Source: Ceratodon purpureus (Eukaryota > Streptophyta > Bryopsida > Pseudoditrichales > Ditrichaceae). Taken from it: 64,000 bases of DNA. The stretch is taken from assembly GCA_014871385.1 (NCBI GenBank), contig CM026429.1, positions 6,297,080 through 6,361,079 of the forward strand. The letters are read 5' to 3'. Both the position numbers and the translations under genes were made by a program. Shown piece after piece: positions 1-64,000 of the stretch. The notes under the pieces were generated by a model. That model was not told the origin of the DNA, made no database searches, and was given only the letters and a program-made list of their open reading frames with translations. The stretch's first letter is position 1; every line of letters begins with the position of its first letter.

Positions 1-3000
1 GCCTGTAATGTTGTTGGCTCCATAGAGCCCTGTCCCATTGGCGGCTACCCGCCTCCCCCTGCGCGGCAAGCCTGTGACTGTCCAACTGTTCCAAGTCGGC
101 TGTGCGTGCCTGCAGTACTCGGGTAAGGGTATAATCGATGCTGTCGTCTGTCCTGCGGGTAGGGACCGTATACTCTGTAGGCATCAATGGATGGAGTCCG
201 TAAACCAACTGGAAAGGTGTGTACCCGGTAGAGACCTTAAAAGCAGTCCTATAAGATAATAGGGCGGTGGGCAAATGCTCATCCCAGTCGGTTCTGTTGT
301 CATTAACCAGTTTGGTCAGCAGCCGACCTAACACCTTGTTGGTTGACTCGGCCTGTCCGTTCCCCTGAGGATAATAGGTAGTCGAGGTGCGATGTTGCAG
401 TAAAAAGTGCTGCACCAAGTACTCAATAGCCTCATTGATAAAATGAGTCCCTTGATCACTGATTAGAGTCAGCGGACAGCCATAACGGGTCAGAATATGT
501 TCGTACAGGAACTTGGCAGTCACTGCTGCAGTATTAGTGCGCAGGGCCTTCGCTTCCACCCATTTGGTGGCATAGTCGGTTGCCACCAAAATGTACCTAT
601 TGCCGGTCCGAGCTGCTGCTGGCTTAATGGGGCCTACAAAGTCTAGACCCCACTTCATGAAAGGCTCCGCAGGTAGGCTAGTGACCAACTGAGCCAGACC
701 AGTGTTGGCTAAGCGGCCGACCCGCTGGCACTTATTACATGCTCTGCAGTACTCAGACACATCCTTGTGCATTGTCGGCCACCAGTAACCCGCATCTAAG
801 ATCTTCCTGGATGTGATGTCTTGTGAAAAGTGGCCCCCTGCGCAGCCGTCATGCATTTCCCTCATCACTGTCTCAGCCTGTATAGGGTCGAGAACCCTGC
901 GTAGCACCAGGTCTTGTCCCTTCTTGTACAGCACATCCTGAATCAGAGTATATGGTAATGCCTTGAGGGTTAATCTCCGCTTCTCATCCTTGGTCATCGT
1001 GGCAGTAGGTTCACCCGTGCGCAGGTAGTCCGTGACATCTTGGAGCCATTCTGGCTTGACATAAAACAGTCCTGCGTCTGGAAGCTGGTCTGGAACTCCT
1101 GTTGGCGCCTCGCCATTCGGAAGTCGGCTCAGCAAGTCGGCAGCGCCATGCGTCTTACCGGGCTTATACACCACCGTGAAATCGTATTCCTGGAAGAGCA
1201 GTAGCCAACGTGCAATCCGCCCCGACACTTGGGGCTTGTTAACCAGATATACAAGGGCCATGTGGTCCACATAAAAAACCAGCTTGTTTCCCAAAAGGTA
1301 ATGGCGATATTTATTTAAAGCATACACCATAGCTAGAGCTTCTTTTTCTGTTGTTGTATAATTCTTCTCAGCTGAATTCAACAATCGAGATGCATAAGAG
1401 ATGGGCTGATCGCACTTCCCATTCTGATTCTGAGCCAGCATGGCTCCCACTGCGATGTCTGAAGCATCGGTGTGAACGTGGAACTCCAGGTCCCACCTCG
1501 GGGCAACCAAAATCGGGGCATTGGTATATCTGTCCTTAATGTCCGCCCACGCAGCTTCACACTTCTCAACCCACTTGAACTCTTCAGTCTTCCGCATCAG
1601 CCTGGTGATGGGTTCCATGATGTGAGCATAGAATTTGATATAGATTCGATTGAACTGCGCAAAGCCGTTGAAGATCTGGACGTCGGTTGCATGTTGAGGT
1701 CGAGGCATATCCTGGATGACTTGGATCTTCTTAGGGTCTGGCATCTTGCCTGCCTTAGAAACAACATGCCCCAAAATGATGCCAGAAGCTACCAGAAAAG
1801 CACACTTTTCGGGATTCAAGCTGATACCATACTCCCGGCATTTTTCAAAACACAGTCGCAGCTTGAGCTGATGGTCGGCTATGTCACTGTAAACGGTAAA
1901 GTCATCTAAGAACAGCTTCATGAAGAGCCCCAGGTATTCCTTGAACGCCTTGTTCACAGCCCTCTGGTAGGTCGGCGGTGCATTAGTCAAGCCAAAAGGC
2001 ATGACTACCCACACGAAAGCACCCCACTCCGTGATGAAGGCTGTCTTGTGCCTGTCCTCTGGGGCAATGGAAATCTGGTAGTAGCCCGACCTACCATCCA
2101 GGAAAGTGTACATTTCGTAAGCTGCCACAGCATCTAAGACCTCTTCAGTAAACGGCAGAGGATAAGGGTCCTTCCTGGTGGCAGCATTTAATTTTCGATA
2201 ATCAATACAAATGCGTAATTGACCATTTTTTTTGGGGACAACAACAATAGGTGAGAGCCAAGTTGCCTCCTCGACTGGTACAATGAACCCTGCTGCTAGG
2301 AGCTTGTCTATGTCCTGTTTGACTATGCTGGCATAGTTGGGGTTCATCCTGTATCTAGCTTGATGGCTGGGAGGAACATCCTTCTCCAATACGATGCGAT
2401 GCTGGGCTACTGAAGGAGGGATGCCCTTCAGATCCTTGTAAGTCCAGGCAAAAACATCTGTATACTCTCGTAATAGATCCTCCGCTGCTTTGGCTAACGC
2501 TGGCTCCAGGTGGCTACCAATCTTCAAAATCTTAGGATCGTCCTCAGTGCCGACATTAATTTTCCGCAGCTGTTCCTCCTCGGTCAAGTTCCATGCTGCC
2601 ACCTTCATCTCCGCTAGCTTCTCTCGTACTGGGGTCTCATCCACCAGCACCTGTCCCTCTGTAAAGGTATAGAAATTCTCTGGATACGTCGCAGAATCCA
2701 AGGGAGGAGACAGTGCCTTCGCTGAGGCGGCTATGTCCAAGTCGGCTCGTAAGTCGGCTGCGTCAAAGTCGGCCTTGCGAAGGTCCGGTTGGTATAGGTC
2801 GGCTTCGTCATGTAGTGGAACGCGCAAGGACTCTGGGAGGGTAATGGTGCCGACTGCAAATATATCTTCTTCTGACTGTAAAAATCGATCTTCCTCCTCA
2901 TCAGTCAAACCTTCAGCTAGGTTGTAACACACCAGTACTTCTGGTAACTTGGGCAAGGGTCCTTGTCTCTGATTGATGGATATGGTTTTCACTGTACCAT

Positions 3001-3904
3001 TTCCTCGAATAGTCACTACTTTGTTCCCCCAGTCATGGGTTGCTTTGGCATCTATAAGCCAAGGTCGGCCCAGTAGCATGCTGTAGGCTTTGTTGACCTC
3101 CTTATTGCGGATGACTGTGAGACTAATATTGTACGGAATGCCGTGAATGTGAATCCGGACATTCCTAATCAGACCCACTGGCTCCACCACTGCCTGGTCT
3201 GCCATGCGTAATCTATAGGGGGCAGGTGATGGCTCCTTGAGTCCCAATGTGATTCGTTCTTCCTCCGTGATGAGATTTACTCCTGAGCCTCCATCTAGCA
3301 GAACATTCTCCAATGTTAATTTGCCCACCTGCACAGAGATCACCGGTAGACCCCTGTCAATATCCACTGCCCCAACAACGAGGCTAGGATTTACCTGTGA
3401 ACTTCCCGAGTTCCTTTTCTGGGTTGGCGAGGTAGCCGACGGTGAGTCTTTGTAACTCTCAGTGGATGGGGCAGAGCCAGTCATGGGCTTTGAAGGTGTT
3501 CGGATGTCAGGAAACACCTTAGCTCTCACATACTCTGTCAGGTTAGGAGCTACTTCCAGCAGTTCTCCCAATGATACCGTGATGGGTGTCTGTAATATCT
3601 GCCTACTGACTGTTTTTGCCAGGGCCTCTGGCTGTGGGGTAGCTGTACTCTTCACCTCCTCTTCTACAGCTTTCTTAGGTGCTGTTTGTAAGCAATCCGA
3701 GTCCGGGAACCCTGCCCAATCTCCTCCCAGAACCGGTCCCTCTTGAGTTGTGGCTTCAGGGTCAGCTGTTTTTGCCTTCTGGTCCTCTTCCTCAGCACGT
3801 CTAGCCTCCTCATTTTCCTTGTTGATTTCTTCTGTGAAGGCTATAACTCCTTTCGAAGGCGCTCCTCCTTCTCCCAGTCTGCTTGAGTCTTGGGTTGCCT
3901 CGGT
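1..3904 (-). CDS. pol: Ty3/Gypsy retrotransposon Pol polyprotein (protease, RT, RNase H, integrase), open at left edge
   Basis: One minus-strand frame stays open from 3904 to base 1, about 1300 codons with no stop, and runs out of the window. Domains follow Ty3/Gypsy order. A retropepsin-like segment with LLDGGSG lies near 3.29 kb, DGG in place of the usual DTG/DSG. Reverse transcriptase has [10 protein letters not shown] near 2.0 kb and the catalytic FLDD near 1.91 kb. RNase H has TDAS near 1.47 kb. Integrase has an HHCC zinc finger near 0.87-0.73 kb and then the DDE residues in DFVGP (about 0.64 kb), SDQGTHF (about 0.46 kb) and GNGQAES (about 0.35 kb). It overlaps the end of gag by about 60 bases in the -1 frame, so it is probably made by frameshifting, though I see no textbook slippery heptamer. 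The enzymatic part looks undamaged. The C terminus and any chromodomain lie outside the window. Confidence 0.93.
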
Positions 3905-5550
3905 TCAGGTTCCTTAAGCTCCTTGTCCTCTAGAGGGAGTCCAGCCCTCTCCCTGGCAGCCCTAGTCAGAATTGTGGCCACCTCTGGGTCGTCCAATTCC
4001 TGTAACTCTACACTGTTAACCCCCACAGTATTCGTTCCTTGTTTCTTAGCAGCCATGAATTGCTGAAAATCCAATTTATGTGGGCAGTTTCGCATCTGAT
4101 GGTCAGTGCCTAAACAGAGGAAACAGGCATCACTTCGCCCTGAACCGCCTGCTTGATACCCTCCTTGTCTGTTGTAAACTGGCCTCCCTGCATTGGTAGT
4201 CGGCTGCGTAGCCGACACCTCATGAACCCCCACAGTCGGCCGGCCTTCCGATTTTGAGAGTCTATTGTTCGGGTTGGCTGGGTTCACAAAGCAGTATGCA
4301 TCATCATGCCCGAATTTTTTGCACACAGTACAATACCTTCTAGGGATAGTATCAACCCCCTCTGCCTGAGTAGTGACAGTGTTAGCACGACTACTGGTCG
4401 GCTCCGGCTTCTTAGTCTGGAAGTACAACTTCTTACCGGATGCGTCAGTGCAGTTGGTCTCACAGCGTCTTGCTAACTCCTTAAGCTCAGTCAGGGTAGT
4501 AGCTGTAGAGCCGCTGGTAGTTACCTTAAGGTAGTCCAGTAACCCAGCTCGGAAGTATGTCAATTTAAATCCCTCTCCCACCTCAGTTTGCAGGCAATTT
4601 ACCAGCTTCATGAAGCGTTCATAATAATCCTGAACCTTTTCTCCTTCTCCCTGTTTGAACGTTCGCAATGTCATATAAACCTGCTCGTCTGAATCCTGCT
4701 CCCTATATCGCAGTTTGAATGCCTCCTTAGCCTCCTCCCAGGTACAGTAGAGATGGTGGTCTAACTAGTCATCAAACCAGCGCTGAGCCTTGTCCACCAG
4801 TGTTGTACCAAACAGAGTAATGATGACCTTCTCATCTGTTTTGCCATTAAACCAGACACACTTGTCAAAGTATCTGAGGTAGGCATCAAGGTCACTACCC
4901 TCCTTGTAGGCCCTATAAGGTAACTGCTTCCTCTGGGTACTAACAGGCGGCCTTGGCGGAGCTGAGTTAAGGTCCGTTGTCCGTACTACTGGTGCTACTG
5001 GAGGAAGTATGGCTGTCACTGGATAAGATGCTGGGACCTGGGGGGCAGTTGGTACAGTGGACGGACCTCCTGGAAAGGCGGTGGAACTGTAGCCGGTTGG
5101 TGCGGGAGCCAATGGTATGACTGGAGGGACCCCTTCGGATACCGCTCCAGGGATGGTCCCCACGAAAGTTGGCTCTACAGTTTTTCCAGAGTACCCAGCT
5201 GGTTGGGTCGGCTGTGTGGAATGATACACATCCCCGGTGAGATGATCCACGTATCATGGCAGCTTATGGACAGTCGAAGAATTCGCTGCAGGCAAAGGGT
5301 TAGGTATCACCCTCCCTTCGGTTGCTTCGGGTTCCACTGTATACCTGTAGGGGGGTCTTGGAATAGTCCCCTCAGTGCGCCCTTGGTCTGTTTTCCTCCG
5401 TTGGTCCTCCCACAGGTCCTGCAGTTGGGCCAACTCCTGTTTCTCACGCTCTAGACGTTCCTGCTCCTTCTGTTGGGCAATCAGTTGCTGTGCTGCTAGC
5501 TGTTGGGCCGCCAACTGTTGTGCCGCCAGTCTTTGCACAGCCTCTTCCAC
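3841..5550 (-). pseudogene. gag: Retrotransposon Gag (capsid and nucleocapsid), interrupted by stop codons
   Basis: Three consecutive segments share one minus-strand frame: 5550-5254, 5250-4765 and 4674-3841. They are separated by a TGA at 5254-5256 and a TAG at 4765-4767. The first segment is a glutamine-rich coiled coil with repeated AAQQL units. The second is a proline-rich linker that enters a Retrotrans_gag capsid-like domain. The third finishes the capsid and carries two CCHC zinc knuckles, CTVCKKFGHDDAYC and CFLCLGTDHQMRNC, both with the spacing C-X2-C-X4-H-X4-C. Both stops can arise from one C-to-T change. The 4765 stop falls inside the capsid domain, so it would truncate Gag before the knuckles unless read through. 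Gag overlaps pol at its 3' end. Confidence 0.85.
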
Positions 5551-6476
5551 ACGACGGTGTAAATCTTCCCCTTGCGGTGTTGGGTTCTTCTCTGTCCACT
5601 GCAGGGTTCAGTGTGCCAATGTTGCAGGGAAGCCACTCCTGAGGGTACACCTTGTTGTAGAGCCTCTAACTGCATTAGATATTTCCCTGGATCCTGTTTG
5701 CTTTGAGTCTGGCTGGCCTGGTGTTGCCTGGCTCTCTCCCGTCTTGCCATTAGCTCCGCTGCAAAGGCCTCTAGTGCCCTCTGATCTTCCTCTTCCGGCT
5801 CCCACCCTGACCGTAGTCGAAATTCATCCAAAAACTGAACATTTCTGTTATGAAGATTGTCTGAGGGGTGAAAGGGTCCTTGCTCCTGTACTGATCGACT
5901 CCTGGTTTCATCCATCTTCTGCCGCAGATTCTGGAATGCAGCGGGTAGCGTCTCAGGGGTCTTTGGCAAGTGTCCTGGTGATACAGGTCGGCTACGTAGC
6001 CGAGTCGGCTCCGCCTCCAGGTCGGCTCTGCCGGTAACTGTACTCGGCCACTGTGTTGGCTCCGCGAAGACCTCCTGCGTTTGACGCCTTTCTTCTCGGA
6101 AAGTATTGTAGTCGTCCACTGCAGCCGAAAAATCTCTCCTGAAAGACGCTGTTCTCTTCATGTCTTGGTACTTCCAAGGAGTGTTGGTTGGATCAGGTTT
6201 GCGACTCAGCCTATCCCCTTTTTCAGACTGCCTTTCCTCTCCAAATCTGCTCTCTCTTGTCCTCCCATCTGAGGATGAGAGGTCATTCTCCACCTCCATG
6301 TCAATCAGCTCACCGACTTGCTTGGCTGCACTTCCCTGCGAGCTAAGTCGGCTCTGTCCTTCCGCTTGCTTCTGCTCAGTAGTCCGTTCTTCACGTTGCA
6401 TATATCTTCGATATCGCTCCATTGCCTGTCTCTCAGCTTTGAAGTCGTTCATATCCCCCTCCTCCATGGCTTTCAC
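5496..6476 (-). pseudogene. N-terminal retrotransposon ORF, probably the 5' part of Gag, frame-shifted
   Basis: An open minus-strand frame of 326 codons just upstream of the recognised gag, in a different frame. It encodes a hydrophilic, charged product rich in Arg, Glu and Gln and starting MKAMEEGDMND. Amino acid composition stays gag-like to about 5.60 kb. Downstream of that the neighbouring frame, which starts the coiled coil, is the more plausible one, so a frameshift near 5.56-5.62 kb probably separates the two parts. I recognise no catalytic domain. It could instead be a separate leader ORF, as some plant elements carry, but position and composition favour an extended Gag N terminus. 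Confidence 0.5.
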
Positions 6477-7616
6477 TGGCCGTAGTGATCAGGCGACCGT
6501 CTCTGTACTGGTCTCTCTTGCTCCAGTCCTGCCGGGCCGTTACTGCCTGTCAGAGTGAATGCTCCTGGTCGGTTGTTCCCAATCGGTTGATAATGACTCC
6601 TGGTCTGCCTCTTCGGCAGTCTGTATCTCTGCAAATCAGCACTCACTGACCCAACACTTGGTGTGTGGTCTGGTCAATACTAACACGCAGTTGTACAGGG
6701 TTCCGAACAAGGCTAAAGTAATTCAGAACTGTTCTGTCTGCCTATTTCTATCCCCTTTTTCGTACTGAATTAATTTCTAGAATTTGCAGTCTATGGGTGA
6801 TAGTGTTAGTTACCACTGTGACTGTCCTGGGTCAAAAATTAACCTTCTGCCCAGGTTTTCACATCCATCAATTTTCCCAAATTACTTTAAACCCACCTCT
6901 TACAAGGTGCCTAAATCGACCCACATCCTCAACCCGAGGTCCGCAGCCGACCCAGGTCTCAATTTCAGGTACCCAAATTCAAATTTCAAAATCTCAACAG
7001 TTTTTTAAACATCTTTGAATCTTTGAATCTGGTGTTTTTGAATTTTGAATACACAATTTTTCGTGAGTTACTTACCTTTCACCCCCTGTTTTTTCAGTGG
7101 ATGTTCGAATGTGACCTGAATCACCCTCTATCTCCTTTTTCGCTGTGGAACTGCCCTCAGTTCACAAGGTGGGTGTCAGCCAATTCGCTTCTCCTTCAAC
7201 TGCTCACAGTACCTGCGCCCAAACAGCCTGAAGCAAGATTAATATGCTGTTACTGTCTTTCTGAACACATACTGGAACTGCCACTGTGTCTGTACCATTG
7301 TTTTCTGCCCAGAAAACACCTGAACCCAAAACTGTCCCTGTCCCTCTCTACTACAGCAGTGTGCGGAATTCAGATAACTAGAGCTGGGCTGTGTGCTTGC
7401 TAGCACTACTGCTTGCCCTTTGCAATACTGCAATGGCTTTCAGCATCTGGCAGGGACTGCTTAGCACCTCGGACTCACAGGGCAGTGATTTCAGCACACC
7501 TACGAACACCTCTAGCAGTCAGTACTGCCTTTCTGCAGATCGAATGACTGACTTTCAGACCTCTCTAGTGTGTGGACAGCCTTCAGCAAGCAGGAGATCA
7601 CATGATCCGAACTAAA
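6477..7616 (-). other. Retrotransposon 5' untranslated leader
   Basis: About 1.1 kb between the first gag-like ORF and the putative primer-binding site. Only short open frames are present and none resembles a protein I know. Base composition matches the retrotransposon rather than the AT-rich spacers. A GCCGAC motif occurs near 6.95 kb. Confidence 0.5.
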
Positions 7617-7628
7617 GCATGGTCGCCA
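7617..7628 (-). other. Putative tRNA primer-binding site
   Basis: Read on the minus strand this is TGGCGACCATGC. It begins with the obligatory TGG that pairs with a tRNA CCA end, and sits one base inside the proposed LTR end (the LTR ends CA, then T, then TGG). I did not match it to a specific tRNA, so the call rests on position and the TGG start. Confidence 0.35.
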
Positions 7629-7629
7629 A

Positions 7630-8100
7630 TGATAGAGGGAGGATTTATCAACCAAACCCTAATTCTATAAACCCATCAAAACCCTAGAAAACCCAACACA
7701 TCCAAGTACTCCAAACACTCATAACAAGCTAGAAACATACAATACAAGTGAAGAAAACAGTCAAAACTGCAATTAATGAGTCAAAAACAGTCCATAATCA
7801 TGGTACAGCAGCCTCTAATGGCTCTCAGACTCCTCTAACTCTAACTGCTCTAGTCTGGAATGATTACAGGAAACCCTAAAGTTGCCTCTTAAACCCCCCT
7901 TGAACCTGGCGACTATCATCCAGTCGGCTGGACAGAGTTCATCCAGTCGGCTGGACAGAGTTCATCCAGATGACTGGATGACTGTCTGGGGACTGCCAAG
8001 GTAAAAACTGAGGGGACCTAAAGGAAACTAAGAAAAAAGGGGGAGAGTGATCTCCGGTTAACATTCTAACTGCCACAGTGAAATCAGAAACTTAGAACTC
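7630..8100 (-). repeat. Putative 5' LTR of the Ty3/Gypsy element (outer end uncertain)
   Basis: In element orientation this stretch ends with CA directly before the putative primer-binding site. It contains two tandem 23-bp copies of a unit with GTCGGCTGG at about 7917-7962, followed by a diverged third copy. The inner end at 7630 fits the TG...CA convention. The outer end is a guess because the matching LTR lies outside the window. Confidence 0.4.
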
Positions 8101-8107
8101 ACTTATT

Positions 8108-8508
8108 CATTAGGTGTAATTTGGGGTCATGAAAAGGCCGTGTAAGCCTGCCCTTTCTAGGTGAACTCCCTGCTGCCCCCCGCACTGTCGCTGGCAGCGG
8201 GTGCCAGAGTCGCTGCCCGCACAGAACTGCGTGGCGCACTGTGATTAACGGTTCTCGGAATAATTCTTGAGACATAAACGACTTGTCTCGGGGTTTGGTC
8301 CCAAGTGAGCAGGTGATGTCAGTCCGGCACTGTAGATTGTGCCTTCCACACGCCTTGCACAGAGGTCATTGGTTCGAGCCCTTGTGGCGGTTGCTGGCAC
8401 CACGGTGGCACAGCCGGTGCCATGTCAAAAAGTACGCGGGCAGTGCCCGTTTTTTTCTCTCATGTGCCGCTTACACGGCCTTTTCGTGACCCGATTTTGC
8501 ACCTAATG
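8108..8508. mobile_element. 401-bp element with 40-bp terminal inverted repeats (MITE or foldback) carrying a tRNA-like B box
   Basis: Bases 8108-8147 and 8469-8508 are inverted copies of each other with only a few mismatches; both begin CATTAGGTG when read inward. The interior is GC-rich, in contrast to the AT-rich DNA on its right. It contains GGTTCGAGCCC near 8.37 kb, a good RNA polymerase III B box, with a weaker A-box-like stretch upstream. No coding capacity is apparent. I see no clear target-site duplication. It lies beside the proposed LTR, so it may have inserted at or near the retrotransposon end. Confidence 0.6.
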
Positions 8509-10766
8509 TTTTTAATTTTTTTTTCATATACTAAATAATTTAATAAAATAAATTTATTATTCCCTTCTTCCTACTGAAATACCGTTGTTTGCTAATAATA
8601 TCAACTTTAAGAATCTTTCTATTATTAACAATGTGTGTTAGCCGTAAATAGTAAGTTGACCAAATTAAGAAACAATGATCTTATTTAGGGACATATATTT
8701 TAGGCAATTAGTGGAACAGAGGGAGCATAAATTTTAAAATGGAAATATTTACAAATTAACTTTTAGAAATTTTACTATTATATTTTTTATTTTTGTAAAA
8801 GTAAAAAATTATTTTGATTGATTGAATCAAGTGATTATTAATTGATAAATGTTTTCATATAAATTGTTTATTGCACCCTAATTCTTTGATTTTGATAATT
8901 TTGAGTTTTGGTTATTTTTACCATATTTTGGATTATAAAATAGGGGCTATAAAACCCAAAATCCAATGATATCAACCCTAGCTACCCCACGATCGTTGTT
9001 TTGAGTGAACCCTAAGACTTAACGAGCAAAGGGTCCGGTAGGACTCGTTGCCTTTATTCAAACCCTTCTCACTCCGCTCGACATGCATGAAAAGCCTTAC
9101 ATTATTCATACAACTTCATGAAAAATATGCATTTTATTTATAAAACTTAATTGAATTTATTAAAAAAATAAAATTATTTTCCTAGTTTTTTCCTTAGAGA
9201 AATAATAACAGTAAACAATTGAAATAGTATATTTTCATTCAACCCCAACTGAAAATCTGTTTCCATCTCCATCCATTACTCGTTCAGTATCTATTGGAAA
9301 TCCAACCTGTAAGTTCGCACACCCTAAACAACCCACTCCCAATTCCAAACGCTGTCCTCGAACTGCAGCACACGCCTTGAGGGCATCCCCCGGATTCTGG
9401 CTTCTCCACCTGTGACCTTATTGGCCCATTGGCCCGGACCCCAAGTTGTGCAAGTGGAGAAACTGTTCATCCACTATTGAGAATCCGGTGTACCTTCCAC
9501 GCGTTTATACCATTATTCACCATCTCTCCGGCAACACCAATTCACGACTCAACATTCGCAAGATGATCTGCCGCACTTGATGTTGCGATCTGTGGGGTTG
9601 ATCTGAGGGCAACTGGGAGTCTGCCCAGGAGTCCATGCGATCGATCTGCGCCAGTCTGGTGCTTCGTTGCGGTGGTGAGTGAGCGGACTTCGAGCTCCTT
9701 GTTGTCGATCGGGTGAAGGGGTGACTGTCTGTACTGCAAGGGTTTTGACGTTTTGACTGAGCACATGGGCTGTGGAGTGTGGAGTGTGGAGTGCTTGCAC
9801 GGCGTTGGGACTAGTGGTCATGTTCGTGGCGGAGGAGATGAGCTCAGCTGCCTAGTGCGCTTCTGATCTGCCTGATCGATGGCTTCTGGTAAGAGTTTAC
9901 TTCAAAAGCGGTATCATTGCGGTGCCGGGACATTAGCAATTCTGGTTTCTGATTGTGTCAGGGTCGTCGACTGAATGTTGTAGGGGTTCTCCGCGCATCG
10001 TGTACACAGGGTGTGGTGCTATGGAATGATTTGAAGATTTACCCTTCTCTCCGTTTGAAGGGTGTGGTTGTGGTGGATTTGGTCAAGTTCTGATCCACAA
10101 TGTTTGTGTGTGGGTGGGCTATGAATTTTAGGCAACCGTAGTCAATCGCGATGAACTAGGACATTTTAGGTGCAGATAGTTGAGGCGCCAAAACGTGGTC
10201 GCGGACTGTGTTTATCACTGCGCTGGCTCGTTTTATAGGTCCGATCTGGATTCTGATTGAATCGTTTGCCCACGATTGATCTTTCAGCCGTAGCCACGGG
10301 TTTCATGGAGTATCTGTGTGTAGATTCTGTTTGCCTTGGAGTCGTTGAACGCTTTGCTCTGGGTTATCAAATCAACGTCTTATATGTGTGACCATCGGGG
10401 CTGAACATATTTGTTCTTATGAGGAGTGGGCGGGTCAAATGGCTTAGGGTTCAGATGCTAATAGGATCTGGACTTGTCAGATGCCCACCCTCTCCAGCAC
10501 CATCTCTTCGCTCTCTTTGCACTTTGTCTGTATTGTAGCCATATATCAATCTTCTCAGTATTCCTTCATGGTCAGTTGGGCATGTTCAGTAAGAGAAACT
10601 ACTTTCTATGTCTGGAGACTACTTTGAAAGTCACGGACTCTCTTGAGCCACGTTGCTGGAAACATTGTTCGCAACCATGAACTCAGATTTTTCAGCCAGA
10701 GCTGGCTGAGCAAAGTACCGAATGTAGTAGTGTGCATAACTGTCTGGTTATATTGTCTCTAAGCAG

Positions 10767-10857
<91 letters not shown>

Positions 10858-11567
10858 CAGACATATATAGACAAAGAATCATGTAACCATAAGCTAACCT
10901 CACCTTTGTGTAGCAATTTGCTTGTTTCTATTTCCGAACATAACCTAGAGCCATAAATCCTTTTAGCTGGTGCGCTATTGAGATCAGTCTCTATTTGATG
11001 CTTGAGCCTGCTTACCGTTGTTTATAAATTTGGGGACAATTTGAATGCATTCGCAGAACTCTAGATCAAATTCTGGAGTCGGTGGAAACGAATTATAACA
11101 TGCCACCCTGTTGGATCGCGATGTGGGATGAAGTGTGACTGTCCTTGATTGACGGTTGACGTCTACCGTGTGCGGGCACATTGTCAGCTCACTGGATTTC
11201 AATTGTTCTTAAGTAGGTCCCAACAGCTTGTGTTCAGTTCGGCCGAACAGCTTGTTGATTCCCAAGCAAGTTGCTTCCTTCTGGAGGAGTTTCAATGTGG
11301 GTTTCAATCTTATTTACTCGCCTGATCGTTGCCAGAAGTTGATCTGTTCATATTACTATTGAATAAGGACATTTCACGTACAAATAGCGGAGCCGCCTGA
11401 CTACAATGTCGTTAATTCCTTGGCGTACGGACTAGTTTTTAAGTGTCCGGATCTTTTGTCGATACATAAGGAGGTTGATAGCTGAGCTGGTGAGCTGCAC
11501 AATATCTGTTTCTACATGATCAAATGGTGATCTTACGTAACCTCTCAAATGTGCAGGAGAAATCTCC
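8509..11567. other. AT-rich spacer and upstream region of the HNL gene
   Basis: Bases 8.5-9.24 kb are strongly AT-rich with nothing recognisable. From 9.24 kb base composition rises to that of the genic DNA. The sequence probably holds the promoter and 5' UTR, with possible UTR introns (splice-like AG just before the start codon at 11.55 kb). No protein-coding exon was recognised. Confidence 0.5.
10771..10855. repeat. (AT)n microsatellite, about 42 units
   Basis: An uninterrupted alternating AT tract of about 85 bases flanked by similar AAGCAGACA sequences on both sides. It lies about 0.7 kb upstream of the HNL start codon. The open frames through it encode only Tyr-Ile repeats and are not genes. 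Confidence 0.97.
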
Positions 11568-14500
11568 ATGACACAGAGTGGAACTGAAGGAAGTCATAAC
11601 GGTTCAGCAGGTCCATCTGCTAGTCGTGGAAAAAAGGTAATTATACTTGCTCGTCCTTCGATCCTTCTCAAACATTTGGGATATGACAGTTTCTGCAGAC
11701 GTTTTTCTCACATGGCTGAGCATAATTTCTGTTGCTCCAGTTGTGTGATGGGGTGTACTCCCTTCACGAACCGGGAGGACAACCGGAAGTGGAGGTGGTC
11801 TTTATTCATGGGCTCCAGTCGGGTGATCCCAAGGATGCATACGACAATGCATATTGGACAACATGGCTGGGCAGAGACGGGTCTCGGGATAATTGTTGGC
11901 CACGGACGTGGTTAGCTGCGGTTTTCCCAAAGGCGAGGGTTCTGACTATTAAATATGATGCCAGCCGTGCTTTGAAATCTACCTCATCAGGGGCCATGGA
12001 TTTACACCCATTCGGAGAGACTTTGGTTCAGGAGATGGTGTTTAGTGGCGTTGACATCGGCCAACATGGTTGCCCAGTGATATTTGTATGCCACTGTCTT
12101 GGAGGTCTAATTGCTAAGAAAATTGTAGTTTTGGGTCATGAACGATTCAAGGGAGACAAGAGGATTGAGAAATTGCTGAAGAATATAAAGGCATTTGTCT
12201 TTTATGCGACACCACATGGAGGATCAGACTTGGTGAAGATGAATCCTGATCTCGCACGACTGAACAGCACATTTGAAGCCATCCAGCGCAAAGTGTACAA
12301 CAACAAGTGCAAGTTCCGAGTTGTCGCAGAGGCTCATGAAACATCCTCTGTAAGTTGGTCTGAACATGGTTATTCTTGGCTATATGAGCACTGATCTGAA
12401 TGTTAGAACCCAAGGTATTTGTTGATTTGAATACTTACATACTGTGTGTGACTGTGTGCAGAGATGGTTCTCTAGCTCGATGATTGTCGAGGAGCATTCT
12501 GTCAGATATGCTGGGTTCGATCGCATCATTCATGTAGCAGCCGACCACTTCAATGTCTGTAAGCCTGAGACTATCAGAAGCACGAGCTTCTTACAGTTGA
12601 CAGGATGTATTGAGGAGGTTGTGGCCGAGTATCAATCCAACCAAGACAAGATTTCGGGGCTTCCCACTCTTGTTGTGGGTGTCGATGCGAAGTTGGTATC
12701 GCTGCGGAAAAAATTGAAGGAAAGGCCTGTTGTTGGTTTGGTTGGAATGGGGGGTGTGGGCAAGACCACTCTGAGCAAAGCCTTGTTCAACAGAGAGAGG
12801 GGGAATTATGACAAGTGTTGTTATTTGGAGGATGTGAAATCTCACAGCAATGTAGTTGATTTCCAGAAGCAACTTCTTCGAGAGCTGTGTGATGAAGAAT
12901 GGAACAAGAGTGAAGAGCCGAAGGATTATGATCTGCGGATTGTCAGACAATGCATACAGACGAAGAAGGTTCTGGTTGTGATCGATGATGTTGGGACAGA
13001 AAAGAATCTGAAGGCCTTGCAGGTGGAAGCATTTCAGCATGGATCCAGTGGAAGCAGGGTCATTGTCACTTGCCGCAATAAGGCAATCTTATCAGATTAT
13101 CATATGTCGGAAGGGGACAATATTGAGGTGGATGTGCTGGACCTCGACCAATCCATGGAGCTATTTCGGCATTATGCTTTCCATGCATTTAATGATGTGC
13201 ATGAACTTGGAAGTGAAGAGAGAGACAAATTTGAAGATGAAGCTGTGAATATTGTGCATGCATGTGGTGGTTTACCTTTGAGTCTAGAGGTTATTGGGCA
13301 ACATTTACGCAAACGAAATCATCTCCCTGGAGATGAGCGTTTGGATTGGTGGAAAGAAGCATTGAAGAGGTTGAACAAAGCTAAAGCGTTGGATGATGGT
13401 GAGGAGAAGCTTTGGTCAACACTGAAGATTAGCTATGATGACTTGAAGCCTTTTGTAAAAGGTTTTTTTATAGATTTTGCTTGCATTTTGTGTGATGCAA
13501 AAAACTTAGAATCGACCACTACTGGAAGACTTTGGGACAGTCATGCAGGACTTCAAACTCTTATTGACAGTTCACTTATAAAAGTTGTCGAGCAAAATTC
13601 AGGACTTTTTGGATTGGAAACAAGGGAACTTGTGATGCATGATCAACTTCGAGACATGGGGCGGTGGATTGTAAGAGAGTTGGCACATAAAGATGTGCCT
13701 AAACGTATTAAGCACATTTGGGAAAAAGATGTTGTGAAGAAGTTTTTTGAGGATGAAGAGGTAAGGCATATTTTTCTTTTCACAATGCGTAATTTTTATT
13801 TGATTGATTAATTTTGATTTGATTGATGATTTTTATTTGAGTTTGATTTTTGCTTGATGTTGACAAATTATGAAAATGTGATCAATGTAGGAATCAAGTA
13901 CATTGGAAGGCTTGTCCATGATGAATATGGAAAGATTGGAGCTTCAAAAACCTCACTTATTCCAAGTAATACTAAGCATGATATGTCCAAGAAAATATAC
14001 TCATTATTATCCTAAGTTGAGGTTGTTGAATTTATCTTGTATGAACATACATGTGGTAAAAGTTGTATTGGGAGATTGCCTAATTTACACTCAAAATTTA
14101 AGATGGCTTTCCTTAAATATGACACCAATCAAGAAGGACCATTTAAAGATATTGAATGCAAGCGTCAAGACATTGTGTGTTTTACACATGAGATACTGTT
14201 GGGAATTGGTTGAACTTCCATCATCAATTGGTGATTTATCCTCTTTGAAGGAACTCGATTTATATGGTTGTGAGAATCTGAGGTCTCTACCAGAAACCAT
14301 AGGATTGAAGTTGGGAAACCTCCAAGTATTGATCCTCACTCGATGTAAGAGTTTAATGAAACTTCCAGAGTCACTGGCTAATTTGGTGCAGCTCTTGGAA
14401 CTTCATCTCGTTTACTGTCGTCTGAAGAGATTGCCATCTGGGTTGGGCAATTTGAAACGTCTCAAAGTGCTCAATCTGAGGAACTGTTGTAATCTGACAG

Positions 14501-15501
14501 AGGTTCCTGCAGGAGTGGGGCAGATGCTGAAGCTGGAGACTCTTCTTCTGTGTGGGTGTGATAGTTTGCAGACCATGTGTGAGTTTGATACTAAAATGCA
14601 CCATCTCCACACTCTCGGCCTCTCTGAGTGTCGGAGATTGACAAGCCTCAAGTCGTTGGGCAATTTATATCGCCTTCGCATGCTTGATCTTGGAGGGTGT
14701 ATCTTGTACATGCACAACCTGGCAGAGAGTGTGGGTCAGCTTCATGAGTTACAATACCTCGATCTCGGGAGAATGGAAAAAGAGGTGGCAGAGATGCTGA
14801 GGGAGGGGCATCTCCACGGGGATCACCTGGAACATCTCGTCATTTCGATCATCCCGGAGGCTGCTCTACCTTCGTGTCCTCGGCTCAAATATCTTTGGCT
14901 TTGCGATCGTTGGTGTGGGAAGGCGAAGGAGCCTTCGAATGCTTTCAGCGAGTCGCTTGGCAATTTGGTGCAATTGCATGAGCTCCATATGAATAAGGTA
15001 GCATCTGTCCCCGAGAGTGTGGGCAATCTGACGCAGTTGAAAGAGCTCTATGTGAAGAGGTCGGGGAGGAACCCTCTTCCAGATGCGTTGAGGAATCTAG
15101 TGGGGTTACAAATTCTCCATGTAAACGACTCGCAGTGCGAAAGATTGCCGGAGTGTGTTGGTGACCTAGTGTCGTTACGGGTCTTATCACTCGCTGAATG
15201 TGGTGAATTGGTGGAGCTCCCATCGTCGCTGGGCCGTCTGTCTCAACTGCGGACTTTGAATTTGAGATACTGCAAGAACTTGGAGCGTCTCCCGGAGTCT
15301 CTTGGATTGCTGACTCAACTGCGAGAATTGAATTTGGGAGGATGCCAGAAGCTGGAGGGTCTTCCCGACTCTGTTCTTGGGCTGACTCAACTAACACAAC
15401 TGAACATTGAACAGTGTTACAAATTGACTTTGAAGGAGGAGGTTCGACATGCCTTGACAGAACGTGGTTGCCGAATTCGGGATCGATGGAACTTAATCTG
15501 A
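11568..15501 (+). CDS. Alpha/beta hydrolase-NB-ARC-LRR immune receptor (HNL-class NLR)
   Basis: Predicted intracellular NLR immune receptor. Four exons: 11568-11636, 11741-12349, 12462-13760 and 13891-15501, all GT-AG and phase 0, giving 1195 residues. Residues about 24-226 form a serine-hydrolase-like fold (SERAC1/lipase type) with VVFIHGLQSGD and the nucleophile-elbow segment VCHCLGGLIAK. NB-ARC follows: P-loop GMGGVGKTTL (about 321), kinase-2 KVLVVIDDVG (about 394), GSRVIVTCR, GLPL as CGGLPLSLEVIG (about 494), and MHDQLRDMGR (about 618). From residue 660 the product is leucine-rich repeats with LP.SLG.L..L..L spacing. Alpha/beta hydrolase fused to NB-LRR is the HNL class described from the liverwort Marchantia. 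All NB-ARC motifs look intact. The expected catalytic serine is Cys142. The start codon follows a likely 5' UTR splice acceptor. Exon boundaries are inferred. Confidence 0.92.
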
Positions 15502-17761
15502 TTTTATATTACTATATCGACTTCTGCTTGGGAATTCATCGTCGAGTTGTACACTTCTCTTAGTTCTGTGTAAGTATGGCAAGCGAAGTGGAAGCGGGAG
15601 TTGGAAGTTTGAAGAAATAGGGTTTAGGTGGAGGTGGTGGCGACGATAGCGCGCTCAGCATCGTAGCACTCCGCTTGCACAGTTTCCAGTTGTAGCTCAT
15701 AAATCTTTTCGGTAAGAGATAATTACATACCTGAAACTCTATGTGAAGTCTCCGATCGTATGTGATCGATAAATGGGCCGTGTTCCGTATTGGTCATTTG
15801 TTGCTACAATTTAGTTGTGTGTTTACAAAACTGGTTCTGAAACGTTCTCATCGTGCCTAATTTCCAACCCTTACGATTGGAGAGTTGTGTCCCAAAAACC
15901 AACTAGTTTAGTTTCAGAAAGTTTATATGAATGTTCGAATTACGTCCATGCTTGGGAAAGATAAGTGCTTCTCATTGGTGCGGTAAGTGCAATAAAGTTT
16001 CAAAATCCAACTTCTCATGAAAGTCATCAACCTATGGAAAGTTAACGGCAATTCTATGCTTTTAGGCTTAAAAATTCATTAAAAAAGTTGGAGAAATGCT
16101 CCAAAAATGTCTTTTTCTCGAGGATGCCTTTGCACTAATTTTGCGGAGCATCCAAAAATCATATACTTTTTCTTTCGCAGGCCTAACAATGCAAACCTAA
16201 AATTTAGTCGGAAATACGACCTACTACCACAAGGTCTCATTTTTCTCAATTTGTCCTCTTCTTGCAATGATAGCAATATCTCTATTAAAGCCGCCACATA
16301 AGATGTACATGCGGATAGGGTGGGCAGAAGTTAGATCAATAATTGTACATTATACTATGAGAATAAAGTGGTGGTGAACTACATCTGCTGCACAAATTTG
16401 TACCTGAACTATGTGGTGAATGATATCTTAAAACAAGAATTCATCAATTAAAGCACCTAAATATAGATTTTGTAAATTATTGGAGTGGTTCAGACCCTAA
16501 ACTATTTGCAGTTCATCAAATTTCACTTAGGGCTCCCTGCCTATTCCACACCGGTACTCATCCTGAATATTCTTTCTTCGGAGCTTCTGTTGATATGTTC
16601 TTGGCTGTAGTTACACTGCTGCAACTAAATGAGATTATGCAACTAAATGAGATTATTTGCATGCAAGCTTAATCCAATTGTTTAGTACTTTTGATTTTGC
16701 TTTATCCTTTGATTTTTTTGTACTATTATCTCAGGTACCACATCTACTCAAACTCATCCATCCATGCAAAATATTATCTAACCATGTATTGATTTGTGGC
16801 ACTGACCAGTGACCAATTTGATGGGCTGTTTCGTTATTTCTTCAGACTATTGTAGATGTCACACGTAAAGGTTGGTTCAGACTAAGGCCAAACTTTGAGA
16901 AGCCATCCATTTGGACCAATGACTATGCTGAAAATGCCCAGAGTCAGTCTTCTTGGCCTTCCATTAGGGGTCGAAGTCCAAGGGACGTCGCCTCCAAAAG
17001 AGCCTAGGTAGCCACACTTTTAAGAAATCATGTTACCAAGAGTTTGGCCTCCGGAGCAAAATTTGGGTCGAGCAAAATGTGCTTGATCCAAATCTCCATC
17101 GAGAAGCCAAAAAAATTTCTATTAAAATATGTACAAGAAGACAATGCTCTTGGGCTATTAAAAGCTGGTTATGCTCCACAAGTCTTGTCATGTTCTATTA
17201 ATGAACCTTGTGACAATTATTGGCATTACACCTATGATGGTCCAAAAAATAAATTGAATTTCAATTAGTCATAATTTTGTCATAACAATGTACATATTGC
17301 TGAATTTTTTTCTGAAGGTTCTTCATTAATTTTTACACCATTCCTATTTTTTCAGAAATTTTCAAAAACTTTTCACTTTTCCAAACACTTTTAGATATTT
17401 GGATCATAAGTCTTGGCCTTTGGACTTGGACTTTGGGGCTTCACACTATAACCAGCCAAAAGCATCAAGTGGATTATTTTAATATGCTTTTTCAGCCCAA
17501 ACGCTCACCCTCTAAACATAGTTTGGTCTAGAGGAGTGATAGTTGTCCTCTCAACTTGGACAAAGTCTAAATCAACCCTCAGATTCTTTTGAGTTTACCT
17601 TCTTCGCTTGCCTAATTTTTTTTCAAAAGTAAGTCATTGTTTAATTAATCCTTCACCCAACCAGCATCCAAATTTTGGATGATTGACTACCAAAAAAGTG
17701 ACAAATCTCTTATGGATGGTATTTATGGAGAATCTAAATAACATATTAAAATTCTCCCAAG

Positions 17762-17793
<32 letters not shown>

Positions 17794-20251
17794 CCCCCGC
17801 CCCCGCCCCTGCCCCTGCCCCCTCAAGACCCCCCAAGACCCCTCCTCAAGAGCCCCCTCCAAGACCCCCCCCAAGACCTCCACCTAAGACCTCCAACCGT
17901 CCTAGTTGCGCACGTACCCCCCCCCCTCCCCACCCCTGCATTAATTAATTCATGCAAATCCGGGTGATGAGTGAGATTTGGGGACATAGGGTTCAACGCT
18001 CGCTTGAATCTTGTATATAAAGTTGAATTAACCCTTCAAGCACAATTCCTTGCCTGATACCACATCCAAAATGATAGATCTACTTTAAATTCCATATTAA
18101 GCACAATTCTCTTTTTAGTTTCCTCTGACTCTATTCCGAAGAAGTATTAAGGTACTGAGTTTGGCATTCTTAAAACCCCATTTGAAGCAATGGAATAAGA
18201 GATATGAGCAAGACTCTTCCAAAATAAAACCAAGCTCGGTTGACCTTTTAAGGGTTAAGGTTTTAAGGGTTTTCAAACAACTTTTGGATATTTAAATTGT
18301 CACCATTTGACAATTCACCATCATGTGGTGTTGTATGATCCTTGTCAACTTTCAAGGCTCAGATATTATATATTATTTAAACAAATTAGTCATATTCCTT
18401 AAAATAAAATATCTAAAAATCTCTCCAATTTATGTGGAATTTATCCCAACTGCCTTTTGTTTCTTAAGACAATTCTTGAAATAATTCAACTTAATTCTAC
18501 TTAAATCTAGAAATAATTTATCTTAAATCATGTTTTAAATTAAGTGTCACTTTTCAATTGTACAAATTAAATCTTTATCATAAATTTTAATATATATGAC
18601 TCAATACTGCCGGTTGGATTTATATTAATATGAACATTTTTTCCAAATTGTACAAGGATATGAGCATCTTGCAAGTCTCTCAAAACATTTGATAATTTTC
18701 CATTTGTGCCATAAATAAATTAATCCCTAAAGGTGCCAGATTTGATGGTTTTGAACCATTTTCAAAGATTTATTATAAAATCAATGACGGAGACATATTT
18801 AGGTCTTGATGATCAAATAAAAATATGAAGCTCTAATTTTTAGGTCAAATCTATACGGTTGGATTTACTATTATTGTCACTAATGGGCCGATCAGGCTGA
18901 AGTTCGTGCCCGAAACTCAAGTATCAGAAATGTCGGCTCATGTCTACAGCCCGTTCCACTTCAAACACTATCCTGCTGGGACTTGGCTCTATCTTTTGTT
19001 CCACCAAACATCCACGACGTAGTGCTGCTCGCTGGATTACTCTGCACACCACACTCAAGTTGTTGAAACAATCTCCATATCGAATCTCTTTAACACGAAA
19101 GCAAGCCTTGGAAGATTCTTGGAGCGACGTTCTTCAAGAGTAACTTTGTTCCTAGCAATGCTTCAGAATGTTCATAACAAGTGAGCCTGGTTATATCATG
19201 CTCTCGACCAACACTTGCAATTCCTTGCCAACAACGCACAGTGCAACGTTTACTCGTTGAGGCGATCTCCCTGCCAAAGACCTTCAACATCCAAAGAATT
19301 TCGGAAGTATCGATCGTTCCTCAAGACTTCGTTCCGAGTAGTTAGTTGTACAAACATCGACCAATATACAGTGCTTCTTTTCGACGAGATGATACCGCCA
19401 TCATGCACAGGACTCAGATACCATTGGAACTTAGATACCATTGGAACTCCATACCGAGCATGCATGCAAATCGAAGCTGCAGATCTTCACACCGATTTCA
19501 AAACGACAGTTACGAAGCTGCCGATTAAAATCACTTCAACAGGATTTCGACCCGCTTGATAGTCAAGAACGCTTGCAAATAGATTGAGTTGACTATCATG
19601 CTCCTGAAACCAATACGGTCCAGCTCATGATATCTATGCCGAGGTTCATGTTGATAGGTACATGTAGCTTGAGCACCACTAAGTGGGTAGCGGTTAAATA
19701 TCATCAGCAGTAGACATTGCCCTTGACGATCACTTCCCAATGCAATGAACCTTCCAATTGCTTCACCTGAAACAACTGTAGGACATTATTTTGTAAAAAA
19801 CCACAAAACCAAAAAGGACAATTTTCCATAAAATTTAATGTGGAAAATTCAAGCAAATCTGAACTTTTGAGTATCCAACTGGTACAAACATTCTTTGGGG
19901 TTGTTCTATAAAACAAAGACACTATCTAAACATGGTGCACAAATCTCCATTATCCACCAAAATTTGGATCCAAAATATCAATTTTGATTGTCCGGATGAT
20001 TCTTTTTCTACACTTCTGTGGATTCCGAATATCCGTATGTTTCCACAAAAGGACACATCCGGACATCAGATATTAGTCTACACAAATTGGTATGAATTTC
20101 TAAATGGAATTTAAATGTGTGCGCCTTTTAAGGTCTGGATTAACAAAATGCTAGGGCACTTAGTTAAAACCATTAAGCATAATTTGCCTAAGAAGGACGG
20201 ATGCCTTAAACACAGGTCACGCAAATCCTTTCATGTGACCATATCATGGTA
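15502..20251. other. Long AT-rich intergenic region without recognised genes
   Basis: About 4.7 kb. Short open frames resemble no known protein. It contains an 18-bp tandem duplication near 16.62 kb and a poly-C tract at 17.76 kb. A degenerate stretch near 19.41-19.43 kb reads TGGTATCTGAGTC on the minus strand and weakly resembles a copia-type primer-binding site. The HNL 3' UTR is presumably within the first few hundred bases. Confidence 0.5.
17763..17935. repeat. Poly-C and CCCCGC/CCTCAAGACC low-complexity tract
   Basis: A run of about 30 consecutive C residues followed by C-rich imperfect repeats with AAGACC interruptions. Its minus strand has strong G-quadruplex potential. The overlapping proline-rich open frame is a by-product of composition. 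Confidence 0.95.
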
Positions 20252-21643
20252 CTAGAAATCTGGTCCGCAATTGTTGACACAGGACCGGTGATCCATGTGG
20301 TCATCATTATCAATTGGGCAGGTTGAAGAACATTGTCCATCTGTACAGACTTCTCTGCACCATGTAACGTCACCATTGCAGTTACAGTTGCCCTCCACTC
20401 TTCCGCAACTCGTCTCGCATGATCCACAGCTATAGACATCACTTGATAAATCGACGCACCAGCCACGTCTTGCCATGCATAGAGTAAATCCCGCGTTTCA
20501 ATTAACACCACATTCCCCTCTGGAGCATTCCGCCGAGCCATTTTCAGGCAAATAGCAGGCGCTGTTGCAGGTACCACAATTACTCGCGTCATTGTCAAGA
20601 TCAACGCACTTCCCGTCGCAAAGCTTCAAACCGTCTTGGCAGCTGACGCTGCATGTGCCACTCAAGCAAGCCGCGTTGCCATTTGCGGGTGCCGAGCAGG
20701 CGTTGTTGCAGGTACCACAATTACTCGCGTCATTGTCAAGATCAACGCACTTCCCGTCGCAAAGCTTCAAACCGTCTTGGCAGGTGACGCTGCACGTGCC
20801 ACTCAAGCAAGCCGCGTTGCCATTTGCGGGTGCCGAACAGGAGTTGTTGCAGGTACCACAGTTACTCGCGTCGTTATCCACATTCCTGCACTCCCCTCCG
20901 CAAAGCATGAATCCGTCATTGCACGTCACGCTGCACGTGCCACCCGAGCAAGTTGAGTTGCCATTTGCGGGTGCCGAGCAGGCGTTCCCACATGTTCCAC
21001 AGTTGGCAGTGTCCGTCTGTAGATTCAAGCACTCAGTGCCGCACTTGGAGAATGGTGCATCGCATTGAATCCCGCAGCCATCCTTTTTGGAGCATGTCGC
21101 AATGCCGTTGGAGAGAGGGACCGGGCAAACCTTCCCGCACGTCCCGCAGTGGTTTGGGTTGGTGTCGACGTTGGCCTCGCAGCCGTTGCCTTTCTTCGAG
21201 TCGCAGTCGCGCCACCCATGGCGCCACTGGCATTCCAACGTGCACCTGCCGTTCTCACACTTGCCTTGGCCGTGCGCTGCGTTCGGGCACTTCACGCCGC
21301 ACTTGCCACAATTCTGGGGGTCGCAACTCACTCGTGTCTTGCACGAGCGCCCCTTGTGGCATGTTGCAAACCCCGGTCGACAGTGCTCATGTGCATCTGT
21401 TACACACATCCAGTACATATACATTCAGCAAACTAGTGACCGCAAATATATTCGAGGGAGCCCACACAACATCACAAATCGACCATGATCTATCATATTC
21501 ATGAGCACTAGACGTAGGAAGATTTAAAGCATAAACAGATTCGGAGGCGCTTGGCACTTACCAGTCTCATGAGAGAATGCGGAGAAGGTGACGGCAACGA
21601 CGACCCAAATGGCTCCCAGCAGCTGCATGCGACGAACACCCAT
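20252..21643 (-). CDS. Secreted Stig1-like cysteine-rich repeat protein with a premature TGA
   Basis: Two exons: 21643-21562 (signal peptide MGVRRMQLLGAIWVVVAVTF) and 21396 leftward, with a GT-AG phase-1 intron. After the signal peptide the protein is a chain of cysteine modules with the pattern C-x-D-x3-D-x2-NCGTC-x2-x-CSAPANGN, resembling Stig1 (stigma-specific protein) domains. Four module boundaries are spaced exactly 141 bp (47 residues) apart, and the two most C-terminal full modules are almost identical in DNA. The frame stops at TGA 20498-20500 (326 residues). The same frame then continues for 81 codons of equally cysteine-rich sequence to TAG at 20252. The TGA occupies the place of a conserved Cys (TGY). 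The product is therefore either truncated or the base is wrong. Role inferred only as extracellular; Stig1 proteins are secreted apoplastic factors. Confidence 0.75.
20571..21000 (-). repeat. 141-bp coding tandem repeats of the Stig1-like gene
   Basis: The anchor GTACCACA (or GTTCCACA) recurs at 20571, 20712, 20853 and 20994, exactly 141 bases apart. The first two intervals are nearly identical and the third and fourth are progressively diverged, which points to recent expansion at the 3' coding end. Confidence 0.93.
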
Positions 21644-22190
21644 AGTGACACACGAGCACCTGCAGTTGAAACCGGCTCCGACCACTCAAGCCTAACCAGT
21701 AGGTCGAGAGAAAGCCCGGGAGCTTATAATTGCAGAGACACACTGCTCGAACTAATGTATTGATTACAGAAATGTGAGCACCTTAGAGCTCGTATTTATA
21801 ATGGGCACCGGGGCGCAAGTCTAAGGCGGTCGTTGTACTCTTTGAACTCCGATATTTCGAGAGCAGGGTAAGGCGCCAAAACCTGAAGCCTTTGACAATG
21901 CTAAGTCCTGGACAGTGGTTTATAGTCGCTTATGGTGTACATTGAGTATCAACTAGATTAGCAATAACGTGGAGAAGGTCCACAGTGTGGCACAAGTGCA
22001 GATGTGCTGATTCCTGAACATGTGTGTACTAGGTTACACAGTATCACTGTTGGAAACGTTGCCATGAGAGATGACGTAGTTTGGAGCAGTGAGTGAGATG
22101 TCAGTGAGCATTTCGAGATTCATTTGGTGTTTGGAACTGTTGAAGACCATCAGGTAGTTCCAACCAGCTTGTGGAAGAACTTGCAAGCGT
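21397..22190. repeat. Left arm of a large inverted duplication (Stig1-like promoter, exon 1 and intron 1)
   Basis: This arm contains the upstream region, first exon and intron of the Stig1-like gene. It matches, in inverted orientation, 23248-24289. Examples of matching segments are the exon encoding RMQLLGAIWVVV, the GTCCTGGACAGTGG-type promoter segment at about 21.9 kb, and the segment around 22.05-22.18 kb. Outer ends are approximate. Confidence 0.88.
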
Positions 22191-22459
22191 ATTCCCTTTG
22201 ATCACGAATCCCGGTAAAATTTGGATGATCGTGTCGAACATGGACCCTGGAGATCTCAAAATTCTCTCTTGAAACGTTGAATGTGTTTTTATAGCTTTTG
22301 GGACTTCGAGTCGGTTTGATGGGGTTGTATTCAAGTGAAAGAACTATTCATTAGAAATCGTCCTCAAATTGAAATTACCTCATTTAGCCACGGGTGCACC
22401 ATCATCTATGTGAGCAACTCTGGCCGGTGATGCTGATCGTCGTTTTTGTTTTTGTAGGT

Positions 22460-23235
22460 GCCTGTGAAACACACATAAACATTGTGGCACTTCAGGTTGC
22501 ATTTGAGGAAGACAATTAGGACGTGCATCTGATCATGGAGCTATGTGAGAGTGGTGAGCTTTCGGAAAACATAGCTAAAAGACAATATTGTTACTCAGAG
22601 CCAGAAGCGCACCATCATGGGCGTTGTACAGACATGTCACAGACACGGGGTCATGCATTGTGGCCTGGAATTTTCTGATTGCCAACAAGGTTGAACTTTC
22701 GACCGTGCTAGAGGCACGGGGCATTAGCACGGGGCAATGGTAGCATTAGCCGGGGCTACTCTATGTGGAGTTAGCCCCCATTTTAGCCTCCCTTTACAAA
22801 GGGTTCAGGAAATCTCAGATTTTCTTGTACACTTGTTTTAGCCCCCAAAATTGCACACCTTGGCCGGGTTAATCTTTCCTAGCTAGAAGAAAAAGCACGT
22901 TTAGCCCGGGCTAAAGTGCCAAGGATTAGCCCCCTTTCCAGTTTAGCCCCGGGGCTAACAGCTCCAAAACTTCCAGCCATCAACGTTGAAAATTGAAAAC
23001 TTCCACCGGCCGGCCATCAACGTTGAAAATTGAAATTTGTGTTTGTTCAAGCCTGGTCAGTAACTTACTCAGATAATGGGGAGTTCTAACATCACGGCGT
23101 CGAAGATGTTGGAGATAAAGTATGGGGTGGAGGTGGATGTGTGGAGCGCGCCGGCTTGATCCTTTTTGGGCCTCGACAGAACAGGGGCTTGAGCAGCAGA
23201 TTCTTTATGATAGGTCAGACCTTGAGATGATAGCT
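22460..23235 (+). pseudogene. Calcium-dependent protein kinase (CDPK) fragment, decayed
   Basis: Pieces of a CDPK catalytic domain in order on the plus strand. The first reads INIVALQVAFEEDN, then an in-frame TAG, then DVHLIMELCESGEL. Near 22.62 kb follows CHRHGVMH, with the HRD region degraded. A GC-rich insertion interrupts it near 22.70-23.08 kb. At 23.09 kb it resumes with KYGVEVDVWSA (the APE-to-DVWS region) and then PFWASTEQGLEQQIL. Frameshifts, the stop and the missing segment make it non-functional. It sits between the arms of the Stig1 inverted duplication, so it may mark the sequence moved during that rearrangement. Confidence 0.75.
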
Positions 23236-23247
23236 GAGGCCGACACA

Positions 23248-24289
23248 TGCTTGCAAGTTCTTCCCCCAGCTGGTTGGAACTACCTAGTGGTGTTCAACAG
23301 TTCCATATACCAAATAAATCCCGAAATGCTCACTGACATCTCACTCACTGCTCCAAACTACGTCATCTCTCATGGCAACGTTTCCAACAGTGATACTGTG
23401 TAACCTAGTACACACATGTTCAGGAATAAGCACCTGTGCACTTGTGCTACACTGTGGACCTTCTGCTCGTTATTGCTAAACTATATGATACATGTACACC
23501 ATAAGCGACTACCAACCCACTGTCCAGGACTTAGCATTGTCAAAGGCTTCAGGTTTTGGCGCCTCGCCCTGCTCTGATCGGAGTAAGGAAGTTCAAAGCG
23601 TGCACCTGAGAACATGATCAGGCCCACCAGTTTCGATGAGCTCTAAGGTGATCATATTTCTATTTTCAATCTATGAGTGCAAGCAGTGTGTCACTGCAAA
23701 CTTTGTAAACAGCGGGCTCCCTCTCGACCTACTGGTGAGGTCTGAGTGGTCAGAGCCAGTTTCAACTGCAGGTGCTCGAGTGTGTCACCATGAGTGCTCG
23801 CTACATGCAGCTGCTGGGAGCCATTTGGGTCGTCGTTGTCGTCACCTTCTGCGCATTCTCTCATGAGATTGGTAAGAGCCAAGTGCCTCAGAATCTTTTT
23901 ATGCTATACATCTTCCTACCTCTACTGCTCAATGTGAATATGGTAGATCACCTGTGGTCTATTTGTAAAATTGTGTGGGCACCCTGGAATGTGGACCTTG
24001 CGTAATATTGTATATGTCTCACCCTCCCTGGAAAAACCAAACTGGCCTGAAAATAGCAATGTTGGACCCTATACTTTCTGATGGGCGCATTCAGACATTT
24101 TTCTCAGGTGACCCACCACAAACCCATGCATTTGAATGTAACTGTGAAAAGATGACTAGTAAAGTGCAAGGAAAGGTTTCAACTGATATTGATTTCTGAG
24201 GGGTTTGCCAACACACCCGGCCAAATATATTTTAAACCAGTTTGGTTTTTCCAGGGAGGGTGAGATGTACTGGATGTGTGTAACAGATG
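23248..24289 (+). pseudogene. Right arm: orphan promoter, exon 1 and intron 1 of the Stig1-like gene
   Basis: An inverted partial copy of the Stig1-like locus. Exon 1 begins at 23790 and encodes MSARYMQLLGAIWVVVVVTF, close to the parent signal peptide, and ends in a GTAAGAG donor. The intron is interrupted by a MITE at 24018-24264. The copy then resumes with the parental intron 3' end and acceptor (GTGTGTAACAG) and stops four bases into exon 2, at 24289. With no cysteine repeats downstream it cannot encode the mature protein, though its promoter and first exon look intact. Confidence 0.85.
24018..24264. mobile_element. 247-bp MITE with perfect 28-bp terminal inverted repeats and ATGT target duplication
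   Basis: Bases 24018-24045 and 24237-24264 are perfect inverted copies beginning CTCACCCTCCCTGG. The element is flanked by ATGT on both sides. The uninterrupted parental intron at about 21.40-21.43 kb reads TATATGTACTGG, so the empty site is present in the same window and confirms both ends and a 4-bp duplication. No coding capacity. Confidence 0.93.
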
Positions 24290-25440
24290 CCATATAAATA
24301 AACCTTTCAACATATAAATAAACCTTCCAACATTATGAAAACTAAGTGAAACTCCTGCAATACAAAAACAATAAACTCAATGAATCATAATTTACAACAA
24401 TACATGAGACAGAGAATGTACAGTACTAGTGCATCAACAGTATATGTCCTATTTAAAAAAATAAAAAGGATTGCGGCAAAAACATTACATGGACTAGAAA
24501 ACATCATTTGAAGTTGAGATGATGGATACTCACAAAACCCTTTGAAAAACTACTCCCCTTTACCCAAATAAACTAACACATACATTGGTACTCATTGAAT
24601 GTCTTGTACCTGTTCACCACACAGACAAAAACACCCCTATACTACATACCAATCACCTGTACCAAATAATACTTGCATTTGTAGTAAAAACACCTCAAAA
24701 TTCAAACCCACTCAACCCAGCAAATGGTGTGAAGTAAGGCTTCATGTCAACATCCTTCAAAATGAAAAAGCACGTGAATTATTAGAGCTTGGTAGAAAGA
24801 ACATACAGAGAAGTGCTAAACATCCCATGTGAAGATGCACATGCTTGCAAATAGACCAATGGGGCTCAATGATAGACACACATCAGATAAAAGCCCTGCA
24901 AGAAGAAACTTGGAATTAGCCATTTGATAGTCTGGTGGATCAAGCGACGTCACAGTGGATATCCAGAAGTGATACTCAGGAACAATGTATGCACCCTTTT
25001 GTGCCCAGTGAGAATCGTGTTTCTCTTTAGTTGCTGTTTGGCAAGAACGGGAGTAATAGAGTCTTAAGACCAGGTAAAATGATTGAACCAGCCCAAAGAA
25101 TGTGCAAGCATACCACACAAACCATCGGGAATGACAAACCTCAAAACCAGCTTGGGTGTAACAACTGATGCCAGGGTTATGCCAGGGTTTAAGTTTTGGA
25201 GTTTGTTGTTAGTGCTCCGAACTCAGTTCCAATCAGAGGAAACCGCGAGACACGAAAAAAATGAGCAAAAGAGTTTCAATCCTGACGAGTGTACCTCCAT
25301 TGCAACACGCATTGCACAGCCCAATCATTTGCGACCTCGACCTGCCGGGTGCAACACCAACGTCGGCAATCCTAACATCGTTTCGATCTCCAAAGAACAC
25401 CTCCTAGACTGCGCGGACAACAATATATGGCGTTAAGCAC
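24290..25440. other. Intergenic region, no recognised gene
   Basis: Contains two copies of a CATATAAATAAACCTT unit at 24.29-24.33 kb. A minus-strand open frame at 24816-25118 encodes 100 residues with hydrophobic stretches, but I do not recognise it and would not call it a gene. Confidence 0.4.
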
Positions 25441-25444
25441 GTCG

Positions 25445-25610
25445 TGAAGCACGTCCATCTCTTCCAGCGCACTGTTAATAGTGCGCTGGAAGAGCAACGA
25501 CGTGCTCCACGAAGTGTTTAACGGTGTGATGAACCCCTTGTTGCTCTCTCTCCCTCACGAAGTGCTTGACGGTGTGATGAAACCCTTGTTGCTCTCTCTC
25601 CTCTCTCCCC
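25445..25610. repeat. Long hairpin and adjacent 48-bp-scale tandem duplication
   Basis: Bases 25459-25473 and 25480-25494 form a perfect 15-bp stem (CTCTTCCAGCGCACT) around a 6-base loop. The pairing extends imperfectly outward through TCGTGAAGCACGTC and its complement. Immediately right, a unit starting CACGAAGTG and ending TTGCTCTCTCTCC occurs twice (about 25510 and 25557). Confidence 0.8.
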
Positions 25611-26238
25611 TACAAACTAAGCTTATCTCGTCCTTTCTTCCTCAGGAAGCTTGTTTGCTGTGTTTGTGTGCCTGCTGGATGCATACCCATATCCACCACT
25701 GCACCTGGTCTCCTAAGTATTACCCAGATACTAAACGGATAACACACCAGTCATCAGGAAAGTCTGCCATGTAAAATTTTATATAAATTTCATATTAAAT
25801 TGACTAAAAAATAATCAGTGTGAACTTGACATTGATTTACTGTTTTTTGGTGGTTCCTGTCACATAGAATTTACTTAATTTTTTTTAATATGAAAACTGT
25901 ATTAACTCTCGGACATACATTTTATATAAAATTTATAACATCCATTATATACTATGAAATTCATAACTAAAAAATTGGATATTAATTCTTTGTTGAAAAA
26001 AAAACATATGAATTTCATAGTTATACAATACTCGATAATAATTCTATAGAAAGTTAACAAAGAATATTTTATATGAAACTTATATGCTCTTATTATTAAT
26101 ATGATATAAACTTTATATCAAATCTGATCAACATAATGAATCATCTAAATATTGAAAAAATTGTAAATGTATAACATGGTAACCAACAATCCACTGTAGA
26201 GAGAAGCTGGGCACATATCATGGCCATTCCTAGTGAAT

Positions 26239-29200
26239 TTAAAACTTGAATTTATTAACAAAATATTCATCATTTGTTACAAAGTCAGGAATCACTTGTA
26301 CAGCCTGTATAATGGAAGAAGTTTTAACTACCCTAAAAGACGTTCTTCCTGCTTCTTCCCATTTCAATTTGAGACAATCACATACATTGTTCAAACCTAC
26401 AAAGGAGTACATTTTTATCAGAGCAAACTCTTTGTGTGTTCGTACCATGTTATTGTCCCAAACAGGGCATTTGAATAAAACTCTTAGTTGCCCAAACGAT
26501 GTAGTATCTTCATCTCTTGTGTTCTCTGATCTTAAAGAAACACTACTGAACCAACTCTTACCATGATGTTCTGGAGTAGCTCTTGCATACATAGGTGCCT
26601 CTCCATATTCAGAGTCCCAAAATGGTGCTAGAGCAAGAGTTGTATGAATAAGAAGGCTCTATAAAAACACCATATTCATAGTTAGTAATTTACATATTTA
26701 TGAATTTTTTTATGAATTTTTTTTAAACAAAATTCATAAAAAAATTGTGATGTACATTTACTTACCTCATGTGCTGGCATATTATTGGAATTTGAATATG
26801 CATCCAAACTCTCGATCAGGTATGAACCAATCTCAGGCTGAATTCGCAGAATTTGTTGTAATTTTGTTAAATCATTAGTTCCCAGGGGACCATTTGCGAC
26901 ATCATTTTGGCGATTCAGTTCTTGTCTTTTAATAGTCACGGTGTAACCACTCATCACATGTTCTCCTCTTTCCATTGCCTATTTCATACATTACATAATA
27001 ACATTGAATAATGAACATATACACACGAAAAAAATCACTATGGTTGAAATCAAAGTTATAAATGCATAACAATAGTAAACACATATTCATTGAACACCTC
27101 AGTTATTCTTAAATCATGAAAAAATAAATTAACTATAATTTTTATAATCATTTAAAAAACTCATCCTTATTTGAGATGTTTTTATTAAAGATGTTGGCAT
27201 TACATACCTCATTCAAAGGGGAATTGATTTTCTTGGGCTTCTCAAATCAGTCCATTCCCTGAACATTTGTCCGAAGTGCTTGTAATCTTCTGTTGTACTT
27301 TATAATAAACTTTTGGAAGTCCCTTTTGTTACTTGCCCTGTATGCCCTTTTCATCAGGGCTATATTCAGGTTTTCATACAAGTTCGAACTGAATTCAAAA
27401 GGAGAACCCAATCGAATAATAGCAGTACGGTAATGAGACATGTCATGAATCTTGATAAGTTGAAATTCAAAACGTTGCCAATCTGATAATACCCTCACAA
27501 AAGTATTCACTGCACTGAAAATCAAAACAACATATAATTACTTTTTAGGTCGAGACTTATTAAAATTTTGTGTTCAATAAAAAAATTCTAAGGAAAAAGG
27601 TAACATTCACTTTCATCATATAGTTAATCAAAACATGAAATATACAAGTGAATATCAAAACAACTAAGTAAGACACTTACTCTCTCATTAAATCATTCAG
27701 CCTTGTAAGTGACTCATTATTATACTCCTTCTTTCGGCATGCCATTTGATACCATTTCAAAAATTTAACAATGGCACTTATAACATCTTCTTCATATAGA
27801 CCAAACAAGCAGAACACAATAACCTGTCGAAAACATTAATTGATGCGATGTTAATATTCATAATAATTAAATCATCTATAACTATTTTATCACCAGCAAA
27901 TAATATCGCCAAATAATAAATATAATGTCCATTTTACACAACATTTAAAAATTAACATATAATATTTTAATTGAAATTGATACACTCCATTCAGAATATA
28001 CACACAATGCAAGGTAATAAATATACAATGACAACTTCATGATAATATAAGAAGGGACTAACCTGCATAACTGAACGATGTACAAAAGCAGCATAATTTG
28101 CTTGCGATAAAAAATACCCACTTGAAAGATTACCGGGCACCCGAAATTTGTAAAACCTTGCCTCCTCTTTGATTACGGATAGCCTTCTGTCCAATTCAGC
28201 TAAAGTTCTGCCTCCATTGGGATGACTTTGGGCTATCATTCGTACGATGTCAATCAATGTCTTGAACACCCCAAGATCAGCTTGATGTAACATATCAACA
28301 TTCAAAGCAAGATACGGATTTCCAAAATCTGTATCTCCTCCGGCAAATCCCCATAGATCACACTACAGATAATCCACAAACATTATGTGATTATTCAAAT
28401 GTAGTTTTGATGTCTTAATTTACTACATATTTGAAGAATGAAAATAATAAATCAAATGTAAAAACCATATTGCGTCATTTACTTTTGTTGAAAAAAATAT
28501 TCGGGTTTAAAGAAAAAACATACATTCACTGGATGTAGAGAATATTCCTTTGAGATTCGTTCAGCCTCCGAGGCACTAGGTGCACTCAAAATGTCGTTCA
28601 CAACTTGCTTCATTGTTGCTTCGGTCCTGAGAATATGATTAACATGAACGTCTCTTAATTCACGAGCAAGACACATGCAAATGCTACATGGATGTTGACA
28701 TCTTCCAGAATCATAGGTACATGTGACCTGCACATAACATTTACACGTTCCTCTTCAAGTAAAAACAATCACTATTAAAGACATAACAATTAAATAAAAA
28801 CCATATGAAAAAGCAGAAGCAAATTATTTAAAACCTTATATTTTTGAATACTTTTAGAAAACTTTTTTCTATGAAGAAACGAAATGAAACAATTTTACCT
28901 TACATCCTTCGGGATGATCAGCCATATAAGCATACAGTCTTGGATATATTACTCTTTGAATGCCAAACGGATCTTCACAGTGAATTCCCCTGAATATAAA
29001 TTACACTTCTTATGAATTAAGAATAAGTTGAAAAATAAATCTAACCTTAACATTGGTGATACAATATAACTTTTATAAATTTGCCATTTGGTTTTTTTAA
29101 CAACTTCAATGTTCAATTTCAAAAACCGAATTCAGAAAACGTTGTGAAGATTATCTTTGGATACTTACTCAAAACTTGCGTCTTTTAATGGTTTCAAAAC

Positions 29201-30583
29201 CACTTCAAGACATTCTTGAAAAACACGAAATCGTTCAACGGATGATGAAGCATTTGTTTGAGGAATGGGTAATGTTGCAATCATACTATGACCTTCATCA
29301 CAATAACGATTCTCGCATGCAATATTACCAATGCTGAGGACTAATGGATGTCCAATAGTTCTTTTGTTTTTGGAGAGTGCTGTTTGGTCACTATATAAGA
29401 TCAAAGGTACGACTATACCTCCAACACAATCTTTTTCAACATGCCCCTGCATAATCAATAAATAGAAACATTTTTAAAAATCATACATCAAAAACTAGAT
29501 ATCTTTAAAATAAGGGTAATATAAATAAATAAAATAAATTATGAAAGAAGGACTAAAAATAAAAATTTAAAAATAAAATAAAATAATGATTCAGAGATCT
29601 TTTTAAAATTAAAAATTGAGTTATATTATATAATAATAGAAACGTAAAGAGAAAAGAATTAAGAAACCATTGGTGTAAAAAACCACATAGAAGTGGTTTT
29701 AAAAATACACATAGGACTATAGAATCATAATTCAAACATGCAACTGTACTTCCAGAAGAGGCCTAGTTCAAAGTGCTTACTTGCATCTGACGCCACCAAG
29801 TACCAGTTGCTGGTGTGGAATAAGGTTCTCCACGATTTGCAGGTCCCAACATGAATCCCTCATTCATTTCTTTACAAGAAAATAATAATTTCACTGCTTC
29901 TAGCGCCACCAAGTACCAGTTGCTGGTGTGGAATAAGGTTCTCCACGATTTGCAGGTCCCAACATGAATCCCTCATTCATTTCTTTACAAGAAAATAATA
30001 ATTTCACTGCTTCTAGTGAATCCTTGTACCTCAAAACGTGACCCCAAACAGAACACTCCTTCCATCCATCTGATTCGCTGAATAAAGATTGTTCATATTT
30101 TTCCATACTAGCAGCCGATCTATAAGATAAGCCTTGTAGATTAAACTGAGAGTTGAACAATAGTTCCTTAAACAAAACATCTACTACGTTATTTGACAGA
30201 CTCGAACCATTGTTACTTGTCCTAGCCCAATGAAGGAATGCTTTGTCAGAGTCAAAAGGAATTGAGGGTCTTGGTGGCTCATCTGATGTAACTCGTGGAA
30301 TTGGTTCCATCAGATGTGGATCATTCACATTTCCATGTTCTTGATGTTCAGTGGATCCACATCCTGGTGGAGGCAATACATTATGAACAGCAGGAGGCAA
30401 TACATTATGAACAGCAGGAGGCAATACATTTGGAACAGTAAGAGGCACTTGCGATGGACCATCCAAGTGATGACTTCGTCGATGTGATGCATAACCAGCG
30501 CCAGTCCTATAAGGACCACCTCCACAGATGTTGCAATGTCTACTATACCCCGTCATAATGTTTGATTGATATCTTGCAAACAT
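26239..30583 (-). pseudogene. Plavaka-family transposase, about nine exons, disrupted
   Basis: Minus-strand exons with plausible GT-AG junctions reconstruct a long transposase. The N terminus has a C2H2 zinc finger (CNICGG...HRRSH, about 30.54 kb) and a short PPAVHNVL repeat. Then come the catalytic region with VVPLILYSDQTALS and LSIGNI (about 29.4 kb), IYPRLYAYMADHPEGC (about 28.9 kb), a Cys-rich exon (28.73-28.49 kb), DMLHQADLGVFKTL (about 28.27 kb), KIHDMSHYRTAIIRLGS (about 27.43 kb), and a C-terminal exon ending at 26239. These are hallmarks of Plavaka transposases, a CACTA-related group known chiefly from fungi. Two lesions are visible. A 113-bp tandem duplication puts a stop (TAG 29900-29902) after TGTWW, and an in-frame TGA at 27247-27249 precedes FEKPKK. 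The copy is therefore probably inactive. Confidence 0.85.
29791..30016. repeat. 113-bp direct tandem duplication inside transposase exon 1
   Basis: Bases 29791-29903 and 29904-30016 are two copies, essentially identical. The duplicated unit includes the 3' end of the first coding exon. Because 113 is not a multiple of three, the second copy is out of frame and the junction creates a TAG. Confidence 0.95.
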
Positions 30584-31654
30584 ACATTATTCCCATTAGT
30601 TCTCAAATGTACAGTTGAAGATAATAATACAATGGAATAAAAAATTTAAAATTGAAAGCAAGAAACATCAGTGCATGCTAGTTAAACCGTAAGTCTTTAA
30701 GAGTGTATCATCTGTCAAAATATGTTGGAAAGCCTCAAACTATACATATCCCGGCTACATCATCATATTTGGGTTATCTGTGTTGCCGCACTCTATACAA
30801 AGCGGAATCGGAATGCAAGCCATGGTGTCTTACCCCAGTACTCTAGAAAAAAAACCACAAGTTTATACCTCCCTGGAAACCACAAATGCAAAATCATCAC
30901 AAACCATGGCCAAAGACATGATGCTTGAAACCAGAAAATGTAACAAATAAGACCATTGTCACAGAAAATACCATGCAATAAGGTAAATGAGAGAATGAGT
31001 TGGAGATGAGACTGACTTTGCAAGCTGAAGGAAAACTATGCGAGAGTGGTTCAGAGAGGTCCCCTGTGTTTGTGGTTTTCCAAGATATATCTGTGTCATG
31101 TCAGAGCAGCATGATTGCACTCCTCGTTCACCTAGCATTCCTGTACAGGAATTTGCAAAAATTTGTTAGAAAATTCGAGATGTGCCCTTCCTTTCCCTTG
31201 ATATTATCTACAACTAGAGTCTAATACTGTCTAATTTGTTTAAACTTCAGAATTTTAGACCTCTTATAACCACTGCCACATTTCTTGTTAAAATTTCAGT
31301 CTATTTAAATTAAGCATGAAACAAGAAACAAACTTACAAGTATAGAAGATAATTTCAATGCTATCAATTTGCAGAAAGGTATGTAAGACTAGGAATATGT
31401 ATGTAACAAACCTTCCAACCAGTTGGCCACCAACTCTCCAACAACTTCAATAATAAAGACAATTGAGAGATAAAAATTATATAAACTACAAAGATCAAAA
31501 TATATTATGTGGCGCTCACCACCCAACCATAGAGAAGTGATCACAAAAGAAGTGTCTCACCTTCTCGCCCCCAATCCTTTGTATATTAGTTTCAATTTAA
31601 GATGAACTAGAGTCTATCTCAGACTATGTCCCATAGTCTACCCTATTCATAGAT

Positions 31655-31885
31655 CATTCTATTTCCTTTACTCCTATATCTGGAGTAAAGATAATCCACA
31701 AATCCTTCTAGGCTCTTCTATCTCTCCAACTCAAAGACTCTTCTTGATCTATCTATCTTCTTTACTCCTATATTTGGAGTAAAGATATCCATAGATCATT
31801 CTAGATCCTTCTCTCCCTTTAACTCATAGTCTCCTCTAGATCTTTTATCTTTTTACTCCTATATCTGGAGTAAAGATAATTAATT
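31655..31885. repeat. Three ~93-bp repeats each with a TTTACTCC...GGAGTAAA hairpin
   Basis: The palindrome TTTACTCCTATATCTGGAGTAAA, or a one-base variant, occurs at about 31668, 31760 and 31853. Intervening sequence rich in TCTAGATC and TCTTC is conserved between copies. No coding role is visible. Confidence 0.85.
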
Positions 31886-32582
31886 ACCATCAGTAGTCTA
31901 ATTCTAGTGTACCTCATCTTGAGTTGTCGAACCCTTGTACACACGTTTCACTGTGGTAAGAATCTACTACGTATATTAATTTCAGATATGGAAAGTATCC
32001 CATGGATAGATTTGGCTATTTCTAATCTCTTGTTGATTACTGGTTCTCCATTTACATGCAGTAAAGATTTAGGTAAGTAGAAGTGTGGAATTTGCACATT
32101 TCTTCTACAGCAAATAATATTTTATTTTTTATTATTTATTTCACTTTTAAACCTTTTTTATTCAACCCTTTTCAAATTTTGAAGACATACCAATTAATAA
32201 TTATAAATTAAATTTGGAATAATGATTTGAGTGTTGTATGCGGATAAAAATTATAGGTACTGAATTTTTAATGATATATTTGCTTTTATTAATCAACAAT
32301 TTCTAACACCAATAAAAATACATATCTTTAGGACCTCAGATTTCATCTGATGTCTATTTTTCTTTTAGAATCCAAGATTCTCATTTTTGTAAATAAATAG
32401 GATTGTGATGAATTGAAGCAAAACACTTAGGTAATATTGATTTCTGATAGTTTTTCCTGTACGTGACTTTATGACTTCATTTTTTTGGGGAAAATTTTAA
32501 CTCAAGATATTACAAATTTTTGTAAGTGTAACATTAACATGGAAATACATGGTCATATACTTGTAATGTCGATGAGCATTGT

Positions 32583-32660
32583 GTCGTGGAGGACTCAGGT
32601 GATGTCATTGAGAAGCTGAAGAAAGGTTTCATCACTTTCAAACAAGGAGATTACAAGTGA
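32583..32660 (+). pseudogene. Possible beta-carbonic anhydrase exon fragment
   Basis: An open stretch encodes VVEDSGDVIEKLKKGFITFK, which resembles the segment just before the zinc-binding core of plant beta-carbonic anhydrases (the ERLKTGF.HFK region). It is followed by a GTGAG donor-like sequence. No zinc-ligand exon is visible nearby. The match is short, so this is tentative. Confidence 0.4.
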
Positions 32661-33660
32661 GATTTTATAAACCCCTATCCATGTTTATGTTTAAGTTCAG
32701 TATGAAAAAAACAGAAAAGTTAAACACATGCTTGTTGTGATAATTGGCACAAACTCGAGCTTCTATTCTTGCCACTTATGCAAGACTCTGGAGCATACAT
32801 TCCACGTTGATTGGTTGCTCAAAAGAGAATTCTGTCTCCAAACGTAAGCTTGACCACTTCCTTACATAAAATATCCATGTGCCACGACATATGGGATAAA
32901 CTGATTGCTGCATTGAACCAAAGCCCTGCCTGTCTGCCAGGAAAGGAATCTGTATTGGGCAAATCTCTTTATTCTACACATTAAAAATCAGTGGCTCAAC
33001 TTACAATGAACTGTAATTATAAATACGGTGCAGTGGAACAACCAATTTTGTCAACTAGACTAATATGCAATTTGCATAAAAAATTTGGAAGATTTTTCCG
33101 TCATGATTCAACTACAAATAAGCTAATGAAAGTACAGTACTAGAGAGTGGAATTTTGTGTTAAAAACGAGAAGCAATAAAATGGAAATACCACCGTCATC
33201 TATCAGGTTCTATACATTCTTATTCTTATATATTCTACCCTGCTGCAGCTACAGTTACCTTCAATGCACACTGCAGACCTTTCACTTTTGAGTGCTTTGC
33301 ATGTATTCCTGGTACACTGGTAAAAAAAAACGCACAAGGACTTGCACTTTCACGAGCGATCGCTTCAGCTTTTCTGCACCGAAAAGAGAAGTCTGGTACC
33401 GGTACCAGGACCGTCAATTGCTCAAATCAGTCAGAGAAACACAAAACTTGAAACATTAAAACATAGACAAAGCTGTGTTAACTTGAAACTAGCAGACATA
33501 GCTGTGGAAATAAAAACTTGAATTTGGAAACCCGTCCTTTCAAAAAATATTTCAAAATATGGTCTGTATATATAAAATTATATATACATTCAAAAATAAA
33601 ATGAGAAACGTTGGAAGCATATGTAGTAAGAAGCAAATGAATACTTCTATTTCATTGTCC

Positions 33661-35181
33661 CTAATTAGTATAAAATCCTTCCTCTTCCTCGTTCTCAGCA
33701 TCCCCTGGAGAATCTTGTCCAACCGTCTCATCAATGTCATCAGTCTCATGGTCCAAAACCAATGCGAACCTGGTCAATTCGTTTGCCTGGGCCGATCGAA
33801 TCAACTCCTTTTTCAGAACCTTAATGCCAGCCTTGTGTTCTGACACATGGCCTGACATATCCATGTTCATGAACATGGATATGAAAAAGCCTTCCATCTG
33901 TTCAGACATTGAAGCAATGGTAAATGGAAGTTCTTCAATTAAATTGGACAGGACAATTTTCATAATTTCTACATTCAATCTCATCATAGAAAAACTTACC
34001 ACTTAAACAAGCCATGCTACTGTCTCAGGCTTTAGTACCAACACACCATCTTTTTGATAGTTTACACCACCTTTGGCCCGTGCAATAGAGTCATGGACAA
34101 CGGAAGCACCAAAGGGATCACTACCAGATGTACGCCATTGGTTATGATCTCCCATACGTGCTAATTTATCCGATCGCAACGCCTGTATAACCTCCGGGTT
34201 GTCAGTATGGGGCATATCTGGAATTCCGAGTAAGGACTGCAATTCTCTACGCACCGTTGATGTATATCGACCACGAGCTGAAGTCATGTACTGCGCCTTT
34301 GATTGAAGCCCTGACCTGGTATTTCCATCAGGACCTACGGCCCATGCATTCTCAAATGCATGCAACGTCTGTACATCGTCATCCGTGACCCTCAATTCTG
34401 CAAGAATTTTTGTCTTCAAGACATCTGCCCTAGGCTGGACACAACACTCCACGTTAGTACCCCAAAGAAAGTGCTTCGATATGGGTAACATACGTTTACG
34501 CACCTGTATCTACTCCGTGCCCTAGATCGGTTGAGGAGGTGGTTGTGGAACTCGCTGATGGGCTTGAGTATGAACCGTAGCAGTCAATTGTGCAATAAGT
34601 GCATCCTTCTCTGCTACCATCCTTTTGAGATTTTCAATCTCAATCCGGTCGTCAGCGTGACGAGGAATCGGTCGCTCTGGCAACGGCCCGGTGCTGCCTA
34701 AACCAGCTGCAGGTACACCCGCTGAACGTGGAGGTGTAGAATCACCAGACGCTGCTACAAATGGTCTTGGTGGCGCCCTAGAAGGTCCAGCAGCAGTTGG
34801 AGAAGTCCTTGTTCCTCTTGTACCGGACAGTGGAACTTGTGGTCGAATGGAACGTGGTGGTAGAGCCGTCCTTGCAATTCAACCACGCTGAGTTCGCCCA
34901 AATGCTCTGTACTGTCCTGCACTGGATGGGGAGACCTGAGGTCGTACATACGGTCCAGACTGACTAGATGGAGTTGGCGGCTGTGTAGCAGTAGAAGGCG
35001 GTCCACTAGGTACGATCGACGGGGTAAAAGGAGTGCTCTATGGGGTTTGGACAGGGAGTGCTGCAGGGCTAGGGATGGGAGTGATTGGTGGGATGCCCTG
35101 AGTGATCGGTACTTGCGTTTCTGGAGTACTGCCCATGAATCGCAACCCTACGGGTACATACGAGCTATCTTCAGAATTTGC
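33661..35181 (-). pseudogene. Second transposon-associated reading frame, five stops, function unknown
   Basis: From ATG at 35181 one minus-strand frame can be read for 507 codons without any shift, interrupted only by TAG 35038-35040, TGA 34879-34881, TAG 34522-34524, TAG 34510-34512 and TAA 34003-34005. The N-terminal third is rich in Pro, Thr and Ser. A short coiled-coil-like segment (IEIENLKRMVAEKDALIAQL) follows, then a basic region and an acidic C terminus. Same strand and interval as the Plavaka transposase suggest an accessory protein comparable in position to TnpA of CACTA elements, but I recognise no domain. It could also be a captured host gene. Confidence 0.5.
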
Positions 35182-35881
35182 CATAATCCAAACCTAGAGG
35201 GGAGGGGAGTGTGATGGGGAGTGGAAGTGGGCGGAGGTTGAGGAGCGCGGAGGTGGAGGAGCGCTGCGTGAGTGCGGGCGGAAAGTGGAGGAGCCGTGTG
35301 TGCTCACTTTGCATGTATGTGCGGCCTAGGTTTTGGGGGAACTCTGAGTTCACTGGCAATGAAGCGCTGACCATGGCGTCGTCTCCAACGTCGTCATCAT
35401 CTTCTTCGTTTGAGTTCGTTTGGGAGGAGTCTTTGCGGTGTTGTTTTGGTGTGATCTCGACCAGGTGTTGAAGTTTTCTCGTGGATTTTTGGTTTGGATG
35501 TTTGTGATGGATGGGTGTCATGGTGTTGGAGTACCGCTTTATGGTGTTGAAGTACCGCTTTATTGAGGGATATGTCTTTGTTTTTTGTAGTTTGGATTGC
35601 GTTTTTTTTGTTCACGGATTTCATTATGGTGAGGTTGAGTTTTTAGGCTATAGGTTCAGTTGAGAGGTTGTTGGGAATTCGGGCTCGCAGCTCAGAATGT
35701 TGGGTTCGGTGTATTTTTTTGGGTTCGTTTGCTGCGTGTTTCAATATATTTCCAATTCTGCTTGTGAAGGGTTGGCAATTGAGAAAACTGCAACAGTGGT
35801 CTGTGATCTCCCATGCGTGATCATGGTGGATCAATTCATGGGAGTTCCTGTGAGTGGCTGGAAGGTGAGAAGCCGAGAGTC

Positions 35882-36216
35882 ATGACGGACTCCGAGCTCA
35901 CCCGGGAGGAGGTGAGAACACGGGTTTGCTAAATTGCTGGGGTGGGGTTTGAGGTCTAGGGTTAAGGGTTCGTGGGATGTGGATCGGAGGGGAATGATTG
36001 GGGTCGTGGTCAGGGAATGGGGGGTTTTGGAGCGATCTGGGGTAGGGTTGGGGGATTGATGGGGTTGGAGCTTGGGGGTTGGCTTTGCAGGTGTTGAAGC
36101 GGGATATTCCATGGGAGACTTACATGACTGCCAAGCTCATCAATAGTACTGGCTTGCAATTGCTCCGCCGCCACGACCACCGGCCTGCCCACGTGCAATC
36201 TGCATTGCTGGAAGAG
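35882..36216 (+). pseudogene. V-type H+-ATPase subunit H, exons 1-2 only
   Basis: Two exons, 35882-35911 (MTDSELTREE) and 36091-36216, joined by a clean GT-AG phase-0 intron, encode [17 protein letters not shown] and GLQLLRR, the conserved N terminus of V-ATPase subunit H (the regulatory V1 subunit). The next exon expected after LLEE does not follow; instead a DUF1749 gene begins at 36.77 kb. More subunit-H exons reappear at 39.18 kb. Orientation is opposite to the transposase. Confidence 0.85.
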
Positions 36217-36768
36217 GTACTCGGGATATTCTTTTCGTGAATTATTAGTGTCGGGGAGATGTGCAGTAGCTGCATTGGAAAGTGTGTAGTATGTTAGCTC
36301 AGGGTTAGTTGATGGTTGTGTCTTGGTCATTGTCGTAGTTGGATTGGATTGGATCCGGGATGTGATTCCCCTGTTCAGCTGACCCTAGTTTAGCGGTTAA
36401 CTCATGTGGTGAATCGGAGAAGAAATTGTCTAGATGGAGTGCATCTGAGCAGCTTGACTTTGTTATTTTTTTATTTTATTTTACCCTGTCTGGAGAGAAG
36501 GTGTTTTTTGATTGAACAGGAGAGTTGTGAAACCTCGATCAGTTGTGAGATCGATTCAGAATTTGGCTAGTACCGTAACTCTGTCTCCAAAAACAACACC
36601 TCAAAAATAACCCGCTCGGATGATTTCATTGCATAGAGGCAACGTCAACAAGTTGCCAGAAGTCTCTTTCGAAGACCGCATCACAAAACGCAAGTCCACA
36701 TTCGGGAAGACACAACATTGTCTCTAATCCACATTCCTGGTGACATTGTCACAGCAACTTCTGCCGCA

Positions 36769-39140
36769 ATGGAGGACAGCTCTGGGCCCAACCGCGAGAC
36801 GGCTCAACACGGTCAGGTAAGCCGAAATGAGCACCGCAATGGACATCGCAATGGGCATTGTAATGTTGTAATTGGGAAGAATTTTTGGGTGCTGGAGGTG
36901 AATCCTCAGGCATGTGACATAGGCCAGGCAGTTGCTGCAGCTCTGGAGATTCTCTGGTGACTTCGGTGGGGCCCCGGAGAGTCAGGCCGGAGAGGTTTAG
37001 ACAAAGTCGTTGTTGGGCATGTGGGTGTCCATGTGAGTCCGGATTGAGTCGGGCTTGGGTAGAAGAATTTGGTGTTTGTTTTTATTAGTTAAGTAGAATC
37101 GGTGATTTGGTGGAAGATTGATCCGTGGTTGAGAGCTTGTGATGGTGATGGTGATGGTGGTGGTGTTCAGGTGAGTGAAGGAGGAGCAGCTATGGCTAGT
37201 TCACGCAAATTGCCGAAGCTGCAAGGCAGTATGTTCAAATACGGCAGCAAATCGATTCAGGTTTTATAGCGATGTGCATCTTCTTGCAAATTGTGATCCC
37301 GTTGTTTAGAGTGCGAAGGAACTGATTGTTTGATTATGAGGATCGTCATTTCACGCTTCCTAAACCCTAATTTTTGTCTGAAAAGGATGTGATGTCATTA
37401 GTTTACTTTCTTTGAATTGTGGGACCTTTGAGGATCATCGGTGTGGATTGATTCTGCCAAGCTCGATGTGTAGATTGAGAGTAGTGTTCTCATGCGCTTG
37501 TTGGCTGAATTGGCTCTTGGTTGCGTAGATGAAGGTTGCATTTCAATCAGGAAACTACAAGCAGCATGTGATCATAATAGGAGGCCTTACTGATGGATTG
37601 TTCGCGACAGAGTGCGTTTCTTGTTAGCCAGTTGGGGTTGATGCAATTCAGGCAATCTCATATTTTGTTCTTGTTAGGAGAAGTTGGGGGAGCTTTGCAT
37701 GCTTATGATGTTGTCATTGTTATGCAATCTCCGTCTTCTCAGATTTTTTTTGGTTGAGTACTTGAGCTCCAACTTTGTCCCATGCTATCCCATATTCTGA
37801 AATGTTTTCATATTCACTCCAGTTATGTCGAGCCGCTGGCGAAAGCGTTGGAAGCCGAGAAGTAGTCATTGGTGCAGCCACACTTTACGTCTTCTTACAC
37901 GGGGTTTGGTACCTCAAGCCTCAAGAGGTATCTCTCTCTGACCATATCATTTATTGCTTACCATATGCGATGGAAGGCTCTTTCCTTGGTTTAATGTACA
38001 TGATAGCTGAGGGCATCATGGGAACTGTTGCATTTTGTAATTTAGTTGCTGGAAGAGAAAGAAGATTGAATGATAGGTCTTGGACGAGTTCTTATGGTGT
38101 TGCCTGTTCAGGATGCACTAGAGATTGAACAGCTCCTCAACTACTTGATCGATCAAGAGAATTCTGAAGGGTTCATTCTAATTGGGCATAGCACAGGTTG
38201 TCAGGTACTTTCTTCTGGATTTATGCTTGTCTCTATGGTTATTAGTCTGGTTTTACGCAGAATGGAAATAACTGAGGTTTTCCTAAAATTCTGCATAGCT
38301 GTGTATATGATGAGCGATTTGAGCTGTCTCAGGTTTGGCTTGTTCTAATTCAAACGCGTTGTTCTCCAAGATATCGTCAATTATTTGCGTCTTGGCGGGC
38401 ACTGCACACGTGCAGTGAGGGGTGCAATTCTCCAGGTTTTTTCCCTTCTCAATCCAACCACAAGTCATTGGGTTAACAGTAGTTGTTAAAGGCTTTAGGT
38501 TTATGATGGAACTGACAGTACTTCTACAGAGACATAGCCTGTGTCGTATCGTGCTTTTTCTTTCTTCGTTTTCCATGCCATTTTAACTATTGGATATCTT
38601 TAAGTGTAAGGTATGTCAACCTCGAAGTGGACCAATGTGCCCTGAAATTCACGAAATTCTTGTGGTTATATCACCAGGCACCAGTTAGCGATCGAGAGTT
38701 TCTTGTCACGTTGCCTGAGACACAACCCAAGCTTGAACTGGCGGAGAAAATGATCAAGGAGGGAAAAGGCGAAGAATTGATGCCTCGAGATACCAGTCTA
38801 GAGGCACCAATAACAGCCTACAGGTGCTGTTAACGGCCAACATCCATTCATTTACTGTGGTAAATTATGTGGGAAACCAGTTGTGCTCTGTGCTCAGGAT
38901 CTCAGTCTCCATGCTACGAGGTTCATGTCCTGAAGTCTCTGTTGTCATTTTTCTAGCTCCATTTATTTGTTAACTGGGTATGCTTACGTTTGAAAAACCT
39001 AAACGAAACAATGCTATGCCTACGACTTGGTTGCAGGTTCCATTCACTATCTACAGTTTTGGGTGATGATGATTTGTTCAGTACAGATCTCTCTGACGCC
39101 CAGCTGAAAGCTCGGCTTGGGCATATGTCACGAGTGCTCA
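36769..39140 (+). pseudogene. UPF0613/DUF1749 alpha/beta-hydrolase, broken and 3'-truncated
   Basis: Seven exons can be followed: 36769-36816, 37171-37260, 37529-37611, 37823-37927, 38112-38204, 38370-38435 and 38678-38823, then a final piece from 39037. They encode QHVIIIGGLTDGLFAT, SLVQPHFTSSYTGFGTSSL, GFILIGHSTGCQ (nucleophile Ser in G-H-S-T-G) and VRGAILQAPVSDREF, typical of the DUF1749 esterase-like family. Lesions: TAG (37863-37865) replaces a conserved Trp before SLVQP; the donor at 37928 leaves the next exon one base out of frame; and the acceptor before 38370 reads AA instead of AG. The frame ends soon after RLGHMS, so the C terminus is missing. The gene is dead or heavily mis-sequenced. 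Confidence 0.85.
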
Positions 39141-39174
39141 TTTAGATATAACTGACTCATATAGCTCGGCTTGG

Positions 39175-39542
39175 GCTATATTCATCAAGGCCAATGGCAC
39201 CAAACTTCTGGCTCCCTTAATTACCCCTGCCTCCAATCAGCAATATATTTAGGTCAGTATAGTCCACTTTGTATTTTTCCTTTTCTTGCTTCATTCATGG
39301 TTGATCTTGTTGAAGAGTTCATGTCAAATAGCAAGTTTAGTTACAGCAGATTTCAGTTTCTTTTCGCTTAAGGGTGCAATTTGTATAAACCTATGTGATG
39401 CCTGTTCGTGTTGCAGCTGCTATATGAGGCAACGCTGTGCATATGGCTTCTATCGTTTCACGATGGTGCCGTGGAAGCGTTTTCAACAGCGAGAGTGGTA
39501 CCACGTCTTGTGGACATTGAGAAGAGCTCTACTAAAGAAAAG
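39175..39542 (+). pseudogene. V-type H+-ATPase subunit H, internal exons with a stop
   Basis: Exon about 39175-39252 encodes IFIKANGTKLLAPLITPA and ends TAG|GTCAGT, where subunit H should have a Gln (CAG). Exon 39417-39542 encodes LLYEATLCIWLLSFHDGAVE and SSTKEK, a clear match to the middle of subunit H. No later exon was recognised. With the 5' exons at 35.9-36.2 kb this makes an interrupted subunit-H copy that has the DUF1749 sequence between its parts. Confidence 0.82.
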
Positions 39543-40292
39543 GTAATCAGTGGATGCAATCTATAGAATTTTTTAATTTTAGGTGAAGGTCTCCAGATTA
39601 TATTATTCTGCTTTAGATTGTTGAACTGGAACTTAATATTGTTGTGTAGCTTTATTGTTGTGTAGCTTTACAATTCGTCTGTGCAGGCGCATATAGCCGC
39701 AGCAAGGGCACAAAGGACCCTGATTTGAAGAATCCTGCTCATTTAGAAAATTAGATATAACTTCTCCTTATTAGCATGTACTTTTTACCTTTTAAATGTA
39801 TGCAATTGTTACATTTGATCTATTATACATCTGCGTCATTGTTACATTGCATGAATATGGAATGTACACTTATATGTGTTTTATGGGCAGAAAATCTACC
39901 ATATGTTTACACTTCACTGATTCTAAATCTAACATATTCCCTCATGTCTCCAACTCTAAATCTACCCTGTAGCTACATGAGCATTCAGTCCAAAATCTAC
40001 AAATTTTAAATATCTCACCTCCAAAATTTAACAGAGAAGTGGATTCATGTGCAATTTTAAGATTTATTTCATGCAAATTTTATATGCAATTTATATAAAT
40101 TTTATATAAATTTTACATTCAAAATTGTACTTATAATTAATGTTATTTTTATAGTACACAAGGTACTAATTAAATTGACAAAAGATCTACAATTCTTTTA
40201 TATAAAAGGTTAGCTTGTTATATTCAACAGTACTTTTTTACAGAATTTATATAAAATTTAGTTCATCAGACTTTCCTGATGCTTTCCTGATG

Positions 40293-43200
40293 GTGTCAAC
40301 CAAGTACCACTGATGTATCAACAGAGTATCAACCAAGTAAAGACATATATATTAATCGAGACATGAAGGGAGTAAACACTATTTACCTGCAACAATTGGG
40401 ACCTGGAATCTAGGAATTGAGTAGATATTTGGGTTCTTGGGTTGTGACGGTTTTTTTGTGATCCCCAAGTTCCTCCTTGTGATCCCCAAGTTCCTCCTTG
40501 TGATCCCCAAGTTCCTCCTTGTGATCCCCAAGTTCCTCCTTGTGATCACAACTTGGAGTTGGTTGCAGCGTCAGGTAATTACACTATTTTTTATTTATTT
40601 TTTGATAACATACGGATTACTTTTCGCAATCCGCAGCAAGCGGACAAGTTGCTTTTTGCAATCCATCGCCGGGGTTGTCCATCCGGTACAAGTGAGATTT
40701 TACAGCCGATCGGAATCAAACCGCCAACCTCCTAGCACCCCGGCAATAACCGAAGGTACCCAAGTCCATCATCTGGTAGTTTAAGGTCATTCCGGACCTT
40801 CTACTACACTACTTTTGGCTATCCTGCGCTAAATGATTTAATTGTGGTGTAAATTTTTATGCAAAATAAATTTTTTTATTGTGGTTTATAAAGAATCTTT
40901 TACAATAATGGTATCAATATTTTTAAACTAGGTGAAAATGTTCATTTTACGTAAAAAAATTAAAATTTTTAATAAAAAGTTGGTCTTAGTGATCTTATTA
41001 TCTACATATCTAGTTAAATGGCTACACTTCAAGTTCAAGGATACCATACGTTCAGGTCACTTTTGATAGACAGGTGTCAAAATTATTATTTTATTTTGTC
41101 ACATGTGGTTTGACACAATGGATATCACATAGGTATCACATAGGTATTGCACAAGTAATACCTAAATCTTGCACGGGTGTCACCTTGGTATTACATAGGT
41201 ATTGTCTAGCCAAATCTCTTGAAATTTCCAAAATTTTGGACAAGTTCCCATTTTGAATTAATTATGTACGAAAGTGACCATAACGTAGGATAATCAATCT
41301 GATATTTTGGAAAAATTAAAAAATCGAAAAGAATTTGATAAATGTAAAAAAATAGAAGAAAGACTATGCTTTATTGAAGTACATGTAATTTTTTTTATCA
41401 ATAGTTATGGGAAAGTTATTGTTAGTTGAGTATGGCTTATTTCAGACCAATATAGGTCTAATGTCAATAATGTCAACAAAATAATGAATTGGTTCTTTGC
41501 AAGTTATGAATCTTATTCTTGACCCCTAAAAGATTATTGTCCTAGAATGGGCTATTTAAAATTTTGGGCATGTACATGTGATGTCAATTTTAGGTCTTTG
41601 TTTCTGAATATTTTTGTGAATGTAGGCCATAACAAGAAGTTTGAGGGAGTCTAATTTTTTTATTCAATTGAACATTTATAAAAATAATTATGGTACCCGT
41701 AGTAGAAAATTTTTGTTCGGTGGGCAATTTGGGCAAGCCATGCTAAATTCAACGGTTACCATTGAGAATGTTTCTATAAATACTTAATGTTGTCATCTTT
41801 AAAATTTCCAAAAGAGAAACTTCTTTCAGTACATAATGTTCACTCCACAAAATATCAAAGTTTTCTCACCGTTTTGGATAATGTACTAAAAATACTTCTT
41901 CTTTCGTTCATAAAAGTTAGAAAAATATTATTTTAGGTCTTTTCTTTCTTTTTCTCAAGGGACGGACATCAATCTTTACTTTGACCATTTAGTTTGGAAC
42001 TTTATCAAATAATGAAATTTCTAGGAAAGAAATAAGATTTAGCATTCTTGTGTTTTCTACTTAATAAAAATATTTTTTTCAACATGCTACACTTGACTTT
42101 TGTATGTATTTTATTTTAATATAATTAGCTAACTTAGTCTTTTTTGACATGCACTAAAACCTCCAAAATTCATAGTGCAAAAAACTTAAGAAAAAAAAGT
42201 TAGAGTATGCCAACCTAGTCAAAAATCTTGTCAACAAAAATTGTTTTCATATTTCAATAGCTATGATCTTTTAATATGCACTGTCAATTATAATGAAATG
42301 TATTGAGCTATTTACTACAATAATCTATTTGAACATCTTACGATTGGAATTAGCAGATAATGATGTTTTAGCCATTCATGCTTTTTACATTAAAGATGGC
42401 AGTTTTAGAGCGTTTTTTGGTGAAATATAGTCAAGGAATTTTAGCGAATAATGCACGTTAACAAAAAAATGATTGACCCTTGAGGGATTTTAGGCAAGCA
42501 AATGATTGAAATTCAATTCATAATTTCATCATCTAAGCAAGAATATCCTTTAAAGGAATCACAATGGAACGTGACAGAATTTGTACTTTGGACCTCAATA
42601 TGAAGGCCGACAATTTCAATTTTACCTTTCTTGCAATGACATTGATGAATTTGGATGAGCTCTCAACCTTCTACTTTAATGTATACTACCTCTTTTTAAC
42701 CTAGATGGATCTCTTTGGCAAATACATTATCAAAACCTCATGTATCTGATTGATTCAAATTTGAAAGAAAAGATTCAAAGAATCAATCTTTTTATAAAAC
42801 TAAAATATAAATTATAAATATTTTTTATAAAAAAATACTCGCAAGTCTTAGTATAAATTATATATTTTACAAAATAAATGACATATTTTTAGTAATTACA
42901 GTATATATCTTAATATTAAATAACATACTCGTAATTTGTTGGCACTATATCAACTTATATTCATTTTCATACTACAAAATTATACATATAGTTTACATAA
43001 ATACAAATAGATACAAAAATCTAAAAAATTATTATATATTATATATAATAAATCTAGCATCTTAATTACTAGTTGTCTTAATATTTTTGTAATTTATGCT
43101 CTTTGGTCATTATTTCCTACACTTCATTTTATTCTAGTAATAATGATTTAAGATATGGCATGGTTTCAATTATGTTTTTAACATTCTTAAATAACTTGAT

Positions 43201-43730
43201 AATTTTTTTATGGGACCTCTAGGGTACGTTTGCGCTCTTGACGTTGGTATAAAGCAATATTAAAAGCAAAATGCAATTTTAAAAATTACCACAAGACTTA
43301 TTTCATGCCAAGTAAACTAAAATTGTTGCAGATGATGTCGACAATATTTTAGACCTCCGGAAATTGCACAACTTGGAAATTCATAACATTCTTTTATTTA
43401 AAAAAAACTATAACTTAGTTGTAGGCATTTTAGAGTAGAATTCCTATGTCTGAACCTTTACAAATTTAAAAATTATTAACTTGAATGTTTGATTTAATAT
43501 CACCCTTATTACACACTTGTACATAAGCACGCATTATGACGTGCCACATCCATTTCATTGTCAAGTATTCAGAAATCTCAGAACCTGTCTCACTGCTAAA
43601 TGTTCGTATTTATTACATGGATATTCAGATATCTCAGAACCTCTCACTGTTAAATGTACCTATTAGTTACATGGGATGACAGTGGTCATGCTTTCTTGTT
43701 CTTTCAAGGGACTTCATAAACACGCACTTA
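40293..43730. other. AT-rich intergenic region
   Basis: No recognised coding sequence. Contains the 21-bp repeats at 40.46 kb and a stretch at about 40.60-40.78 kb whose minus strand carries GGTTTGATTCC, a weak B-box-like motif that could mark a decayed SINE. Long AT-rich runs fill 40.8-43.6 kb, and ATTCAGATATCTCAGAACCT-like copies occur near 43.56-43.64 kb. Confidence 0.5.
40458..40550 (+). repeat. 21-bp tandem repeat, 4 full copies plus a partial
   Basis: The unit GTGATCCCCAAGTTCCTCCTT starts at 40458, 40479, 40500, 40521 and partially at 40542. Being a multiple of three, it gives an open frame of VIPKFLL heptads, but nothing else supports a gene. Confidence 0.96.
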
Positions 43731-44487
43731 ATCTCCTCACGCCGGCCCTTAGAAGAAGAACCGGAGTTCACTCCGTCTTCCAGCATGTTCACTTCTCCCT
43801 TCTTACGTGAACGAGGTATGCGGAAGGATTATGAACAAGGTTGGTTGTCCGATGTCGGAGGACGGGGAGCTTTGGAGATCATCACATGTAAGGTCCGCTT
43901 CATTGTGCTCTTTAGGTTTCGTGTTTTCCATTCTCAATTTTGAAAGTGGAGTAGTTGGATGCTGTTTCTTCAGTCCCTCTCATGGTGCATAGCGACATTG
44001 CATTCTGGAGGTCTTGTTGTTGTTTCATTTGGGAGTTACAGAGAGAAAACCCTGTGTTCATCATAGAGGTTGTTTGAGTGTGTCTCCGGAGACGCCATGC
44101 GGTGGAGAGTACTGCTCGTTCATTGAACTCCAAAGGGTTGTAGAATGCGTTTGGCATTAGCTTATCCTCAAATGCGCAGGTTGAAGCTCCTCTGTGTTAG
44201 CTGATTGTCTTTCTTGCTTTTCTTGAGATTCTTGGTAACAGGAGGCTGTGGCCGTTAGAGGTGTGTTAGCTACTGTCCTCTGCAGGAGTTAGGTTTCTTT
44301 TCCGTTTCTCGTGGAATCGATCCTAGGAGTGTGCTTTCTTGTGTTTGATGTACCTAGGGCTTTTCTTGGAACTAGTCGACAACGATGGTCGTTCTTCGGA
44401 CGATCAACTTTGGCATGTGAACGATAATCCCTACTGTTTGTCTTTGGTGTGTAGCACGTTTTGGGGGCCAGCATTGGCGAGTAGAAT

Positions 44488-45085
44488 ATGCGGCTCCGGA
44501 CTTTCTTGAAGAAGGTATGTGCTATTTTTCGTCGCAGTGTGCTGCTGTAGTAGGATGCATTTATGTCGCTTCTCTATTTGTTCAACGGTCCTCAATCTGT
44601 AAATCTTAATTCTAGAACGTTTCTCCTTGTCAATATCTTAGAGTGGCAATCGACTAGTTGTCTCAAGATGTCTCGGATGCTGGAGCTGGTGCCAGCATCT
44701 GTAGAGATCTTGTCGTCTTGGTCCTCCTCTTTAAGGTTTCGACTGGGGGAAGTTAGATATGGCCAGTACACAGGAGTTGTCATCATAGGATGTGACCATT
44801 TGCTTTCGGGTTCACAAACTCCTTTCGAGACGGTCCTTGTGGCAAATAATTCTTCAATGGCTTTCGACGGACCCTGATTTGATGTAACCAGTTAGCTAGC
44901 CAGTATTCCTCAACGTGTTTCAGGTGAGCTTTAGAATGGTGGTTTGGAAATATGACATCATGGCTTATCGTAGAATTTCGGAATGGAGAGCTCTGCGTTT
45001 CCTAGCGCAGCAGAAGCGAAACACCAAGGAAGAGGAGAACGAGCACCTTTGGGTTGAACAAGAGGAAGGATATTCATGGAGCTAG
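44488..45085 (+). CDS. Hypothetical small basic protein, two exons
   Basis: Exon 44488-44514 (MRLRTFLKK), GTATGT donor, then exon 44924-45085 after a TTTCAG acceptor gives a 62-residue product with YDIMAYRRISEWRALRFLAQ, a basic amphipathic stretch, and an acidic C terminus ending EGYSWS. Both splice sites are good and the frame is continuous, but I recognise no family. The preceding 43.8-44.5 kb has genic base composition and could be 5' UTR. Confidence 0.4.
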
Positions 45086-45768
45086 GGATTCAGGAATATG
45101 TGGTGTATTATGCACTTCCAGACTGAAGCAGGTACTGTAATTCGAAACCATAGATCAAGTCTCTCTTAACCCCTTCATCGCTCCTTTACATAATCCTTTT
45201 TTTGGAGCACAGTTGAATTGAATTTTCGTAGAGTTGTGAGGCAGCCGATAGTCATAGTGGATGGTATCGTATACAGGCAATGGAGCAAGCCTGTACACAT
45301 AGCTACTTTGTGCCTGTTCTAACCATCCTTATCTATCTTACAAATTTGGGAATCATGAATTTGAGTGCTGTTGATAAAATTAGGCCTTTCTACAGACCTT
45401 AGCATATCCAGATACGGTCTCCGGATTAGTGATAATGTTGGAAATTCACATAGAACCAATTTGGATTCAGCTTTGATGTGGTAAAGACCGATATGCATGG
45501 AGCATTTCGAATGCTTTTAGTTTCGGTTAGTGAGGTACAGATTTAGAGAAACCGGTACTTCGCTTTTCGATGTGTTGAGTTTGTGTGATCGATAGAATGC
45601 TAGAGTGATATGTTGAGGTTCCTCAATTTAGTTTCTGTAGATTGCTTACTTTCAGATATGTATATTTATTAATTTACTATATTTAAAAATGCTAATTTGA
45701 ATTTCTGTGTCAGCAATGGGGTTTTCGGGTTCGGGACCTTCGGATTCTGACACCCCTTCACTTCCTTC

Positions 45769-45841
45769 GGTTCCTTAGTGTAGTGGTTATCACGTTCGCT
45801 TTACACGCGAAAGGTCGCGGGTTCGAAACCCGCAGGGACTA
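45769..45841 (+). tRNA. trnV-UAC: tRNA-Val (anticodon TAC)
   Basis: 73 bases. The acceptor stem GGTTCCT pairs with AGGGACT; D-loop GTGTAGTGGTTATCAC, anticodon loop TTTACAC with TAC, and B box GGTTCGAAACC. CCA is not encoded, as expected for a nuclear gene. Confidence 0.95.
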
Positions 45842-45857
45842 TGGGGTTAACCCCCTT

Positions 45858-45943
45858 GGGGCGGTGGCGCAGTTGGCTAGCGCGTAGGTCTCATAGCTAA
45901 ACGAGAAATCCTGAGGTCGAGAGTTCGAGCCTCTCTCGCCCCA
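45858..45943 (+). tRNA. trnM-CAU: Elongator tRNA-Met (anticodon CAT) with intron
   Basis: 86 bases. Acceptor GGGGCGG pairs with TCGCCCC, A box TGGCGCAGTTGG, anticodon CAT at 45892-45894 followed by a short intron, B box AGTTCGAGCCT. An intron at this point is normal for plant elongator tRNA-Met. Only 16 bases separate it from tRNA-Val. Confidence 0.95.
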
Positions 45944-46694
45944 ATTTTGTTGTTTTTGTTGTCACATCTTCCTTGCATAATGGCAATTTTGACAAGAAAA
46001 TCGCATATTCGGTTTGATAGGTGAATGTTATCGTGTTTGCATGGGTGACGGTTTCGCAGAAAATCGTGGATTTCATGCGGTGAGTGTTTATGATGGTGAT
46101 TAATATCTTCCAGCTTGGATACAGGGAATGAGAAGTTTTGTGCAATCATAGTTGGAGCTTATGCTTGAACGTGTGCGAGGTATGGGACAGGCTGATGTTG
46201 GAACTAATTTCACGATCGTGAGCTAGTATGATGAGTTAGAAGGTCATGATTAGTTTATATACACCCACCTTATGAAGAATCAAATGTATGGAAAGCATGC
46301 ACCCATCATCCAGTCTGCCTTTCCGGGGACTCTTTCGCCCATCTTAACTAGCTTTAAGTTACAAGTTGTTCGAAATGATATAACCTAGAGTTCATTGGTA
46401 AACGAACACTGAACAGTTTGTAGCTTACAATTTTGCAGTACACAGGATCTTAGATGGTAGCCATGTCGACGGAATATTAGTGGTTCAAGACGGACGACGC
46501 CTTTTCCTTTAAATCTGAGTAAAATTACACCACAGAAACTACTCATTGAGTACAATCCTTTGACTTTTGCAGTGATCCACGGCACCAGTTTCGGAGCAAG
46601 CAAACCGGTGCAAAGTTTAAACAATGCGCTGTTTATTAAATTGCTCTGAATGTTTAACAAGACTGGCACGTTTCCTTGGGTTTTGTATTCTTAG
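45944..46694. other. Intergenic, nothing recognised
   Basis: Short open frames only, on both strands. A T-rich run right after tRNA-Met (ATTTTGTTGTTTTTGTTG) would serve as an RNA polymerase III terminator. Confidence 0.5.
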
Positions 46695-46986
46695 ACACCG
46701 GAGCATGAGGGAGAGTGCGTTGACGAACAAATTGTCACCAGGGGACAAGACCATTTCCTCCCGTCTCGGACAATTTAGCCTTCTCTGGATTAGCCAGCTG
46801 CAGCGTTACCACTTCGACGTTGATGTGATTGAGTGCGAGTGGGTTGCGGCCGCTGATTTGGAGATTTTGAAGCAGAAGCTGCAGGCCGATTGGTCACACT
46901 TGGCGAAGGCTATCCGTATGCACAATGAAACATCAAGCAAAGTGACAAACGACATTGGTGCTGCGCGTCGCATTCTCAGTAAACAG
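46695..46986 (+). pseudogene. Serine-glyoxylate aminotransferase exon fragment
   Basis: A single exon bounded by TTCTTAG and CAG|GTATTT encodes SALTNKLSPGDKTISSRLGQ, FSLLWISQLQR, FDVDVIECEW and HNETSSKVTNDIGAARRIL, a clear match to the peroxisomal photorespiratory serine-glyoxylate aminotransferase. Near the 5' end two extra bases (TGAGGGAGAG where TGGGAGAG is expected) break the GAWESAL segment, and a residue is lost before HNETS. The following exon with the PLP-lysine is absent. A displaced, dead fragment. Confidence 0.8.
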
Positions 46987-47616
46987 GTATTTTCTTATAC
47001 CATCTTCCGCAGAGTCTTGTCTTCACCCTGAAATTATGGAATCATGGATATCATCAAATTGGAACTTCATGAATGATGAACTTGCGTTGGGTTGGCCAGA
47101 CAACGATGAACCTAATTCATCCTGTCCGATCTGTCAAGCTTCGAAACTGATTTACGTGCTTACAGTCCGCTCAAAATCAGGAACTGGGACTAAGAAACTT
47201 TTTAGAATATGATTCAAGTATCAATTCCAGTCGTCCTGCGTTACGCTTAAACAGTGTCGACATGAGGCAGAGCGCTGCGTATGTCTGGTTCAGTATTTCC
47301 AAAATCCTGCTGTGGTGTACTACATTCTTTGAGATTGTTCTTAACTTGCGCTATGTCTCTTTCATATTATCATCCAGGTAAATCACGTCATCATGTCGAT
47401 AACAAGCATTTATGCAATCGAGAGCAAGCGAGACAGAGATCTGAAGCATTGCCATGGAGTTGGTGTTGAGCCCCAATCTTGGTGTTGAGGTGGTAACGCC
47501 ATTCTGCTGTTAACAAGGGAGTAAGGTTTTATCCCTTTCTTTAGCAAATGGAAGGGTAAAAAGATCGTAGCCGTGACTTATAAAAGGTTTATAAAAGATG
47601 TTATTGATGCCGTTGA
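46987..47616. other. Intergenic, nothing recognised
   Basis: No convincing gene; short open frames only. Confidence 0.5.
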
Positions 47617-47688
47617 TGCCTTCACGGTGGATCGAACACCGGACCTTCAGTTTACAAGACTGACGCTCTACCACTGAGCTATAAAGGC
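47617..47688 (-). tRNA. trnT-UGU: tRNA-Thr (anticodon TGT)
   Basis: 72 bases. Acceptor 5' GCCTTTA against 3' TGAAGGC plus discriminator A, TAGCTCAGTGGTAGAGC D-arm and A box, anticodon stem TCAGT/ACTGA with loop CTTGTAA (TGT, 47654-47656), B box TGTTCGATCC. Confidence 0.93.
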
Positions 47689-48453
47689 TGTCGTTTTCAC
47701 TGCATCACTCAGGGGTGTCGAAGTCGCAGATCTCTGCTTCATGTCCAAGAGTATTTGCCTACTTTTCATATCCTGTAAATTTGAAGGTAAATCATGAAGG
47801 CCATAACTTCAATGGTGACAATATTTGTAAAGGGTATCTCCAAGCATTGGATAAAGTAAAGCTAGCATGTTATTTTCTACAATGAGAGATTGCTTTCGAG
47901 TTTTGTGCTCTTCTTTGGAGACCCTTGATCATTGTTGAAGAAGATAGACTTGAGGTCATGTCCGATGATAAGAAAGAACAAGATTGAACAAGATTGAACA
48001 AGATTGAACAAGATTGAACAAGATCCACCTCTTCAAGGAATGCTACATGAGGTTCTTCAGCCTCCGGCTGTCGAAGATTACATTGTCCATCTCAGTATTG
48101 GTGCTGCAGCGAAGATTCTTAATGCTGTCGTGAGAGGGCTTGTCGTAACAGTTGATAGTGTTGCCTATGAATTTTGTTAGTTGCTTCAGGAAGAAATCAA
48201 CGCTGTGTTATGTTCAGAGTGTGCGGAAGCAATGGTTTCCATGTGAGTATTATGATAGGAGTTACAGCCCGAGGAAAAATTGCCACTTGGTGATTAGCTC
48301 GCATTAAAGGGACATGGTAGGAAGCATTTGGGAACTGTTCTGTACAAGTCTACATTACCACCATTTTGGTCACTTCGATAGCTCACTTCTGAATGTGTTC
48401 GTTACGAGGACCGTTCATTCAAGTGGAAATTTATGCATTTAGTCGTTCAGAAC
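47689..48453. other. Intergenic with a 10-bp tandem repeat
   Basis: AAGATTGAAC is repeated about five times at 47.98-48.02 kb. Otherwise nothing recognised. Confidence 0.6.
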
Positions 48454-49324
48454 CTACTTGTTGTAATCGATGAAGGATATGAGAGTGTCTATGTCGCGTG
48501 CTCCTCGATGTCTGCCCACTGGGTGACCTCTTTTGAACATAATTAACGAAGGAAATCCTACTATCTCGTATTTGTCGGCAAGCCTGGTGTGCTTGGTAGC
48601 GTCCACTATTGCCAGCTGTTGAGATCAACACAAAAACTTCGTCAGGAGGGGAAAGAATTAATCTGAGAGCATCTCGAACATTGGGGAAGGATATGAATGT
48701 CTCAGTAATCAACAACTAGATGTCTCCGAGGAACCATAAAAATGTGATCATCCGAAAGCATGGAAAAGATATCTATGCTGCAGCAGAATGTGTTAAACAA
48801 TGACTGCAAGGAGTTGTGGCAAGTACCTGAACATCGTATCCTTTCTTGTTTAGCACACCTGCAAGTTGTTCCCAAACGGGATGCAGGCGTTGGCAGTGAG
48901 GACACCATGGTGCGTAGAACATAACAAACGTTGGTCTGCACAGAAAAAAGGATTTGGCATGAACTGAAGTACCCAGGACCACTCTGATGGTAACAAATCT
49001 TTCGAGACACACGTGTAGAATATGATACTTTAAATCTGTTGGGCAATGTAAGTTCGTAACATGCAAGAAGATCAAGTTACTGATTAACCTCAAGGTAGTT
49101 TGAGAAAACGCCTAGTTTGGAGACTTTATAATGCGAAAGTAAGGGTTTGCCTATCGATTGCATATGATGCATACGATGCTTGCTAACATCTGTGTTACCT
49201 TGCAAAAATTTCAAGAAATAATTGGGCGATGCAGAGGTTCCCAACTGACTGAAGGATGGTTACCTTTTCATTATAGTCTCGTTAAAATTAAGGAAGGTGA
49301 GCTCCACGACTCCTGACGGTATTC
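48454..49324 (-). CDS. Thioredoxin-fold (PDI-like) protein, first exon not found
   Basis: Three exons, 49324-49264, 48935-48827 and 48615-48454, with GT-AG introns and a continuous frame, encode one thioredoxin domain. It reads [16 protein letters not shown], then [20 protein letters not shown] with the active site CPHC (PDI proteins usually have CGHC), then [19 protein letters not shown] with the cis-proline (GFPSLIMF), ending DYNK-stop. This would act in thiol-disulfide exchange, probably in the secretory pathway. The first visible exon starts in phase 1, so an upstream exon with start and signal peptide is needed. I could not find it in the short gap to the next gene, so the locus may be 5'-truncated. 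Confidence 0.72.
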
Positions 49325-49485
49325 CTTGGCTGGTAAACAAAATAAATGAGAACAAAGGAAGGTTAGGGGTTAGGTAAATTTCTTGATCCTCATCTCCTTA
49401 CCATAGAATTAATTCACTTTGAATTTGGAAAAAATGAGACACTAGAGCAGCTGTGAAATGGGCATGACGGCTTGATACGAGAACT

Positions 49486-51175
49486 TTACCCTGAGCCTTT
49501 GGTTTTGTCGTCTTCAGAGCGCCCCCAAAAACCACTGTAGGCAACATTCTGACCAACTTCTAGGTTTGGAACACCAATAACCTTCGCAACAAGCACTGCT
49601 CCAGTAATTACCCATACTGTCAACCCAAGTGCTTTTAAAAGTTCTCTCCACCACTGTTTTCTCTTTCTTGAATCACCATGAGTCCACGTACTTACAACTT
49701 CATCACTTTCCTCTACCTTTTTAGATGAAGGCACCTCTGAAACACAAAGATCCTTGTCAGTTTCGAAACTGTGACCTTTTTCAGCCGTCTGAGCAAATTC
49801 CGTATCTCCCTTGAGGTGGTCAACACAGTTTTCAGTTTGCTCCTCATCGGATGGTTTGCGAGAAGTATGGTTCATTTCCGACATTGCTGAATTGCTCGTC
49901 ATCATCATAACTGGATGCATATTGGGCATGTAACCCTGCAAGATAATTTTCAGTTCAGCAAGATGGAAAACATGATTTCGACTTGATAAAAATTCTTGCC
50001 CTAAATTTTTGAATTCACTCTGAAAAGTTTCAAAATGCAGACTGAAAATTGAAAAATTATAATTGAAAAGGCGATGAGGAATCACATTGGTAATTGGGGT
50101 GTTTGAACTGTAAAAATACCTTGGTTTCATATAGATGCAGGTCCAGGGGACCTCCCCTAGCTGCCGGAAGGTCAAGAGATCTCAGCACCGTCTGGCAGGG
50201 GATCAGAAGAGTCAAAACCCATGTTATCAAGAGAAGAGAAACTCATCACTACAAAATTCCTATTTCTATTTTCATATCAGTATTGCACAACGATTAAGCC
50301 AGCAGAGAAAACCTAAAACTGGTGTTTCGTCATCCAATATCTTCCAAAACATACATTCAGCATATCAGAAATATCACCTTAAGAGATTCAATATCGCTGC
50401 GCATCATATACAAAGTCTTCATGAGAATGTTGCGCTCCTCGGAATGCCACGGTTCTATACCCCAAGCCTCGTTACATAACTTGTCTTCTGTCCATGATGG
50501 ATCACCTCTAGTGACGATCATATCAGAAACAGAAGAGTCCTTTTGTATGGCAGCCCTTATCTTGCTGTCAACGTTCGGAGCTCGTCGAGTGAAAGAGGTT
50601 GACATATCCATCATTAACTGGCTTGCATGGCTAGGAACAAGGCTATTTCTCTTTTCCAACGAAAGTAAGCTACCGAGCTTTGATCGAACTACACCAGCCT
50701 CTTTGCCAAAGGCCCCAGTAATATCATCTTCAGGCGAACTTGTGGGACAGGATTCAACCCCTGGTGAGGAATTTACTTTAGCATTCCCTAATTCATTACC
50801 ACCAAAACTAAAATATGGAGCCCATCCAGACGGCGATGGAGACTCTGCACGCTGCTCGCCTATCGCCTTGACCACTTCAATCTGCTCAGCACTGCAGCTC
50901 AACGCAGAAGAAGAATGGCTCTCCTTCACATCGGCTCCCAATTTGGGACACAGTGGAGTAAAAGCAGACAGCCCGACAGATGATGCCTGTGTAGGTGAAC
51001 CCCCCTGTAATGCCGTCCGTGGAGGTTGAAATGGCAAATCGGACAACTGGGCGAGAGAGGAACATTCTTTAGCGTCTCCAGTATGTGTGGATCGAACACA
51101 AGCTGGCATGAAATCGGAGAGATGCGAGGGCACGGGCGGCAGCTGTAGACCTAGAAGACGCCCACTGCTCGCCAT
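49486..51175 (-). CDS. Unknown protein with C-terminal transmembrane segment (tail-anchored), 415 residues
   Basis: Two exons, 51175-50378 and 49935-49486, phase 0, GT-AG. The start (MASSGRLLGLQLPPVPSHL) follows a 5' UTR acceptor (TTTTCAACAG) by about 40 bases. The long N-terminal part is Ser/Pro/Glu-rich and looks disordered. The C terminus has RKRKQWWRELLKALGL, a basic aromatic stretch leading into the hydrophobic span TVWVITGAVLVAKVIGV, then a polar tail. This suggests a membrane-anchored cytosolic adaptor. The layout loosely recalls ATG8-interacting ATI-type proteins, but I cannot show homology. Gene structure is convincing; function unknown. Confidence 0.72.
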
Positions 51176-52596
51176 GTTCCTTGTTCCCAGAACAAAAAGC
51201 CTATCGAAGCTGATCTTCCCTGTTGAAAACAATCAACCAGTATGACACCGTCAAGCATGATCAAAATCCTAAGATCGTTCCCCCAAATGACCTCTGAACA
51301 TCAAAACACATCGTTGCACATCCACTATTCCTATCCAGAAAGAAACCCTCGACTCACTCCACATGGAAACCAAAATCGCAGCAACGAAACATAACAACGT
51401 ACCAGTGCTCCTGGTAAGAACACCTCCCCTCATTGATACCGCCACAACGCATTCGCGCCAGCATCACCTCACCCGCTTGCCGTCTCGAACGCCTTCCAAA
51501 AATCACAACCATGCAAGCACTCATACCAGCCTTAGCCCTCAATCAGCCCACAAAAAATTCGAAACCTCAGAGGTCCCAAATGCAACCCGTGTCGCCATCT
51601 CTCGTCAACATCTTCAAGCTCCAGACTCGCTCAAGGAGCTCAATCTAAAGAACTTGAAGTGCCTCTCTCCATCTTAACCAAGCTCATCCTACACATGTGA
51701 CAACATTTCCACATGGGTAATGTTCAACCTCAGGATGTCAACCATCCGCAAAACTTGAAACGCATGGCCAAATGCATGGCAAGCGCAACAACAACAGCTT
51801 CAGAGCAGACATGGGTTGTGGAAACTAAGAGGAGTCTCTTTGTAGCGCTGCTGACTGGGATTTATTGCAGTGGTATCAACTAAGCGACAGCCATGTAGCA
51901 TGAAGGTTTGAAAGGACACGCTCTTGAGTGGGTGATCGCTGCAGTTTTTCAATCGCACTAGAGAGGCATGGGTCCTTTGCAATCCAAAAGAATAGGGCCA
52001 GTCTCTGGAGCTTCAATTACCATCTGATAGAGAGCATTGTTAGCAAAGATCTCACTCCTGTTGAGCATTTCTTCACGTATGGCCGCTGTTTTCGATGTGG
52101 AGCTGAAGAATGTTGGATCCGAACCATGCCAGTTCAATGCTGAAAGAGCAGAGCATCGTCCGGAGTCGGTCCAAGTGGGGAGAAATCGGAGACCTGCTAT
52201 TGGAGACCATGGCTGAGGAATGCTGCATGGTGGAAAGATCGTGTAAATATCACGGATGGGTTCAGTGGGTGGATAAGAATCATATGCCTGCCCTTTCTCC
52301 ATTTGTCAGCTTCGATTTCCTGGCTTTGTCATATTCTTGGGCTGCAATCCCACTCATTCAAGGTCAAGCAGCGATCGGAAGGTTTGTGCTCGTGCTCTTG
52401 GAGTCTTGCGAGTTGAAATTGCGCTTCAATTGATTTCAAGAGCAGTCGAGGTTGAAATTTTCTTCGAAAGAAACTTTGCAGTTATCGGTAGCCTTTGTGA
52501 GATTCCTGATTGTGCAGGTGTTGATGTTGAAGCTGAATTTTGTGTTGGTGGTGAATTAGGAGGGTGATTCAACTCACTTGGTGAAATCGACATGAG
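51176..52596. other. Divergent intergenic region (promoters of the tail-anchored and UPF0114 genes)
   Basis: No coding exon recognised. It lies between two divergently transcribed genes and must hold both promoters and 5' UTRs, including the UTR acceptor near 51.22 kb. Confidence 0.5.
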
Positions 52597-54313
52597 ATGA
52601 CGCTCTTTCTTGCACACAGCCATATCCTCTCAACCCCAAGCTGCCTACCTCGACTCCATTTCGGCAGCCACAATTTTAATTCCAAGTCCAGATCACAGGT
52701 ACCAGCGACTTGGAAACGGGTGCATCATCATCGCCATGTGCTGATCCAGAGCTGCGCGGTCACCTTGGGTAATGGAGGGTTGGACGATGGAGGTGATGGG
52801 GCGGGCTTCGTGTCTCCAACTACTGATTCTTCTCCGATGTTGAAGAGTTCCGGCACTTCTACTGTAGCGGGTGTAGCGGGTTCATCTGGTTCGGAGTCGA
52901 AAGGGGAGGAGCCATGGATTTCCCGCATCGAGAGCGGGGTTGAGAGGGTATGGTGAAGCTGTTACTGTAGACGATTGCTTATGAATGTTTGTGGTTCAGC
53001 ATTAGACCTGAATTAGGTCTTGAGCTGCACAGGCTCCGATACTGGGTTTGATATGTGGAAGATTGGTGTCTGGCACTTCAGAGCTTTTGCTGGAGCTGAT
53101 TTGTTGCAGCACAAATTTGGCTCTTGATGAATGAGTGTTGCTTCCTCTGCAGACCATCTTCAATTTCCGGTTCCTCACCCTAACGGCGATTGGCGGTTCT
53201 CTTGTGGGCTCCTTGCTTTGCTTCCTCAAGGCAACAATCTGAACAAAATTATTCTCTGCTATCCTCTTCTTTTCCAAGTGTGGTGATAATTCAGATGAAT
53301 TAGGTCTGTTTTGGTTTTATTTTGGTTTTGTTTTGTTTTTTGGCAGAGTGGAATTAGTTTTGTTGCACTTAGGTCTGCTTTTCATTTGACATTGAAGTCC
53401 AGATTATAAAGAAGCTGCACGTTTTGAATGAATTGCAGGTACTGTAATCCATGTTTTTGAAAAATGTATAAAAGCTGAGCCTAAGCAGCTGTATTGGAAT
53501 GCAGGGGTGTGGATTTGTATTGGACTCTTACACTGCCTACTTTGGAATGTGTTTGAACGGTTTGCACACCGGGAAGGTCATCCTTCGGCTTGTTGAGGCC
53601 GTCGGTGAGCATTGAATCACCCTCTATCAAGCTGCATTAACATTCCTTGTAATTCATGTTAGATGCCACTTCTTGCAATATTCTTATCTTGTGGAATGTT
53701 CTCCTCTGCATACATTTTCCAGGACTAATGGCATCTTTGTGTGGATTGTTGGGATAAACAGAGATTTACCTTGTGGGAACTGTGATGCTGATATTTGGAA
53801 TGGGCCTTTTCGGATTGTTCATCAGCAATGGCTCAGATCAAAGGGGACAGGGTGATCGTGCATTGCGAAATACAACCCTCTTTGGGATGTTTGTTCTTAC
53901 GGTAAGAAAATCCACCCAAATGCCAATGTAACCTTTTTTGAACATTGTTCTGATGTTCATATCAAAGCTAAATGGGTTGAAAGCGTTGTGGAAGCATGCG
54001 CTAATATGCACAAAATTTTAAGCAGATTTTATATGTGAGCATGTATACGAAAGCTAATCATCTGGAAATTGTGTCCATGAAATAGAAACGGCCACTGTGG
54101 ATGCAAATCACTACGTTGGATACGTTAAAGACGAAGCTGGGGCATTGCATCGTGATGATTCTGATAGTGAAATTGTTCGAGAAGAGCAAGACGGTATGCA
54201 TTGCAAGCTCGGTGGATTTGCTGCTTTACTCCATTGCAATTTTCTTGGCGGCTGGCTCTCTGTATGTGCTACAGCAATTACATGCGAATCAGTTCAGTAA
54301 CACCCAAAGTTGA
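52597..54313 (+). CDS. UPF0114 family chloroplast membrane protein
   Basis: Five exons, 52597-52947, 53153-53230, 53505-53604, 53762-53901 and 54086-54313, give 298 residues in one frame. Residues 1-100 are Ser-rich and basic, as expected of a plastid transit peptide. Then follow the UPF0114 core segments FNFRFLTLTAIGGSLVGSLL, GKVILRLVEAV and YLVGTVMLIFGMGLFGLFIS, and a C-terminal pair of helices around TLDTLKTKLGHCIVMILI and LLYSIAIFLAAGSLYVL. Four hydrophobic spans are visible. The second intron starts GC (AAG|GCAACA) instead of GT. The family is conserved in plants and bacteria but its activity is not established. Confidence 0.88.
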
Positions 54314-55175
54314 AATCTGCTGAAGGGTGTACTCGATACTTGGCAGTCTCTTGGAATCTCGTACATAACAAAATTGTTGTGCACCTACATCCGTGTCACC
54401 TCCAAGACAGCATGCATCATGTTGTTTTGTATGAACCCAGACTGTGAAATATAACATTCCTCTTCAATCTCTGACCTTCGATACTTTCAGGATGTGTCCG
54501 TCATACATGACTGCTGTCTCAGAAGTTCCTTAGACATAGTATTCTTGTGAAATACTTGTGGCAAAAATCAGATAGATTCTTTGACCCGTCATTACCTGCT
54601 CCTATGGAGGAAGGTTTGCTAGTGGAGAAAGATGTTACTGACCAATGCCACTTCACAGAGTGGGACCCTCAAGCTTGAGTATTTTCCGACTTATCAATCC
54701 ATTACCAACGTCTGTACCAACAAAGTCACAAATATCCCATGAAGATGCATGTACCATAAGTTGGTCTTGTGTAAGTGTAAGTCAAGGGCGACTACATAAC
54801 TCTCTGTGCAAGGGCTTCACGCGGTATTGATTTCTTTGACCTTGTTTCCCAACCCTCAGTACATCAGGACCGACTTGGATAGAGTTCGCAGTTCATGGCA
54901 AACATTTGCGCCCAGGAGGTGCCCATACAACGCCACTGTCACCATTCTTACTCTCTAGTTCGACGCTTCTACTTCTTGGAATCTCTCTCTACTTGGAAGT
55001 CTTTCACTCAATCTCTGTCTTTCTCTTTCGAGCTTTCATTCTGTAGAACGCATCAGTTACTTAGAGCTTTGACGATTTTGAATAGCTGTGTATGACACTG
55101 AAGTTTTTAGGCCAAGGATAGTACACATCCTCAATCAAGGTTGGTGAACACAGCTTAGGACAGGAGTGCTACATC
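54314..55175. other. Intergenic, probable promoter of the kinase gene
   Basis: No exon recognised. A pyrimidine-rich stretch near 54.95-55.04 kb resembles plant 5' UTR sequence. Confidence 0.45.
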
Positions 55176-56340
55176 ATGTCGGACTCTACCATAGAAGGGC
55201 GTTCTATGCACCAAGGTGCTCTGTTGGAAGCTGATTCTTTGACACAGGAGTTTGCCCTTGAGTCTAATGCACAGGGTTCAACATACTCATCGACACGTAT
55301 TCGATCAATGATGGAGACAAGAGGGAATTTTTCCAGTGAGGTTGAGTTTGAGATTGAGTGTTCCAAAGATCATTGGAGCCTAGTGACTTGCTCTTCCACA
55401 GATGAGGAGGAGGAGGAGGAGAGCAGCCGGGATGTGTTTGAGAAGCTGAAGAAGCATCCTCAGTGGGGTTGGTTTTTCTGGGAGGGTAGTGACAGATTGG
55501 AGGTAGGTCGGAAGATTGCAGAGGGAGGGCAGGCTGAGATCTTTGAAGCTAGATTGCTTCCTGAGTTTTCTGTCCAGGAGGAGAGTCGTCATGAGGATAA
55601 GTTGTTGGTCTTGAAGGTGTTCAAAGGGGGGGTATTGCTTGCAAGACTTGCAAAAACAGTGGCCCTTGGGGATGTTTCAGTCTACTACCCATGAATGTTG
55701 CCCTCCGGTAATTGGGGGAACGTTGTTGAAAGATGGCAGATTCGGCTTTGTGATGAAGAAGTGTTGGGGTGATCTGCGTAAGCTCATCGACATGAGAATG
55801 GAACAGAAGAAGAATCTAGGCCCACCGTTTCCGTTTGAGAAGGCAAGAGAATTCATGTGGTACATTGCATTTTGGATGCAAGGTTTGCTGAAGAGGGATA
55901 TTCTGCACCGAGATGTGAAGGCCTCAAATGTCCTCATAAGCACTGAACAGGATTTGAGGAAATTTGATCCTGAGTTTGGAAACGCGTTCATTTATGTGGC
56001 AGATTTTGAGTGTTCTATGGGAGTGCTTGGGACAACATTCTGGAGAACTCCTGAAATCTTGCTCTCTTTAAGAGATCGAAATACAACTCTAGAATTATAT
56101 ACAGAAAAGACAGATGTGTATAGTTATGCGATGACTTGTTACGAAATTGTGACAGGACGCATCCCATTTGAAGGCCGTTCACCGTCAAATTACAACATTG
56201 TATTGAGTGGACAAAGACCTAAACTGCCAAACGATTTGGATTCTAGAGTGAAGGAGTTGATTATGCGTTGTTGGCATCAGGATCCAATCCAACGTCCTAC
56301 ATTTACTGAGGTTATCAAGTTCTGGAAAAATTGGAAGTAA
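55176..56340 (+). CDS. Protein kinase, intronless, with one-base frameshift in a G7 run
   Basis: A kinase domain is split over two frames. Frame one (55176-55694) has an acidic N-terminal region with a Glu run, a glycine-rich loop GRKIAEGGQAEIFEA and the ATP lysine in LLVLKVF. Frame two continues with GLLKRDILHRDVKASNVLI (catalytic HRD), VADFECSMGVLGTTFWRTPE (DFE in place of DFG), a normal DVYSYAMTCYEIVTG and RCWHQDPIQRPTFTEV. The frames meet at seven Gs, 55626-55632. With six the product would be one 387-residue kinase. Either a sequencing error or a real inactivating insertion explains it. Stand-alone kinase, no receptor or LRR part. Convergent with the aspartic protease gene. Confidence 0.8.
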
Positions 56341-56902
56341 TACTGAAATTGAGACACTAAGGTTACAGGGGCATTGAGAAATGACACGAATTCTGTTGCC
56401 AAATGATGGTAGTTGAATTAACTCAAGACACCTCGTATGAGTTACAGGCCCCGTGGTGGTTTTCTCCTACTCAAGACACACAGTGTGCAGTAAGTGCAAG
56501 ACAATTGAGGGACCGGTAATTGGATATTGCATCAATTCTATGCTTTACCTGCATGTTGCTGGAGTTAATCTACCCACTACAGTAATGGTTCATAGCTTAC
56601 AAAATAGAGTGTTTGATTCTCAACGGGTTTGCAATGTAAAGGATTGTACCTTTAAACTACAATGAGAGGGACGGGAATGGTCTTCAAATTAGATATATCT
56701 CGTTGCTCTTGTATAGTCCAAGTGGGTTTCCACCAGTAGGAAGTACGATGAGAGAATGGATAAAGAAACGGTGAGCCAAGTAGCTTGGACTCGATTCATT
56801 GATCCAAAGCTTGTTCGATAATTGGAACATGCTGCATATCAAATTTCAAACCATCAAATTTGAGGTCAAATATGTGAAAGTTTCTTGCGATCGCATTTCT
56901 TC
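56341..56902. other. Intergenic between convergent kinase and protease genes
   Basis: Presumably the two 3' UTRs. No gene recognised. Confidence 0.45.
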
Positions 56903-59900
56903 TTATCTGCTTTCTAAATACATGGAGAGTCGCATTCTTTGGGCATGCACTGAACTACAATGTGGGTTCAGTAGAATTTCGAGAAGAGGAGCTTTGAAGG
57001 ACTTACAAGGAACTTGAATCCAGGTGATTTTATTCTTGACACGATCAAAAGTGATGCTGTGATTAACCATGAAGTTATCTGCAATTACATCAGATACACA
57101 GCTGAGTGAAATTGGTGAAACAAGAAAACTGAAACCACATGTGTTCAAGATCCCTTTGGATGACTACACGTCGATGAATTCTGAACAAATTCCAACCAAC
57201 AAAAGGGGGGTAAAATGAATTGATAGCAATAAAAAAGAAAACCCAAAACAAACAAGGAGAACGTACGCCCAATAATGCTGTATTCACTCTTGCTGTCAAC
57301 CAGCGTCAAGCAGATTGCAATTACGTTACCCTGCAGGAACAATCATACTCAGAATAAGCCTGACATTAACAAAGAGAATTGGTGAGTCACTGGTGATCAG
57401 GTGTATCTCCTGCACTTGTATCTTCAAAACACAGCATTCAGAAAATTATTGAACAGAATCCAAGGGCTAGTATTCATTTTAAATGCATGAATTTATCAGT
57501 CAGCAAGGGAAGAATGGATTGAATTACCGTATGGTCGGCAAGAATTGCATATGGTTGTAGAATTTCGAGCTTCGCCCCACCAGTGAAGCGAAGAGTGATA
57601 GTCGGCAACATTACATTTTCTACGTTTCTGCAGTGGGAGCAAGCGGTCAAAAGAAGTCACATCATAACCACGAAAATATTCATGAAATATTCAGCTATTG
57701 GACATGTGAGTCACAAAGTATTAAGATCTAGCTTCTAAATATTAGATGATAACTTACGGTGGTGAATAGCAATGGTCATAGGCTTCGGAGGGGCTTGCTA
57801 TTCTTTTGTAAAGGATTGCTTGGTCAACCTGCAGATAGACATCAAACATACACTACAGTCAGAGAAAGAAAAACCAACAGAAAACAACTCGTACAACGCA
57901 GTCGAGAAACCTAACTTTTAATTATATCTACCTTCCACTTTCTTATTCCGGTCACACAATAGCGAGATGACCTAATGACATAAATCAGAGAATCATACAT
58001 CACTGAATATTAACACCCTTGGGATTAGAAAAAGTGTTGAAGGAAAATGCGAACTGCGGAAAATACTCCAATATACCTCACTGCAGGAAATCATTTATTG
58101 TATCATCCAGTATATCATCTATGATTCAGCTCAAAATTTCTAACAATCGTAAATTGAAGAACCATTATGACTTGGATCCCAGGCTAAGTAATGAAAAACG
58201 CTTCCAGTTCAATTTGAACTACATACACAGAGCCGGTGTAAAGAACCGGCCTTACAACAGCCATGACAGAGTTGTAAGCTGGGGTAGCCAGGTAAGTGTA
58301 TGTAGTCCCTGTGTCGAAAACGGCCATCGTCATTGTCTTCACAGATACACCGCCAACAAGGACGTAGCTCAAGCCCACCCAATAGAATTGACTGCTCATC
58401 AAGGAGCACAAAGCAACATCATTGTAGCGCAAAGAACCCTAACGAGCTATGGCAAGTCCTCTGGAATTCCAGCCAGACGCCACAAAGAGCATTGCAAATC
58501 TCACAGACCAAGAGGCTGGCAATCATCTTACGGCGATACGTGGGTGATGATAGGCGTGCTATACGCCTTCGGAGAACCTCTGTCGCCAAGCACAAGCCTC
58601 CCTGTGCCCAAACCATAATCAAAGCACATGGAGAAAGAATCCGCCATCACTTTCGCTTGAGCAAGAATGCTCGGAACCGAGATGTTCCGCATGCCCAGTC
58701 CAAGAAGACCATCCGGTACGGTGGCGCCAGTCTGAAACTCCCCCGTCTGATTTGTCCCACACCTAAACCATCCACCACATCAACCGATTCAATCAAAGTG
58801 CATCCAAAAACCCTGACATTAGGGTTTAGAGCTATTGCAAATTCACAAAGCACTGCCACCATACCCAAACACAACATCCGCGGCAGTCTTGTTTCCTCCT
58901 TTCTGTGGAATGAGATACATCACATCCTCCACAAGGTAGCCTTCTGTAGTAACCGGAGAAATGTACTGTATATGGTAAGGGCATTGCATTGTGCTCGATG
59001 AACATGCGCTTGCCACATCGACGCAGTATGGACTACTACACGTTACTCTCTCAGACGAACTCGAATTAGAGGCGTCATACACATTAAACGTAGTGTCCTG
59101 CACACAATCATACACCCAAACATGACCAAAATCAAAACCCATCCAAGAAACAGACAAAGAGACAAAAATTCATAGAACAATATATCCAATACCTACCCAT
59201 CCAAATCCATATCTACTTACATAAAGAGTAGAGACCGAAGGAGCACATGAGACGCAATGCGCACAGGGCAACCATAGCAAATCACTCCCCGTGTCCAACG
59301 CAACATAGAACCTCTGGCTGGGAGTTCCAATCTCAATATACGTATACTGCAACCTGCACAGAAAGCCCGAAGACTCAAACTCAAGAAAAAAATAAAATCA
59401 TAACCTAACCTAATAAAATCTCAAGCAGACATCTTAATCAAACCCTAAACCAAACATCAAACCAAACAGACAGGAAAGAGTAAATGATATGAGCTGAGCA
59501 TGCGATTCTCACCCGTCACGCTGGTTGAAATAAGTAGTGTTCCCCACAGAGCTAGCCATGAGCGGGGGAGCTTTGGCCTTGGCAGCATCACCGCGGGGGA
59601 GGACGCGGCCGGGGTGGCGATGGAGGTCGAGGTGGAAGAGCATGTCGTGAAACTCCGGGGTGCCTTGCCTGGGCCAGTCGAGGAAGGCATCCCCATGGCG
59701 CGCCTTGAGCTCCTCCCTCGCCTTGTCGGAGAACCGGTGCGTGACCTCGAAGGTGTACAACCCTCCTGCGCTCCCTGATGTTGTTCTCCCCGTCACCGGC
59801 GCAGCGCAACACAACACTGATCCCAGAAACAGAAGCAAAAGAAGAAGAAGCATCCGCCATGGCTGCTTCAACCAGAAGGGTGAGTTCTGATAAGGCGCTC

Positions 59901-59979
59901 TGATAGCTCTGGTAGGAGTTCTGATAGAGTGCTCTGATGGTATTCTTCTCCAGCTCCTTGTAGGCATGAATGAATTCAA
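56903..59979 (-). CDS. A1-family aspartic protease (plant aspartyl protease-like), complete, nine exons
   Basis: Exons at 59979-59513, 59353-59221, 59097-58865, 58762-58532, 58391-58256, 57828-57758, 57627-57528, 57330-57267 and 57078-56903 join in one frame to 536 residues. Both catalytic aspartates are present: ALDTGSDLLWLPC and AVFDTGTTYTYL. Other family marks are YTYIEIGTPSQRFYV, CPYHIQY, DGLLGLG, DSFSMCF and a C terminus with SIIGHNFMVNHSITFD and WIQVPC. Many paired cysteines and the absence of a plant-specific insert indicate an atypical or nucellin-like secreted enzyme. The hydrophobic signal MLLLLLLLFLGSVLCCA starts at Met43 (59853), so that Met may be the true start. It has no visible lesions. 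Confidence 0.9.
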
Positions 59980-61238
59980 TTACTTGAATTGGTTCTCTTT
60001 CTCTCTCAGCTTGTGTTGCACTTGATCATTTTTATGAATGATTGAATTCAAGCAGGTTTAGTTACCCCTGATCACGCACTAAGATGTGTCAATTGCAGGT
60101 ATAATTATATCATTTTGTTGTGGTAACTTGTTAGATCGAAGATGGAGGTCATGTTTGAACCTGCATTACTGATCTTGTCTTCTTGGCGTAATTCACTAGC
60201 TAGTTTATTTAGTTTTTTGTGTATGTAATGCAAATTTGTTTGTCAAAAGTATAATGAGCTCAAAGATATGATTAAATTTGCATTGGTGATTTGCAGATGG
60301 TGGTAATTGTTTAATAGAGAGTTGAAACTTGTAAAGTGAATGTTTGTTGTTTCATTTTGTTTTTAAGAACTAAAATGTAATAGAAAAATTGTTTGAGTCT
60401 TTTTTTTTGAATTTTTATTTGAGCTGAAATTTATAACTTGGATTTTAGGACGTACAGAAGAATAAGTTAGAAGCAAAATGGTTTTGAATTCCAGAAGAAA
60501 ACAAATAGTTTAGGCTCGTGATTTTGGGTGTTGATCATTTGAAATATTTTTAAATGATGTTATTACAAAATGTGTGATTTAAACAGTCACTTGAAAGGTA
60601 AGCATGAAAAATAGAAGATGAAAAGACATACATTTAGGGTTTAAGGTCTTAAAATGCTATAATCAACGTTCTGTAACCAGGTGTTATAAGAAGTACTTAC
60701 TTGTCGACATATACATGTGACATGGAATGTGCATTAGAGCAGTACACCAGTACTATTAAGAGATGTTTACTAGAGCAATCTGAGACATTGAATAACAATA
60801 CCCTTCAATAGTGACTCAAGTGCTTTTTCTCACATGAACAAATATTATACAGGTTTCGCATTCCAATGGCGTGACTGTGTCACAATAATGTTACCTCAAT
60901 GTGAGTTTTCCATGATTCAGGAAAACACGAAGTCCGCTTCTATGAAACCAAGCACTTACGTGGCGTTGTGAAACGTTCTTCTTGAACGTTTCCAAGGCGT
61001 TTTTTGTACAAGGTTCTAATAAAAATGAGCAAACAATTGGAGCCTTCAATTGACAACTAAGTTAATCTGTTTCAATCACAGAATGTTTTTAACCTACAAG
61101 AACCAGAAACGTCGATCCTTGTTCTTCGTGTCCTCGATTAAGGCTTGGTTTAAGTACATTCTGAAAAAATTCTACATCTCTAGCAGCTTGTGTAATTACA
61201 ACTGAGTTGCCAGAACATGAGTGAAGATGATCCTGGCT
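59980..61238. other. Intergenic: protease promoter and PHO1 3' flank
   Basis: AT-rich, no exon recognised. The protease upstream sequence and the PHO1 3' UTR must lie here. Confidence 0.45.
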
Positions 61239-64000
61239 TCAAACAGAACGGTCCTCGAATTCTTTGAATGGGAGAGGCACTGTTTTCACAGCCCTGAATT
61301 TACCGACGTTATTCAGATGCTCGTTCTCCAATCTGCACATTGAAATCACAATTAGGAAGCAAGTTAAATCACTCAATGTCCACAAATGTTTTGGAAGAAT
61401 TTACATTCGCTGGCAGACAAAACCTGAAAATTAACGGTGTTCTTGCTAATTTCTCAAAATGGGTAGTTTAGATGCACAGAGGTAAAGTCCGCTGATAAAT
61501 CTTGCACACAGGTTAGTACCTGTAGAAGTTCCAATGGCCACGGCGGATGACCTCCAAAGATGCAAAGATGATGTCCCAACCTGCTTGGCTGAATCCAGGA
61601 ATCATGTTTACATGTTGAATGGATGACACCCAGGCAAGCCTTAACACCACATTCAAGCCCTGCTCATCACAATGATAACAAGGCTTGAGATTCTTCCACC
61701 ATTGACACTCTTAATGAAATTTATTTGCAGGAACTTGAACAATCTGATTCAATTGTACCAAGGAAGAAATTACTAGAATGATAATTATAAACTCATTCTA
61801 GTCAAATGGGTGCGGTATTGAAATGTTGTTCTTACCATGGAAACAAAATAAATATATTTCTTCTTGAGAACGAGACAATCCCGAAGCCAGGGGTTCCTTG
61901 AGCCCCGCTGAAGCAGGCCCCAGTCGACCACAAGATCCCAGTACAATTGATACAGAGTTGCAAAGCATGAGAAGATCACGAAAAGAACAAGCCAGGTAGG
62001 GCCTTCCTTGAACATGTATGTGAGCTTGATCACCACCGCAATCATAGCCGAAGCATACTTCCCGGCATTGTATAACTGCATTTTGTCTCGCTCATCTCGC
62101 CATCTCCTCATGCACTGTAAGAAACGGAACCAGTACGGCAGCAAGGAGAATACATACATAAGCGCCTTGAAAGTCCTATTGCTTGTGCAGGCGTCCTCCT
62201 GCCGGTCTTGGAAGTACCCACCTGAGTAGTAACACAATATGAACTCGAGATTTCGGAATGAAGCAACTTGGCTTGTGAGTTGATCACCAAGGAAAAAATC
62301 TGCAAGATGTACCTGCAAATTCCAGGAGTGTTAGACCGCCGAGTTTAAACTTACAGCATTGCCTTGATTCTTTCAGATAAAATTAAGGGCTATCATTTTA
62401 CATCATTTCCTGCATAGCTGTGATCAATAGTGGTATCCACCTTGTAAAACGGTGCACAAATAACCCGTAGCATACATCGAAGGAAGACCATCCGGGTGGG
62501 TCTGTAAAGTATGTTCATTGGATTGAAAAGTGCAGCGAGAAATAACTGCACATGAGGCAAACAGCAACATGGATTAGTTCTATTTTTGAAAATTTGGGTA
62601 GGCTTAATTTTTAATCCGATCCTCTTGAGCACTCGGAAGTTTTATGACAAAAACTTTAAGGTTTGTGGCAATGTTGACATTCTTTACCAGTGTGATCGCC
62701 ATGGGAGCGAACTCCGAGGTGGAGTAGCGCTGGATCTCTCTGGTGCTGGCAATGATGTGCGCAATCATGGTGCCCAGTAATAAACTTGTGAGTGCGGTGC
62801 AAACGAGAAAAATCTCCCGGTACCGCAGCTCTGAGCCCGGGGAAAACTCGAAGATGAAAGGGTAGTTGATGCGTGCTCGCTGCCATGTGTAGACATTCAA
62901 CCCATACATGTACAAATGGAGAAGAACCAACCCCAAAGTGCTGAAAACATGGAAGACGGTGTCCATGTATTTGTGGCCTCCCAATTTTCTGTACTCCGAA
63001 GTGGTGGACAGCAGCATTAAAAAACCTACCAGAAGTGCCAATGATGTACCTGAGAAAATACCTGCAATCAATCCTTATCAATGGAGCACTCATGTCTACT
63101 AGACCAAGCCGCTACATTGCTCAATATCTCTATCTACTGGTTTTTTTGAACACTTGCAGTGACTTGATACTAGTACAGAAATTATGATATTTTAGAAGGT
63201 GGAAGATCAATTAGTTTGTTTGCTATACCTAACAAGTAAGTTACGCTGTGGCCTCCATGTTGCTGCATGGGTCTCAGCTGCGCCATAGCTTTGCGCCGAT
63301 CATGGTCGGCAAAATGCTTGGTAAAAATTTCCTCCACCTTTGTCATCAACTTTGTCACCTGAATTTTATACCACAAAAGCTAGTACAATTTTAGAAACTT
63401 CCGACATCTCAAAAAGAAAACCAGTGCACAGAAATGTAACAGTAGAAATTCCAAGTGCCCGTAACAGAAGCCTAAGTTGTGTCTTTGAGTACCTTGTCCG
63501 AAGTTGCAAAGTAGGAGTGCTCCACTTCTCTGATGTACAAGGGCCCAAATCTATGCTTTCCTACCTTATCATACTTTTTCATAATCTTGGCAAACGCCAC
63601 CATATTCAAGGAACTGCAAACACCCATCCACACCAACAAACCGAGAAATCAATCAATCAGCACAAGATCATTAAAAGATTTCAAAACATTAGGAAGACTT
63701 AATCAGTGCTCTTGGTTAAGAAGTCTTCCCAATGCTGAATTATCAATCAAAACACTCAGCATCAATCAGGCTCTGTAAATAATATAGTATAATACTGCAC
63801 TCAACCATCGATGTACCTGTAGCTTTTGAGCAAACCAAGGCCACGGTAGAACTCAATAAACGCCGCCCGAAGCATCCTCTCGAAGCTTTGCACCTTCTTC
63901 TTCCCGAGGCTCATGTCGATCATGTCCTGAATGATGCTCCTCTCTCGACTGTGCAGCTTCTCCTTCCGGTTCGTGACACCCTGATGCTCCACCATCTCCC
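61239..64000 (-). CDS. PHO1-like: PHO1-type phosphate exporter (SPX-EXS), N terminus beyond right edge
   Basis: Eight exons, 64000(open)-63817, 63613-63493, 63358-63229, 63061-62688, 62545-62441, 62312-61836, 61659-61520 and 61332-61239, read in one frame to a normal stop, about 541 residues. The right end is the late SPX domain ([30 protein letters not shown]), which binds inositol pyrophosphates. Transmembrane spans follow ([19 protein letters not shown] onward). The EXS domain has [33 protein letters not shown] and [23 protein letters not shown]1 proteins export phosphate at Golgi/trans-Golgi and plasma membranes. All exons look intact. The start codon and early SPX lie outside the window. 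Confidence 0.92.

Follow-up and report, generated by a model that had tools for sequence, protein, structure and literature searches.

A Plavaka element with host-gene pieces

Within the window, i.e. the whole stretch of 64,000 nucleotides of Ceratodon purpureus DNA that was analysed, we found a Plavaka element that holds pieces of two host genes. Its features are listed below; C1a and C2a denote stretches around the parent genes on contigs C1 and C2.

25752..40292, no strand assigned: Plavaka element, 14.5 kb; left tip at 25752, right tip at 40281 or 40292
25752..25766, plus strand: left terminal inverted repeat (TIR), CATCAGGAAAGTCTG, from the TIR scan
29165..29473, minus strand: open stretch with Plavaka transposase domain (PF18759, E = 2.4e-13)
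33661..35183, minus strand: second coding-like region of the element, unnamed; open frames
35868..36568, plus strand: captured 5' end of V-ATPase subunit H, 94% DNA identity to C2a 7234-7947
36567..39140, plus strand: DUF1749 gene segment with upstream sequence, 93% identical to C1a 4443-7022; PF08538
39141..39172, plus strand: 32-nt filler joining DUF1749 to subunit H; it and its edges include pieces found again at 39109 (14 nt) and at 39751 (12 nt)
39173..39654, plus strand: later piece of V-ATPase subunit H, 97% identical to C2a 9956-10437
39655..40281, plus strand: right terminal region common to the family, found over all or part of its length in at least 40 distinct places, window included, at ≥89% identity (a lower bound, with 40 of 111 candidates scored)
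40267..40281, minus strand: right TIR, the same 15 bp as the left; its 11-bp tip is tandemly repeated at 40282-40292

The mosaic at 35868-39654 consists of the subunit-H 5' end, 2.57 kb of DUF1749 sequence and a later subunit-H piece, all on the plus strand and with introns kept; 35882..39542 is the span from the subunit-H start codon to the end of the later subunit-H exon. The 5' piece comprises a leader of ~14 bp, exon 1 with the ATG (35882-35911), an intron, exon 2 (36091-36216) and part of intron 2, and its PF03224 match (35868-36567, E = 1.5e-4) does not reach the curated cut-off (21.8 against 25.7 bits). Two frames of 36567-39140 match PF08538 (E = 1.8e-12 and 6.5e-15). The DUF1749 exons lie at 37192-37260, 37535-37611, 37823-37927, 38112-38204, 38370-38435, 38678-38823 and 39037-39140; the last, exon 7, is truncated at its 3' side, ending 5 nt short; compared with the parent, exon 3 carries a TGG to TAG change and a 1-nt loss, and the acceptor before exon 5 is lost. 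The later subunit-H piece contains a partial exon (39173-39252, with a CAG codon turned into TAG), an intron, an exon (39417-39542) and the start of a further intron, and its PF03224 match (39141-39650, E = 7.3e-12) is above the cut-off. Nothing was found by Pfam in the three plus-strand frames of 35184-35868, nor in the one frame tried of 39655-39780. As judged from the sequence, the DUF1749 part of the mosaic cannot encode the parent protein, and with respect to the parent proteins the window cargo is a relic that could at most yield a spliced chimeric RNA from the captured subunit-H first exon.

The PF03224 and PF08538 matches and the 93-97% DNA identity to the C2 and C1 loci bear out the sequence-only reading of this DNA, which had described a subunit H/DUF1749/subunit H mosaic inside a transposon; the intron-bearing plus-strand pieces also run, as it had stated, opposite to the transposase, the Plavaka domain lying on the minus strand. 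The PF18759 match reaches 50.5 bits (cut-off 26.3) and covers profile positions 105-232 of 325; a second, weak transposase-domain piece in another frame (E = 0.001) is below the cut-off. In the frames of 33661-35183 Pfam gave nothing above the cut-off; Packaging_FI, which at 33661-34002 stayed below it (E = 0.0045), was taken as chance. Replacement codon changes exceeded silent ones in all 22 comparisons of the minus-strand frames of the element, and the C3 and C13 copies have stops within these frames, so that transposase activity is putative only. The large copies retain the transposase region, its integrity in the window being putative; three copies of 3-5 kb (C9, C11a and C6c) have no match to it, and neither has L029.

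Alignments to related copies break off at 25751/25752 and near 40281. The flanks of the window element show a 2-bp duplication (GT) only if the end is placed at 40292, with a mismatch for the end at 40281, and 2-bp duplications were seen in all five other copies with both ends (C9, AT; C11a, TA; C6c, AT; L029, AG; C13, AC). TIRs and 2-bp duplications bound the family members, which therefore moved as units; the same features contradict the Helitron hallmark of neither TIRs nor target duplication. The window termini are CATCA..TGATG, as in PlavakaB, for which the published criteria include these termini and a target site duplication of 2 or 3 bp (PMC12730594, in the part concerned). Termini and duplications are thus consistent with the PlavakaB description.

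Parent genes and sister copies

A search for intact parents elsewhere had been suggested, and fuller genes were indeed located. The subunit-H parent on contig C2 (C2:12094001-12114000) includes the N- as well as the C-terminal subunit-H domain, and the DUF1749 parent on C1 (C1:15364001-15374000) has an open frame of 292 codons; no TIR was found in a scan (≤2 mismatches) of the parent stretches C1a, C2a, C4a and L033-L037. Contrary to what had been claimed, DUF1749 is not single-copy: its domain is also present at another locus, on C4, and the C1 and C4 loci align piecewise over ~7.4 kb, flanks included. That the window locus is the original home of these genes and the other copies derive from it can practically be dismissed, given this alignment with flanks, the open C1 frame and the C2 locus with both domains; the fuller C1 and C2 genes and the broken window copy refute it in this one assembly. 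A simple segmental duplication was also rejected. Parents were likewise located for thioredoxin-domain, PLAA-like, importin-11-like and E2 acyltransferase cargo. Identity to the parent is 93-98% for subunit-H pieces, 92-95% for DUF1749 fragments, 95.8% for thioredoxin (C13 copy), 98.2% for PLAA (C3 copy), 98.4% for importin and 99.5% for E2 acyltransferase.

Several family members contain a genomic, intron-bearing subunit-H stretch beginning ~14 bp before the ATG, slices of which are swapped for other host-gene DNA that differs by member and has independent breakpoints. Copies with different cargo, which it had been suggested to look for, therefore exist: the same slot is occupied on C13 by a thioredoxin-domain gene, on C3 and C9 by a PLAA-like gene, on C11 by an importin-11-like gene, and in further copies by a CCCH zinc finger and a CHASE/histidine kinase (CHASE/HisKA) gene. 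Small elements combine parts of the DUF1749 gene with parts of the thioredoxin gene. Among weaker matches, Biotin_lipoyl in the L030 insert (E = 0.0016) is borne out by the parent gene, L029 shows RNase_PH (E = 3.6e-4), and in the C11b insert Hormone_recep, matched in antisense below the cut-off (E = 0.0012), was taken as chance. The element C6b is 86-89% identical, with nothing found by Pfam in the three sense frames of its insert; it could be explained by greater age of the copy or by a separate subunit-H capture, and trees of ~342-bp and ~220-bp subunit-H pieces resolved too poorly to order the captures or to place it.

The subunit-H/DUF1749 mosaic itself recurs at 96% identity, together with the right tip, on C6, an apparent sex chromosome. 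This copy stops at window position 28964, two TIRs are unseen there, and the part corresponding to 28964-31255 is repeated 16.4 kb away. Lying between TIRs in the window and recurring with the right tip on C6, the mosaic fits the pattern of Pack-type gene capture that had been recognized in it.

DUF1749 sequences in the small elements differ by 1.7-2.3% from the window copy and by 3.5-4.0% from C1. Five element copies (the small ones, the window and C6) have 8 substitutions against C1 in common, which are unpolarised; fixed differences of the three small copies amount to 3 substitutions and a 6-nt indel, and the two large copies have none of their own. At the one common site in exon 1 the C4 gene agrees with the elements, so this change is to be placed in the C1 gene, not in a common element ancestor. 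We therefore dropped the common substitutions as proof of a single DUF1749 capture; the gene may have been taken up in separate captures.

Joints and the mode of capture

The sequence-only reading had DUF1749 interrupting the subunit-H copy. Subunit H does lie on both sides on the plus strand, but ~2 kb of it (C2a 7948-9955) is absent from the mosaic: it was replaced by the DUF1749 segment, not split. An interrupted gene might suggest that another mobile element bearing DUF1749 (a Helitron or Pack-MULE) was inserted into the Plavaka element. This is very improbable, since subunit H is replaced, the joints show a 2-bp overlap at one side and the 32-nt filler at the other, and what was taken up is just a plain segment of the C1 gene; a nested Helitron was rejected on the grounds of replacement and plain cargo.

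We consider it highly probable that a gene-capturing (Pack-type) family of Plavaka DNA transposons is present, in which host genes would have been captured serially at the DNA level and then spread by cut-and-paste. Cargo pieces were probably also passed between members, because small elements hold DUF1749 and thioredoxin parts and independent retaking of both genes is unlikely. Capture itself would start from an internal break or gap of the element, repaired by copying an ectopic gene, probably through template-switching gap repair, a mechanism that we infer from the sequence scars of one individual. Such repair would leave one joint with microhomology and the other with either microhomology or a short filler that is partly templated. 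The observed overlaps (raw lengths) are 2, 3, 4, 6, 3, 3 and 4 bp and the fillers 32, 16 and 17 nt; L030 adds a 13-bp overlap and 48 nt without assignment. The window filler matches two nearby templates, and in controls two disjoint matches of at least this length occurred for none of 1921 39-mers. This templated filler looks like a repair scar.

In plants, end bypass or fusion of neighbouring insertions has been proposed (the Pack-CACTA model; PMC8903248, section 9, and PMC13317346, in the parts concerned), with the outer TIRs of two close elements mobilising the DNA between them. Two hints of locality would suit this published model: on C11, 8 kb separate the E2 acyltransferase parent from a family member, and on C1 the match to a 212-bp cargo piece is 20 kb away from the DUF1749 parent. 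We nevertheless regard it as unlikely here: in the window, C6, C13, C3 and C9 the second-round cargo is flanked by subunit H on both sides and sits inside the subunit-H remnant, not between element ends; no internal TIR (≤2 mismatches) was found in the window, C13 or the examined part of C3; and the filler resembles a repair scar.

Known systems and the sense of the cargo

Plavaka has been described from fungi and one protist (PMC12730594; PMC11244446, in the parts concerned), and our literature search found neither a Plavaka with captured host-gene fragments nor a land-plant Plavaka. The family resembles PlavakaB of Agaricomycotina fungi (PMC12730594, same part) in transposase domain, CATCA..TGATG termini and 2-bp duplications, a likeness in these three features; in contrast, its host is a moss and its cargo consists of partial, intron-bearing host genes, the cargo given for PlavakaB being a TET/JBP gene. 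The Plavaka giant repeats of Amoebidium also have extra genes beside the transposase (PMC11244446, same part). With Pack-CACTA/Pack-TYPE elements of flowering plants, as far as PMC8903248 was drawn on, it shares gene fragments between TIRs with parents elsewhere, multiplication by transposition, internal cargo and serial acquisition; it differs in superfamily, in large copies with a transposase region, in second cargo that replaces part of the first, and in kilobase-sized, intron-bearing segments. Animal Pack-TIRs, explained by gap filling or fork switching (PMC8277862, in part), are alike in breakpoint microhomology, short insertions and later multicopy spread, whereas in this family the refilling of a single slot took place independently in several members.

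All seven of the later cargoes for which the domain evidence is reasonable are oriented like subunit H or the right end (two-sided binomial P ~0.016; 5/5 with a parent located, P ~0.06); antisense frames were left out for the C11a and C6b inserts and the L014 part of the C13 insert. This uniform sense, and a captured piece that retains the subunit-H start codon, would agree with cargo kept for a function, its chimeric transcripts or small RNAs being useful to element or host; in view of the broken window frame we find this quite doubtful. As a speculation on which we would stake little, the subunit-H 5' end may act as a fixed slot with sense-only uptake behind its start codon, where chimeric transcripts or the lack of silencing antisense RNA would decide survival.

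Taken together, the capture reading would extend gene capture to Plavaka, in a moss, and make a transposon family a gene shuffler, with one mosaic copy on an apparent sex chromosome. Counting copies in one small genome makes it possible to test the sense bias and the debated mechanism of capture, because parents are 93-99.5% identical, the slot was refilled independently, breakpoints are readable and recent copies are near-identical. If the slot reading were true, the family would be an exon-shuffling device in which either spliced chimeric transcripts or a lack of antisense RNA that silences essential parent genes would select among the captures.

Host-gene pieces in the window and their parents

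The sequence-only reading held that pieces of two genes, introns included, lie in one orientation inside a Plavaka element and opposite to its transposase. Domain searches agree: we found V-ATPase subunit H (PF03224) and DUF1749 (PF08538) on the plus strand within window 35868-39654, introns retained, and the Plavaka domain on the minus strand; the PF03224 score of the left subunit-H piece is under the curated cut-off. Alignment to the parent stretches C2:12094001-12114000 (C2a, subunit H) and C1:15364001-15374000 (C1a, DUF1749) likewise upholds the claim that DUF1749 interrupts subunit H.

Pieces of the mosaic (window 35868-39654, in order) and the transposase domain
C2a 7234-7947, plus strand, subunit-H 5' end, DNA alignment
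C1a 4443-7022, plus strand, DUF1749 segment, DNA alignment
32-nt filler between the DUF1749 segment and the later subunit-H piece
C2a 9956-10437, plus strand, later subunit-H piece, DNA alignment
Window 29165-29473, minus strand, Plavaka domain, profile search; a second weak piece lies in another frame

Intact parents elsewhere had been named as a check, and fuller genes exist: C2a contains pieces of both the N-terminal and the C-terminal subunit-H families, and C1a has an open DUF1749 frame of 292 codons plus stop. No terminal inverted repeat (TIR) was found in the 20 kb fetched for C2a, nor in the 10-kb stretches of C1a and C4:12609001-12619000; the latter two align piecewise over about 7.4 kb, as expected of an old duplicated segment.

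The subunit-H similarity in the window starts about 14 bp upstream of the ATG. The captured DUF1749 comprises exons 1-7 (nine in the parent), exon 7 lacking its last 5 nt; in exon 3 TGG has become TAG and 1 nt is lost, the acceptor preceding exon 5 is AA, and in the aligned subunit-H piece TAG replaces a CAG codon. Given these stops, the 1-nt loss, the AA acceptor and the missing exons, neither parent protein can come from the mosaic. At 39690-39765, in the right terminal region that family members share, a short frame seen by eye behind a TGCAG acceptor-like site and ending in TAG may be the last exon of a captured gene; Pfam matched nothing in the one frame searched.

Elsewhere in the window we noted by eye open frames resembling an NB-ARC/leucine-rich-repeat disease-resistance gene with the P-loop GMGGVGKTT (12426-15501, plus) and Gag-like retrotransposon frames with CCHC motifs (3841-6488, minus). 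There are also a long imperfect inverted repeat at 21502-23931, whose arms reach 243 bp and are 89-95% complementary, about three 141-bp tandem repeats within a cysteine-rich 308-aa minus-strand frame (20517-21033) and three tRNA genes (45769-47688).

Element ends and a second mosaic copy

Alignments of related copies end at window 25751/25752 (left) and near 40281 (right), and both tips of the window element read CATCAGGAAAGTCTG. All five other copies for which both ends were retrieved carry 2-bp duplications (AT for the member on C9, TA for C11a, AT for C6c, AC for C13, and AG for L029, a complete 3.8-kb element at 488-4305 of its stretch); the window copy has an additional 11-bp repeat at its right tip and shows a GT/GT duplication only when this repeat is counted. 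Termini and duplications fit PlavakaB as described in the accessible text of PMC12730594 (2-3 bp duplications, termini CATCA..TGATG). Ten minus-strand frames were compared with their counterparts in C13, C3 and C6: in 22 of 22 comparisons there were more replacement than silent codon changes, and stops are present in the C3 and C13 copies, which leaves the autonomy of any copy unsupported.

The same subunit-H/DUF1749/subunit-H order recurs at C6:87641173-87652314 (minus), 96% identical to the window over 10.4 kb and with its right tip at the same position; in the 40 kb fetched, nothing matches left of window 28964. A large segmental duplication as its source was ruled out, since the window flanks are not shared with C6. 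The part of this copy corresponding to window 28964-31255 occurs again 16.4 kb off. Its right tip stands head to head with another terminus (C6:87640704-87641171), only 71% alike, a hint that either the end is composite or another, related family exists. Judging by size, C6 (110,524,308 of 362,488,568 assembled bases, 151 contigs in total) is very probably one of the Ceratodon purpureus sex chromosomes, whose assemblies are 110.5 and 112.2 Mb according to the available part of PMC9273592, where the genome is put at 'around 300 Mb'. The window lies on C9, at 6297080-6361079.

That gene capture by Plavaka had no prior report accords with our literature search, which covered few subscription journals and returned neither a Plavaka element with captured host-gene fragments nor one from a land plant, and nothing on gene capture by Ceratodon transposable elements; by their titles, the Plavaka papers listed concern fungi (among them PMC12730594), the protist Amoebidium (an animal relative; PMC11244446) and the green alga Auxenochlorella. 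Where the Amoebidium paper mentions moss, it is in another context.

Other cargo in the same slot

Copies with different cargo, also proposed as a check, were found, the host-gene pieces lying in the same region (slot) of the captured subunit H.

Family members, named by contig, and their cargo (subunit-H numbers are C2a positions)
C13:13731263-13746142, subunit H 7234-8437, 2.3-kb piece of a thioredoxin-domain gene, subunit H (10016 onward)
C3 and C9, subunit H (up to 7455), WD40/PFU (PLAA-like) gene, subunit H (10076 onward)
C11a, importin-11-like piece followed by subunit H (9628 onward)
C6c and C6d, subunit H (10096 onward) plus CCCH zinc-finger piece
C11b, subunit H (10166 onward) plus CHASE/HisKA insert, one frame

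The thioredoxin cargo (PF00085, 4.8e-12) has its parent at C12:2857618-2859281 (94% identity; 95.8% over 2.4 kb in alignment). The C3 cargo matches PFU (7.6e-11) and WD40 (8.2e-6, just under cut-off); the parent of the C3/C9 piece is C1:19544218-19546828 (98%), a locus that also contains PUL. For the importin-11-like piece (3.5e-13) the parent is C2:26303521-26305073 (98%), and a further 98% copy of 1 kb of this cargo lies at C6:56399006-56400014. The CCCH pieces (4.2e-7 in C6d; the C6c and C6d inserts have common pieces at 95-98%) and the CHASE/HisKA piece (CHASE 3.6e-4, below cut-off; HisKA 5e-6, at cut-off) were called cargo by domain and position alone. A further member, C6b (4389-6720 of C6:108953001-108963000), is 86-89% identical to the others and has a longer subunit-H piece (C2a 9297-10957, at 89%); three sense frames revealed no second cargo, and C6b either is an old copy or goes back to another capture of the subunit-H gene.

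All seven cargo types with reasonable domain support (DUF1749, thioredoxin, PLAA, importin-11, E2, CCCH, CHASE/HisKA) run rightward, as do eight of eight when a weak RNase_PH match in L029 is included and five of five among those with a parent found. This bias could stem from repair geometry, from selection against antisense RNA or from transcription that begins at the captured subunit-H start.

Joints, probable route of capture and possible exchange of cargo

The small element L030 is itself composite.

Pieces of L030, in order
212 bp matching C1:15347735 (99%)
E2 acyltransferase gene segment, 1414 bp, 99.5% identical to C11:10445448-10446861
48 unassigned nt, then a stretch with a 99% match at C4:13583635
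254 bp of the thioredoxin gene, DUF1749 fragment, right terminus

The E2 parent locus has pieces of Biotin_lipoyl, E3_binding and 2-oxoacid_dh, all scoring under the cut-off. Its distance to a family member (C11:10433375-10437602) is about 8 kb, and that between C1:15347735 and the DUF1749 parent about 20 kb; given these two cases, capture could be from near neighbours.

Retention of introns shows acquisition at the DNA level. Neighbouring pieces overlap at joints by 2 bp in the window, 3 and 4 bp in C13, 6 bp in C3 and 3, 3 and 4 bp in L030, where the C4 and thioredoxin pieces overlap by 13 bp; such overlaps are possible microhomology. Other joints have gaps (window 32 nt, C3 16 nt, C11a 17 nt, L030 48 nt). 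Within the window filler and its edges, one run of 14 nt recurs at 39109 and one of 12 nt at 39751; two disjoint matches that long occurred in none of 1921 random window 39-mers, and a single match of at least 14 in 4 of 1925. Breakpoints within the one slot are independent, and members have spread as TIR-bounded units. The cargo was probably taken up by gap repair with template switching, as the accessible text of PMC8277862 argues for animal Pack-TIRs. Fusion, the plant Pack-CACTA model (PMC8903248, as far as its available text goes), could account for the first capture but is less apt for cargo inside earlier cargo, and we consider it unlikely.

At least 22 loci have a DUF1749 fragment whose end falls at window 37375; exon 1 is complete in 18 of the 22, and 21 adjoin a listed right terminus. 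The three retrieved for closer comparison were L029, L030 and L031. With 40 of 111 candidate right termini scored, family size is a lower bound: at least 40 distinct places, window included, at 89% or more. In this fragment small copies differ by 1.7-2.3% from the window vs 3.5-4.0% from C1. Eight substitutions, unpolarised, are common to five element copies vs C1; by comparison with C4, the exon-1 site among them changed in the C1 gene. Small copies have three further substitutions and an indel of 6 nt in common, and large copies have none of their own. Over 2.7 kb the L030 insert matches two further loci (C1, C9) at 100% (rounded) among the matches listed, which points to recent movement of the family. 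Since small elements hold both DUF1749 and thioredoxin parts, each also carried by another member, the sequences appear to favour the passing of cargo from one element to another rather than repeated capture.
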